Source of the DNA: Aselliscus stoliczkanus
Lineage: Eukaryota > Chordata > Mammalia > Chiroptera > Hipposideridae
Direction: 5' to 3'
NCBI GenBank assembly: GCA_033961575.1
Contig: CM066737.1
Location: 67,290,771 to 67,354,770, forward strand
Length of the DNA: 64,000 nucleotides
The notes beneath the pieces are model-generated. The model had not been told where the DNA came from. It saw only the letters and a list, made by a program, of their open reading frames with translations, and ran no database searches. Shown here piece after piece: positions 1-64,000 of this stretch. Positions within the stretch are counted from its first letter, which is position 1. The number at the start of each line of letters is the position of its first letter. Made by a program: the position numbers and the translations under genes.

Positions 1-2170
1 TTGTTTATATGATTATTTATTAATTTGACATATATCACGGGCAATAACATGGTTTTATGGCTGATCTTGGAAACACACACACACACACATACACAATTAT
101 GGCCACATATACAAATACCTAAAAAATCTATTTTATAAAGAAAGGTAATTCAACATATACTTAAGAATGTAAAAGACAATTTTCAGCATACCTAAACATA
201 AAAAGATTATTTTAGCACAAAAACATATATAAGTAGATACTTCAAGTGAATAATTTGAAAATGATTTAATAAAACCTAGTCCTTCTTATCCTGAATTAAC
301 ATAAAATTAGCACAAAGCTAATTAGAAAAAATCATCTTAGTGAATGCTGCACGAAACATTTTCTAGGGGGAAAATATGCTATAGGTTGTCTTCTTTAAGG
401 TTTGAATACCTGTGGAAAAATGCATGTTTAAAACTGATATAGCAATAAATTAAAGCATTATCTATTCACATGGTAACTAACATTTATGGCTACCACCATA
501 AAGGTGGACTAAAATAGGCCACCTTGACTAAAATAAAGTATTGAATATCAAGTATTTAAACCTAATAGAATTTTTTGAATATATAAGTTTTTGTAAGAAG
601 TATGAGATACACAATCATTTATTTTTAAATGTTGATTGTAGGTTACTATATATGATTATGTTTCCCATTAAACAAATAATTTTACATGTCGCTGGTAAAA
701 TTTTTAAGGCAAAGCCTTACTTTCTCATATGTCACTCAGATAAGGCAATTGGTTCTTGGATCTGAACAGATTTTATTGATATTTATAGGAGGAAGAGGCT
801 TGGAAAGTGGAATAACTTGTCTTGCACAGAGGATACATCTAGTAAATGACTGAGTATTCTATCATTACAAAGTTTAAAGGATTATAAGCCTCGATGTGTA
901 AAATGAGGTGAAGACGCTTTGCTCCAACAAATAACCCATGAATCCCCATCTGAGTTGTTCACTGACATTAAGCAGACATTGCTATTTTACAGGACAATAT
1001 AACTGACTGATAAGAATTCTATGACCTTTCCTTTTCGTCTTTCTTTCTCCCACAACAAAAATGGTCTACTTTGAAATGTCATCGAAGGTATAAGAATTTA
1101 ATCTTGAATCTGTCATATGAGTTGATAGATTCATTGCCAATATAGCATTGGTAGCTTTTAGTACATGCAAGAAACACATTAATATTTGTTTCTTTGATCA
1201 AATAATGAAAAAAGAAGCAAAGCCTGTAATTAGAAATTTGAAACATTTTGTTTTAAATATCGTGTTCTATGAATTTTTACCATAGATTTCATTTTAGGAT
1301 ATTTTTTTGAAATATTAGTTATTCATACATTAGTAGCTATCCATTTTATTTAAAAAAAAGTAAAAATTCAGATACTAACGCATGGATACTATTCTGATAT
1401 ATGCTCATGAGTGACTAATTAGCTATCAGTACCACATCAACTATATTCACATATTCTGGAAAATAATGAATGGGTTTATTTTGGTGAGTTGCAGAGTAAC
1501 TCCAAAGGATAGATTTAGATGACAAATAATTTCTTGAATATCTATAATGTGAGAAAGAAGATAAATAGTAAGACTATGAGTTTATTTTATAAAACAACTC
1601 TATTTTGTTTGAGATTACTACAGTTCTTTTAACTAATATAAATTAAAAATCATAAGTTAACAACATTCTGTATTTAATAAAAATCTCTTTAAAACTTTCA
1701 TTAAAACATTTCTTTCAAATTTTAAGGCTTCCTCTAATATTCTGATAGTGTGTGTTGGGACTATTTGTATTGTATAGTTGGGGGTAGTGGGAAAAAGGTT
1801 ATAAAGTTTAATATCCTCAGTAAGTTTTTCTGTGGTTTTCTCATCATAATCTCTCTAAGTTTATTCTTTTTAAGCTACTAAAAAAGTCTATAAAAGGACT
1901 GAGCAACTAGTTTGTTTCCCTGTATCCAACCCAAAGTGACTTTTGATATATTTATGTGTTCTGTTTGTATGTGATGGTGACTATAGCTAAATTTAGTCAG
2001 ATTACTAAAAACGCAAGTAGTTAGATGCAACCGGGAAATCATGAACCAAACTGAACAGACCTGTTTATTTCTATGTTTTAGATCTTTTCCCAATAAAGCT
2101 ATATCATCGTATCTTCATATTTCCTTTCATTGGGTTAACAAGATTTATAAACTCCTTGTTCTTCAAAGAG
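1..2170. other. Unique AT-rich DNA
   Basis: No recognisable gene or young repeat. A short (AC)n run sits at about 73-92. The only open frames are short, lack recognisable motifs and fall in AT-rich sequence, so I treat them as chance. Old repeats diverged beyond recognition by eye may be present. Confidence 0.6.
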
Positions 2171-2177
2171 CTCAGAA

Positions 2178-2625
2178 ACCAATATACACAATGGAATACT
2201 ATTCTGCCATAAGATGAAAAAGTGCCATTTGTGACAACATGGATGGATCTTGAGATTATCATGCTAACAGAAATAAGTCAGACAGAAAAAATCCACAACC
2301 ATATGATTTCACTGATACGTGGGATATAAAACTGAAAACAATAAAGGAACAAGACAAACAAATAAAGAAACAAAACCTCATAGACACAGACAATAGTTTA
2401 GTGGGTACCAGAAGGTAAGGGGGGAGGAGGGTGGTAGATGAGGGTAAAGGGGATCAAATATATGGTGATAGAAGGAGAACTGTTTCTGAGTGGTGAACAC
2501 ACAATGTGATATATAGATGATGTAGTACAGAATTATGCACTTGAAACCTATGTAATTTTGCTAACCATTTGTCACCCCAATAAATTTTAGTTAAAAGAAA
2601 AAATAAATAAATAAACAAGTGGAAC
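2178..2625 (+). mobile_element. L1 3' end, 5'-truncated
   Basis: The sequence matches the last part of L1 ORF2 and the 3' UTR. It has the ORF2 C-terminal stretch also seen at 38870-39010 (ATGGAATACTATTCTGCCAT, then GGATCTTGAGATTAT), a G-rich 3' UTR block, ACTTGAAACCTATGTAATTT, and an AATAAA-type end followed by an A-rich tail. It aligns by eye with the 3' end of the L1 at 32700-39355, so it belongs to the same lineage. No clear target duplication was found. Confidence 0.85.
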
Positions 2626-2839
2626 AGAACTACTAAACATCCAGAGACATGGAAAAATCAAAGGAAGGAAAGTAAAGTAGGTATAACAGCAACAAAAAAA
2701 GAAAGACTGGGAGCCAGCCAAGTGGCGCATTGGTTAAGAGTTGGCTTGGGATGCCAGCTCTGAGCAGAAGTAGGGCCCCAGTTCATATCCCACATAGAGG
2801 GCCAGTGATGCTGTGCCCTCTACAGCTAAGATGGTGAAC

Positions 2840-3783
2840 TGTTGGGAGCCATCAGCACCCCTATATATGACAAGGTTTCATGGTCAGTTTTAGTCTCCAC
2901 TCCTGTGAGCCCATGTGCCTTTCCTCGATATCAGTTCTTGTGGGAGACAGTACACTCACTGCATTTATGGTAAGTCCCTGTGGTACCCCAATGAGAGATG
3001 GCTATGCAAGTCAATGATGGGTAAGATTTCCTAAAGGGGAAACAACCCAAGCCAGGCTGTAGCCCTGTGGGAACCCCAGGACTGAGCAAAAGGGGACTCG
3101 AGCCTCTTGGAAACAGAGGCTCAGACCCCTGGCCACATAGGCCAAAAGCTGGCCTGTGAGAAATGGATGATAACATCAGTCCATTGAGCTTGCTTGCCTA
3201 AGATAATCACAGTGAAAAGTCTCCTTGGAGACTAAGGTCTCTAGGCCATGAGAGTTCTGATAAGAGATTACTTGCTGACCATGAGCTATGTTAATCAATA
3301 GCCTTAATTGGATTCTTTGTACATTGTTGTAGCAACAGACACTGAAGCTTTGACTGAGACAGATGCTAATATCTCAAGTATATGCCCTGTGAGTCTTACT
3401 GCTGGAATTTGGGACTAGATAGTCAAGGTAGTCATGGTAACCATTCTTTAGGTGATATGTAGAAACTGAGTCTGGGTCACAAAGAGATTATCATAGATGA
3501 GATTATCCTTAAATGTAGAAAAGGTCACAGTGTACCCTGAGGAGAACAATTACTAGGAAGTAAAGACTAAAAGTCTTAAGAAAGAAAAATACATCAAAAC
3601 TATGTGGAACTTAACTTGTGATTGAATAATGGTCAAAAGTCCCTATAAAAGGGGACATGCTGTAACAATGAAGTGTGACACTACTCTGAGACTCAACCCC
3701 GTGTCTTCACTCCCTTCTTTCCCCTCGCCAATGCCGTCTCCACCTGAGGGAACCGCTGGACTTGCAGAGGCTGGTCCCCCGCA
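2840..3783 (+). mobile_element. Solo LTR of an endogenous retrovirus
   Basis: This 944-bp element starts TGTTGGGAGCC and ends CCCCCGCA, so it has the TG...CA termini of a retroviral LTR. It is flanked on both sides by a perfect 6-bp duplication, GTGAAC (2834-2839 and 3784-3789). A TATA box (TATAAAA, 3644-3650) lies about 135 bp before the end, as expected for the U3/R boundary. No internal retroviral genes remain, so it is a solo LTR left by LTR-LTR recombination. Six-base duplications and a TGTTGGGA start are typical of class II (ERVK-like) elements; that class assignment is inference. Confidence 0.87.
3644..3650 (+). promoter_or_regulatory. TATA box of the solo LTR
   Basis: TATAAAA within CCCTATAAAAGGGG, placed in the last sixth of the LTR where U3 meets R. 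Whether it still drives transcription cannot be judged from sequence. Confidence 0.6.
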
Positions 3784-4079
3784 GTGAACAACAGCTCGAC
3801 TTGGAGCTGGGCTGCCGTGAGTTGCCAGCGATGGTATAGGCTGCATTAGGGCTGGCCAGCAGCGGGTGTGAGCTTTCCTGAGCTGCCGTGAGCCACCGTG
3901 GCCGGCGAGCAACTGCCTCAGCCAGGAAGAGCGCAATGATAATACCAACATGGGCCAGTGAAGCAATGTCCTCCACAACTAGACTGAAGAAAAAAAGGAC
4001 AGCAACTTATGTGTTCCCCTCCCCAAGTTTCCAATAAAATCTTAAAAAAAACAAATCAAACAAACAAAAAACCAGAAAG

Positions 4080-4984
4080 AATGAAGAACATTCTTCATCA
4101 TATAAATTGAAACAATATGTGTGAGTAATTTGTCATATTCCCCTGAAGAGATAATAGACAGTACTCCATTAGGTTCCTGGATTCTTTTCCAATATTAACA
4201 CCTATTACTTTATTTTTCTCTCCAGTCAGCACTATTAATTTTAATATTCTTTGCTGTTATTACTTCTGCCATTGGCCCTTTTCTTCATTTCTTATTCAAA
4301 ATTGAGTTTGTTGTATAAACTTTGATGTTGTGAAAGAATACAGGAATAGCTTATACTCAAAATGTTCTTGACAAATAAATCCATTTTATTTCCTTAACAA
4401 ATGTCAGTTTTCTTTGCCTTTGTGATGTATTTATATAATCTATAGAAGTTATTATGATTAATAGCATTTCCACAATACAATCCTGTAACAATTGTGGAAA
4501 ATGTACAGAATAAGATTTTATTTTTACAAGTGTTTAGCACTACATATAAATTCATTTTGACATATTCATCACTTCCCCTCATAAAGTGGAAGAGAACAGC
4601 AGCCTATTCTAAGGGAGAACTGAGGCTGAGAAAGAAGATACAGATTATGCTGCCCTGCCTTGATTTGCTATATTACCTTGATGAAATAAAATAACAGCCA
4701 TATTGTTAAATTGATTTATAAAATAGAATTAACAGTATTTTCTTGCTTCCTTCCAGCTCACCATTAATTAAATATCTTTAATTTGCTTCTAAAGGCATGA
4801 GGATAGGTTCATATGGATATACTCTCCATACAATATCATCCATTAGTCTCATATTCTGTAAATTAGAAATTATTCATTTATCGAGTCTCTACTATGTGCA
4901 GAATATCCTGCTAAAACTTGAAGAGCTAAAGAACTTGTTGGTGAGGGGCAAAAAAATTCATGTAATGAGACTTCGAGGAATTTA
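4080..4984. other. Mostly unique DNA with a possible old repeat tail
   Basis: No gene is visible. Around 4870-4905 the phrase GAGTCTCTACTATGTGCAG resembles the tail shared by old MIR/L2 repeats (ACTATGTGCC type). It is interrupted by the mariner insertion at 4985. The rest is AT-rich and unrecognised. Confidence 0.4.
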
Positions 4985-5204
4985 TTGGATTGTCAGAAAA
5001 GTCATGGCATATTTTGTCTATGTTTTCAAGAGTCATTTATTTATATAAAGAAGAAAGATCAATCAGTGATATATTGCCCGTTTTGTTGCATAACCTTTTG
5101 CCATCTTTCAGTGAGCTTCATAATTCCTCATTCTTAGAAGGATCTGTCTTTATATGCGAAAAACTGAACAAGGTGCTGATTTACAGCCTCATCTGAATTG
5201 AACA

Positions 5205-6141
5205 TTATACAGTGCAAGGAATTTGAAGAGAGGAAAATAAGTGGAAGTCTGATAGTGCAAGGTCAGGTGAGTATGGTGGGTGTGGCAATACATCCCATCC
5301 AAGCTCCAATAATTTTTGACAGGTGATCAAACTTGTGTGTGGTCTTGCGTTGTCACAATCCTTTACAATTAGCAAGCTCTGGACGTTTGAACACAACTCC
5401 TTTACAATTAGCAAGCTCTGGACGTTTCTGGATGATGGATTCATTCAAACTGTCCAGTTGCCAACAGTACACATTCAAATTGATTGTTTGGCTCCTTGGT
5501 AGGAGCTCAAAAAACACAACACCTTTAAAATCCCACCACACTGAGAGCATAACCGTCCTCTGATGAATGTCTGCTTTCGATGCCGTTTGAAGCGAATCAT
5601 CACGTCAGGACCAAGACAGTTTGCACACCACATTGTTGTAAACAATCCACTTCTCATCACCAGTTATCAGGGGCTTCAAAAGAGGATTGTTTTCCTCACG
5701 TTTAATGAGCATATTGTAGATGTTTATACGCGCCGTCAAATGAACTTTTTTGAGTTCATGTGGAACCCAAATATCAAGCTTGCTTAAGTATCCCAGCCTT
5801 TTCAGGTGGCTATGAACACTTGAATGATGGATTTTCAATGTTTCTGCAATCTCTTGTGTCATGTAACGTGGGTTTGACTTGATCAATGCCTTTATTTTGT
5901 CGTCATCAACCTCGGTGGGCCTCCCTGACTGAGGAGCATCATTGAGATCAAAATCACCAGGACAGAATCTTGTGAACCATTGTTGGCAGTGGCATTCTTG
6001 TAGAGCATTGTCACCATAAACTTTGTGCAACTTTTCCCAAGCTTGACGCCCGTTCTTCCCTTTATGGAAGTAAAACAGTAAAATATGGCAAAATGCAGAG
6101 TTCGGTCTTCCATCTTCAATTGTAAAATCTCCAAAACTCAA
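5205..6141 (-). pseudogene. Mariner transposase pseudogene
   Basis: The gene is split over three frames. The N-terminal piece (5605-6141) holds the paired helix-turn-helix DNA-binding region (QQWFTRF, SGRPTEVDDD, HHSSVHSHLKRLG), the linker WVPHEL and the first catalytic Asp in ITGDEKWI. The middle piece (5353-5550) has the MLSVWWDFKGVVFFELLP block. The C-terminal piece (5205-5444) has DNARPHTS (second Asp) and PYSPDLALSDFHLF (third Asp). All three acids of the DD34D triad can still be found, but frameshifts separate them. A 39-bp period tandem duplication at 5359-5427 adds 13 codons just before the second Asp. Not functional. Confidence 0.92.
5359..5427. repeat. 39-bp period tandem duplication inside the mariner
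   Basis: A 30-bp block beginning TCCTTTACAATTAGCAAG occurs at 5359-5388 and again, identical, at 5398-5427. The 39-bp spacing is a multiple of three, so it repeats RPELANCK in the transposase frame. Confidence 0.95.
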
Positions 6142-6300
6142 CCAAATCGTTCAATTTTTTTTTTTTTTAGAATGAAACTAGAACTGTCAGCTGTCAAATG
6201 ATATAGCAATAACAGAGATGCAAATGACTCTAGTAGTTCCAAAAATGAACTAGTGCCATCTGCTGTAAACATGCATCATGACTTTTCCAATAACCCAATA

Positions 6301-6779
6301 TATATTTTACAATCTGATGTAGCGGCAGAATACACAAAGTAAAGTTTTCCATGTGGCTAAGTCCTTAAATACTCAGTTGTATTCACACTATACAAACTCA
6401 AAATAAGATCCAATATAGTTTATATATACTATATAATTTAATGTCCAAAAAATAGTAGTGAATACTATTATTAATATTAATATTACTTTTGGAAAAGCAT
6501 TATTTTTCTACCCTTTTTAATTAAAAAAAATTTTAAATGTAATTGTTAAGGGCACAAGCTGTGGATTTTTAAACTATGGACTGACAAGATCCATCAGATA
6601 ATTCAAAACCAGCTTGATAGCATTAAAAATCTTATTTAATGTGATTCTCTTTTTTTAAAGAGTAAAAGTATTTTTACATGAAGAATGATACCTAGAGATA
6701 TAGCCTTAGATCAATATTTCATGTATGTTCTCTTATTTTCATATTTAATATGAATGATTCTGAAATAAAATTTAAAATA
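6301..6779. other. AT-rich unique DNA
   Basis: No gene or recognisable repeat. Contains AT-rich runs such as the ATTAATATTAATATTA stretch near 6470. Confidence 0.6.
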
Positions 6780-6788
6780 TCACTGCAG

Positions 6789-6876
6789 CTTTGTTTGTTT
6801 TTTTGAGGGTAGTGTCACTGGCCCTCATATGTGGGACCTGAACCGGGGCTTAACCACCGCGCCACTCAGCTGGCCC
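6789..6876 (-). mobile_element. Short tRNA-derived SINE with internal deletion
   Basis: Minus-strand copy of the short SINE: on the given strand it reads poly-T, GAGGGTAGTGTCACTGGCCC, then GTGGGACCTGAACCGGGG and CTTAACCACCGCGCCACTCA. It is flanked by a 9-bp target duplication TCACTGCAG (6780-6788 and 6877-6885). Other copies have about 20 bases of GCTGGCTT...AAGCCAGC between the CGGGG and CTTAACC blocks; this copy lacks them, removing the anticodon-arm-like hairpin. Confidence 0.93.
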
Positions 6877-6885
6877 TCACTGCAG

Positions 6886-8279
6886 TGTTAAGAATCATTG
6901 TTTCTTTGCTCCACCCTTCACTAGAATCCTACTTACTAAACAGAGAGATGAAAACCTATTCTGAAAGTGAATCTGAATTTCCAAGTGCTGTTGGTTCATG
7001 TCTAAAATAGAATCATATAGGATTATATCATTAGCATTGTACTGATTTGTGCTAACTTCTGTTCTACCTAACACTCAACAAAGCAGAGAGAATTTCCAAA
7101 ATAAATCCAATTTAAACTTCGGTCTTCCAGGTGGCTTTTATGCAAAACCATCTTGAAAATGGACTTCACTTGAACTCTGTGTATTACACATTTACCATGA
7201 GACAGTTTCAAATAAAGATATTTCATCTCAAGCCAACTAACAAATCGAGTCTTCATCATGATTCTGATTAAATAAAATACTCAATTTGATTATATGTAGT
7301 CTTACATTTATCCAGTTGTTTGTCTTAAAAATGTTTCAGATTAGCTACTAAGTAGCATGCAATAGAAATAATCCAATAATCAGAAAAGATCAATAGAATA
7401 ATATAAAAATATTCAAAGAATTTTATTGAGATTATTTTAAATTACTGACCAAGGTAAATGAATGCAAATTTATAGCTTTGACCAGCCCATGAGTGATTAC
7501 AAACACTTCAAAATCAGTGTTAATACCTGAGCTTCAGGACATCAACCAACATAGCTCAGCCACTTATTGCAGAGGAATAGGTATCAATACAAACTAACAA
7601 TTTGATCTAATTGACTGTGGGTTATTTATAAGCATTTAACTTCCTTGTGTGTTTTCTATATCTCAAAGCATTTGAAGATCAATATCTTGGGGTCTAAATC
7701 CAACAATTTTTCAAAGCATTATGTGGTGGGTACTTCTAATATTTGGTAATGAACTAACTTTATTTATGTGCAGTCTCATGAATGTGATTATGGGAGAGAA
7801 AATTAACTCCAGGTGCTCCACTTAAAAGTGCTTGTAGTTGTTTTTATATACACTTCTCTCTCCATGTCCAAGTTATTCAATTAAAAAGAAAAAAGGAATA
7901 CAATCCTCCACAGCTGCAAATTCTGCACTCCGCTATCCTAACATGGATTAGCTAATCAATGCATAGTGTAGCCTAAATTCTCTAAAACAGTAGAAAATAA
8001 TGTTTTAACTTTACCTAATTGAGGAGCGAGAACTTCATATAACAGGTTAATTATGGAAGCTATTTGAATAAGAAGCTTCTATGTGAAAAAGTTGCCAACC
8101 AGGTGTATTGTTTTATTTGAAAAAGTGATGTGAATTTGAGTAGGGGTTTGAGAAAATTGAATCATGCCTTCTTTGTGTGAGTATAGGCTTTTCATTTAAG
8201 AAAATTTTAAAAAACAAACTGCAGAGGTGAAAATAATTCTAGTTGTTAGATATGGAGACATAGACCTAAGAGGGGGCAA
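6886..8279. other. Unique AT-rich DNA
   Basis: No gene or repeat recognised. Open frames are short and featureless. Confidence 0.6.
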
Positions 8280-8415
8280 TATAATATACAAGTTAAAAAT
8301 ATGTGTTTGAAGTCTAATAAAAAAACTGAGTTGGAGGCTGAAATACTTAACCAGCTGTGTGACCATAGGCAAGTATTTTGTACTCTTTAAGCCTATTTTC
8401 CTCATTTCTTTGGAG
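8280..8415 (+). repeat. MIR SINE fragment
   Basis: Contains the MIR core reading CCAGCTGTGTGACCATAGGCAA followed by CCTATTTTCCTCATTT, which fits the ancient mammalian MIR consensus (TGTGTGACCTTGGGCAAG, then a TTTCCTCATCTG block). The 3' end is cut off by the (TA)n array. Confidence 0.82.
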
Positions 8416-8416
8416 A

Positions 8417-8435
8417 TATATATATATATATATAT

Positions 8436-8483
<48 letters not shown>
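8417..8483. repeat. (TA)n microsatellite
   Basis: About 65 bp of alternating TA with two CA interruptions. It gives artificial isoleucine/tyrosine-rich open frames on both strands, which are not genes. Confidence 0.95.
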
Positions 8484-8484
<1 letters not shown>

Positions 8485-8491
<7 letters not shown>

Positions 8492-8588
8492 TTTTTAGGT
8501 CAGTGTCACTGGCCCTCATATGTGGGACCCGAACTGGGTCCGCTGGCTTCCCAAGCCAGCGCTTAACCACCACGTCACTCTGCCGGCC
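8485..8588 (-). mobile_element. Short tRNA-derived SINE
   Basis: Minus-strand copy with poly-T tail, GTCACTGGCCCTCATATGTG, the hairpin block GCTGGCTTCCCAAGCCAGC and GCTTAACCACCACGTCACTC. It is inserted at the end of the TA array. ATATTTTTT on both sides may be the target duplication. Confidence 0.92.
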
Positions 8589-8599
8589 CATATTTTTTA

Positions 8600-8950
8600 A
8601 TTCATATACTCATATTCTGAAGGGATATCTTTGTTTGTATGTTTTTAATTATAACTATATTCCTTAGTATGGATCCTAGAACATACTATACATTATAAAT
8701 GGTGAATATATACATATACATATTCATTTTTTACCATAGTAATTACCAGTAATTACCACATTTCATACATTTACCCTTATTTAACAACCTTAACAAAACC
8801 TTAAGATGATCTCTCTGGAATCAACACCACATACATCAATTACTCAGACAGATTTACTTGCTTCCTCCTTTGTTAACTGGTAGGCTCTCACATCAATGAA
8901 TTACACAATTTATTCATATTGTGTTACATCTTTAAATCTTCATGTCTTTC
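8600..8950. other. Unique DNA
   Basis: No gene or repeat recognised. Confidence 0.55.
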
Positions 8951-8954
8951 TCTC

Positions 8955-9075
8955 TTAAATGATTATGAACTTCACTCCAGCTGGAAACTTGTTTTATTCA
9001 GCTCTGTATCCCCAGGGATGAGCACAATAAGTGCATTGAGGACATTCAATAAATGTTTGTTGAATGAATGACCTA
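8955..9075 (+). repeat. L2-like LINE 3' end
   Basis: TGTATCCCCAGGGATGAGCA followed by TTCAATAAATGTTTGTTGAA and TGAATGA resembles the 3' end of L2 elements (a stretch about cost/last items ending GCTCAATAAATGTTTGTTGAATGAATGA). An ancient fragment. Confidence 0.65.
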
Positions 9076-9079
9076 TGGA

Positions 9080-10030
9080 AATCAGCAGTTTTGGGTTTTT
9101 TTGCAGTGATATAATGAGAACAATGTGGTATTTTCTCTGAAAAACTAATGACTGAAAACATAAGAAGTCTGTTAACTTTCCAAAGGGGACTAGACCTCAC
9201 ATTTACTTATTATCTACCATGAGCAAGGCACAGGGTTCTCCATAGACAACTTGTGGGATTCACCAAAATGCCAGAAGTCCTGCAAGGAACTGGGATCTTG
9301 TAGAGAGCATGGTGAGAGCTTCCCAGTTAACAAATGCAAATTTCCTACCTTAAAAGACAAAGTGTAGAAATTGCATCACCCTGCTCACAGATGCAGCTTC
9401 AGTGTTGCAGCCACTTACATTCATTTTTCCATCATATAAAAAGGATCACAGATGTTTCTACTACGTACTGCCAAATATGTATAGTTTAAAAGGGTCGAAC
9501 TACAATAGCTTGCAAAGGCTGAGGAATACCTTAACATTTTCATATATTTTTGGACAAATCCACTATCACATGAGGTGAGATGTCAAATATTTTGAGCCCA
9601 TCAACCCATCCTTATCTATATATAAAGCTAAGAGAGAGCACTGTAAGGAACTGAATAGATAAGTGTGTTGTATGAACTATTTGGTAGGGTTGAGTTAATG
9701 AGATCTCAGACTCTGATTATTTTCTTGAACACTTTGCCATGACCCTTAATAGAATAGACTCAGCTGCAAAGAGATAAGTATGCTTATGAATTTGTCCATG
9801 CATTTTACATCTCATAAATGTGATACATGTTTGTAACATTTGAAACGTTTGAATGAATTTGAAATAGAGCAATTGTGCAGCATACAGTTTTCATTACAGC
9901 ACATATGGTGGAAGTCAATAAGTTCACAGTTTAACCAAATAAAAGCCCTAACTAAAATATATATTGGAAATATATCGTTGAGTTCAAATGGAAAAGTTTT
10001 CATATGTTGTCAGACATTAGGTTTTGATAC
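9080..10030. other. Unique DNA
   Basis: No gene or repeat recognised with confidence. Confidence 0.55.
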
Positions 10031-10057
10031 TTAAAGAACTACAAAAAGAAGAAAAAA

Positions 10058-13010
10058 ATGAAACCCAAAGTCAGCAGAAGGAAGGAAATAATAAAAATTA
10101 GAGCCAAACTAAATGAAATAGAGAACAAAAAGACAATAGAAAAAATTGATGCATCAAGGAGCTGGTTCTTTGAAAAGATTAATAAAATTGACAAACACTT
10201 GGCTACACTTACTGAGGTAAAAAGAGAAAAACACATGGAAATAAAAGAGGGGAAATTACCACAGATACCACAGAAATACAAAGGATCATATAAGAATACT
10301 AGGAAAGACTATGTGTTGCCAAATTCAATAACCTAGAAGAAATGGACAAATTCTTAGAAATACAAAATCTTCCTAGACTGAATCATGAAGAAATGGAAAA
10401 TTTAAATAGACCAATCAAAAACAGTAAGAAACTTGAAACAATCATCCAAAACCTTCCCAAAAGCAAAAGCCAGGACCAGCTGGCCTCAGTAGTAAATTCT
10501 ACCAAATATTTAAAGAGGATTTAATACCTGCTTTCCTGAAACTCTTTCAAAAAATTAAAGGAAAGACAATACTCCCTAACTAATTTTATGAGGCCAACAC
10601 TACCCCAATACCAAAACTTGGTAAGGATAATACAAAAAGAAAATTACAGACCAATATCTCTGATGAATACAGATGCAAAAATCCTAAACAAAAGTCTAGC
10701 AAATCAAATGCAACAATGCATTGAAAAAATTATACATCATGACAAAATGGGGTTCATCCCAGGGGCACAAGGGTTCAACATATGCAAATTGATCAATGTG
10801 ATATACCACATAAACAAAATAAAAGACAAAAATCATATGATTATATCAACAGATGCAGAAAAAGCATTTGACAAGATACAGCATTCATTTATGATTAAAA
10901 CACTTAATAAAATGGGTATAGAAGGAAATACCTTAACATAATAAAGGCCACATACAACAACCTAGGCTAATATCATACTTAATGCTGAAAAACTGTAGGT
11001 TTTTGCTCTATGTTCAGGAACACGATGGGGTTGCTCCCTGTCACCGCTGTTATATAACATAGGATTGGAAGTTCTAGCCAGAGTAATCAGGCAACAGAAA
11101 TAAATAAAAGGCATGCAAATTGGGAATGAAGTTAAATTGTCACTTTTTGCAGATGACATGATTATTTATACAGAAAACCTTAAAGACTCCACCAAAAAGC
11201 TATTAGAAAGAATAAACAAATATAATAAAGTTGCTGGCTACAAAATCAATGTACAAAAACCCATTGCAGGGCTGGCTGAGTGGCGTGTTGGTTAAGAGCT
11301 GGTTTGGGATGCCAGCTCTGAGCAGCAGGGCCCCAGTTAGGATCCCACATATGAGGGCCAGTGACACTGCTCTCTACAGCTAAGGTGGTGAACAACAGCT
11401 CCACCTGCAGCTGGGCTTCTGTGAGACCCCGGGACGGAAAAGCTGCAGCCCCTGCTTCAGTGGGCTACCATAGGCTACAGTGAGTGGTCGGCAGCCAGCG
11501 TGAGTGGCTGGCAGCTGGTGTGAGCTGCCAAGAGCTGCTGTAAGCAGCTGTCCAGAGGCCGGCGACCCATCTGCCTCACCCGGGAAGAGCACAATGATAA
11601 TACCAACGTGGGCCAGTGAAGCAATGTCCTCCACAACTAGAGTGAAGAACAAAAGTACAGCAACTTGTCTGTTCCCCTTCCCCGGCTCCCCAATGCTGTT
11701 TCCCTCCCCCAATTCCCCAACAAAATCTTTAAAAATAAAAAATAATTTTAAAAAACCATTGCATTCCTGCATACAAGAAAACATAGGTACTAAACAATGA
11801 AAATTCAGAAAAAATAAATGAAAAAAACAACCCACAAATAATTGGTTTTGCAGTTGCCACAAAAAGAATAAGATACCTAGGAATGAATTTAACAGAGGCT
11901 ATGAAGGACCTATACATGGAAAACTATAAGATATTCTTAAAAGAAATTGAAGAAGATACAGAAATAGAAAGATATTCCATGTTCATGATTGAAAGAATCA
12001 ACATAGTTAAAATGGCCATATTACCAAAGCAATATACAGATTTAATGCAATCCTTATCAAAATCCCAATGGCACTTTTTAAAGAAATGGTACAAAAAATC
12101 ATCCGATTTGTATGGAACCATAAAAGTCCTCAAATAGCCAAAGCAATCCTAAGAAAAAGAACAAGTCTGGAAGTATCACACTCCCTGACTTCAATTTGTG
12201 ATACAAATTAACAATAATAAAAACAGCATGGTATTGTCAGAAAAACAGACACACAGACCAATGGAATAGAACTGAACACCCAGAAATAAACCCACATATA
12301 TATGGGCAGATAATTTTCGACAAATACATACAATGGAGAAAAGAAAGCCTTTTCAATAAATGGTGCTGGGAAAATTGGAAAGCCATGTGCAAAAGAATGA
12401 AACTAGATTGCTATCTGTCACCATATACCAAAATTAACTAAAAATGGATCAAAGACCTGAACATAGACTTGAAACAATAAACTGCATACAAGAAAACATA
12501 GGTACTAAACTTATGAACCTTGGGTTCAGAGAGGATTTTATGAATTTGACCTCAAAGGCAAGGAAAGTAAAAGCAAAAATAAATAGGACTGTTTCAAACC
12601 AAAAAGCTTCTGCACAGCAAAAGAAATCATCAACAAGACGAAGAGGCAACCAACTAAATGGGAGAAGACATTAGCAAACCGGAACCTCCAATAATAGGCT
12701 AAGAGAACCCTTAAAAAACAACAACAAAAAACAAACAATCCAATTTAAAAATGGGCAGGACCTAAACAGACATTTCTCTCAAGAAGACACACAAACAGGC
12801 AACAGGTATATGAAAAAATGCTCAACTTCACTAGCTATTAGGAAAATGTATATCAAAACCACAATGAGATATCACTTCTCACCTGTTAGAATGACTATTA
12901 TCAACAAAACAAATAATAACAAATGCTGGAGAGGTTGTGGAGCAAAAGGAACCCTCATACACTGCTGGTGGGAATATAATTTGGTTCAGCTACTATTGAA
13001 AGCAGTATGG
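10058..13010 (+). pseudogene. L1 ORF2 relic (reverse transcriptase to C-terminus)
   Basis: Reverse transcriptase pieces are readable in several frames. They include [20 protein letters not shown] at about 10750-10810, [20 protein letters not shown] with a catalytic Asp (about 10850-10910), and the active-site FADD at 11146-11157 (LFADDMIIY). The cysteine-rich C-terminal block [18 protein letters not shown] lies at about 12930-12980. Frameshifts and stops are frequent, and the endonuclease domain is absent because of 5' truncation. ORF2p normally nicks target DNA and copies RNA into it; this copy cannot. Confidence 0.9.
11269..11751 (+). mobile_element. Long tRNA-derived SINE
   Basis: Begins GGGCTGGCTGAGTGGCGTG and contains CTAAGGTGGTGAACAACAGC, AATACCAACGTGGGCCAGTG and AGAGTGAAGAACAAAAGTAC. 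The end reads CCCCAACAAAATCTTTAAAA. The target duplication is AAAACCCATTGCA (11256-11268) against AAAACCATTGCA (ending 11763), with one C lost. The polyadenylation-like AATAAA of sister copies is changed to AACAAA, but the TCTTT pol III terminator-like motif is intact. Confidence 0.93.
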
Positions 13011-14602
13011 GAAGACTCAGGAAAGATGGTGGAATAGATGGATGCTGTCCCAACTGCCTCCCAGGATCACATCAAAATTACAAATAATTGGGCTGACCGA
13101 GTGGCGCAGTGGTTAAGCGCTGGCTTGGGAAGCCAGCAGCTCTGGTTTGCATTCCACATCATATGAGGGCCAGTGATACTGCCCTCAAAAAAAAAATTAC
13201 AAATAATTTATACAACATTTAACCTCGGAAGTCCCCTGAACACTAGATGAACAGAACCTCTAAACGAAGAACCTAAAAAGGAGGCCACGTCAAGCCTGGT
13301 AGGAGGGGCGCAGACGAGAGAGGGCGAGCCCCGTGAGGGATACCCCAGCTGTGTGGAGAGGCTTCTCCGGTTGGGGGAGAGACCCTCCGGCCCCACACTA
13401 AACTCACTAGTCTAGAGTTGCTTTGCCAGGAAAAGGAGTTCTACGATAGTGGGCAGTAGAAATTAGTGAGGACTCTCTTTGACTGGCTCCATGAGGCTGA
13501 GAGCAGCTGGAGAACAAGTGGGGCCGGTGCATGGGTTCGCTTGCTGGTGAGCTCTTACCTGGTTCCTGTTGGAGGGAGTAGCTGTGTGAGCTCGGCCCAG
13601 GAGCACGCAGGGAAGGACTGAACTGAGCACCTTTGGTACAGGATCTGGAGGTTTTGGGACCATTGTTCCCCTGGTGTGGAGCTTGCACACGAGTGGTGTA
13701 CAGGAAGGAGCCATTTTTCCAGGGTTGGGCCCTCCCACAGAGGGTCAGATCCAGGACCGCATCGGTCTGGTGAAATTGGCACAGGAGTGCGTGCATGCGC
13801 AGGCGGCCTTGGATTCCCACCCTTTGCCCTGCTTGTGCTGTGTTGCCAGGGAAACGCTGGGCGGGTGCTCTCCAGCTCGATCAGGCTGCTCACTGAGACC
13901 CAGGAGTGCGTGAGCCACCTTGGGTCCCTGCTCTCTGCACTGTTTGTGCAGAGTTACCAGGCCAGGGATTGGCTACTGGACTGTTTAGCCTGATCTGTGG
14001 GCAGCTGATTGGGACAGGCTGAGATGGGGAGTTTTCCTGAGAGTATTAGGCTGGGAGTTGTGCTCCTGTGTGACCCGATCAAGGCTTTCCTGGCAAGTTT
14101 GTGTGGGCTGGTTGCTGGTGCAGAGTACATGCTGCTCTGACTTCATGGGGACCACTGACCACATCCAGTGGTGCCTTGGGCCTGCCCTGCCCACCTAGAG
14201 CTGTTTTGCCAGAGGCACGCTGAGACCCTGGTGCCTGGCCCACAATTCTGCAGGCCACAGAGGGTTTTTTTTTTTTTTGCAGAAGACAACCTGCAACAAC
14301 CTGTGAAGATTTTTTTTTTTTTTGGTAGTGAGCACGGTTCCAGAGCGCATGGCAGCTAATTGCGGAAAGCTCACTGCAAGCCTGAGATGGAGGCCAGCGC
14401 ATAACACATTAAGCCCTTCCCCCCAATATATGGTGTTGAGTCACCCAGAGACTCTCTATTGTTGAGCAAGTGGCCTGCAGATAAAAATGATGGAGAACCA
14501 CACCCAAGCTTTTTTTCTTCTCTTTTCTTTTCTTTTTTCTTTCTCTCTTCTCTCTAGGTGATCTATCAAAAACATCGAAGCATTCACAGAACGACAGCCA
14601 AA
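13011..14602 (+). promoter_or_regulatory. L1 5' UTR (internal promoter region)
   Basis: GC-rich, CpG-containing sequence between the L1 start and ORF1, interrupted by a SINE at 13090-13193. It ends with a long pyrimidine tract (about 14508-14556), preceded by two poly-T runs (about 14264-14278 and 14311-14325). In L1s this region carries the pol II promoter. Several frames here are open only because of the GC content. No individual factor sites are claimed. Confidence 0.8.
13090..13193 (+). mobile_element. Short tRNA-derived SINE in an L1 5' UTR
   Basis: GGGCTGACCGAGTGGCGCAG, GTGGTTAAGCGCTGGCTTGG and GAGGGCCAGTGATACTGCCC, then an A tail. Flanked by a 15-bp duplication AAATTACAAATAATT (13075-13089 and 13194-13208). 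It inserted after the host L1 arrived, so it is the youngest of three nested elements here. Confidence 0.95.
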
Positions 14603-15525
14603 ATGAAGAAACAAAGAAACATGTCCAAAGTAAAAGACCAGAAGAAAACTCTAGAAATGGAACTAAATGAAATAGTGGTATCCAAACTTTCAGAGACAGA
14701 GTTTAGAACACTGATGATAAGAATGTTTAAGGAATTTACTGAGGACATAAAGAAGGATAGGGAAACCATAAAAAACAACCAGTTGGAACTAAAGAATACA
14801 ATAACTGAAATGAAGAACACACTCGAATGTATCACCAGTAGAATAGATGAAGCTGAGGGGCGGATCAGCGAATTAGAAGACTAAATAGCAGAAATCACCC
14901 AGCTGGAACAACAAAAAGAAACAAGAATAAAAAAGAATGAAAATAGTTTAAGAGACCTTTGGGACAACATGAAACACAACAACAGTCACATCATAGAAAT
15001 ACCAGAAGGAGAAGAGAAGAAACGGATTGAGAATGTATTTAAAGAAATAATGACTGAAAACTTCCCTACCCCGGTGAAGGAAACTGACATACAAGACCAG
15101 GATGTGCAGAGTTCCAAACAGGCGGAACCCAAACAGGTCCACACCAAGACACATCATAGTTAAAATGGCAAAGCTTAAATCAAAGACTGAATCCTAAACG
15201 CAGCAACAGAAAGACAGCAGTTTACATACAAAGGAACTCCTATAACACTAACAGCTGACTTTTCTACAGAAACTCTGCAGGCCAGAAGGGAGTGGCAGGA
15301 GATATTCAAAGTGACACAAAATAAAGGTTTACAACCAAGATTGCTCTACCCAGCATGGCTATCACTTAAAATTGAAGGAGAGATAAAGAGCTTCTCATAA
15401 AAGAATAAGCTTAAGGAGTTCATTAGTACCAAGCCAGAATTGCAGGAAATGTTAAAAGGGCTTTTTTCAACAGAAGAAAGGGGAAAACAAGCTAATCGAG
15501 GAAGACAAGAAATACAAATAACAAA
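14603..15525 (+). pseudogene. L1 ORF1 relic
   Basis: ORF1p is the L1 RNA-binding, trimer-forming chaperone. The start ATG at 14603 gives MKKQRNMSKVKDQKK, followed by a coiled-coil-like stretch (SKLSETEFRTL...RIDEAEGRISELED). A stop at 14882-14884 cuts it. The same frame resumes with the RNA-recognition part (IIEIPEGEEKKRIENVFKEI), then a frameshift near 15160 precedes TETLQARREWQEIFKV-like and EMLKGLFST sequence near 15270-15470. Compared with the open ORF1 at 31031-31906 the order is the same, so this is one broken gene. Confidence 0.88.
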
Positions 15526-18500
15526 ATGGCAATATATATGCACCTATCAGTAATCACTTTAAATGTGAATGGGCTAAATGCTCCAATCAAAAGACACAGA
15601 GTGGCTGAGTGGATAAGAAAACAGGACCCATTCATATGCTGTATACAAGACACTCATCTCAAATCAAAAGACACACACAGACTGAAAGTAAAGGGATGGA
15701 ATAAGATATCTCACTCAAATGTAAGTGAGAAAAAAGCTGGAGTAGCCATACCTATTTTGGTCAAAATAGACTTTAAAATGAAGACTGCAATAAAAGAAAA
15801 AGAAGGGCCCTACATAATACGAAAGGGATTGATTCAACAAGAGGAAGTAACCCTAGTAAACATCTATGCACCCAATATAGGAGCTCCTAAACATATATAA
15901 CAGATTTTGACAGACATAAAGACAGAGATCAACAGTAACAGTATCATAGTAGGGGACTTCCACAACACATTGTCACTAATGGACTGATCCTCTAGACAGA
16001 AAATGAACATGGACATAGTGGCCTTAAATGACACTTTAGACTAGCTGGATTTAATTGATATTTTTAGAGCATTTCACCCCAAAGGTACAGAATATACATT
16101 CTTCTCAAGTGCACATGGAACATTTTCCAAGATAGACCACATGTTAGGTCACAAAACAAGTCTCAACAAATTTAAGAAGGTTGAAATCCTATCAAGTGTC
16201 TTCTCTGAACACAATGCTATGAAACTAGAAATCAATTATGACAAGAAATCTGGAAAGCCTACAAACACATGGAGGCTAAATAACATGATACTAAATAGTG
16301 AGTGGGCCACAAATGAGATCAAGGAGGAAATCAAAAGATACCTCAAGGGAAACGAAAATGAAAACACCACGACCTAAAATTTCTGGGATGCAGCAAAAGC
16401 AGTCCTAAGAGAGAAGTTTATTGCAGTGCAGGCCTACTTAAGAAGAAAGAAAAATCTCAAATCAACAGACTATCTTTATACCTAAGGGAACTTGAAAAAG
16501 AACAGCAAAACAAGCCTAAAGGGAGTATAAGGAAGGAAATAATAAAGACCAGAGCAGAAATAAATGAAATAGAGAACAAAAAAAAAAACAATACAAAAGA
16601 TCAATGAAAGCAAGAGTTGGTTTTTTGGAAAGATAAACAAAATCGGCAAACCCTTAACCAGACTCACCAAGAAAAAGAGAGGACCCAAATTAATAAAATC
16701 AGAAATGAAAGAAGAGAACTGACAACAGATAAAACAGAAATGCAGAAAATTTTAAGAAAATAGTACAAGCAACTATATGCTAACAAATTCGACAATCTGG
16801 AAGAAATGAATAAATTTCTAGATGCATACAATCTACCAAGTCTGACCCCCAAAAACAGAAACTCTGAACAGACTGATTACTGCCAAGGAAATTGAATCAG
16901 TAATCAACAATCTTCCAACAAACAAAAGCCCTGGACCGGATGGCTACAGAGGTGAATTTTACAAAATATTCAAAAAAGAATTACTACCTATTCTCCTCAA
17001 ACTATTCCGAAAAATACAGAAGGAGGGAAGGCTCCCAAACTCTTTCTATGAAACCACCATCACCCTGATTCCTAAGTCAGACAAAGATATTACAAAACAG
17101 GAAAACTACAGGCCGATATCCCTAATGAACATAGATGCAAAAATTCTCAACAAAATACTAGCAAACCGAATTCAGCATCACATTAAAAAGATCATACACC
17201 ACGATCAAATGGGATTCATTCCTGGTATGCAAGGTTGGTTCAATATCCACAAAGCAATTAACGTAATACATCATGTTAACAAAATGAAAAATAAAAATCA
17301 TATGATCATATCAATACATGCAGAAAAAGCATTTGACAAAATCCAGCAGCCATTTATGATAAAAACTCTTAGCAAAGTGGGAATAGTGGGATCATATCTC
17401 AACATAATAAAGGCCATATATGATAAGCCCACAGCAAACATCGTACTCAATGCGGAAAGGCTAAAAGCTTTCCCCTTAAGATCAGGAGCAAGACAAGTCT
17501 GCCCACTTTCACCACTTCTATTTAACATAGTTCTGGAAGTTCTAGCCACAGCAATCAGACAAGAAAATGAAATAAAGGCATCCATATTGGAAAAGAGGAA
17601 ATAAAATTGTAATTATATGCAGATGACATGATATTGTATAAAGAGAATCCCAAAGACTCTACCAGAAAACTGCTAGAACTGATCAATGAATTTGGTAAGA
17701 TAGCAGGACACAAAATTAATACTCATAAATCAGTTGCATTTGTATACACCAATAATAAAGTATCAAAAGAAGAAATCAGGAAATCATTCCCTTTTACAAT
17801 TGTTTCAAAAACAATAAAATATCTAGGAATCAATTTAACTGAAGAAGTAAAAGACCTCTACTCAGAAAATTATGAGACACTGAAGAGAGAAATCAAAGAA
17901 GATATGAATAAATGGAAATACATACCATGTTCATGGATAGGAAGAATTAATATAGTTCAAATGTCAATACTACCTAAGGCAATATATAGATTCAATGTCA
18001 TTCCAATCAAATTACCAAGGACATTATTCTCAGAAATAGAACATAGAATCCTAAAATTTATATGGAACCACAAAAGACCACCACTAGCCATGGCAATCTT
18101 GAGAAATAAGAACAAAGTGGGAGGCATCACACTACCTGACACCAAAACATACTACAAGGTTACAGGAATCAAAACAGTATGGTACTGGCATAAAAACAGA
18201 CACATAGACCAATGAAACAGAATAGAGAGCCCAGGAATAAACCCATCCATATATGGTCATTTAATCTGTGACATTGGAAGCAAGAATTTACATTGGAGTA
18301 AAGATAGTCTATTTAATAAATGGTGCTGGGAAAATTGGACCGACACATGCAAAGAAATGAAAGTGAACCACCTACTTCCACCATATACAAGAACAAACTC
18401 CAAATGGATTAAAGACTTAAATGTAAGACCTGTACCATAAAACTCCTAGAAGAAATCATAAGGATTAAGTTTGCAGACAATAACCTGAATAATATTTTTA

Positions 18501-19346
18501 CTGATATATCCCCTTGGGCTAGGGAAATAAAAGAAAAAACAAACATATGGGATTACATCAAACTTGAGTTTTTTTCACAGCGAAGGAAATCATCAATAAA
18601 ATAAAAAGGTAGCCTACTGAATGGGAGAAGATATTTGCCAATGACATATCTGATAAGGGGTTAATATCTAAAATATATAAAACACTCATGCAACTCAACA
18701 CCAAAACATCAAACAACCCAATTAAAAAATGGGCAGAGGATATGAAGAGGCATTTCTCTAAAGAAGACATACAGATGGCCAACAGGCATATGAAAAAATG
18801 TTCAACCTCACTAATGATCAGAGAAATGCAAATAAAAACCACAATGAGATAGCACCTCACTCTGGTCAAAATGGCTATCATCAATAAATCAACAAACAAC
18901 AAGTGCTGGCAAGGTTGTGGAGAAAAGGGAACTCTGGTGCACTGTTGGTGAGACTACAGATTGGTGCAGCCATTATTGAAATCAGTGTGGATGTATCTCA
19001 AAAAACTGGAAATGGAACTACCATATGACCCAGCAATTACACCCTTTGGTATCTACCCAGAAGAATCCAAGACACTAATTCGAAAAAGTATATGCACCCC
19101 TATGTTTATTGCAGCACTGTTTACAATAGCCAAGACTTGGAAACAACCGAAATACACATTGGTAGATGACTAGATTAAGAAACTGTGGTACATTTATACA
19201 ATGGAGTATTACTCTGCTATAAAGAAGAATGAAATTGTACCATTTTCAACGATATGGATGGACCTAGAGAACATTATGCTAAGTGAAATAAGTCAGTTGA
19301 AGAAAGACAAATACCATATGATCTCACTTATCTGTGGAATCTGGAA
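15526..19346 (+). pseudogene. L1 ORF2 relic (endonuclease and reverse transcriptase)
   Basis: The apurinic-type endonuclease starts SVITLNVNGLNAPIKRHR, with IQDTHL at the position usually IQETH, so the catalytic Glu is Asp here. A stop at 15898-15900 follows NIGAPKHI. The later endonuclease motif is present with altered residues ([10 protein letters not shown] where other copies read [10 protein letters not shown]). The reverse transcriptase follows, with [12 protein letters not shown] and the YADD active site (17616-17627) reached after a frameshift, then [20 protein letters not shown] and the cysteine-rich C-terminus near 18900-18960. Several stops and frameshifts make it inactive. Confidence 0.9.
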
Positions 19347-19844
19347 AACTAAATGAACAAGCAAAGTAAACAGAAACAGTCTCATAAATATATAGGGAAA
19401 AACTGATGGTTGCTAGTTGGGAAGGGGCTGCGGATGAGGGAGAAGGGGGAAGGGATTAGACAGCATACATAGGTAACTACAATATTGCCACAGGGATATG
19501 AAAGACAGTTCGGGGAATATAACAATGTAAATATTTTGTGGGGTGTCAGATGGTCACATGTCTTTTTAGGGAGACTACTTCATGGATGGAGTAGAGGCTT
19601 GATCACTGCACTGTATATCTGAAACTGATGTTGTGTAATATTGTATGCCAACTGTAACTGAATATATAGATTGTCATGGGATGTAGAGTATACTGTGGAA
19701 GGGAGTGAAAGGAATTGTAATAGATATGTATGATATGGGGGAGAGGAGTGGGGTGACGAATTGCGGGAGGGCTTTGTCACTTTGAGGGGTAAAAAGTATA
19801 ACCATTGCACTGTGTTTTACACCTGAAACTAATTTTTAAAAAAA

Positions 19845-19997
19845 TTTTTATTTCACAATAAAAGAATTAAAAAAAAAATGAATCAAGAATATAAGATGTT
19901 CCATCAGTGGCATGACTTAGTGGCTTCCCAAATTGTACTGTTTGCAGATATTTCAGTTTTACTAAAATTTATGAAGTTACTGAAAAAAAGAAAAAAA
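19845..19997 (+). other. Probable 3'-transduced segments after an L1
   Basis: The ordinary L1 end (ACACCTGAAACTAAT, shared with the copy at 26626-31915) is followed by an A run. Next comes a 24-bp segment with AATAAA (19857-19862), then ten As, then about 104 bp unrelated to L1 (19879-19982), then a second A-rich tail (19983-19997), then the target duplication. This layout is what read-through transcription past an L1 poly(A) signal produces. The last segment has no canonical AATAAA, which weakens the case slightly. Confidence 0.75.
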
Positions 19998-20065
19998 GAA
20001 AGCAGTATGGAGGTTCCTCAAAAAATTAAGGATAGAATTACCATATGATTCAGCCATAAATAAAT

Positions 20066-21472
20066 AAATAGCAATTATGTTTTAATATTTATAAGTTTGA
20101 GATGTGTGAATGATCAAATATTAATTAAAGGTTTGGAAATACTTTTCATGCATATAAAACAAACTTTTTATAATATTTATTTTCAGAATCATGGCATACA
20201 TATGGTTTGCTTTAATAAATGTTAACTACTTCCGCGTTACAACTAAATTGTGCAAATATCTCAAGATTCAATCTGATTATGACCTTAAGTGCACCTTTGT
20301 TTACAAATAATGAGTGTGCATGTTCTTGACAGATTTAATTGGAAAAAGGATCTTCCCTACATCTGAAAAATAATATAAGAATAAATTAAATGACTTTCCT
20401 TTTAATAATTGTCATTATATAACTATGACATATTTTGATGACAGTTTCCTTATAACTGTAATATAATGACCACAAACAAAATCACTAATATAATTTCTGT
20501 AATTGTCCTCTTGTAGTAGGTGTCACCTACATGCATTTAAAATATAGCTCACTAGTTATTTCTAGTTATTTTCAAAATCATGACACAGCTTTCCTAAATG
20601 ACCAATACTGTTCTATATGAAGATTCTAGTCTTATTTGAATGACACCCACAGCACAAGTGTAGGTCAACTAAAACAAAACTTAATAATATTAAGTAGAAG
20701 CAAAAATTACATATTAAATGTGACTATATTATACACATAGATACTCTGGGTCTATTTATCTATACACATACATGTATAAACCTTTATAAGATATTGGTTA
20801 GAAATAAATTATCTCATTTGAGTAAAACTTCAGGGTAACTACAAATCACATTTAAAGAACCTTTACTGCACAATGTTCCTAGTAGATGCTTTCTGTTATT
20901 CATTTTAAATGTGATTTTCACACAGTTTGGAAAACTGAGGAGTGTTGGCCTGCTCCATTAACAGATGGAGTGTTATTGATCCAATATGTACTTACAGATT
21001 AGAGACGAGCTCATTTTCACTGTTAAGATTTGTTATTATTTTATTGCTTCTAGTCCAACAATGGATTGGAAAACATGTCTATGCATGTAAAGCCCATTTA
21101 AGATGAATACATTTCGATTTCCTCCAAATGCCTTGATTTTCACTTATTTTCAGATAACTTACAGGAATCAAAGCCTGGGGCACATTACTTTTAGATTCCT
21201 GATTATAGGTGCAAGTATGATTTAAACATAAGAAGCTGCTTAAAAGTGAACCAAATAGAAAAGCAATTTCTCATGTTGGATTAAGACTCACTAGAGGTCT
21301 AAAATTATGGACTTTGGTGATCATCTAGAATTGAAAATAGATATTTTTAAGCCTTGGGCTCTGAAAAAAAATTGATTTTACATAGAATAAAAGTGGTTAC
21401 ATGCATCCAATGTTGGGAAAATAATTCATTGTCTTCACACTCAAACAAAGGAGGAGGTTATAGGATGTCAAG
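20066..21472. other. Unique AT-rich DNA
   Basis: No gene or repeat recognised. Confidence 0.6.
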
Positions 21473-21485
21473 AATAGACAGTGAA

Positions 21486-21618
21486 GGGCCGGCTGAGTGG
21501 CGCAGTGGTTAAGCGCTGGCCTTGGAAGCCAGCGGCCCCGGTTTGGTCCCACATATGAGGGCCAGTGACACTGCCCTCAAAACAAAACAAAACAAAACAA
21601 AACAAAACAAAAAAAAAC
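21486..21618 (+). mobile_element. Short tRNA-derived SINE
   Basis: A clean copy: GGGCCGGCTGAGTGGCGCAG, the hairpin block GCTGGCCTTGGAAGCCAGC, the B-box-like GGTTTGGTCCC, GAGGGCCAGTGACACTGCCC, then a (CAAAA)n tail. Flanked by a perfect 13-bp duplication AATAGACAGTGAA (21473-21485 and 21619-21631), so it is probably young. Confidence 0.96.
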
Positions 21619-21631
21619 AATAGACAGTGAA

Positions 21632-22384
21632 TTTTGTTTTCTCCTTACCTGAAACTGATTGACCCTAAGCCACTAACCCTGAGAGACAGAACAAAATAGT
21701 GTGAAAGCAAATGCTTTTTGTAGAGCCTGAAATGCAAATGGAAGCTTTCTAATGCAGTTGAATCTCAAAGGCTCAAAGTTAAAATAGATTCTGAGTCCAG
21801 TTTTCAACACTGATGATAATTTGCAGGTTGTTTACAAAGGTGAAAGACTCTAAGGTTTTTCTGTCACTAAAGATGCTAATCAATGTACGTTGCTTAATTG
21901 AACTTCACTTTCTAGAAATATTCCATATAATTTATACGTGTTAAATTGGTATCAAAAGATTGAATGGACCAGAAAGTATTTAAAGCAAATTGGGCGAATT
22001 GTGAAGTGACACAAAACAAGCAATCTGGGCTGGTTAGCTACAACCTTGATTCAGAACATGAAACCTGCTCTTTGTATAACTTCCTTCAGGAAAGGTCTCA
22101 AAGTGAGTTCTTTCAATATCATTACTCATGTAGCTGCATGTGGCCTTTTGGCAGAAAATTCTCTTCAATTTAATTTATGAATAGTGAAAAATTATTTCCA
22201 AAGCAATCTTCCAGAAATTGAATGCTTGGTAAAACATCAGTTCTTTTAGTGCAAAATGCTTTCCCAAATAGGTAGGAACAATTTAACTCATATATAGATA
22301 TTGATTGTCAGCTGAATAATATAAGCCTCAAAAAAAAAGGCAAAAAGAAAGTCGGGATTTAAAACCTCTTACCATTCAAATCCT
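21632..22384. other. Unique DNA
   Basis: No gene or repeat recognised. An open frame of 69 codons at 21964-22173 has no motif and is treated as chance. Confidence 0.55.
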
Positions 22385-22555
22385 TCATAGGTATCAAGCC
22401 ATTTAACCCTCACAAAATTCTATCCATTGGGGACTACTATCATCATCCGCATTTTCTATATATGAAATTCAATCAAAGAAGTTTAAATAACTTAAGATTT
22501 TATGATGAATTCATGGTGAAGCTGGACATTGAACTTCAGCACTTTCAAACAAGAG
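22385..22555 (+). repeat. MIR SINE fragment
   Basis: TTTAACCCTCACAAAATTCT, GGGGACTACTATCATCATCC and GCATTTTCTATATATGAAA track the MIR 3' half (TTTAATCCTCACAACAACCC, TACTATTATTATCCCCATTTTACAGATGAGGAAA). Confidence 0.82.
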
Positions 22556-22730
22556 CAAGAGCACAGAACTCATACTCTTGTGTCACTTCCCACGCATAGG
22601 TTGCACAGATCTTCTACTTTCAATGTTTCTTTCTTATCCTGGAATTGAGCATGAGAACATTTCTTTTCAGCTAAGCCCCTCTGAAGGCCTAGACATAAAC
22701 CCGAACTGGTAAGTTCCACTTGGTCTAATG

Positions 22731-22923
22731 CAGTTGTTCTAACTTTAATACGCATTAGAATAAACCAACCCCCTATGAAAACATCCATTGTTAAGGCCCT
22801 TGCTGTAGTTTTTGATTCAGTTGGGCCAACATGGAACATAAGAACATGCATTGAGAACCAGTTCTTATTGCTGCTACTGTTGCTGCTGCTGTTTGTCCAG
22901 GAACTAGAGTTTGAGAACCACTG
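22731..22923 (+). mobile_element. MER5A-like hAT DNA transposon remnant
   Basis: A 193-bp non-autonomous element with terminal inverted repeats CAGTTGTTCT at the start and AGAACCACTG at the end. The interior TTTTTGATTCAGTTGG and CTGCTGCTGTTTGTCCAGGA match the MER5A layout (TTTCTGATTCAG..., CTGCTGGTCC). The flanks GTCTAATG and GTCTACGA look like a decayed 8-bp target duplication, the size expected for hAT. Confidence 0.85.
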
Positions 22924-23227
22924 GTCTACGAACCCAATCCATTGCCATTAACAGACACAATATTTTCTGAAAGTATATGATAAGGGTAAATTATAAGCAT
23001 TAGCTACAGAACTTGTCAGAACATATTTATAAATCAAAGCCAATACTTTTCCTTACTGATTTATTTTTCTTCCTTAATAGACAATGTGTATTGGGAGTGA
23101 GTAGTGATTGTGGTATGTCAAGAAACACATAGGATCCCAAATTAAAATACCAGCAATCCCACATCTTATGCTCTTCTTATAACATTTGTAATCTTTACAT
23201 CCCTGAGGTGTGTGCATGTGTGCCGAG

Positions 23228-24440
23228 TAATATTTCATTGCATATATGTACCACATCTTCTTTATCTAATCACCTACAAAGGACATTTGGTTGTTTCCAT
23301 GTCTTGGCAACTATAAATAAACTGCAATGAGCATCAGAGGATATATATCTTTTTTTTTTTAAAGATTTTATTGGGGAATTAGGGGAGGGAACAGCATTGG
23401 GGAATCGGGGAAGGGGAACAGACAAGTTGCTGTCCTTTTGTTCTTCAATCTAGTTGTGGAGGATGTCGCTTCACTGGCCCATGTTGGTATTGTGATCATT
23501 GTGCTCTTCCTGGGTGAGGCAGATGGGTTGCTAGCCATTGGACAGCTGTTCACTGTGGCTCACGGCAGGTCATGCCGGCTGCCGGCCACTCACGGTAGCT
23601 TATGGCAGCTCACTGCAGTCCAGCTCCAGGTTGAGCTGTTGTTCACCATCTTAGCTGTAGAGGGTGCAGCGTCACTGGCCCATGTGGGATCCGAACCAGC
23701 AGCCCTGCTGTTCAGAGCTCACGCTCCCAAGCCAACTCTTAACCAATGAGTCACTCGGCAGGCCCTGGAGCATGTATATCTTTACAGATAAATGTTTTCA
23801 GATTTTGGGGGTAGATAACCAGAAGAGGGATTGCTGAGTTCTTATGGTAATTCTTCTCTTAATTTTTGAGGAACCTCTACACTGCCTTCCATAGCAGCTG
23901 CACCAATCTGCATTCCCACCAACAGTGTATGAGGCTTCCTTTTGCTCCGCAGCCTCTCCAACACTTGTTATTATTTGTCTTGTTGATGACAGCCATTCTA
24001 ACAGGTGTGAAGTGGTATCGCATTGTGGTTTTGGGTTTCATTTCCCTAATAGCTAGCGATGTTGAGCATATTTCATAACTCTGTTGGTCTTTTGCATGTC
24101 TTTTTGGTAGAAGTGTCTTTTCAGGTCCGCTGCTCGATTTTTCATAGGATTGTTTGTTTTGTTGTTGAGTTGCACGAGATTTTTATGTACTTGGGACATT
24201 AGCCCTTTATCAGAGGTATTATTTGCAAATATCTTCTCCCATTTGGTTGGTTGCCTCTTTGTTTTGTTGATGGTTTCTTTTGCTGTGCAGAAGCTTTTTA
24301 GTTTGATATAGTCCCATTCATTTACTTTCACTTTTATTTCCCTTGCCTTTGAGGTGAAATTCGTAAAATCCTCTCTAAAACCATGGTTCATAAGTTTAGT
24401 ACCTATGTTTTCTTCTATGCAGTTTATTGTTTCACAACCT
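23228..24440 (-). mobile_element. Truncated antisense L1 with SINE inside
   Basis: Reverse-strand L1 ORF2 C-terminal region. The given strand reads TTGGTTGTTTCCATGTCTTG, GCACCAATCTGCATTCCCAC, GCCATTCTAACAGGTGTGAA and CATTTCCCTAATAGC, which are complements of the ORF2 end seen elsewhere in this window. It is interrupted by a SINE (23351-23765). The L1 5' side stops at about 24440. A piece of coding sequence (24053-24391) retains [16 protein letters not shown]. No ORF is functional. Confidence 0.9.
23351..23765 (-). mobile_element. Long tRNA-derived SINE
   Basis: The given strand starts poly-T then AAAGATTTTATTGGGGAATT, the complement of AATTCCCCAATAAAATCTTT. It continues through GTTGTGGAGGATGTCGCTTC, GTTGTTCACCATCTTAGCTG and CCAACTCTTAACCAATGAGTC. 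Both AATAAA and TCTTT are intact. It splits the antisense L1; TATATCTT on both sides may be the duplication. Confidence 0.93.
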
Positions 24441-25547
24441 GAATGTTCTTGTTACAAGTGAAGCTGCCCTGTGATACCCCAAAAGTAATGAAATACTCTT
24501 TAGAAAAGTATTTATTTGATTTCTTAATTTCTCCTGTTTATAGGTCTCATTACATTGACTATTAATGCAATTTTCTTCAAGAAATGTAGCTAACCTTAAC
24601 TGTTAAATGTTAATGGTTTTCTCCTTTTTTATCTACATGTGATTACTTTTTAACTATCTTTAATGTCTCCATAGTGCATAATTTAGGAAATATGTCATTT
24701 TTGCATAATTCTGGTTTGCCACACTATCACTTCAGCTAAAAAAAAAAGTTGGGAAGTGGACTTAAATGTATTCATTGTCTCTGGAAAATTGTGAATCACT
24801 GACATTCAAATTGTAAGTAAAAATTCATTAGCTTTAAAAAAAAAATGTTTAACACAATTAGCAGATGATAGTGATTACACTGTAACTCTATTAAAATGCC
24901 ATTTTTTAGAAACAGTCTATAATTGTAAACTTCGAATTGTAAATAGTAAATCCCTAGTATGGCATGTATTATGGTTAATGTGTGCCAGACAATGTTACTT
25001 ATTTGAATGCCTGTTATTCACGGAACACTGAATTAAGTAAGGAGACATACAAAGGAAATGGAAAATAAGGTCCTTATTTAAAATTGATTTAAGTTATAGA
25101 TATAATGTTGTAACTAAGCAGATTCATTTAGAAAAACTGAGGTCAACCTGTTTGAGAGGATGTGTATGAAAGCCTGGAGGTGTGTGACAGGAGATTAATT
25201 AGGGAAGGCTTTATGGAGGCGGTGGTTTGAAAATCAGGTTTTTAAGAAAGGCATAGATAGGTTAAGAAGGAAAAGGACCATTTGAATAAAATATGTGAAT
25301 ATATATATATATATATACACACATACATATATCACGGCTAACGCAGGCAGCTAGCACAAGATTGAGCATACTCTAGAAAATTTTAAAAAAGAAAGGAAAG
25401 AACAGGCCATAAATAGATCAAGACTGAACAGGCATCCTATGACTATTGTTTGCAAGGTATTTAGACTGTCTTAAGGTGCCAAATTGTGAAGCTGGTGATA
25501 ATATTTAAAATGTAGCATACCAGAAACATTTGTACAAAGTATTATTA
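24441..25547. other. Unique DNA with a small TA repeat
   Basis: No gene is recognised. A TA/CA microsatellite lies at about 25296-25330. Confidence 0.55.
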
Positions 25548-25616
25548 AACTGCTTAATTGAGGTCTAATTTTCATACAACAAACTGCACACATTTAAAGT
25601 TCACAAGGTAAATTGT

Positions 25617-25617
<1 letters not shown>

Positions 25618-25660
<43 letters not shown>
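25618..25660. repeat. (TA)n microsatellite in old L1
   Basis: About 40 bp of alternating TA replacing a TA-rich part of the old L1 3' region. Confidence 0.95.
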
Positions 25661-25661
<1 letters not shown>

Positions 25662-25734
25662 TCAGGAGACCATCGCTACAATCAAGATAAGTGAAAATAT
25701 ATCCACACCATCAACAGTTTGCCCCTTTGTAATC

Positions 25735-25792
25735 CCTCCCACCCACTCCTCCTCACTCACCTTCCTCCCACCCACTCTTCCTCACTCACCTT
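25735..25792. repeat. 29-bp tandem duplication
   Basis: Two copies of a pyrimidine-rich unit beginning CCTCCCACCCACTC, at 25735-25763 and 25764-25792, differing by one base. It sits inside the old L1, whose consensus has one such C-rich stretch. Confidence 0.9.
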
Positions 25793-26302
25793 CCTCAGGA
25801 AAGCACTAATTAGCTTTCTGTCAAAATAGGTTAGTTTTCATTTCCTAGAGTTTTCCGTAAATTGATTTCTACTGTATATGTACTTTTGTCTGGCATATTT
25901 CACTCAGGATAATTATTTTGAAATTCATGCACTTTGTTGCATGTGTCAATGGGGCATTCATTTTTATTGAGGAATAGAAGTCTATTGTATTGATTTACTA
26001 CAATTTGTTTATCCATTTTCCTATTGATGGACATTTGAGATGCTTCTAGACTTTGGCTATAATAAATAAAGCTGCTATGAACATGTCCACACAAGACTCT
26101 TATGGACCTATAGTTTCATTTCTGTTGGGCAAATGGCTAGGAGTAGAATGACTGGGTCATATACAATAATAGGGGTATGTTTCACTTTTTTAAAAACTGC
26201 CACACTGTTTCCCAACATGTTTCTTCAGTTTTATTTCCACCAACAATCTACAAAATTTCCAGTTGTTTCACATCTTCACTAACACTTGGTATGGAGACTT
26301 TT

Positions 26303-26401
26303 TTTTTTGAGGGCAGTGTCACTGGCCCTCATATGTGGGACCTGAACCAGGGCTGCTGGCTTCCCAAGCCAGTGCTTAACCACCGCACCACTCGGCCAAC
26401 C
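26303..26401 (-). mobile_element. Short tRNA-derived SINE in old L1
   Basis: Minus-strand copy with GAGGGCAGTGTCACTGGCCC, GCTGGCTTCCCAAGCCAGT and GCTTAACCACCGCACCACTC. Flanked by a near-perfect 16-bp duplication TGGTATGGAGACTTTT (26287-26302 and 26402-26417). Confidence 0.96.
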
Positions 26402-27151
26402 TGGTATGGAGACTTTTCAATTTCTAGTATTTTAAATGTTTTATTATGCATTTTTCATGACTAAGGGTGTGTGTATTTTAATGTGCTTGTTTGCCACCCA
26501 TACATCTTTTTTTTTTCCTTAAAATACCTGATCACATTGTTTTGACCATTGTAAATTAGGTTGATTTTTTTACTACTAGGTTTTGAGAGGTTTTTGTGTT
26601 TTTTTTAAATTTGGACTTTATTCCCTTTTTTTATTTTATTTTTATTTTATTTTATTTTATTTTATTTTTAATTAGTTTCAGGTGTACAACACAGTGCAAT
26701 AGTTATACATTTTACCCCTCAAAGTGACAACCCCCCACCCCCAATACACCACCCCACTCCCCCCCATATCATATATCTATTACTCTTCCTCTGACTCTCT
26801 TCCACAGTATAATCCACATCCCGTGACTATCTATATATATTCAATTACAGTAGGTATACCACCTCCACTTTAGTAATACAGTGCAGTGATCAAACCTCTA
26901 CTCCATCCATGAAATGATCTCCCTAACAAGACCTATGATCATCTGACATTCCACAGAATATTTACAACATTATTAATTATATTCCCCAAACTGTTTTTCC
27001 TATCCCAGTAGCAATATTGTAGTTGCCTATTTTTGCTGTCTAATCCCTTCCCCTTCTCCCTCATCCCCATCCCCCTCCCAACTAGCAACCCTGATTTTTC
27101 CTCTATATCTATGAGACAGTTTCTGTTTACTTTGCTCATTCATACAGTTTT

Positions 27152-30100
27152 TCATATTCCACATATAAGTGAGATCATATGGTATTTGTCCTTCTCTGAC
27201 TGACTTATTTCACTCAACATTATAGTCTCTAGGTCCATCCATATCATTGCAAATGGCACGATTTCATTCTTCTTTATAGCGGAGTAATACTCCATTGTAT
27301 AAATATACCACAGTTTCTTAATCCAGTCATCTACTGACAGGCATTTTGGTTGTTTCCAAGTCTTAGCTATTGTAAATTGTGCTGCTATGAACATCGGGGT
27401 GCATAACTTTTTTTGAATAAGTGTCTTGGTTTTTTCAGGATAAATACCTAGGAGTGGAATTGCTGGGTCAAACGGTAGCTCTATTTCCAGTTCTTTGAGA
27501 TACCTCCATACAGACTTCCATAGTGGCTGCACCAATCTGCAGTCCCACCAACAGTGCAGCAGGGTCCCCTTTTCCCCACAGCCCCGCCAGCACTTGTTGT
27601 TTGTTGATTTGTTGATGATAGCCATTCTGACTGGAGTGAGGTGGTATCTCATGGTGGTTTTTATTTGCATTTCCCTAATGACCAGTGAGGTTGAACTTTT
27701 TTCATATGACTGTTGGCCATCTGTATGTCCTCTTTAGAGAAATGTCTCTTCATATCTTCTGCCCATTTTTTAATTGGGTTGTTTGTTTTTTTGGTGTTGA
27801 GTTTCATGAGTGTTTTATAAATTTTGGATATTAACCCCTTATCAGATATATCGTTGGCAAATATATTCTCCCATTCAGTAGGCTTCCTTTTTGTTTTATT
27901 AATGGTTTCCTTTGTTGTGAAAAAACTTTTAAGTCTGATATAATCCCATATGTTCATTTTTTCTTTTACTTCCCTTGCCCGTAGGGATGTATCAGTAAAA
28001 ATATTGCTCCGGGTAATGTCTGCAAATGTACTCCCTATATTTTCCTTTAGTATTTTTATGGTTTCAGGTCTTACATTTAAGTCTTTAATCCATTTTGAAT
28101 TTGTTCTTGTATAAGGCGTAAGGAGATGATCCAGTTTCATTTTTTTGCATGTGTCAGTCCAATTTTCCCAGCACCATTTATTGAATAGATTATCTTTACT
28201 CCAGTGTAAATTCTTGCTTCCCTTGCCATAGATTAACTGTCCGTAAATGCTTGGATTTATTTCTGGGCTCTCTGTTCTGTTCCACTGATCGATGTGCCTG
28301 TTTTTATGCCAATACCAAACTGTCTTGATTACTGTGGCCTTGTAGTAGGTTTTGATGTCTGTTAGCGTGATTCCCCCCGACTTTGTTTTTATTCCTCAGA
28401 ATTGCCGAGGCTATTCTGGGTCTTTTATGATTCCATATAAACTTTAGGATTATATTTTCTATTTCTGTGAAAAATGCCCTTGGTAGTTTGATAGGAATTG
28501 CATTGAATCTATATATTGCTTTGGGCAGTATGGACATTTTAACTATATTAATTCTTCCTATCCATGAGCATGGTAGGTGTTTCCATTTATTTGTATCTTC
28601 TATGATTTCTTTCTTCAGTGTCTTATAATTTTCTGAGTACAGATCTTTCACTTCTTTGGTTAAATTTATTCCTAGGTATTTTATAGTTCTTGACGCAATT
28701 GTAAATGGGACAGTTTTCTTAATTTCTCTTTCCATTAGTTTATTATTGGTATATGCAAATGCCACAGATTTCTGAACATTGATTTTATATCCTGCTACTT
28801 TACTGAATTCGTTTATCAGTTCCAATAGTTTTTTGATGGAGTCTTTGGGGTTCTCTATATACAGTATCATGTCATCTGCATATAATGACAATTTTACTTC
28901 TTCATTGCCAATTTGGATGCCTTTTATTTCTTTTTGTTGTCTGATTGCTGTGGCTAGAACTTCCAGCACTATGTTGAATAAAAGAGGAGAAAGTGGACAG
29001 CCTTGTCTTGTTCCTGATCTTAAGGGGAATGGTTTTAGCTTTTCCCCATTGAGTATGATGTTAGCTGTAGGTTTATCATATATGGCTTTTATTATGTTGA
29101 GATATGATCCCTGTATTCCCACTTTGCTAAGGGTTTTTAACATAAATGGCTGTTGGATTTTGTCAAATGCTTTTTCTGCATCTATTGAAATGACCATGTG
29201 ATCTTTATCCTTCATTTTGTTGATGTGGTGTATCACATTAATTGATTTACGGATGTTGAACCAGCCTTGCGCACTAGGGATGAATCCCACTTGATCATGA
29301 TGTATGATCTTCTTAATATATTGCTGAATTCTGTTTGCTAATATTTTATTGAGAATTTTTGCATCTATATTCATCAGGGAGATTGGCCTGTAGTTTTCCT
29401 TTTTTGTGATGTCTTTATCTGGTTTTGGAATCAGGGTGATAGTGGCTTCATAAAAAGAGTTTGGGAGCCTTCCCTCCTTCTGGATTTTTTGGAATAGTTT
29501 GAGAAGAATAGGTGATAGTTCTTTTTTGAATGTTTGATAAAATTCACTTGTGAAGCTGTCTGGTCCAGGGCTTTTGTTTTTTGGGAGCTTGTCAATTACT
29601 GATTCAATTTCCTTGGTAGTAATCAGGGTATTTAGATTTTCTGTTTCTTCTTGCGTTAGCTTTGGAAGGTTGTATGCTTCTAGAAAATTATCCATTTCTT
29701 CCAGATTGTCAAATTTGTTGGCATATAGTTGCTCATAGTAATTTCTTAGAATTTTTTGTATTTCTGTGATGTCTGTAGTCATTTCCCCTCTTTCATTCCT
29801 GATTTTGCTAATTTGAGTCCTCTCTCTTTTTTTTTTTGATGAGCCTGGCTAGAGGTTTGTCAATTTTGTTTATCTTCTCAAGAAACCAGCTCTTGGTTTC
29901 ATTGATCTTTTGAATTGTTTTTCTGTTCTCTGTATTGTTTATTTCTGCTCTGGTCTTTATTATCTCCTTTCTTGTACTTCCCTTGGGCCTCTTTTGCTGT
30001 TCTTTTTCCAGTTCCCTTAGGTGTAAGGATAACCTGTTGATTTGAGATTTTTCTTCCTTCTTTAGGTAGGCTTGCACTGCTATAAACTCCCCTCTTAGGA

Positions 30101-30982
30101 CTGCTTTCTCAGCATCCCAGAGATTTTGGGTCGTGGTGTTTTCATTTTCGTTTGTCTCGAGGTATCTTTTGATTTCCTCCTTGATCTCATTTGTGACCCA
30201 CTCACTATTTAATAGCATATTGTTTAGCCTCCATTTATTTGTCAGCTTCCCGGATTTCTTCTTATAATTGATTTCTAGTTTCATAGCATTGTGGTCAGAG
30301 AATACAGTTGAAATGATTTCAATCTTCTTAAATTTATTGAGACTTGTTTTGTGGCCTAACATGTGGTCTATCTTAGAAAATGTTCCATGTGCACTTGAAA
30401 AGAACGTATATTCTGTAGCTTTGGGATGAAATGCTCTGAAAATGTCTGTTAAATCCAGCTGGTCTAATGTGTCATTTAAGGTCGCTGTTTCCACATTGAT
30501 TTTCTGTCTGGAGGATCTGTCCATTAGTGACAGCGGGGTGTTGAAGTCCCCTACTATGATAGTGTTACTGTTGATCTCTGTCTTTATGTCTGACAATATC
30601 TGTTTTATATATTTAGGGGCTCCTATGTTAGGTGCATAGATGTTTACTAGAGTTATGTCCTCTTGTTGGATCGATCCCTTCATTACTATGAAGTGTCCTT
30701 CTTTGTCCTTTGTTATATTCTTCAATTTAAAGTCCATTTTATCTGATATAAGTATCGCTACTCCAGCTTTTTTCTCAGTACCATTTGCATGAAATATTTT
30801 ACTCCATCCCTTTACTTTCAGCCTGTATGAGTCTTTGGATCTGAGGTGAGTCTCTTGTATACAGCATATACTGGGGTCTTGCTTTCTTATCCATTCAGCC
30901 ACCCTATGTTATGTCTTTTTATTGGAGCATTTAATCCATTTACATTTAATGTGATTATTGATAGGTGTGTATTTATTGCCAT
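27152..30982 (-). pseudogene. L1 ORF2, nearly complete but frameshifted
   Basis: ORF2p joins an endonuclease to a reverse transcriptase. The start is the ATG at 30982-30980 (MAINTHLSIITLNVNGLNAP). A 5-bp duplication (ACATA ACATA) near 30910 shifts the frame. Next (29808-30902) the endonuclease retains [26 protein letters not shown] and [11 protein letters not shown]. An indel in the T run near 29830 leads to the 492-residue piece 28304-29782 with the reverse transcriptase: [33 protein letters not shown] and YADD (28871-28882). A G-run indel near 28375 and one near 27665 follow. The C-terminus (27152-27670) keeps [18 protein letters not shown]. About four frameshifts, all active-site motifs still readable. 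Confidence 0.92.
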
Positions 30983-31030
30983 TTTGTTATTTGTGTTCGT
31001 AGTCTTTCATAGGTTGTTTTTCTCTTCTAC

Positions 31031-31906
31031 TTAAAGAAGCCCTTTTAGCATTTCCTGCAAAGCTGGCTTGGTGGTAATGAATTCCCTTAACTTATTTTTT
31101 TCTGCAAAGCTCCTTATCTCGCCTTTGATTTTAAATGATAACCTTGCTGGATACAGCAATCTTGGTTGTAGGCCTTTATTTTTCATCACTTTGAAAACCT
31201 CCTGCCACTCTCTTCTGGCCTGCAAAGTTTCTGTAGAAAAGTCAGCTGATAATCTTATGGGGGTACCCTTGTAAGTAACTTGCTGCCTTTCCCTTGCTGC
31301 TTTAAGGATTCTGTCTTTGTCCTTAACCCTTGCCATTTTCACTATAATGTGTCTTGGAGTGGGCCTGTTTGGAATCATCCTGTTTGGAACTCTCTGCACT
31401 TCCTGGGCTTGTATTTCAATGTCCTTTGCCATGTTAGGGAAGTTTTCAGACATTATTACTTCAAATATATTCTCAATCCCTTGCTCCCTCTCTTCTCCTT
31501 CTGGTACTCCAATGATCCTTAGGTTATTGCGTCTGATGTTGTCCCCCAGCTCTCTTAAACTATTTTCCATGTTTTTCATTCTTTTTTCTTTTTGTTGTTC
31601 CGCATGGGTGATCTCTGCTATTTTGTCTTCTAAGTCACTGATTCGATTTTCTGCTTCATCCAGTCTGCTAGTGATTGCATCAAGTTTGTTATTTAATTCA
31701 GTAATTGTGTTCTTAAGTTCTAGCTGGTTGCTTTTCATGATTTCTCTATCCTTCTTTATATTTTCATTAATTTCCTTGAACATTCTAATAATCAGTGTTC
31801 TGAACTCTGTCTCCGAGAGGTTGGTTACCTCTATTTCCTCTATTTCCACTGATTCAGGAAGTTTCTTCTGTTCTTTTATTTGTGTTATGTTTCTTTGTCT
31901 CCCCAT
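31031..31906 (-). CDS. L1 ORF1 protein, uninterrupted frame
   Basis: A 291-residue open frame for L1 ORF1p, the RNA-binding chaperone that coats L1 RNA in cytoplasmic particles. Residues about 40-115 are predicted coiled coil (heptad-like, with EAENRISDLEDKIAE). The RNA-recognition region begins NNLRIIGVPEGEE (about 127-139). The conserved RPTPRHIIVKM sits at 181-191. The C-terminal domain has LSADFSTETLQARREW and KLREFITTKPALQEMLKGLL. The start ATG is the first in frame and aligns with the start at 14603. The stop falls right after KGLL, whereas the 15xxx copy continues about 20 codons, so the end may be slightly early. Expression is unlikely, as the element's 5' UTR is missing. Confidence 0.82.
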   Translation of the reverse strand: MGRQRNITQIKEQKKLPESVEIEEIEVTNLSETEFRTLIIRMFKEINENIKKDREIMKSNQLELKNTITELNNKLDAITSRLDEAENRISDLEDKIAEITHAEQQKEKRMKNMENSLRELGDNIRRNNLRIIGVPEGEEREQGIENIFEVIMSENFPNMAKDIEIQAQEVQRVPNRMIPNRPTPRHIIVKMARVKDKDRILKAARERQQVTYKGTPIRLSADFSTETLQARREWQEVFKVMKNKGLQPRLLYPARLSFKIKGEIRSFAEKNKLREFITTKPALQEMLKGLL

Positions 31907-33808
31907 TCTGGCTTACTTTGAGAGTTTTTTTATACATTGTGTATACAAGTCCTTTATCGCATGATATTTGAAGATAAACTCTTTCCATGGCTTGTCTTTT
32001 CATTCTCTTAAGAGTGTCTTTTTAAAAGCTGAAAGTCTTAATTTTTATGAAGTACAATTAATCTTTTTATAGTGTTGCAGTTAAGAAATGATTGTATAAC
32101 TTCAGGTCAGAAAGATCTCACATGTTTTCTTCTGGAAGGCTTATAGTTTTAAGCTTTACATCTAAGTTGATAATCTCTTTTGAGTTGATCTTTGTATATT
32201 GATATACGGTGTGGGATATATTTTGAAGTTCATTCTTCTATATGTAGATATCCAAATATTCCAGTACCAATGCATTGGCAAGCCAATAATAGCTCCACTG
32301 AATTGTTATTGTACTTTTGGTAAAAATCAGTTGTTTATATATATATGTGAGTTTATTACTGGATTCTTGATTCTATTCTATGATCTATTTGTCTATTTTC
32401 CCCCAACACCACACTGTATTGATTACTGTAGCATTATTAAGTCTTGAAGTCTGGCATTGTAAATTTTCAACATTCTTCTTTCTCAAAGTTGCTTATGCTG
32501 TTGTAGTTTTTTAGCATTCTCATATGAATTTCAGAATCAGCTTGTCAATTTCTACAAAAAAAAAGCTATATAATTTTGATTTGGATTTGAGATAAACTAT
32601 AAATCTTTTGGGGGAAAGTTGACATCTTAATAACGTTGAGAATTTCAATCAATGATTGGTATTTGGTCATAGCTGTCTAGGATATAGAAATGCAATCGGT
32701 AGATTACATCACAGAAATGGCAGCATGAGGAGTGCTTCTTGAAATATCCTCTGGAATTTACAACAAATTGAACAGCTATAATTCAATAAAGGACTCCCTG
32801 CATGGCACACAGCATGCCTGAGAGTCCTGCAAATTGAAGCACCTAATGGTGTGCAACTTGGGTGAGCAGGGGGGAGAGAAACGGGGAAGTGCAGAGACAC
32901 AGGCTGCGCGCGCCACAGGATGCAGACCAGAGCTCTGAGCTCCCTGCATTCTGGAGCTACTGCAGTCGCGGGAGAGGAAAGAATTTGGACTGCTACCCTT
33001 ATAACCCACAGTCCCACCTGTGGGATCAGCATATACCATAGCTGAACTCAACATTCATGGCAGAGACCTTGGAGCAAAGACTGAGGGAAGAAGGATGAGA
33101 ATAGTGGTTTAAGCCCTCACTACCAAGCAGAAGACAGAAGACATAGGCATGGAGCCTGAGCAACTCCCCCCTTCTCCCAGAGCTAACTCACTCCAATGAT
33201 GCCAGTGCTAGAATCAGACTCCAGAAGAAACAGCAACGATGTCAGATTAAAGAACAGAATATTTACAGCTCTGAGAACTGCAGCCCCAGAGCAAAAGACT
33301 CACAGTGCAACTAAATCCAACGAAAGGCAATGAACTGTAGGGGCAAGATAACTGTGAGCTGATAGTTGCCATTGCTCAGAGCCACCTCTCATGACCCGTC
33401 CTGCCCCTGCCCACACCTATCAGGGCGAATCCCTGCAGGGGCTACCAGAGCCAGGGAGACACACAGGCTCTGCATTGGGCTGCTGGGGAGTACTGGGACT
33501 TCAGAAGCTCAGAATCTGTTACCTTTCACATCCTCCCATGGAGGCAGTGCCATGAGACCCAGGTGATCTGCTCAGAGGAGAAGCCCATCTTTCAAACCCC
33601 CCTCCCCCATCACGTGAGAAGCTGGAGCAATGTAAGAGAAAATATAACGCTGCAGAGTGAGAGAGAATAAAAGGTTACAGTGGGAAAGAAAATAAAACAT
33701 TCCACCAACAACTAGTGGAAAGCAAAAGAAAGACCTCTTCCTATCAACTTGTTGCAGAACCCACTCCAGTAGATGCCCAGGAAGAGAAATAATAATCCAT
33801 TAATTGCC

Positions 33809-34689
33809 ATGAATAACCAAGGTAACAAGGCAGCTCAGAAAGAAAATTAAAACACTCCAGAAAATGAACTTAAAGACATGGAAATATGTGATGTAAACGA
33901 CAGAGAATTCAAGATTGCAGTTTTGAAACTCTCAATGAAATGCAGGAAAACAGACAGGCAGTTTAATGAACATAGAAACACAATCAAAGAATAAAATAAA
34001 CATTTTTCAAAGAGATTGAAATTTTTATAAAGAACCAAATAGAAATTCTGGAAATAAAAAATGCAATAAAAGAAATAAATAATGAAATAGCCACCTTTGG
34101 TAATAGAGCTGACCAGATGGAGGAAAGAATTAGTGACATTGAAGATAAAAATCTGGAAATGACACAGAGAGAAGAAGAGAGAGACTTGAAAGTTAAGAGA
34201 AATGAAAGAACTTTCTGACTCCGTCATAAACAGCAACATAAGAATAATAGGTATACCTGAAGAAGAAAGGGCGAAGGAACAAAGTATATTCAAACAAATA
34301 GTCTACGAGAACTTCCCAAACTTGTGGAAAGAACTGGATCCTCGAATCCAAGATGCAAATAGAACACCTAACTTCCTTAATCTCAACAGTGCCTTCTCCA
34401 AAGCGCATTGTATTGAAGCTGTCAAAAATTGATGACCAAAGAAAGAATCCTCAAGGCAGCCAAGGTAAAGAAGAAGGTAAACCACAAAGGAAAGCCCATT
34501 AGATTATCATCAGATTTTTCAGCAGAAACTCTACAAGCAAGGAAGGAGTGGAATCAAATATTCAAACTATTGAAAGAAAAGAATTATGAGCCAAGAACAA
34601 TGGGTCCAGCAAAGATATCCTTTGGATATGAAGGAGGAATAAAGACCATTCTAGATACAGAGAAGCTGAGGGAATTTTCTAACACATAA
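33809..34689 (+). pseudogene. L1 ORF1 relic
   Basis: The ATG at 33809 starts MNNQGNKAAQKEN, then a stop, then coiled-coil-like sequence (EFKIAVLKL...). At 34202-34432 comes the RNA-recognition part (NSNIRIIGIPEEE, YENFPNLWKELDPRIQDANR). A frame change leads to 34429-34689 with KGKPIRLSSDFSAETLQARK and KLREFSNT. Order and spacing are those of ORF1, with several disruptions. Confidence 0.85.
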
Positions 34690-35212
34690 CCTATAATACA
34701 AGAAACACTGAAGGAGGCTATTCGACCTGAAACAAAAACGCAAAAGAATACAATTACAAACAGACAGACAGAAGCAGAAAATGGCAATCCCTGTACAAAA
34801 TAGGATACTATATACTTAAATATAACATACAGGGTAAAGAAGAAAGAAAACATTAAAAAAAAGAGGAAAAAGACAACTTGCTACTGTCACACAGATATCA
34901 ACTCACAGCATAAGTAAAGATAATTTGTGACAACAGAAACATAAAAGGGGAGAGAGTAAAGGTCTACACTAGCAAGGGGAATGGATAAAGGAAGCATGCT
35001 GAAGAGAAAGGAATACTGTAAATATGAAACTTTCTTTTACATAAACTTAATGGTAGCCACTCAAACAAAAAATCCAGAACTGAAATGTATAACATATAAA
35101 AAGAAGAAACAGAGGGAAAAATCATAGAATACCACCTCACTGAAATAACAGATAGCAACAAAAAGGCAAAGAAACAATGGAGACACCGGGCCACTATAAA
35201 ACAAAAGATAGA

Positions 35213-38200
35213 ATGATAGGAAATCCTCATATATCAATAATCACCCTAAATGTAAATGGACTGAACTCACCAATACAAAGGCACAGGGAAGCTAGCAGAT
35301 TGGATAAAAAAAAAACCCAACCATATGCTGTCTCCAAGAGACACACACATCTCAGCTACAAGGGCACATATAGACTTAAAGTGGAAAGGTGAAATTGAAA
35401 CTCCAAGCAAATGGTATTTAGAGAAAATCAGGTGTAGCCATACTGATATCAGATGAAACAGACTTCAGGATAAAAAAGATAACAAGAGACAAAGACAGAC
35501 ATTTCATAATGATAAACGGGACTATACAACAAGAAGATATAAGTCATCAATATTTATACCCCCAATCAGGGAGCACCAAAATACACAAACAACTATTAAC
35601 AGAACTAAAGGGAGAAATTGACCAAAACACAATTATAGTAGGGGACCTAAATACATCATGGACAGCTATGGATAGATCATCCAAACAGAAAACAAATAAA
35701 GAAATATCAGCCCTAAATGACACATTAGACGAAATGGACACAATTAACATTTATAGAGCACTTCATTCTAGAACATCAGACTATACATTCTTTTCTAGTA
35801 TGCATAGAACATACTCAAGGACAGATTATATACTGAGACATAAAGCTAGTCTCAGAAAATTTAAGAAAATTTAAACCATACCAAGCACATTCTCTGATCA
35901 CAAGACTTTGAAATTGGATATCAACTGCAAAAAGAAAGCAGGAAAACCACAAATATTTGGAGATTAAACAACATGCTCCTAAAGCATGACTGGGTCAAAC
36001 AAGAAATAAAAGGAAAGATCAAAAGATACATAGAAACAAATGAGAATTAAAATATATCTTATCAAAATTATGGGATGCAGTGAAAGCAATATTAAGAAGG
36101 AAATTTATATCACTACAGGCCTATCCCAAGAAAGGGGAAAAATCCCAGGTGAACAACCTCAGGTTATACCTTAAAGAACTAGAGAAAGAAGAACAAATGA
36201 AATCCAAAGTCAGCAGAAGGAAGGAAAAAATAAAAATCAGAGCAGAACTAAATAAAATAGAACACAAAAAGACAATAGGAAAAACATTAAAGCAACAGAG
36301 AGCTGTTTTTACGAAAAGATTAATAAAATTGACAGACCCTTGGCCATACACACTAAGGTAAAAAGAGAAAAGACACAAATAAACAAAATCAGAAATGAAA
36401 GAGGAGAAGTTACCATAGATGCCACAGAAATACAAAGGAACATCCAATAATACTATGAAGGACTATATGCCACCAAATTCAATAACCTAGAAGAAATGCA
36501 CATGTTCTCAGAACGATTCAGCCTTCCTAGACTGAATCACAGAGAACTGGAAAATCTAAATAGACCTATGAACAGTAAGGAAATTAAATCAGTCATCTGA
36601 AACCTCCCAAAAAGCAAAAGTCCAGGACCAGATGTCTTCACTAGTGAATTCTACCAAACATTCAAAAAGGATCTAACACCTGTCCTCAAACTCTTCAAAA
36701 AAAAATTGAAGAGACAATACTCCCTAAGTCATTTTATGAGGCCAAAATTACCGTGATACTAAAACCTGGTACAAATTACACACAAAAAAGAATATTACAG
36801 ACCAATATCACTGACGAACATGGATGCAAAAATCCTAAACAAAATTCTAGCAAATCAAATACAACAATGCATTAAAAAGATTATGTATCATGACCAAGCA
36901 GGGTTCATTCCAGGGGCATAAGGATGGCTTAACATATGCAAATAAACCAATGTGATACACTGCATAAAAAAAAAATCATTTAATTATATCAATAGATATA
37001 GCATTTGACAGGAAAAGCATTTGACAAGATACACAATCCATTTATAATTAAAACACTTAATAAAATGGGTATGGAAGAAAAACATCTAAATATAATAAAG
37101 GCCATATATGACAGACCCTCAACTAATATCATAATTAACGGTAAAAAACTGAAGCCTTTTTTTCTACCTTCAGAAACAAGACAGGGCTGTCCTCTATCAT
37201 CACTGCTATTCAACATAGCATTGGAAGTCGTAGCCAGAGCAATCAAAAAAGAGAAAGAAATAAAATGCATCTGAATTGGGAATGAACAAGTTAAGCAGTC
37301 ACTTTTTGCAGATGACATAACACTATATATAGAAAACCCTAAAGACTCTACCAAAAAACTGTTAGAAACAAAAAATGAGTACAACAAAGTTGCGGGTTAC
37401 AAAATCAAACCACAAAAACCCATTGCATTCCTATATACTAACAATGAAATCTCAGAAAAAGAAATTAAAAAAAAATTCCTTTTGTAATTGCAACAAAAAG
37501 AATAAAATAACTAGGAATAAATTTAACCAGGGATGTGAAAGACATATACACTGAAAACTATAAGACATTTTTAAAAGAAATTGAAGAAGACACAAAGAGA
37601 TGGACAGACATTCCGTGTTCATGGATTGGAATAATCAACATAGTTCAAATGGCCATATTACCAAAGCAATATACAGATTTAATGCAATCCCCATCAAAAT
37701 CCCAATGGCATTTTTTAAAGAAATAGAACAAAAAATCATCCGATTTGTATGGAACCACAAAAGTCCCCAAATAGCCAAAGCAATCCTAAGAAAAAAGAAT
37801 ATGCTGGAGGTATTACACTGCCTGACTTCAGCTTGTACTATAGGGCAACAATAATCAAAACAGTATGGTACTGGTAGAAAAACAGACACACAGATCAATG
37901 GAATGGAATCAAGAACCCAGAAATAAACCCACATAAATATGAACAGAAAATTCTCAACAAAGGATCCAAAAACATACAACAGAGAAAGAAAGCCTCCTCA
38001 ATAAATGCTGCTGGGAGAATTGGAAAGCCAAGTGCAAAAGAATGAAGCTAGACTGCTATCTGTCACTGTGTACCAAAATTAACTTAAAATGGATCAAAGA
38101 CCTAAGCATAAGACCTGAAACAATAAACTGCATAGAAGAAAACATAGGTACTAAACTTATGGACCTTGGGTTCAAAGAGGATTTTATAAATTTGACCTCA

Positions 38201-39030
38201 AAGGCAAGGGAAGTAAAAGCTAAAATAAATTAATGGGACCATATCAAACTAAAAATCTTCTGTATAGCAAAAGAAACCATCGACAAAACAAAGAGGCATC
38301 CAACCGAATGAGATAAATTTGTGAACAACATCTCCAGTAAGAGGCTAATATCCAAAATATATAAGGAACTCATAAAATTCAACAACAAAAAAACAAACAA
38401 TACAATTTAAAAATGGGCAGAGGACCCGAATAGACATTTCTTCAAAGAGAACATACAGATGGCCAATAGACATATGAAAAGATGCTCAACATCACCAATC
38501 ATCAGAGAAATGCAAATCCTAACCACAATGAGATACCACCTCATACCAGTTAGAAGGGCTATCATCAATAAGACAAAAAATAAGTGTTGGTGAGGTTGTG
38601 GAAAAAAAGGAACCCTCATACACTGTTGGTGGGAATGCAGATTGGTGCACCCACTATGGAAAGCAGTGGAGGTTCCTTAACAAATTAAGAATAGAATTAC
38701 CATATGACCCAGAAATCCCTCTCCTGGGTATCTACCCAAAAAACCTGAATACATTTATCTGTAAAGATATATTGGTATGTGCTCCGATGTTCATTGCAGC
38801 TTTATTTATGGTGGCCAAGATATAGAAACAACCAAAGTGTCCTTCGATAGATGGTTGGATAAAGAAGATGTGGTATATATACACACGGTAGAATACTACT
38901 CTGCCATAAGAATAGATGAAATAGTATCATTTACAAAAAATGGATGGATCTTGAGATTATTATGCTAAGCGAAATAAGTCAGACAGAAAAAGTTGAGAAC
39001 CATATGACTTCACTGATATGTGGGATATAA
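35213..39030 (+). pseudogene. L1 ORF2 relic
   Basis: Starts MIGNPHISIITLNVNGLNSP. The endonuclease is split near 35300 and continues in 35509-35874 with IIVGDLNTSWTAMDRSSKQK. The reverse transcriptase spans about 36600-37400: [14 protein letters not shown] sequence near 36890, a disrupted AEKAFDKI region near 37000-37030 where the sequence is partly repeated, [18 protein letters not shown], and FADD at 37315-37326. The C-terminal cysteine block lies near 38580-38640. Many frameshifts; inactive. Confidence 0.88.
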
Positions 39031-40704
39031 ATCTGAAAGTAACAAAGAAGCAAGATAAGCAAATAAACAACTCATAGACACAGACAATGGTTTCGTGCTT
39101 ACCAGAGGGGAAAGGGGAAGGGGGTAGTAGATGAGGGTAAAAGGAATCAAATATATGGTGATGGAAAGAGACCTGATTCTGGGTGGTGAGCACACAATGC
39201 TTTATATAAATGATGTAGTACAGAAATGTACACTTGAAACCTATGTAATTTTACTAATCTTTGTTACTGCAATAAATTTTAATTAAAAAAATTAAAAAGA
39301 CAATAAAAAAGAATAAAGAGCACCTGAATAAAATAAATAAATGAATAAATAAATAAATGTAATTGACATTTGAATATCGGTCTTGTACTCGTATTCTATA
39401 GCCTTGATAAAGTCATTACAAAATCATTTGTTAGTTGTAGCAGGGTGTTTTTTTTTTTTTTTTGGTAGGATTTTTATATATAGACAATCATGTGACCTGT
39501 GAAAGAAGATAGTTCTACTTGTTTCCAATGTTGTTACTTTTTCTTACCTTAAACATTGGCTAATACCTTTAGAACATGTTGTATAAAAGTGGTGAGAAGG
39601 TGATTTTTGCCTTGTTCCTGATCCTAGAGAGAAATCATGTCAACTTTCATCATTTTGTGTGAGGTTTACCATAGGTTTTCATAGATCTCCTTTATCAGGT
39701 TGCAAAACTTCTCTTACAGTGCTAGTCTATTGATAATTTTTATAACAAATCGGTGCTACATTTTGTTATATTCTTCTTCTATATCAATTGAGTTGTTCAT
39801 ATGGTTTTCCAGTTTTAGTCTGTTAATATTGTGAATTACACTGATTAGTTTTGAATGTTTAAACCAATTTACATTCCAAGGATAAGCCCATTGTTCATGA
39901 GATATTATCCTTTTATTATATTGTTGGATTTGATTCACTAAACTTTTGTTAAGTTTTTGCATTTATGTTCATGAAGGATATTGTTGTGCAAGTTTTCTTG
40001 TTGTCTAAAATCTGTTTCTGGTGTCAATATCAGATTAATTTCAGCCTCAAAGAATGAGTTGGAATATATTCTCTCCTCTTCAATTTTATAAGCATTTGTA
40101 TAGAATTAGCCTTGTTTAGTTTTTAAATATTGAGTAGAATTCCACAGTGAAGCCATCCAAGCTTGGAGTATTCTTTTTTAAAGAGATTCTTTTTAATTAT
40201 AAATTCAATTTATTTAATTGATATAGAAGTGTTCAGGTTTTCTATTTCTTCCTGAGCAGGCTTTTGTATTGTTTTCTTTTTTAAGTAATTTATTTCACCA
40301 AGATTGTCAAGTATGTAGGTATAAATATTAGTACTCCCCTTTTATACTTTTAATATCTGTAGAATCTGTAGTGATGTTATCTCTCTCAGTTCTGATATTA
40401 GGAAGTTTTGTATTCTCTTTTTTGCTCAGCCTAGTTAGATCTAGTTTTCATTTTGTTAATCTTGTCAAAGAATCAGCTTTTCAGTTCATTGATTTTCTCC
40501 ATTGGTTTTTTTTTTCATTTCATTGATTTGTTCTCTAATTTTTATACTTTCTTTTCTTCTGTTTACTTTTTTTGTTTTGTTTCTGTTTCCTTTTTCTCCT
40601 CTCTTACTAATTTCTTAATGTGGAATATTAGTTAAAGACCTTTTTTTTCTGATATAAGAATTTTATGCTATAAATTTCCTTTTAACACTATTCTGAAATG
40701 CTAG

Positions 40705-41005
40705 TCACAGTGGCCTCCCTGTACTCACGATTCCAGAGAGTCAACATCCAGAGTCTACTATGTTCTGCCTGAGTCCTTTCTCCCTGTGCTACAGCCTAAA
40801 AATGGTATTCAGGCAGCAGGCTAAAACAATAATAGGGATCCCCTTGTTTGTTTTCCATCTCTTAGTATCACTATCCTTGTAGCTTTATGTATAATAGCTT
40901 GAAAACCATAGTTTCTTACATTTTTGTTTGGTTTCTTTGTGTTCAGGTGGAGGATAAACCCTCTCCCTGATTATTTTATCCTGGGCAGAGAGAGAAGTCT
41001 CAAGT
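40705..41005 (-). mobile_element. Possible 5' UTR piece of the old L1
   Basis: On the minus strand the text ATCAGGGAGAGGGTTTATCC and TAAGAAACTATGGTTTTCAA resembles the start of old L1M 5' UTRs (AACAGGGACCAGATTTACCC, ATGAAACTATAGTTTTCA). Its place just beyond the old ORF2 start fits the same element after an ORF1 deletion. Confidence 0.55.
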
Positions 41006-42309
41006 AACTTTATTAGTTGTTTTTATTTAAATATAATTATTACTATAAGCATCTGGGTTTCTGGAAAAAAAATAAAAACAGAGCATTCTTAGTAACACAT
41101 TCCATGGTTCAGAATCATCTGAGTTATATGTTGGGAGATTTTATGTTATATTTCTGAGAAAGGAATGTTTGCAGGACTCCTCTTATTTACATCTTAATTA
41201 CCAATATGTTAGTTTCTCAAAAGAAGTCTTTATATTGAAAACAATGTCCTTCAAGGAGGATTAAAATTTATTTTGAATAGAAGTTTCACCATGTGTACTA
41301 ATGTCAGGTACATACTATATGGTCAGTTTGAGATGTCTTCAATAATCAAATTCTTAAAGCCATGATCAGAAGCTGCCAGGACCCAGAGTAAATTGATGAA
41401 ATAAATAATTTCTTTTCAGAATGAAAATTATTAATTCTCACATGATAAATGCTATTTTCTCAAGTAGCAAAGAGCACATTGAAGCCTTGCAGGTAGTCTA
41501 AAGGAAGCCTTTCATGAGTTCTTTCTAATAAACCCACTTAAAGCTTCAGAATATAGCTCAATACGTGGTCACTTAGATTGCCCCAGTACAAGTGACAAAT
41601 GGGAAATTTTGAGGACATCTGAGCACTGTGAAGTCGCACAATGGATGAACATAAGATTATTTGTTATAGTTGCTTTTAAAATGATATAATTCACACATTC
41701 AAAACATTCAAGGACTTCCAAGTTCATTCTTTGACCCTGTAATGTAAGATTTTCAGGTCTGATGCTATTATCTCTATTTCTACACTATAATCATTTCCTT
41801 CACATAAGGCCTTTGAATGAATGTAATTATGGGCTGCCAATATATGGGATGTACATGCTCAAGTTTTTCAGACCATTAAAACAGATACCTAAGTGGACTG
41901 ACGAGGGACTTCATATGGAAATGTTTTATAATTCTTCAAAGCATTACACTTGCAAATCATGAGATAAAGGCTTGGTATTTCTAATAATTTCCATACTTTT
42001 TCTTGTATTTCTCAAGGAGATTCTGACTTCATATACTGATATAGGTACCAACATTTTCATTAAACAATGGAAAAGATAAATAAGAGTTTATGTGTTGGGG
42101 TAGTTTTCTTGGGGGGAAAATGGAAAAAGAAAATAAAAAATTCCTAAGTGGCAATCAGTTAGTGCCCCTATCATTATATTTTCCATTATAAAAAATAATT
42201 CACGATAACATGTTATAGAGTAAATATAATGAAAGCCACAAAATGCTCATATTCCTCATTTTGGCAGATTTTTATTTTCTAATGATGGCTAGAAAAAATA
42301 TCTGCTATA
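41006..42309. other. Unique AT-rich DNA
   Basis: No gene or repeat recognised. A 66-codon frame at 41762-41962 shows no motif. Confidence 0.55.
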
Positions 42310-42820
42310 TCCTACATATTTCTCTAGAACCTTGCTACTCCATTGTCAGACCACACAGTTTGTGTTCCCTCTTCTTGAGTCTGGCTGGTCTGACCTTTGT
42401 GATTCCCTCCACTAACAGAATAAAGCAGAAATGATGCTATGTGAACTCCAATGTTACTCATAAAAATGCTGTCCACTTTCACTTGTTTCATTCTTAGATC
42501 CCTTAGTTCCCCTGTAAGCAATGTGATTTCCCTGAGGCTTCCATACTGCAAGGAAGTTCAAATAACTCCACATGGAGAAGCCTGAAGTCTCCATAAAGAA
42601 AGCGTTGTCCTTCCAGTCTGCGGCTTTTTCAGCCATCTGCTGTCCCACTTCTAGCCACTTCTGATTGCAACCACAAGAAAGACCCCAAACTGAATGGCTC
42701 GGTCCAGCCATGCCTGAGTTCCTGAAACATAGATACTGTGAGATGTAATACATAACCGATGTTCTTTTAAGCCATTGGGTTTTGAAATGATTTGTTACAT
42801 AGAAATAGATAATCAGAATA
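42310..42820 (+). mobile_element. MLT1-like (ERVL-MaLR) LTR fragment
   Basis: Ends with CTTTTAAGCCATTGGGTTTT, GAAATGATTTGTTACATAG and AAATAGATAATCAGAA, close to the MLT1 LTR 3' end (TTTTAAGCCACTAAGTTTGTGG, TAATTTGTTACAGCA, ATAGGAAACTAATAC). Upstream, CTGGCTGGTCTGACCTTTGTGA, ACTAACAGAATAAAGCAGAA and ATGATGCTATGTGA match the LTR 5' part. Boundaries are approximate. No coding sequence remains. Confidence 0.72.
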
Positions 42821-42829
42821 TTCATTCCT

Positions 42830-45679
42830 TTGATTTATTTTAACACATTGATACCTGAAAGGGATAGCATGGTTTGCTATTATCAGTTACTAACACTGTA
42901 GTATTACTTTCTCTGAGAAGCAGTTGATTATAGAAGGAAGTGATGGGGGCAGGTTAGTTTTGATAGGGAAGTGGAGCTCAGGAACATTGTGGAGCAATGA
43001 ATGAAACTAATATAAGATGGGCAACCAGTGTACAAGATGAGGACAGGTGTTAGATGAATGGATGCATTGGAGGCAGTGATAAGCTTTGTCTGCTGAATCC
43101 AGGTGCTATTAAAATATAAGTCTTGGTTGTGCTGACTGCGGCATTTGCCATAGATGTAAGGCTACCAGGACACCGTTACAATCTGCCTTCTCAATAGCAC
43201 AGGGAAGAAATTGAAATCGTATAAGAAAAATTGACAATTTTTTTCTCACATTTCACTGAAAACATCATTTAAGATCAAATTTATTTCTTAAATTGGGATG
43301 ATGAATTTTCTAAAATTTATTTGTCAAAGTCTCATTTTCCTTGATGTTAGAGTTATTTCATGTAGTAACTATCTTAATATAATTTTGGCTGCAACTCATG
43401 GTTAATGCTTTTTGAAATCTGCATACACTTTGTGAAATAAATAAGAGTTCTTGGCTATTATCATTTCCTTTCTGTTTTTATTTATTTGATTTAAGATCAG
43501 GAATGTGTGGTGGGAGACAGACCAAGAGTCATTTCTTTTTGAATTCTTAGCCATACAATGTCACCAAGTTGGTGAGTGGACAAGACCATCCCTAAAGACT
43601 TTGGTTGCTCAGTTTCTATCCTTCCCAATTGGATATTCTTTAGTTTCAAAGAATAGCAGTATGTTAATAATGGCACTCAAGGTGATGGTGATAAAAAATA
43701 TTATGTGCTACACTGTTACCTTTTCTATATTAAGAACTTAACTCAGCAATAAACTGTATATAAACATTACTCAGGATAGTCTATCTTCCTGTTACCTGAA
43801 GGCATTGAAAGAAAAATAGAAGAATGTCACCGAGTTATTCCAATAACTCTGCAGAGTGCTATAAAGCTCTAAAGCTATAAATGAAGGTAAATTTATCTGA
43901 CCTATAAGTCAGATTTTTCACTCTATTGACACTATAGAAAGGACTGCCAAGTTGATTTATAAGTACTGTGGACACCACAAAATTAATTTACTGCCTTCCA
44001 GCAACAGGTTGTCAGGTTTCCACAGAAAACCATGTGTACTGGGGTGGCTTCACATATGACTTGAGTGCTCTAGTCAACAGGGCAGCACAGACATCGGTGA
44101 CTTTAACACAGCTTGTCAAAACCATTAGCTATACTAGAAATGTTACATTCTTTCTCATCAAAAAAAGTATAGGAGGGTGTGTTTTTTTAAAAATTACTTC
44201 TACCTTTTATAAACCAGGATATTCCCTCCCTATGCTAGTCCCACCTTAAACCATCAGCTTAAAGGAGAAATACACTTATCACTGGTCTCAAGGTAGTTTA
44301 AATAAAGAAATACAGAATGTATGAGCTAGGATTAGATCATGACCTAAAACTACTCTCTGGAATGTTGAATGAATTCTATTTTTACCATAATTAATTGGTC
44401 CCAGATTGGCCAGAAGTATGTTATTATAGCTCAGAAAAATTGAAAAGATATATCAAATAATACCATTTCATTTCTATTATTGAAATGAAGAGAAATCCAC
44501 ATATTTACAAAAAATGGATTTGACACTTTTAGAAGCAGATGTGATGAGGGGGTCTTAGGGTATGATAATAAACCTCCATTCCAGAGGCACACATCTGTGT
44601 TCCTAGTAAAATACAAGCATCTCAAAGTTTAGGAGAATGGGCTAGGCTCCAAGATAAACACAGAACATTCTTCTAAGGGGCTCCCCAGACCACCAGTGAA
44701 GAGTCATGTATGAAAGCCAGGGTTCAAGAATAGATCTGTGGATTTATTGCTTCCTTATTCATGGTGTGAGGTAAATGACAAATCCTACAATTACCCCTCT
44801 TTCTGGTCCTCCAATAGTTTGAATACCAGACTATCTAAATAGTATAACAGCAAGGGGAAAAAGAAATCACAGCCTGACAACTTTCTGATTAGTTTTATAG
44901 TGTATCATACTTTTATGATGTAGGAAGCCTTATTCTTGTTTTAAAACAAAAGCTTTAATATTTTCTTTTCACATAGCATAGGGATAGCATTAAACAGAAA
45001 GAAATAGGCTTTTTTACCCTCTGAAACCTTTATGAAGTATTTGTTTATTACAACGCCCTTGCTTGTTAATTGGTTAGTTTCTTGCTTAAGCAAGCAAATA
45101 ACCTAAAAAAGATAGTGTCATTACTCAGCAACTAAATGAAGTAGCTGTAAACGTATCATCAATTTCAAGTTAATAGTCTTTCCCAGTGGTTCCAATGAGA
45201 AGACAATATGGAACTGAAGCAGGAAACACAAGCTATCCGACAGATCTAAAGGACATAATACCACTAAAGGAGAACTGAAACTTGTGTTAAATTAAAATAG
45301 CATTAACAAGCATGCTTTCATCATTTCAGTTTTACTATAGCTCTTTGATTTGAAGCTTCTTTTTATAGCTCTGTCATTCTTTTGCCCTTAAAATGACAAT
45401 ATTCTCCTTGAAATAGATTTTATTAGTGTAGCTCATAGTATTGTTATTAATAGTATTGTGGTAGCAATTGAATTAGTATTGCTACCTTGGAAACAAGTCA
45501 TAACTAATTTTCTTTGTCAAGAACTATTTTTGGAGTTACCTGTTTATATAATGTGCTATATATGTTTGTACTGGGATGAGTAGAAACTTGATCAAATTAA
45601 AGTAAATAACATACAAAGACTTCATAATGCCCTAAAACTATACTCATGTCTCCATTATTAAGCCCGGTTTTTCATATAT
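42830..45679. other. Unique DNA
   Basis: No gene, SINE or L1 recognised over about 2.8 kb. Frames of 78 codons (43505-43741) and 93 codons (43968-44249) have no recognised motif and no supporting context. CTTGCTTAAGCAAG near 45090 is a small palindrome. Confidence 0.5.
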
Positions 45680-45830
45680 TCTTTGCATGTACTTAACACT
45701 TCTCAGCCTCAGTTTTGCCATCTGTAAAATATTGTTAAAATAACTGTCTTCTCTGGTTATTTTGAAGTATATGAAATAATAAATGGAAAGCACATTGTAA
45801 ATACCAAGTAAATGTTTATTTTTGTTTTTC
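45680..45830 (+). repeat. MIR SINE fragment
   Basis: CTTAACACTTCTCAGCCTCA, GTTTTGCCATCTGTAAAATA and GAAAGCACATTGTAAATACC, then AAGTAAATGTTTATT, follow the MIR consensus order (TTAACCTCTCTGTGCCTCAG, TTTCCTCATCTGTAAAATGG, AAAGCGCTTAGAACAGTGCC). Confidence 0.82.
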
Positions 45831-46064
45831 CTGTTACAGTTGTGTTTTTCCTCATACATATTTGATTCAGCCACCTGTCCATTTGGAGAATATTGCACAT
45901 AATTATAGAAAATTTTGGTAGTAATTACCATGGATCAAGTTAGTTATACAGACATAATCAAACAATACAGTGAATGTTTAAATTTTTAAAAAATTATAGT
46001 AAAAGACACATTGCCATTAATCCCGCTCAAAATACTCCCCCTCATTTCAAGCACACTTATCCCA

Positions 46065-46360
46065 TCATTGTTGATACTTTCTGAAACAGTTCTGATAGTC
46101 CTCTTTAGTGAGTGTCTTTAGTTGCACTGTTGTGGTTGCCTTGAGTTCCTGAATCATTTTGACTTTGGGGGAGAGCCAGAAGTCCCATGGTGCCAGTTCC
46201 AGTAAATAAGGTGGATGAGGACACACTGTAATGTTTTTATTTGACAGAAATTGTCGTATACCAGAAGCAACATGTGACATGGTACCTTTCCATTGTGATC
46301 ACAAAATATGGTGAATGCTGCTGCTGAGTGCCATCCTACAGAAAGGCAGGGATCTTCCAT
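46065..46360 (-). pseudogene. Mariner transposase C-terminus, left arm
   Basis: Reads PHPPYLLELAPWDFWLSPKV then TVQLKTLTKEDYQNCFRK, the region around the third catalytic Asp (WDF where active relatives read CDF or SDF). The upstream second-Asp motif is degenerate (CDHNGKVPCHM in another frame). Only about 90 codons remain. Confidence 0.82.
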
Positions 46361-46439
46361 ACAGAAAGCAGCTCACTGAACCTTAGTAATAGTGTGTGAC
46401 AAGTTTCCACTTGTTTAGTACAGGTAGTCGGATGTGAGC

Positions 46440-46737
46440 TACAGTTGAGAGAAGGTGTGTTTTAAAGGGTGCTGTAAATCATCCTCCATCATGACAACAC
46501 TCCGTGTCACACATTGCTTCTGGTATATGGCAATTTCTGTCAGTTAAAAACATTGCAGTGTGTCCTCATCCATGTTATTCACTGTATCTGGCACCGTGCG
46601 ATTTCTGGCTCTTCCCCAAAGTCAAAATGATTCAAGACATCAAAGCAGCCACGACAGTACAACTAAAGATACTCATGAAAGAGGACTTACAGAACTGCTT
46701 TAGAAAGTGGCAAGAATTATGGGATAAGTGTATTTGA
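46440..46737 (+). pseudogene. Mariner transposase C-terminus, right arm
   Basis: Contains HHDNTPCHTLLL (second Asp, about 46489-46524), then in the adjacent frame SHIASGIWQFLSVKNIAVCP, APCDFWLFPKVKM (third Asp), and the C-terminal FRKWQELWDKCI followed by a stop. Better preserved than the left arm, but lacking the N-terminal half. Confidence 0.85.
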
Positions 46738-47144
46738 AGCGAGGGGGAGTATTTTGAGGGAGATTAATGGCAATGTGTCATTTATGGTAATAATATTTTT
46801 TATTTAAACATTCATTGGATTGTTTGATCACACCTTGTATTTAAGGTAATACTGAATATTAAGTACTCTTTATTTCTAATAAATATGTATTTTAAGCACA
46901 TGTGTTAAGTACATAAAATCAAATTATTGTGGCATAAAACTGACTAAATTAGCTATAAATGAATAGCAATACAAAGTTATACAGAAATTAATTAAATTTA
47001 AATGGCTAATATCAACAAACTATGTATGTTTCTGCTCAAAAGCTTAAAAATATAGAAAATATATTGTATACTACATGTATAACTATGTAAAGACTATATG
47101 TGAACATAGTCAAAAATTGAAACATTAAAAATATGATGTTTGAG

Positions 47145-47554
47145 GGCCGGCCAAGTGGCACATTGGTTAAGAGCTGGCTTGGGATTACAGCAGCCCCGAT
47201 TTGGATCCCACATGTGAGGGCCAGTGACACTGCCCTGTACCGCTAAGATGGTGAACAACAGCTCGATCTGGAGCTGGGCTGCGTGAGTCCCGGTGATGGT
47301 GTAGGCTGCAGCCCCTGCTACAATGGGCTGCCATAGGCTACAGTGAGTGGCAGGCAGCCAGCGTGAGCTGCCAAGAGCTGCTGTGATCAGTCATTCAGAG
47401 CCCTATGACCAATGTGCCTCCGCCAGGACGAGCACAATGATAATACCAACATGGGCAGGTGAAGCAACGTCTTCCACAACTAGACTGAAGAACAAAAGCA
47501 CAGCAAATTATCTGTTCCCCTCCCCCAATTCCCCAATAAAAATTAAAAAAATAA
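47145..47554 (+). mobile_element. Long tRNA-derived SINE inside left arm
   Basis: GGCCGGCCAAGTGGCACATT, CTAAGATGGTGAACAACAGC, AATACCAACATGGGCAGGTG and CCCCAATAAAAATTAAAAAA. Flanked by a perfect 12-bp duplication ATGATGTTTGAG (47133-47144 and 47555-47566). The other arm has only the single, uninterrupted target (rc of about 50236-50243 reads AAATGATGTTTGAA). Confidence 0.95.
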
Positions 47555-47762
47555 ATGATGTTTGAGTAATGGGTATAACAAGATTGTAAGCAATTTTTTC
47601 CTTTCACCCTAATATCCTCATATATTTTTATAATTAGCTATATACAATGAATCCTAATGAGTTTAAAAACATGTACTGTCATTTACTTACTAGTGATATG
47701 AGCAAGCCCAAATGATTTACAGGTTTTATATTCTCCATATGATCAATTTGATTGAAAAAAAG

Positions 47763-47773
47763 GGTGTGTGTGT

Positions 47774-47805
<32 letters not shown>

Positions 47806-47818
47806 ATGAGAGAGAAAG
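47763..47818. repeat. (GT)n microsatellite in left arm
   Basis: A GT run with one CT interruption followed by a GA-rich stretch. It corresponds to the CT/CA compound repeat in the right arm (49939-50028). Confidence 0.93.
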
Positions 47819-48048
47819 AGAAAATTAGAAAGAAATATCTTTTTTAGATCAGCCCACTTCTTTTCACATTACCAATTCTATAAGAGGAACAAGGGACAGA
47901 GAAAGTAAATTTCAGAGGGATTCTATAGACAGGTGTAAAATTCAGAGGTATGAGAGCCAGAACTTTTGTCTACTACAATGATTGTTCATAATATTTAATT
48001 TTTCTCACTAGCCAAATACCATAGACATGTGCTGCATTTGTGTACTGT

Positions 48049-48364
48049 CCATAAAACTGAACAGTATGAGAGCAGGTAGAATGGAATGTTTTCTTCTTGT
48101 TTCTATATATACACAATACCATATCACATAGTTATTTTTGTAAACAACAAAAATCCATTAACTGTGGTAACAATTATGGTGGTGCATGGTACCTTTAATT
48201 AAATTACCAAACATACATGAACATAGATTAGAACTATACCATGATGCTTATTTAGCAAAATGAGAAAAAAAAATGAAGAATATTTTAAGAAAGCTCAATG
48301 AAAGTTACAATTCAATAGTAACATTTCAAAATGTATTCTTTATCCACTAGCACACAAATAAAAA
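48049..48364. other. Spacer between inverted arms, first part
   Basis: No gene or repeat recognised. Confidence 0.5.
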
Positions 48365-48378
48365 AAAATCTTGCTCTA

Positions 48379-48833
48379 GGGCCAGCTGAGTGGCTCAGTT
48401 GGTTAAGAGTTGGCTTGATAGCATGAGCTCTGAGCAGCAGGGCCGCTGGTTCGGTTCCCACATGGGCCAGTGACACTGTACCCTCTACAGCTAAGATGGT
48501 GAACAACAGCTCTACCTGGAGCTGGGTTGCTGTGAGTGGCTGGCGATGGGATAGACTACAGCTCCTGCTGTAATGAGCTGCTGTGAGCTATAGTGAGTGG
48601 CCAGCAGCCAGTGATAGCTGCCACAAGCTGCCATGAGTGGCCATCCAATGGCCAGCGACCAACTGCCCCTGCCAGGAAGAGCACAATGATCATAATACCA
48701 ACATGGGCCAGTGAAGTGACGTCCTCCACAACTAGAGGACAAAAGGACAGCAACTTGTCTGTTCCCCTTCCCTGATTCCCCAGTGCTCTTCTCCTCCTCC
48801 AATTCCCCAATAAAATTTTTAAAAAAATAAAAG
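48379..48833 (+). mobile_element. Long tRNA-derived SINE in the spacer
   Basis: GGGCCAGCTGAGTGGCTCAG, CTAAGATGGTGAACAACAGC, AATACCAACATGGGCCAGTG, CAATTCCCCAATAAAATTTTT. The flanking duplication is AAAATCTTGCTCTA (48365-48378 and 48834-48847), perfect over 14 bp. A repeat-unit-like series of GCTGYGAGYGGC motifs fills the middle. Confidence 0.95.
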
Positions 48834-48889
48834 AAAATCTTGCTCTACTAATCAGTATTATTTTGCATTTACAAATTTCAACTTATCAT

Positions 48890-49085
48890 TGATAATAATA
48901 GAAGCTCTCATTTATCTGGTGCTCATAGCATTCCAGGCTTTGTGTTAAGCACTTTACATGTAAATTCTCATTTCTTTTTTTGACAACCTTATCTGACATA
49001 GTTATAATTATCTGCATTTAACATAGAAAATACGTGAGGTACATAAATCTTAATTCTGCAGTCATGGTCTCATTCCTAGTAAGTA
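48890..49085 (+). repeat. MIR SINE fragment
   Basis: GTTAAGCACTTTACATGTAA, ATTCTCATTTC, ATTATCTGCATTTAACATAG and AATTCTGCAGTCATGGTCTC follow the MIR order (TTAAGCGCTTTACATG, TTCTCATTTAATCC, ATTATCCCCATTTTACAG). Confidence 0.83.
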
Positions 49086-49089
49086 GACA

Positions 49090-49731
49090 AAATGGGTCTT
49101 AAATTTCAACCCAAATTATTTGATTATTTTTTCTTCTTTTTTAAATTACTTAATTCTATGCTTTATTCTTTCACTGAATTTTTTAAATTCCATGTTAAAA
49201 GTCATCATGCATTGTTTTTTGTTTATCTTAAACAATCAAAATTTAAGATGACAATTTTGCAGGATGGTTTTAGGATATATATTGTAGACAAGCATAGATA
49301 ATAAATGACCAACTGTTAGAAGAGTGTAGACTCACCACCCTCTCTCAGGATTATCAGGAACCCCACTGAAAGCTCTACATCACCAAACATGGAAACAATA
49401 ATGGAAATTTTAGGTGGTTATCTAATTTACCTAAATATCTCCATAAGACATTTTGATGGTTATAGAATCTTTCAGTTTACCTTACAGCTTGGTCCACATA
49501 ACAATTAGGCTGCTTTGAAAATGTGTGCAAAGTTAGACTACTTTTAGAGAGAATTTACATTCTTTTAATAAAGTCGACAATGCTGACTTTATTCTATGAG
49601 GAAAAGTTGTTATATATTATAAATGATAGCTAGTTTCATTGAATAGGACTTTTCATGTTACAGTGCCTATGAAGTCTTTAAATGACTATGGGTTTCTTGG
49701 TCTTTGAAGATGTTAATGTTTTCCCTAGCTC
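49090..49731. other. Spacer between inverted arms, last part
   Basis: No gene or repeat recognised. A 69-codon frame at 49092-49301 has no motif. Confidence 0.5.
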
Positions 49732-50403
49732 CAGTACACAAATGCAGCACGTGTCTATGGTAATTGGCTAGTGAGAAAAATTAAATATGAACAATCATTG
49801 TAGTAGACAAAAGTCGTGGCTCACATACCTCTGAATTTTACACTTGTCTGTAGAATTCCTCTGAAATTTACTTTCCCTGTCCCCTGTTCCTGTTATAGAA
49901 CTGGTAATGTGAAAGGAAGTGGGCTGATCTAAAAAAGATCTTTCTCTCTCTCTCTATTTCTATCTCTCTCTCTCTCTGTCTCTCTGTCTCTCTCTCTCTC
50001 ACACACACACACATACACACACACACAGATACACTTTTTTCAATTAAATTGACTATATGGAGAATATATGACCTGTAAATCATTTGGGCGTACTCATATC
50101 ACTAGTAAATAAATGGCATTACATGTTTTAAAACTCATTGTGATTTGTTGTACATAGTTAATTATAAAAATATATGAAGATATTAGGATGAAAGAAAAAA
50201 AATACTTACAATCTTGTTATACCAACTTTTCAAACATCATTTTTTTAATGTTCCAGTTTTTGGCTATGTTTACATATAGAATTTACATAATTGTATGCAT
50301 AGTATACAATATATTTTCTATTTTTTAAGCTTTTGTAATGGAAACACACATAGTTTGTTGATATATAGCCATTTAAATTTAATTAATGTCTGTATAAATT
50401 TGG
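49732..50403 (-). repeat. Inverted duplication, right arm (empty SINE site)
   Basis: Inverted copy of 46972-48048, about 672 bp. CCAGTACACAAATGCAGCAC at its inner edge mirrors GTGCTGCATTTGTGTACTG at the left arm's inner edge. The region CAAACATCATTTTTTTAATG is the uninterrupted counterpart of the SINE target in the left arm. The estimated identity by eye is high apart from the microsatellites. Confidence 0.9.
49939..50028. repeat. (CT)n(CA)n compound microsatellite
   Basis: CT-rich then CA-rich simple repeat, the right-arm counterpart of the GT/GA repeat at 47763-47818. The CT part has expanded relative to the left arm. Confidence 0.93.
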
Positions 50404-50404
50404 A

Positions 50405-51262
50405 AAAGTGACAATTACAGAATTCTTTGCCTTTCCCTTGGACTGCAATTCTTTTCACTTTATTCTAGAAGAGCTCATTTTTCTATAATTATAGAGATAA
50501 TGAAAGACTTACTGAGATTTTAGGTAATCAGACATTAAATCAACCCACTTCTATGCCAAGGTGCTTTCAAATAATAAAGGTTCTGACCTGAACCCATGAA
50601 GAGAATGTCAAACACTAATCTCATGCCAGTGCAAGAGTAAAAAATATTCCATTAGAGAAACGTAAGGATTTATGCAAATAAAGCTCAACTACCCAATCTC
50701 TGTATTTCAAAAGATGAACTTTGAGTCTGGCTATGCAATTACAGAGGGAAGGAATTTCTGAGCAAAACTGCTTCCTACTGACTATTCCTATTTTTGTCTT
50801 TGCATTTGCATGTGATCTTTGATTTCTGGATTGCACAGGCAAGACTTTTGTAGTTCACAACTGTCAAAAAGCATGGCGAAATCAAGTTTTGCTATAAAAA
50901 AGGGAATTCTCAGGAATATGGCAAATTCTAAATCAAGAAATAAAAACAAATCAGTTTTGAAATGTTGATAAGCAATAAACACACAAGGAAGACATTTACA
51001 ACCAGATGGTATATTCTGAGAGAACTATTTTGTTCAGAGAGGGTTTTATGCAAAATGCGATGCAAAATTGTCCTAAATTTTTCTTAGGGCCAAAGAAATA
51101 TGACATTAGAAACATAATTTTATGCTATGGATATAAGCATAAAATCAGCTACAAGAGGTCAAAAATAAGTTAATGATTATCTTAACGTTTTCTGAGAAAT
51201 TGCACTTCTGTTACCACTACTACCACTACTATTAATATATAACATTTAATAAAAATTATTGT
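50405..51262. other. Unique DNA
   Basis: No gene or repeat recognised. Minus-strand frames of 73 and 64 codons (50621-50982) have no motif. Confidence 0.5.
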
Positions 51263-51264
51263 GT

Positions 51265-51480
51265 TGAAGTCTTTTATGTCTGTTATTATATTTAATGCTA
51301 ACAGGAACCAGAGAAGGTAGTTTCCATTACCAATTTGGGAATATTAAGTTTTAGTGAAGCTATGTAACTTGCTACATTTCAAATAGTTGTAAATGGAGTA
51401 CCTAGGATCCAACCTCAAGTACTTCTAATGCTAAATGTGTGAGCTTTTCTTCTATACTAAGCTGCTTTTTATACTGAAGC
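51265..51480 (+). repeat. MIR SINE fragment
   Basis: TTATTATATTTAATGCTAAC, AGGAACCAGAGAAGGTAGT, AGCTATGTAACTTGCTACAT and ACCTAGGATCCAACC match the MIR 3' half (TAACTTGCCCAAGGTCAC, GAGCTGGGATTCGAACC). Confidence 0.75.
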
Positions 51481-51484
51481 ATTA

Positions 51485-52396
51485 GAAGAAGGAGAAAAGA
51501 TTTGATGGAATAGCTTAGATTTGCTATGGATTTTAAATCTTTGTTCAAAATACTTAAAAAATGTTTATTCATTGCTTTTGCAACCAGCCAATCATTCCAA
51601 CTGAGAAATAATTAAAGTATTTTACAGAACACTGGACAATATTTTCAGGAATTGTCACCTTTTTGACCATGCTCCATATTTTGTGAACTGAGGAACAGTA
51701 CTAGAAAAAGAACTATTCTTTTAACGTACAAAAATGTCCATATTTGTATATCCTTGAATTTGAGGCTCTTCAAAGAAATTAGTAGATGAAGAAATCTGAG
51801 GCAGGAATATGGAAATATACTTTATAGATTAAAAGAGGATGACTAAGGAACATTTGAAGACAAACTATTTTTGTTTATTCATATGTTTTCAAACAAATTT
51901 TAATCCTGGGTGGGAACAATTTCAAAGCAAATGATAACATATTATTGCCAATTAACATTTCTTCACTCTTATCCCTATCATATTTCCACTCTCTAACTCC
52001 AACATTTAAAACCTAACAGTTTTACATGTGACTTTCTCCTTTACCATACTTGACTACCATTGTGTTCGACAGTATATGTGTTTGCCTGTCTTTGAGTCAG
52101 AAATATTTTAATTCCATTTTTGGCACTGTAGATTTGAATTGAGCTTTTCAATGTAGAAAGGCATAGTGAATAAATGCCTATCAGAGATTGGTTCTTTAGT
52201 GACTACACGGATTCGTATTTCAAAGAGGAAGTTCCTTTGTTTAGCAGAACCAGGAGCAGAATTTCCAAAATCTACCAATTGTAAATCCCTTAAAACTTGA
52301 AATACAAAATTAAGTTTGCTTTTCTCAAAATTCTTTCTGATATCAGTCTCAGAGAAGTTTTGACTCTAGTAAATTATTTGTAAAGAGTCCCATATT
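51485..52396. other. Unique DNA
   Basis: No gene or repeat recognised. Confidence 0.5.
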
Positions 52397-52397
52397 T

Positions 52398-52760
52398 AAC
52401 TATAATATTGCCTCATGGCTAGAAAAGACAGTTTGGGGAATATAATCAATAATGTAAATATTTTTAGGGAACCAGATGGACTCATGCATTGTTAGGGTGC
52501 CCACTTCATGGATGCTGTAGAGGCCTGACCACTGCATTGTACATCTGAAGCTGCCACTGAATAATATTAGATGTTAACTATAATTTAACACATATATAGT
52601 CATGAGATGTGGAGTATAGTGTGGGAATGGAGTCAACGGAATTGTAATAGATATGTATGATATCAGGGGTGGGGGACAATAAATGGGGGAGGGAGGTCAC
52701 TTTGTAAGGAGTGAAAAGGATAACTATTGCTTTGTTTTGTACATCTGTAACGAATAAAAA
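52398..52760 (+). mobile_element. L1 3' UTR, severely 5'-truncated
   Basis: Matches the 3' UTR of the L1 at 56614-60720: GACAGTTTGGGGAATATAAT, CCACTTCATGGATGCTGTAG, GATATGTATGATATCAGGGG and TTTGTACATCTGTAAC, then an A tail. Flanked by AAAGAGTCCCATATT (52382-52396) and AAAGAGTCCTATATT (52762-52776), a 15-bp duplication with one mismatch. Confidence 0.93.
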
Positions 52761-52949
52761 AAAAGAGTCCTATATTAATAATATTAGGTCAATAACAACA
52801 ACACCACCAAAAACTACAGCATGACTATTTTCATAATTTAATAATAGTCTTTCACAATGTCACATTATAGCCTGCCTGTCTGCCTCCATGCACCTCTCCA
52901 TAAAGACAGATCATAACTTCAATATTATGCTTATTGTATATATCCCTGT

Positions 52950-53575
52950 TTGGCACCAAAGGATGGCTGGTCAGTCAGAGATGGGTAAGTTTTCTCAAGA
53001 GAGAAACAACCCAAGCCAGACACAGTCACGTGGGTGCCAGTGGGTGCCCGTGGGTGCCAGTGGGTACCAGTGGGTGCCAGTGAGTACCATGGGAGAAATC
53101 AGGGAGAGGAGAAAAGGGGTGTAAACCCCTTGCTTCAGGTTCTGGCAGCCTGCCTGTGAAATGATCTATTGATGTGATAATACCTGTCCTCCTTGTATTC
53201 TTTTCCTTCACAGAGGAAGCTTCTGTCTCTTAAGAGGTGCATGACAATAACCTCATGGGACCTCTGGTAATGGCAGTTTGCAGGCATGGGAAATTAGACC
53301 TGGACGCTAATTCTTGGGTGTGAGACTCACAGACTGTGGAAGCTACATTGACCCTTGCTCATATGTAAGATAAGAAAAGGAACAGTCAGGCCCGATTTGG
53401 GGCTCCAGTCCATGAGGCTGAAGTCCCCTGGTCCAGCTGCATTTCTCTCTCTTATATATTGTCTCTTTCTTTCTTAACTCTTTGTCATCCCTTCTCCACT
53501 CCCACCTGCTCTGTCGTGCAGGAATGTGACACACAAGACACTAAAAATCCCTAATTGTTTAATAAAATTTCTAAA
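52950..53575 (+). mobile_element. Probable second LTR fragment
   Basis: Shares with the solo LTR at 2840-3783 the stretch GATGGGTAAGTTTTCTC...GAGAAACAACCCAAGCCAG, the GCCTGTGAAATG...ATGATAAT block and a C/T-rich 3' part. It has no clear TG...CA boundaries or target duplication. A TATATA-like motif (TTATATATTG, about 53453) lies before the pyrimidine-rich end, and AATAAA (about 53562) lies just after. No coding sequence. Confidence 0.6.
53031..53092. repeat. GTGGGTGCCA-type minisatellite in the LTR
   Basis: Six tandem units of about 10 bp built on GTGGGTGCCA, with variants GTGGGTGCCC, GTGGGTACCA and GTGAGTACCA. The related solo LTR at 2840-3783 has only single GTGGGAACCC text at the same place, so the array is a later expansion. 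Confidence 0.9.
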
Positions 53576-53579
53576 TTGA

Positions 53580-54105
53580 ATGAATTATTGTGTGCATAGT
53601 AAGAGATAATATCTTTTTATGAAAAGGAATTTCACATTATTTTAAGAGAAATATATTACATATTTTAAATTCTCTTTGATATAAGGAAGAAGCTATTTGG
53701 AAACACCTTTCCAAAAATTGGTTTTGTCTAACTGATTAACAAATCAAATTCAGCATTTACTGTTCTATTTAGAAAGATTTTTCTGCATCTTACACAAATT
53801 TATCATGAGATTATAAAAACTAGCTTCATTCAATGTGTCAGCAAAGATAAATGATGATACAGAGTAAACATACCACTTATTTGGTTTATATGATTATGTT
53901 CCCTTAAAATAAAATCAGAGGACATTGATGGAAATAAGAGTCTTTAAAGATATGAACCTAGGTGCACAATGCTCAAATAACAATTCTACAAAGATGGCTT
54001 AGAAGTAATGCAATTATTCAAGAGTAATTCAAAAGGTCATTCCTTAACTAAGAGTTTTTATAGGCCTAAAAAACCCCTTCCCAAAACAATGTGGGTATGT
54101 GGGTG
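53580..54105. other. Unique AT-rich DNA
   Basis: No gene or repeat recognised. Confidence 0.55.
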
Positions 54106-54107
54106 TG

Positions 54108-54108
<1 letters not shown>

Positions 54109-54170
<62 letters not shown>
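54109..54170. repeat. (GA)n microsatellite
   Basis: An uninterrupted GA run of about 30 units, preceded by a short GTGGGTATGT/GTGGGTGTGT stretch. Its purity suggests a length-variable locus. Confidence 0.97.
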
Positions 54171-54172
<2 letters not shown>

Positions 54173-54559
54173 ATTTTGTCTCCATAAACTCTCCCTACTA
54201 TCTATCTATATATCCACCAAATGAGCAAGTCAAGTCGAACACTTTTATTTAATAAATATTTGGCAAATATAAAGCATTTAATTCTTTTGAAGAAGCTTTG
54301 CACAACTATCCATAACCCCCTTCTTTCCCATGCCCTTCAACTGATTAAAAGTCATTATCTATTAATACCCTTATTTTTTTTCTCTCCATCTATGCAAATA
54401 TTTCTATTTTTACCCACTCTGGTTTCATTCTAGCAATGTCACAAAGAAATATCACTGTTTCTCACCGTCTTCATACCTTCTCATGTACACTAGGATATGA
54501 ATTCAACTGATGCTAAAACACAATTCTAGTCAATTCCAGAGTAAGCCAGCATTGTTATA

Positions 54560-54875
54560 CTTCTGCTACTACTTTTGCCTATAATGCCCTTTCCTCTGCT
54601 TCTCTTCCTAGAATATGCCGAATCATTCTTCAAAATCAACTCAAATATATATCCATGATTTTCTAAGAGTCATTCTCACAATATTATTTACAGCATTTGG
54701 TAAATTTTAGAAAAAAACATTAACTATACTGTTTTATAATTTATAGTTTCTTTGCCTTCCTTCCATACGAGTATGATTTGTCTAAAGCAAGCAGTAAGAC
54801 CTACTTGTTTATAATCTTGAGCATCTAGCACAGTTCCAGAGACAAAAGGTGCTCAGAAAATTTGATGATTAAATC
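54560..54875 (+). repeat. L2-like LINE 3' fragment
   Basis: AGCATCTAGCACAGTTCCAG, AGACAAAAGGTGCTCAGAAA and TTTGATGATTAAAT follow the L2 3' end (AGCGCCTAGAACAGTGCCTG, GTAGGCGCTCAATAAAT). The upstream text on TTTCCTCTGCTTCTC fits L2 as well, less clearly. Confidence 0.62.
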
Positions 54876-54879
54876 ATAT

Positions 54880-55995
54880 GGGGTTCAATACTCTCCTTGA
54901 CGTTAATAGGGAACTAATAGTTTGTCCAACTAGTGAAGACACATTTATATTGAGTTTGTTTGCCAAGTCCATCTGGGTAAAAAGTGGAAATAAAGTGCAT
55001 TCTTCTTTTGGTTGTTGTAATTTCATTAATTGTCTAAGTTGTTTTCTCAACTCTCCACTTGGTTTTGGTAAAGAGGGTATAGCAACAATAAGGGAGAAAC
55101 AATGCCCCTAAATGGAATGATTCTATTATTTCCAACGTGGGTGTTATGGCACAAGGTCACCTATCTGAGGCCAGTTCTGTGGAACTGAAATTATTCCGAT
55201 GACTCCAGTCAATAAGTAAGCAAGCAATCTAGCTAGGAAACAAACAACTCCCCCAAAACAAACAAACAACCAAAAAAAACAGCTGTTAAGAAAAGAGAGT
55301 TCGAAATATCTAAACTGGCTCTCCATTGATTAAAATGTGTCAGGCAGACACCACTCTTGTACATCAGTTCATGTTAGGCCCAACATGAATAAATAGTACC
55401 TTTTACACAATATTTGAGTACATACAAAGTGTATAGCTAATATCACTGTGCATCCATGTGCATCTGTAAACGTTAAAAGATTTAAAACATGTGTAGCTAT
55501 TCAACCTGCTCAGGGCTCTCTGGGAGGTGTACATATTGATTGCACTCTTCCTGCCACATGCGCTTACCAGGGGCATGGACAGAGAGTCACGAAATTCATG
55601 CTGGTACTCGAAAGGAAAATAAATTAAATGAAAACCCAAATCATGGCATATTATAAGGCATTCAAATTTAAACACATTGAAACCTGAATCTGTAGAGGCT
55701 TTCATGGAAATATTAATTTACCGTGGCCTCCAGACATTGTACTTTTTATTTTTCATAGACCAATGAACAGTCTTATGCCCTATTTATGTAATTAACATTT
55801 ATTGAGTATCTCAAAGTCTTATTTATTGGAAAAAAGCAATCCAGTGTTCTGGATTTATGTACTTAACACAACAAAGAACAGTACTGGGCATTTGTGAGTT
55901 AGTATTATTTAAATAAAAATTATTCTATTATAATTTGTTCAAAAAATTACTTAGCAAATATTCAAATGTAAGGACTATAAGAAATTAGTCATATC
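54880..55995. other. Unique DNA
   Basis: No gene recognised. A 77-codon plus-strand frame (54878-55111) and a 100-codon minus-strand frame (55403-55705) have no recognised motif and no splice or promoter context. Confidence 0.5.
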
Positions 55996-55999
55996 TTTT

Positions 56000-56225
56000 C
56001 TTTAATGTGAAGGCAGCATGTATGATGGAAAGAGCATAGCTTTTGCCCAGATAGATGTAAGTTTGTCTTCTCCATCAGTCACTGCCTAACCATGTGACTT
56101 TGGCGGAGTACTCAACATCTGTAAGGCTCTGTTTCTTCATCTGCAAAGAGAACTTAAAGTAGGTGAAGTATTTAATGTCCCTGACACATAACAGTAACTC
56201 AATAGATGTTAATCATTATCCTTCT
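56000..56225 (+). repeat. MIR SINE, nearly complete
   Basis: GGCAGCATGTATGATGGAAA, GAGCATAGCTTTTG, ACTGCCTAACCATGTGACTT, TTCTTCATCTGCAAA and ACATAACAGTAACTCAATAG, then ATGTTAATCATTAT, run in the same order as the MIR consensus, from the tRNA-like head through the core to the tail. Confidence 0.87.
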
Positions 56226-56596
56226 TACAAACAAAAAACAAAAACAGAAGGCCTACATTCTGTGGAATTACACACTATAGAGGTGCTGTTTTTGTCCCTC
56301 CTTTGCTACTGTCACAGAACTGCCCTGGTAGCACTAAGTGAGGACTAATGAAAAACTCCTGTCACTGGGAAAACATGGACTATGATCAATACACAATCAC
56401 CCAGCCATTAATGAAGAAACAATCATTCAGGGAACAGGAATATGAGGGAAATCAAACAATCATCCTTGACAGCTTGAGATATTTGACTAAATAACTCCAT
56501 GTCACTAAAAGACATTGGGGGAAGCCTCCATTCCTGAACAAGAGTTAAGCATTTCAGGCCTTAAACATATCCTGGTTAATTTCTCTCATTCAAGTA
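56226..56596. other. Unique DNA
   Basis: No gene or repeat recognised. Confidence 0.5.
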
Positions 56597-56613
56597 TATA
56601 TATTATTATAAAA

Positions 56614-58414
56614 CAGATATTGTCAGACATAAAGACAGAGATCAACAGTAACACTATCATAGTAGGGGACTTCCACACACCATTGTCACCAATGGACAGA
56701 TCCTCTAGACAGAAAATGAACATGGACATAGTGGCCTTAAATGACACTTTAGACCAGCTGGATTTAAGTGATATATTCAGAGCATTTCACCCCAAAGCTA
56801 CAGAATATACATTCTTCTCAAGTGCACATGGAACATTTTCTAAGATAGACCACAAGTTAGGCCACAAAACAAGTCTCAATAAATTTAAGAAGATTGAAAT
56901 CATTTCAAGTGTCTTCTCTGACCACAATGCTATGAAACTAGAAATCAATTATAAGAAGAAATCCGGGAAGCTGACAAATAAATGGAGGCTAAGTAACATA
57001 CTATTAAATAGTGAGTGGGTCACAAATAAGATCAAGGAGGAAATCAAAAGATACCTCCAGACAAACGAAAATGAAAACACATGACCCAAAATCTCTGGGA
57101 TGCAGCGAAAGCAGTCCTAAGAGGGAAGTTCATAGTACTGCAGGCCTACCTATAGAAGAAAGAAAAATCTCAAATCAACAGGTTATCCTTACATCTCAGG
57201 GAACTGGAAAAAGAACAGCAAAAGAAACCAAAGGGAACTACAAAGAAAGAGATAATAAAAAATAGAGCGGAAATAAACAATACAGAGAACAGAAAAACAA
57301 TACAAAAGATCAATGAAAACAAGAGCTGGTTTTTTGAGAAGATAAAAAAAATTGACAAACCTCTAGCCAGGCTCATCAAAAAAAAAGAGAGAGAGGACTA
57401 AAATTAGCAAAATCAGGAATGAAAGAGGGGAAATGACTACAGACATCACAGAAATACAAAATAAGAAATTACTATGAGCAACTACATGCCAACAAATTTG
57501 ACAATCTGGAAGAAATGGATAATTTTTTAGAAGCATACAACCTTCCAAAGCTAACTCGAGAAGAAACGGAAAATCTAAATAGTCTGATTACTACCAAGGA
57601 TTGAATCAGTAATCGACAAGCTCCCAACAAACAAAAGCCCTGGACCTGATAGCTTCAAAAGTGAACTTTATCAAACATTCAAAAAAGAACTATCACCTAT
57701 TCTTCTCAAACCATTCCAAAAAATGCAGAAGGAGGGGATGTTCCCAAATTCTTTTTAGGAAGGCACTATCACCCTGATTCCAAAACCAGATAAAGACAAC
57801 ACAAAAAAGGAAAACTATAGGCCAATATCACTGATGAACATAGATGGAAAAATTCTCAATAAAATATTAGCAAACAGAATTCAGCAATATATTAAGAAGA
57901 TCATACATCATGATCAAGTGGGTTTCATCCCTAGTACACAAGGCTGGTTCAACATCCGTAAATCAATTAATGTGATACATCAACAAAATGAAGAATAAAA
58001 ATCATATGGTCATATCAATAGATGCAGAAAAGGCATTCAACAAAATGCAACAGCCATTTCCGTTAAAAACCCTTAGCAAAGTGGGAACACAGGGATCAAA
58101 CCTCAACATAATAAAGGGCATATATGATAAACCTACAGCTAACATCATACTCAATGGGGGAAAGCTAAAACCATTCCCCTTAAGATCAGGAGCAAGACAA
58201 GGCTGTCCACTTTCTCCTCTTCTTTCAACATAGTTCTGGAAGTTCCAGCCACAGCAATCAGACAAGACAATGAAATAAAAGGCATCCAAATTGGCAAGGA
58301 AGAAGTAAAATTGTCGAGCTGGCCGAGTTGCGTGGTGGTTAAGCGCTGGCTTGGGAAGCCAGTGGCCCCGGTTCGGGTCCTACATATGAGGGTCAGTGAC
58401 ACTGCCCTCAAAAA

Positions 58415-58465
<51 letters not shown>

Positions 58466-60209
58466 AATCAAGAAGTAAAATTGTCATTATATACAGATGA
58501 CATGATACTGTATATAGAGAACCCCAAAGACTCCATCAAAAATCCATCGGAACTGATAGACAAATTCAGTAAAGTAGCAGGATATAAAATCAATGTTCAC
58601 AAATCAGTGGCATTTGCATATTATAATAATAAACTAACGGAAGGAGAAATTAAGAAAACTGTCCCATTTACAATTGTTTCAAGAACTATAAAATACCTAG
58701 GAATAAATTTAACCAAAGTAAAAGATCTGTACTCAGAAAATTATGACACTGAAGAAAGAAATCAAAGAAGATACAAATAAATGGAAACACCTACCGTGCT
58801 CATGGATAGAAAGAATTAATATAGTTAAAAGTCCATACTGCTTAAAGCATAATATAGATTCAATGCAATTCCTATAAACTACCAAGGGCATTTTTTCACA
58901 GAAATAGAAAATATAATCCTAAAATTTATATGGAACCATAAAAGACCCCGAATAGCCTTGGCAATCCTGAGAAATAAGAACAAAGTCGGGGGTATCATGC
59001 TACCAGACATCAAAACATACTAAAAGGTGACAGTAATCAAAACAGTATGGTACTGGCATAAAAACAGGCATATAGACCAGTGGAACAGAACAGAGATCTC
59101 AGAAATAAATCCATGTATATATGAACAGTTAATCTATGACAATGGAAGCAAGAATTTACTCTGGGGTAAAGATAGTCTATGTAATAAATGGTGCTGGGAA
59201 AATTGGACTGACACATGTAAAAATATGAAAATGGACCGCTTCCTTATGCCATATACAAGAACAAATTCAAAATGGATTAAAGACTTAAATGTAAGACCTG
59301 AAACCATAAAGCTCCTAGAAGAAATACAGGGAGTAAATTTGTAGACATTACTCTGAGCAATATTTTTACTGATACATCCCCATGGACAAGGGCAGTAAAA
59401 GAAAAAAATGAACATATGGGATTATATCAAACTTAAAAGTTTTTTCACAACAAAGGAAACCATCAATAAAACAAAAAGGAAGCCTACTGAATGGGAGAAT
59501 ATATTTGTCAACGATATATCTGATAAGGGGTTAATATCCAAAATTTATAAAACACTCATGCAACTCAACACCAAATAAACAACCCAATTAGAAAATGGGC
59601 AGAAGATATGAAGAGACATTTCTCTAAAGAGGACATACAGAAGGCCAACAGGCATATGAAAAAATGCTCAACCTCACTGGTCATTAGGTAAATGCAAATA
59701 AAAACCAAAATGAGATACCACCTCACTCCGGTCAGAATGGCTATCATCAATAAATCAACAAACAACAAGTGCTGGTGGGGCTGTGGGGAAAAGGGGACCC
59801 TGCTGCACTGTTGGTGGGATTGCAGATTGGTGCAGCCACTATGGAAGTCAGTATGGAGGTATCTCAAAAAATTGGAAATGGAACTACCTTTTGACCCAGC
59901 AATTCCACTCCTAGGTATTTATCCTGAAAAATCCAAGACACTAATTAAAAAAATATATGCACCCCTATGTTCATTGCAGCGATATTTACAATAGCCAAGA
60001 TTTGGAAACAATCGAAATGCTCATTGGTAGATGACTGGATTAAGAAACTATGGTACATTTACACAATGGAATATTATGCAGCTATAAAGAAGAAAGAAAT
60101 CGTACCACTTGCAGTGATATGGATGGACCTAGAGAACATTATGTTAAGTGAAATAAGTCATTCAGAGAAAGACAAATACCATATGATCTCACTTATATGT
60201 GGAATCTAA
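56614..60209 (+). pseudogene. L1 ORF2 relic
   Basis: The endonuclease part retains TIIVGDFHTPLSPMDRSSRQ, where the usual Asn after the motif's Asp-Phe is His, and [20 protein letters not shown]. The reverse transcriptase carries [10 protein letters not shown], interrupted by the SINE. It then reads [16 protein letters not shown]: the active-site YADD is YTDD (58490-58501). The C-terminus (59692-60209) keeps [18 protein letters not shown] and [20 protein letters not shown]. Several frameshifts; inactive. Confidence 0.9.
58316..58469 (+). mobile_element. Short tRNA-derived SINE with (TAAA)n tail
   Basis: GAGCTGGCCGAGTTGCGTGG, GCTGGCTTGGGAAGCCAGT, the B-box-like GGTTCGGGTCC and GAGGGTCAGTGACACTGCCC, followed by a roughly 56-bp (TAAA)n array. 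Flanked by a perfect 16-bp duplication AAGAAGTAAAATTGTC (58300-58315 and 58470-58485). It sits immediately before the reverse transcriptase active site. Confidence 0.96.
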
Positions 60210-60739
60210 AGAATTGAATAAATGATCAATGTAAACAGAAATAGTCTTAGAGACACAAAGAAAAAACTGATGAGTGCTAGATGGGATGGGCATGAAGGAG
60301 AAGGGTGAAGGATGAGGCAACATAAACTGATAACTACAATACTACTGCAGAGATAAAAGAGACAGTTTAGGGAATACAATCAATAAGGTTGTTAATATTT
60401 TTTTAGGAGACCAGATGGACTCATGTCTTGTCAGGGAGACCACTTCATGGATGGTGTAGTGGCCTTACCACTGCTCTGTACATCTGAAGATGCCACTGAA
60501 TAATATTATATGTCAACTATAATTTAACACATATATAGTCAGGGGATGTGGAATATAGTGTGGGGATGGAGTCAATGGAATTGCAATAGATATGTATGAT
60601 ATTGGGGGTCAGGGGCAGGGGAGGGGGGAGTCACTTTGTAAGGGGTGAAAAAAATAACTATTGCATTGTTTTGTACATCTGTAACTAGTAATAACAATAA
60701 TAATAGTAAAGTTTAAAAAATATATGTTATTTATAAAAA

Positions 60740-61155
60740 TTATGTTAGTAGAAAAATTATCTAAAATAAAATAGTAAGTTCAAATAGTGGTCAATAATGT
60801 TTTTCAAAGAGCAAAAACAATCCACTTGAATGTAAATTTAAAATTGTTAAGATAATTTGTGGCTGGTGATTCACATTTCTTTTAGTAACTGCTTGCCATT
60901 CCTACAAATGGAAAACTATTCAAGGCAGGTACCTTGTTTTTTTGTTTTGTTTTGTTTTGTTTTTTAGGTCTTATGTAGTGACTTACATAAAAATAATACA
61001 ATTTTTATGTCAGTGATGCCATTATTAATATTAATTTGAGTAGATTAGTGAAAACATTTTCCCCAGGGAAACTAATCTCTAACTTTAACATGTAAGTTAA
61101 TATAAAAATAAAATTCAATTTTGACAACTTTATTTTTAAAAAACTTGCCCTGAAA
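60740..61155. other. Unique AT-rich DNA
   Basis: No gene. A (TTTTG)n run lies at about 60937-60965. Confidence 0.55.
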
Positions 61156-61162
61156 TAAAACT

Positions 61163-61271
61163 TTTTTTTTTTTTTTTGAGGGCAGTATCACTGGCCCTCA
61201 TGTATGGGACCCGAACCGGGGCCTCTGGCATCCCAAGCCAGCACTTATCCACTGTGCCACTCAGCCGGCCC
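61163..61271 (-). mobile_element. Short tRNA-derived SINE
   Basis: Minus-strand copy: poly-T, GAGGGCAGTATCACTGGCCC, CTGGCATCCCAAGCCAG, GTGCCACTCAGCCGGCC. Flanked by TAAAACT (61156-61162 and 61272-61278). Confidence 0.94.
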
Positions 61272-61279
61272 TAAAACTA

Positions 61280-62395
61280 TTTTTTTAAATAGAAAAGATC
61301 TATGCTAATAAAAATTTTTCATAATATGTACAAACTCCTCTTTGAACTTACTTTACAGTGATATTAGATGTTTCTGCATTTTCTTATTTTGTTCTGCAAG
61401 TTCTCTAAAGGATAGAACTACATAATGCCGAACATTCCACTATATCATAAAAACAAGGTAAATTGCTATGTTTTGTGGAAGGGAAAAAAAAAAGTAGACA
61501 AATTAGTTTATCATGTAACAGTTTTAGAACCAATACTGGAAAGAGCCATGTAAAGACAGGTCTGACCCTTTTTATAGCAAAGGACACCAAGGCCTGCTTT
61601 GCCAACTTCAGTTATACAAAATAATTTAAAACCAACAGTCTTCTTGGCAATGCTTAGATGACCTAATCTGCTCAATGCACATACTTCATGATCAAATGAT
61701 GACATTTCTGTTGCCCTGTTTTCTCAATAATTGTAACTAATATTTCTTTTCTATGCTAGAAGGACAACAGAAACTTTCCTGTTCCATGGAAAAATTGTTA
61801 ATATCATCTTGCTGCTTCCTAATTCTATATTTCATATATCTTATCTATATGTCATATACAAGGAGGAAAAAGGAAAGTATCTTTTATTTCCATTGTAAAA
61901 AATAGTAGTTAAAAACTTGAATTTCCATTTTTAAATTGTAAAACAATATTAGGGAAAAAATGTGTCATGGATACTGTAATTACTTCCTTTCTATAGTTAA
62001 TAAAGCAAACACTAGTAATGATGGGAGATAAGTCCTCTGAGCTACTATGAAAAAAATATGACTTCATGGCTTTTCTAGAGAATTTACTTTCAATTGACAA
62101 ATGTGGTGGCTCCTTGTTTTAACTGAACAATGTCAACATTTGAAAACTAGGTCTTTGGTTTATTTTTTCCCCTCTTCTATTTTAAGAACTACATATTTAA
62201 ACATTTCCCTCTGCTGATTCTACATCAAGTAACATTACAAAACAATCAGAAGAAAAAGACCAGAAGTAATAAATGTAAATATTAGCCATTACTTAGAAAA
62301 CTAACAATTAGCTGATATAGAATACCACTGATTTTGGAAAGTTGACTCTACCTTGAAATGGATTCAAGGTGAAAAGTAAAACTAACTTGAAAGTA
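61280..62395. other. Unique AT-rich DNA
   Basis: No gene or repeat recognised. Confidence 0.55.
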
Positions 62396-62399
62396 GAAA

Positions 62400-62640
62400 A
62401 GAGCTTACTATAATTGAATAACTACTATGTATCCTGTAGTTTTATGCATTATTTTATTTATTTTAGGAAATGTTGGAAAATTGATACCATCCCCATTTTA
62501 CATTTCTATTTTTCTTAAATTTTTCACATTTCAAAGTTTATTCCCCATTTACTTTTTATTTAATTGAATTTAGGTGAAATGGAAGCTTGAATGAGGTAAA
62601 GTCACTATTGATAAAATCATTTGGGTTACTCAGAAAACTC
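62400..62640 (+). repeat. Possible MIR fragment
   Basis: AACTACTATGTATCCTGTAG, TTTTATGCATTATTTTATTT and CCATCCCCATTTTACATTTC resemble the MIR 3' half. Diverged; moderate support only. Confidence 0.5.
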
Positions 62641-62644
62641 AGCT

Positions 62645-63000
62645 TGAGAAATTCATTATTTGACCCATTTCCATGGATCTTATATTCTTTTCACACATCA
62701 AACGACTCAGGTTACTTTACTTGGAGTTTCAGGTGATCTAAGACTTACAACTAAAATCTATATATGCCATATTTTATAAAAAACAAACAACTGTAAGCAA
62801 ATAATTTCTCAAAAGCCTGGAAAGATGGTTTATCACAATGGAATACATATATTCTTGAGATTACATTTCTCCTCAGTGTTTTTGCTTTTCACTCACACAA
62901 GAAAAAAATAGATGGAATAAACAAAACAGCATTACAATTCAAAAAAACAGTGAGGATAACACAAAGAAAACCAAGTGGGGATGCATGTTTCAAAAGAAAA
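62645..63000. other. Unique DNA
   Basis: No gene or repeat recognised. Confidence 0.5.
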
Positions 63001-63004
63001 ATTG

Positions 63005-63208
63005 CATAGGTTTCAAGTGTACAGTTCTATTACACATCATCTATATATTGCATTGTATGTTCACCACCCAGTCAGTTCTCCGTCCATCACCATATACTTG
63101 ATCCCCTTTTCTCTCTTCTACCATCCCTTCTCCCCCTTTACACTCTGAAACCACTAATCTGTTGTCTGTGTCTATGAGTTTTTGCGTCTTTGTTTGTCTT
63201 GATCTTGA
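63005..63208 (-). mobile_element. Antisense L1 3' UTR fragment
   Basis: The given strand reads ATAGGTTTCAAGTGTACAGT, AGTTCTCCGTCCATCACCATA and TGTCTGTGTCTATGAGTTTT, the complement of the L1 3' end at 39060-39250. No poly-T tail is left. Confidence 0.87.
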
Positions 63209-63235
63209 ACCTCTATCCTCCAGAACTTTGAGGGA

Positions 63236-63302
63236 AAAAAAATTCCTATTGTTTAAGGCACCTAGTCCATGGTATTTTGTTATAGCAACCCTAGCAGCAG
63301 GC
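63236..63302 (+). mobile_element. MLT1-like LTR 3' end fragment
   Basis: TTGTTTAAGGCACCTAGTCC and ATGGTATTTTGTTATAGCAA resemble the MLT1 LTR 3' end (TTGTTTAAGCCACCCAGTCT, ATGGTATTTTGTTATAGCAG). Only about 65 bp. Confidence 0.55.
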
Positions 63303-63805
63303 TCTTGGCTCTGCCTGTGTGTGGTACCATTATCAATAATTTTGGGATTTATTGAGGATTTTTTTATTGAGTGTCTGATATAATCTACTGCTAAGTACAG
63401 CCTTATTAAAATACACCAAATCAACAAGAAAATTTTGATTCAATTAGCTGAACATAGGCAGGCGAGAGTGAGATTGTTTTTAAATATTCCTGTTTTCTGT
63501 ATCATATCTTGGGAAACAAAAATAAAATTGCTGCACAATTATATTCATTGTAATCATGGCTAGCATATGAGCATTGAGAAACTGTCATTTTACTAAATTT
63601 ATCTCAATTCAACATCATCCAATTTTCATCTCAAATTCACTAGAAGAATTGGTCAGTATAACACCTTTATTTTATTGCTCTTTGATCAAAGATTATTATG
63701 ATTTTTAACATAGAAGGTAGTCTAGTAAAGTGGAAGAAGACAGGGCACAGAGAGGTCAGAACATAAGGAGGGTAGCCCTGTTCCTAACAGTAGGACATTT
63801 TTTTG
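63303..63805. other. Unique DNA
   Basis: No gene or repeat recognised. Confidence 0.5.
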
Positions 63806-63809
63806 AGCC

Positions 63810-63905
63810 AGGGAATATTACTTCATGTTCCTGAACCTCATTTCATCATCTGAAAAAATGGAGGTTGGAGGGTAAACTAAATAATTTCTAAGGATTTCTC
63901 CAGTT
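63810..63905 (+). repeat. MIR SINE fragment
   Basis: AATATTACTTCATGTTCCTG, AACCTCATTTCATCATCTGA and AAAAATGGAGG follow the MIR core-to-3' junction (ACTTAACCTCTCTGTGCCTC, TTTCCTCATCTGTAAAATGG). Confidence 0.6.
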
Positions 63906-64000
63906 CTGACAATATATTATCCCAAAATAATGTTCTTTTTATATAATATGTTCTGTTTATTTTACTTGAATTCAATTATGCCAGTCATAAATGAACACAT

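What the first reader, a model, noticed from the sequence alone, without database searches (positions are those of the whole stretch)
46972..50403. Large inverted duplication dated by a SINE present in one arm only
Arms 46972-48048 and 49732-50403 are inverted copies around a 1.7-kb spacer. The left arm has a 410-bp SINE with a perfect 12-bp duplication. The right arm shows the same target once, without SINE. So the order is inverted duplication first, then SINE insertion. It is not obviously a transposon: no terminal repeats or target duplications bound it. Its outer left edge starts only about 135 bp from a palindromic mariner, which may mark a fragile site or a foldback replication event.
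Basis: seen in the sequence. Interest (0 to 1): 0.82.

Follow-up and report, generated by a model that had tools for sequence, protein, structure and literature searches.

The report
Old inverted duplication split by SINE
A stretch of mammal-like DNA was copied backwards into a spot 1.7 kb away, one copy later received a small jumping element, and a sister segment on another chromosome seems to show the spot before the copy arrived; it is an ordinary kind of mutation, unusually well documented here.

Summary
Left arm 46972-48047 and right arm 49732-50402 are inverted copies, 512 of 567 aligned bases identical outside the SINE and microsatellite. The left arm holds a 410-bp SINE with a perfect 12-bp target duplication; the right arm shows the target once.

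Each unique half of the arm was found twice in the 2.19-Gb genome, both times here, so it is no transposon. The new evidence is a paralogous segment on contig C7. It matches window 48179-51087 in order but lacks the right arm and the spacer SINE. It reads as the site before insertion: the right arm is the inserted, inverted copy of the left.

At that site the arm begins with a 5-bp microhomology (CAGTA, mildly beyond chance) and ends with a 2-bp one; a few to about 20 bp of target are gone. That fits template switching (FoSTeS/MMBIR) or a templated patch at a break, for an inverted-duplication class known to be common in humans.

The order duplication, then SINE is supported, but the SINE is not measurably younger. 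The nearby palindromic mariner has palindromic relatives throughout the genome and gives no evidence of a fragile site. Ordinary mechanism, good example.

The parts
46972..48047 (+). left arm, the source copy (unique DNA plus a later SINE)
   Evidence: two copies of each unique arm half in the genome; source by polarity from C7
47133..47144 (+). first copy of the SINE target duplication, ATGATGTTTGAG
47145..47554 (+). 410-bp SINE in the left arm only
47555..47566 (+). second copy of the SINE target duplication
47755..47835 (+). GT/GA microsatellite, left arm (bounds set by eye; differs in length and make-up between the arms)
48048..49731 (.). spacer of 1684 bp; from 48179 to 49716, its SINE apart, it has a paralog on C7
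48379..48835 (+). second SINE, in the spacer, absent from the C7 paralog, which shows its target once
49732..50402 (-). right arm: inserted inverted copy of the left arm without the SINE
   Evidence: absent from C7
50230..50240 (-). unfilled SINE target in the right arm
49732..49736 (+). CAGTA, 5-bp microhomology shared by the donor edge and the C7 target site
50403..51087 (.). right flank, continues in C7 about where the spacer stops
45949..46837 (.). palindromic mariner between two TA (ends set by eye); has palindromic relatives across the genome; not part of the event

Best explanation
A stretch of otherwise single-copy host DNA (left arm, then without SINE) was copied once, in inverted orientation, into a site 1.7 kb downstream. 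Shown: two arms and no further copies found; C7 carries the same surroundings without the right arm, so the right arm is most simply the insertion; the right arm begins with CAGTA, which both the donor edge and the C7 target hold, and ends at a shared TG (by eye); a few to about 20 bp of target are replaced. Inferred: DNA synthesis stalled or broke at the target, switched to the opposite strand at the inner edge of the left arm through CAGTA, copied about 670 bp backwards, and switched back next to where it had left (FoSTeS/MMBIR or a templated patch in break repair). Later a SINE entered the left arm. At the recalled mammalian neutral rate of about 2.2-2.5e-9 per site per year the arm divergence gives very roughly 20 million years.
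For: Arms at 90.3% over full length with sharp edges. For each unique arm half the first look gave 2 candidates, both in this locus. C7 segment L066 3078-4841 matches window 48179-48378, 48834-49716 and 50401-51087 in order, with the right arm and spacer SINE missing. The genome searches with spacer pieces and right flank found no other place but C7 and one 40-bp piece on C11. CAGTA occurs in the 30-bp C7 stretch that I took at the gap; 4.2% of shuffles of that stretch hold it, and 1.9% of all arm 5-mers occur in the stretch. Passages of PMC12350158: 277 inverted duplications, the commonest class among 733 inversions outside mobile-element events, median 284 bp, most with 1-15 bp microhomology, read there as replicative.
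Against: The first microhomology is only mildly beyond chance; the longer imperfect match at the second junction is not (P 0.42), nor clearly the wider context of the first (P 0.078). One search found 0 bp at every junction, under the assumption that no target was lost. A few bases beside the first junction do not align with C7 cleanly. The polarity rests on a single paralog; no related species could be searched. Arm divergence (51 of 561 non-CpG) and C7-C11 divergence (179 of 1670) do not differ (P 0.30), so the C7 split is not shown to be older than the arms. The SINE is, if anything, too diverged for its place in the order (P 0.017-0.13).
Confidence: 0.78

Rival explanations
1. The right arm is the original and the left arm the inserted copy; the C7 paralog lost its right arm by deletion.
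For: C7 keeps a CAGTA, and its next bases weakly resemble the outer end of the arm, as a deletion between short repeats would leave.
Against: Both ends of an independent deletion would have to fall within about 10 bp of both edges of the inverted duplication (inference). The resemblance at the outer end is no better than chance (P 0.42).
Confidence: 0.1
2. One complex replicative event: the spacer and right flank came to this chromosome from C7 and the inverted arm was picked up from the neighbouring host sequence in the same round of template switching. (This shares the copying direction with the best explanation, so the odds overlap.)
For: Arm divergence and C7-C11 divergence are not distinguishable (P 0.30); the C7 homology starts 131 bp from the source arm.
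Against: Direction of the C7-C11 duplication is unknown; the spacer alone is somewhat more diverged than the arms (122 of 1006 against 51 of 561, P 0.08).
Confidence: 0.1
3. A fold-back (hairpin) event as in large human inverted duplications, with a chromosome break and intrastrand pairing, perhaps provoked by the palindromic mariner.
For: Single-copy spacer of 1.7 kb and a few bp of inverted microhomology, within the ranges seen in PMC3907307. The mariner is older than the duplication, so it was there at the time.
Against: That model ends in a telomere, translocation or ring; here the chromosome continues into the same flank as C7. The mariner lies outside the arms, and the inserted copy lies 2.9 kb away from it.
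Confidence: 0.05
4. Both arms are insertions of an interspersed element.
For: Both copies have the same two ends.
Against: Two copies found in 2.19 Gb, no target duplications, no terminal inverted repeats seen by eye.
Confidence: 0.02

Closest known systems
Polymorphic inverted duplications of human genomes (PMC12350158, passages seen)
   Same: a few hundred bp, inverted, microhomology of 1-15 bp at most junctions, read as replicative
   Different: here seen in one assembly, old (about 10% diverged), later split by a SINE, in a non-human mammal-like genome
Fold-back inverted duplications with a single-copy spacer (PMC3907307, passages and the first part of the discussion seen)
   Same: spacer of kb size; short inverted microhomology at the spacer-inversion junction
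   Different: no terminal deletion, telomere or translocation; arm under 1 kb; flank continues
ODIRA / inverted triplications (PMC10766186, passages seen)
   Same: template switch between strands at short inverted repeats
   Different: no triplication and no palindromic junction seen here

Membership tests
FoSTeS/MMBIR-type local inverted duplication | inverted copy of nearby single-copy DNA | tested here: met
FoSTeS/MMBIR-type local inverted duplication | short microhomology, no long homology, at both junctions | tested here: inconclusive
   5 bp and 2 bp against the C7 site; the first is beyond chance at 0.02-0.04, the second is not. One search gave 0 bp at every junction, but it assumed that no target bases were lost
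FoSTeS/MMBIR-type local inverted duplication | formed during DNA replication | not testable with these tools
   history only; inferred
Fold-back inverted duplication (PMC3907307) | single-copy spacer between the copies | tested here: met
   1684 bp, no second copy within the locus
Fold-back inverted duplication (PMC3907307) | distal end is a telomere, translocation or ring with terminal deletion | tested here: not met
   right flank continues as in C7
Transposable element (foldback or MITE type) | multiple copies with common ends | tested here: not met
   two copies of each unique half found
Transposable element (foldback or MITE type) | target site duplication | tested here: not met

The most novel reading that the evidence does not exclude
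A single complex template-switching event interleaved pieces of two chromosomes: spacer from C7, inverted arm from the neighbouring C11 sequence, then C7 again a few bases further on, leaving a fossil of chromoanasynthesis-like repair that can be read base by base.
Probability: 0.1. Interest if true: 0.5.

Novelty: new member of a known kind. Interest (0 to 1): 0.27.

Why it matters
With two arms alone one cannot tell which is the copy. Here a paralog on another chromosome supplies the empty site, so the direction of copying, the junctions and the loss of target can be read from one genome. It is a worked example of how such repeats arise and of how a SINE can order the events, and a caution that the SINE's own divergence need not give a younger date.

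Tried and rejected
Microhomology at the junctions assuming no target loss gave 0 bp under both polarities; the C7 site later showed that target bases had been lost. Clustering of mismatches as a sign of gene conversion: none (P 0.76, 0.52 and 0.23 for three measures); inner part 6.7% different against 9.4 and 13.3% further out, P 0.08. SINE age: among four long copies in the window the left-arm SINE has the most private changes, 28 of 360 columns against 21, 17 and 14. Against the majority of 29 other copies it differs at 45 of 410 sites, 29 of 368 outside CpG; 19 after dropping the 10 that three or more copies share; 16-21 expected if as old as the duplication, P(29 or more) 0.017-0.13 by the assumed base-composition bias. 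Those 29 are the best of 40 scored among 8653 candidates, chosen for likeness to this SINE, which biases their own spread low. Mariner age was first taken from an alignment in which 10 of 19 rows held half of the element (46 of 618); redone with full rows it is 69 of 831, the 19 others averaging 7.8%, not corrected for base composition. Rfam scan of 44000-52000 at gathering scores: 0 matches. Paper searches that gave nothing usable: 0 papers; listings only. The direction of the C7-C11 duplication was not resolved.

Full report
Observation. The two arms are real, inverted and full length. Left 46972-48047 aligns with the reverse complement of 49732-50402. Outside the SINE and the microsatellite 512 of 567 aligned bases agree (55 differences, 37 transitions, 18 transversions; K2P 0.105; 8 gap events). 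Similarity ends at all four edges; the best local matches between the flanks are short and weak. The SINE (47145-47554) has a perfect 12-bp duplication; the right arm holds 11 of the 12 target bases once and no SINE.

Not a mobile element. Searching the assembly (2,187,126,926 bases, 146 contigs; the window is C11:67290771-67354770) with the right arm scored 40 of 637 candidates; besides the arms, all matches listed lie within query 197-309, the microsatellite. The parts on either side of it, 50050-50403 and 49732-49935, each had two candidates, both in this locus. The tool warns that no match does not prove rarity. There are no target duplications around the block or either arm.

Which arm is the copy. 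The spacer part 48840-49731 has one long match elsewhere, C7:81421262-81422113, 83% (a third match is 40 bp on C11). The right flank 50404-51087 matches C7:81422151-81422840, 88%, and 48179-48378 matches C7:81421077-81421269, 84%. In the fetched C7 stretch (L066) these lie in order and close together, without the right arm and without the spacer SINE, whose target is present once. With simple repeats masked, the 7.5 kb of L066 match the window only in these three pieces and in one 101-base piece at 63197-63296 (70%). So C7 holds a small interchromosomal duplicate that shows the site as it would be before the right arm came. The opposite reading, that C7 lost the arm, needs a deletion whose two ends coincide with the edges of the inverted duplication.

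Junctions. BLAST leaves 34 bp of C7 between the last spacer and first flank homology. In the 30-bp stretch that I took there lies CAGTA, with which the copied arm begins; 4.2% of shuffles of the stretch hold it, and 1.9% of arm 5-mers occur in the stretch. At the other end donor and target share TG by eye; the longer imperfect match there is not beyond chance (P 0.42), and the wider context of the first junction only weakly (P 0.078). Depending on the alignment a few to about 20 bp of target are gone. This is what template switching or a templated patch leaves. It is supportive, not proof.

Ages. Non-CpG divergence: arms 51 of 561; C7 against C11, spacer 122 of 1006 and flank 57 of 664. Arms against all C7-C11 sites P 0.30, against spacer alone P 0.08; flank and spacer differ from each other (P 0.02), which I cannot explain. 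The SINE differs from the majority of 29 other copies at 29 of 368 non-CpG sites, of which 10 are shared by at least three copies; 16-21 would be expected had it been there since the duplication. So the SINE gives an order, through the empty target in the copy, but no younger date. The mariner beside the block differs at 69 of 831 non-CpG sites from the majority of 19 other copies, which themselves average 7.8%. That is more than one arm has gathered (51 of 1122 lineage sites, P 0.0008), so it was there before the duplication. All 40 places scored for it, the best of 6882 candidates and this one included, give one long match and two inverted half matches each, 120 rows in all; its palindromic form is therefore a family trait and was not made here. 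Whether the remaining candidates are palindromic was not seen.

Known kinds. In passages of PMC12350158 inverted duplications are the commonest class among 733 human inversions outside mobile-element events (277, median 284 bp), mostly with 1-15 bp microhomology. Passages and the first part of the discussion of PMC3907307 describe fold-back duplications with spacers of 766-70,466 bp in 21 sequenced junctions and 2-8 bp inverted microhomology in 13 of them, but with terminal deletions, which are not met here. PMC10766186 (passages) gives ODIRA; PMC8755829 (passages) discusses template switching for microinversions; of PMC10164571 the abstract and outline were seen.

Verdict. A true, old, local inverted duplication of otherwise single-copy DNA, left to right, most likely by template switching, followed by a SINE. 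A known kind with unusually complete evidence.

Noticed in passing
window 45949-46837: Palindromic mariner made of two inverted 3' halves (arms 84% complementary; C-terminal transposase remnants by eye, recalled likeness). 40 of 40 scored places in the genome, this one included, are palindromic and match over most of the length; 6882 candidates of the first look. An amplified palindromic mariner in a mammal-like genome may deserve its own look.
   Followed up: partly
window 48179-51087 and L066 3078-4841 (C7:81421077-81422840): Interchromosomal duplication found at two places, about 1.8 kb on C7, with sharp ends and no target duplication or poly-A seen by eye; direction unknown.
   Followed up: partly
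window 50404-51087: The right flank is less diverged from C7 than the spacer (57 of 664 against 122 of 1006 non-CpG sites, P 0.02); constraint or conversion not tested.
   Followed up: no
window 14596-19882 and 26630-31913: Two elements that look like L1 (recalled likeness) in inverted orientation at 84% identity over 5.3 kb; the second keeps a stretch of 514 codons without a stop.
   Followed up: no
window 47370-47434: 17 of the 45 differences of the left-arm SINE from the majority of its relatives fall within 65 bp (P 0.005).
   Followed up: no
window 5605-6150: Open stretch of 181 codons on the minus strand that looks like a different mariner transposase (recalled likeness; one search lists the frame).
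   Followed up: no
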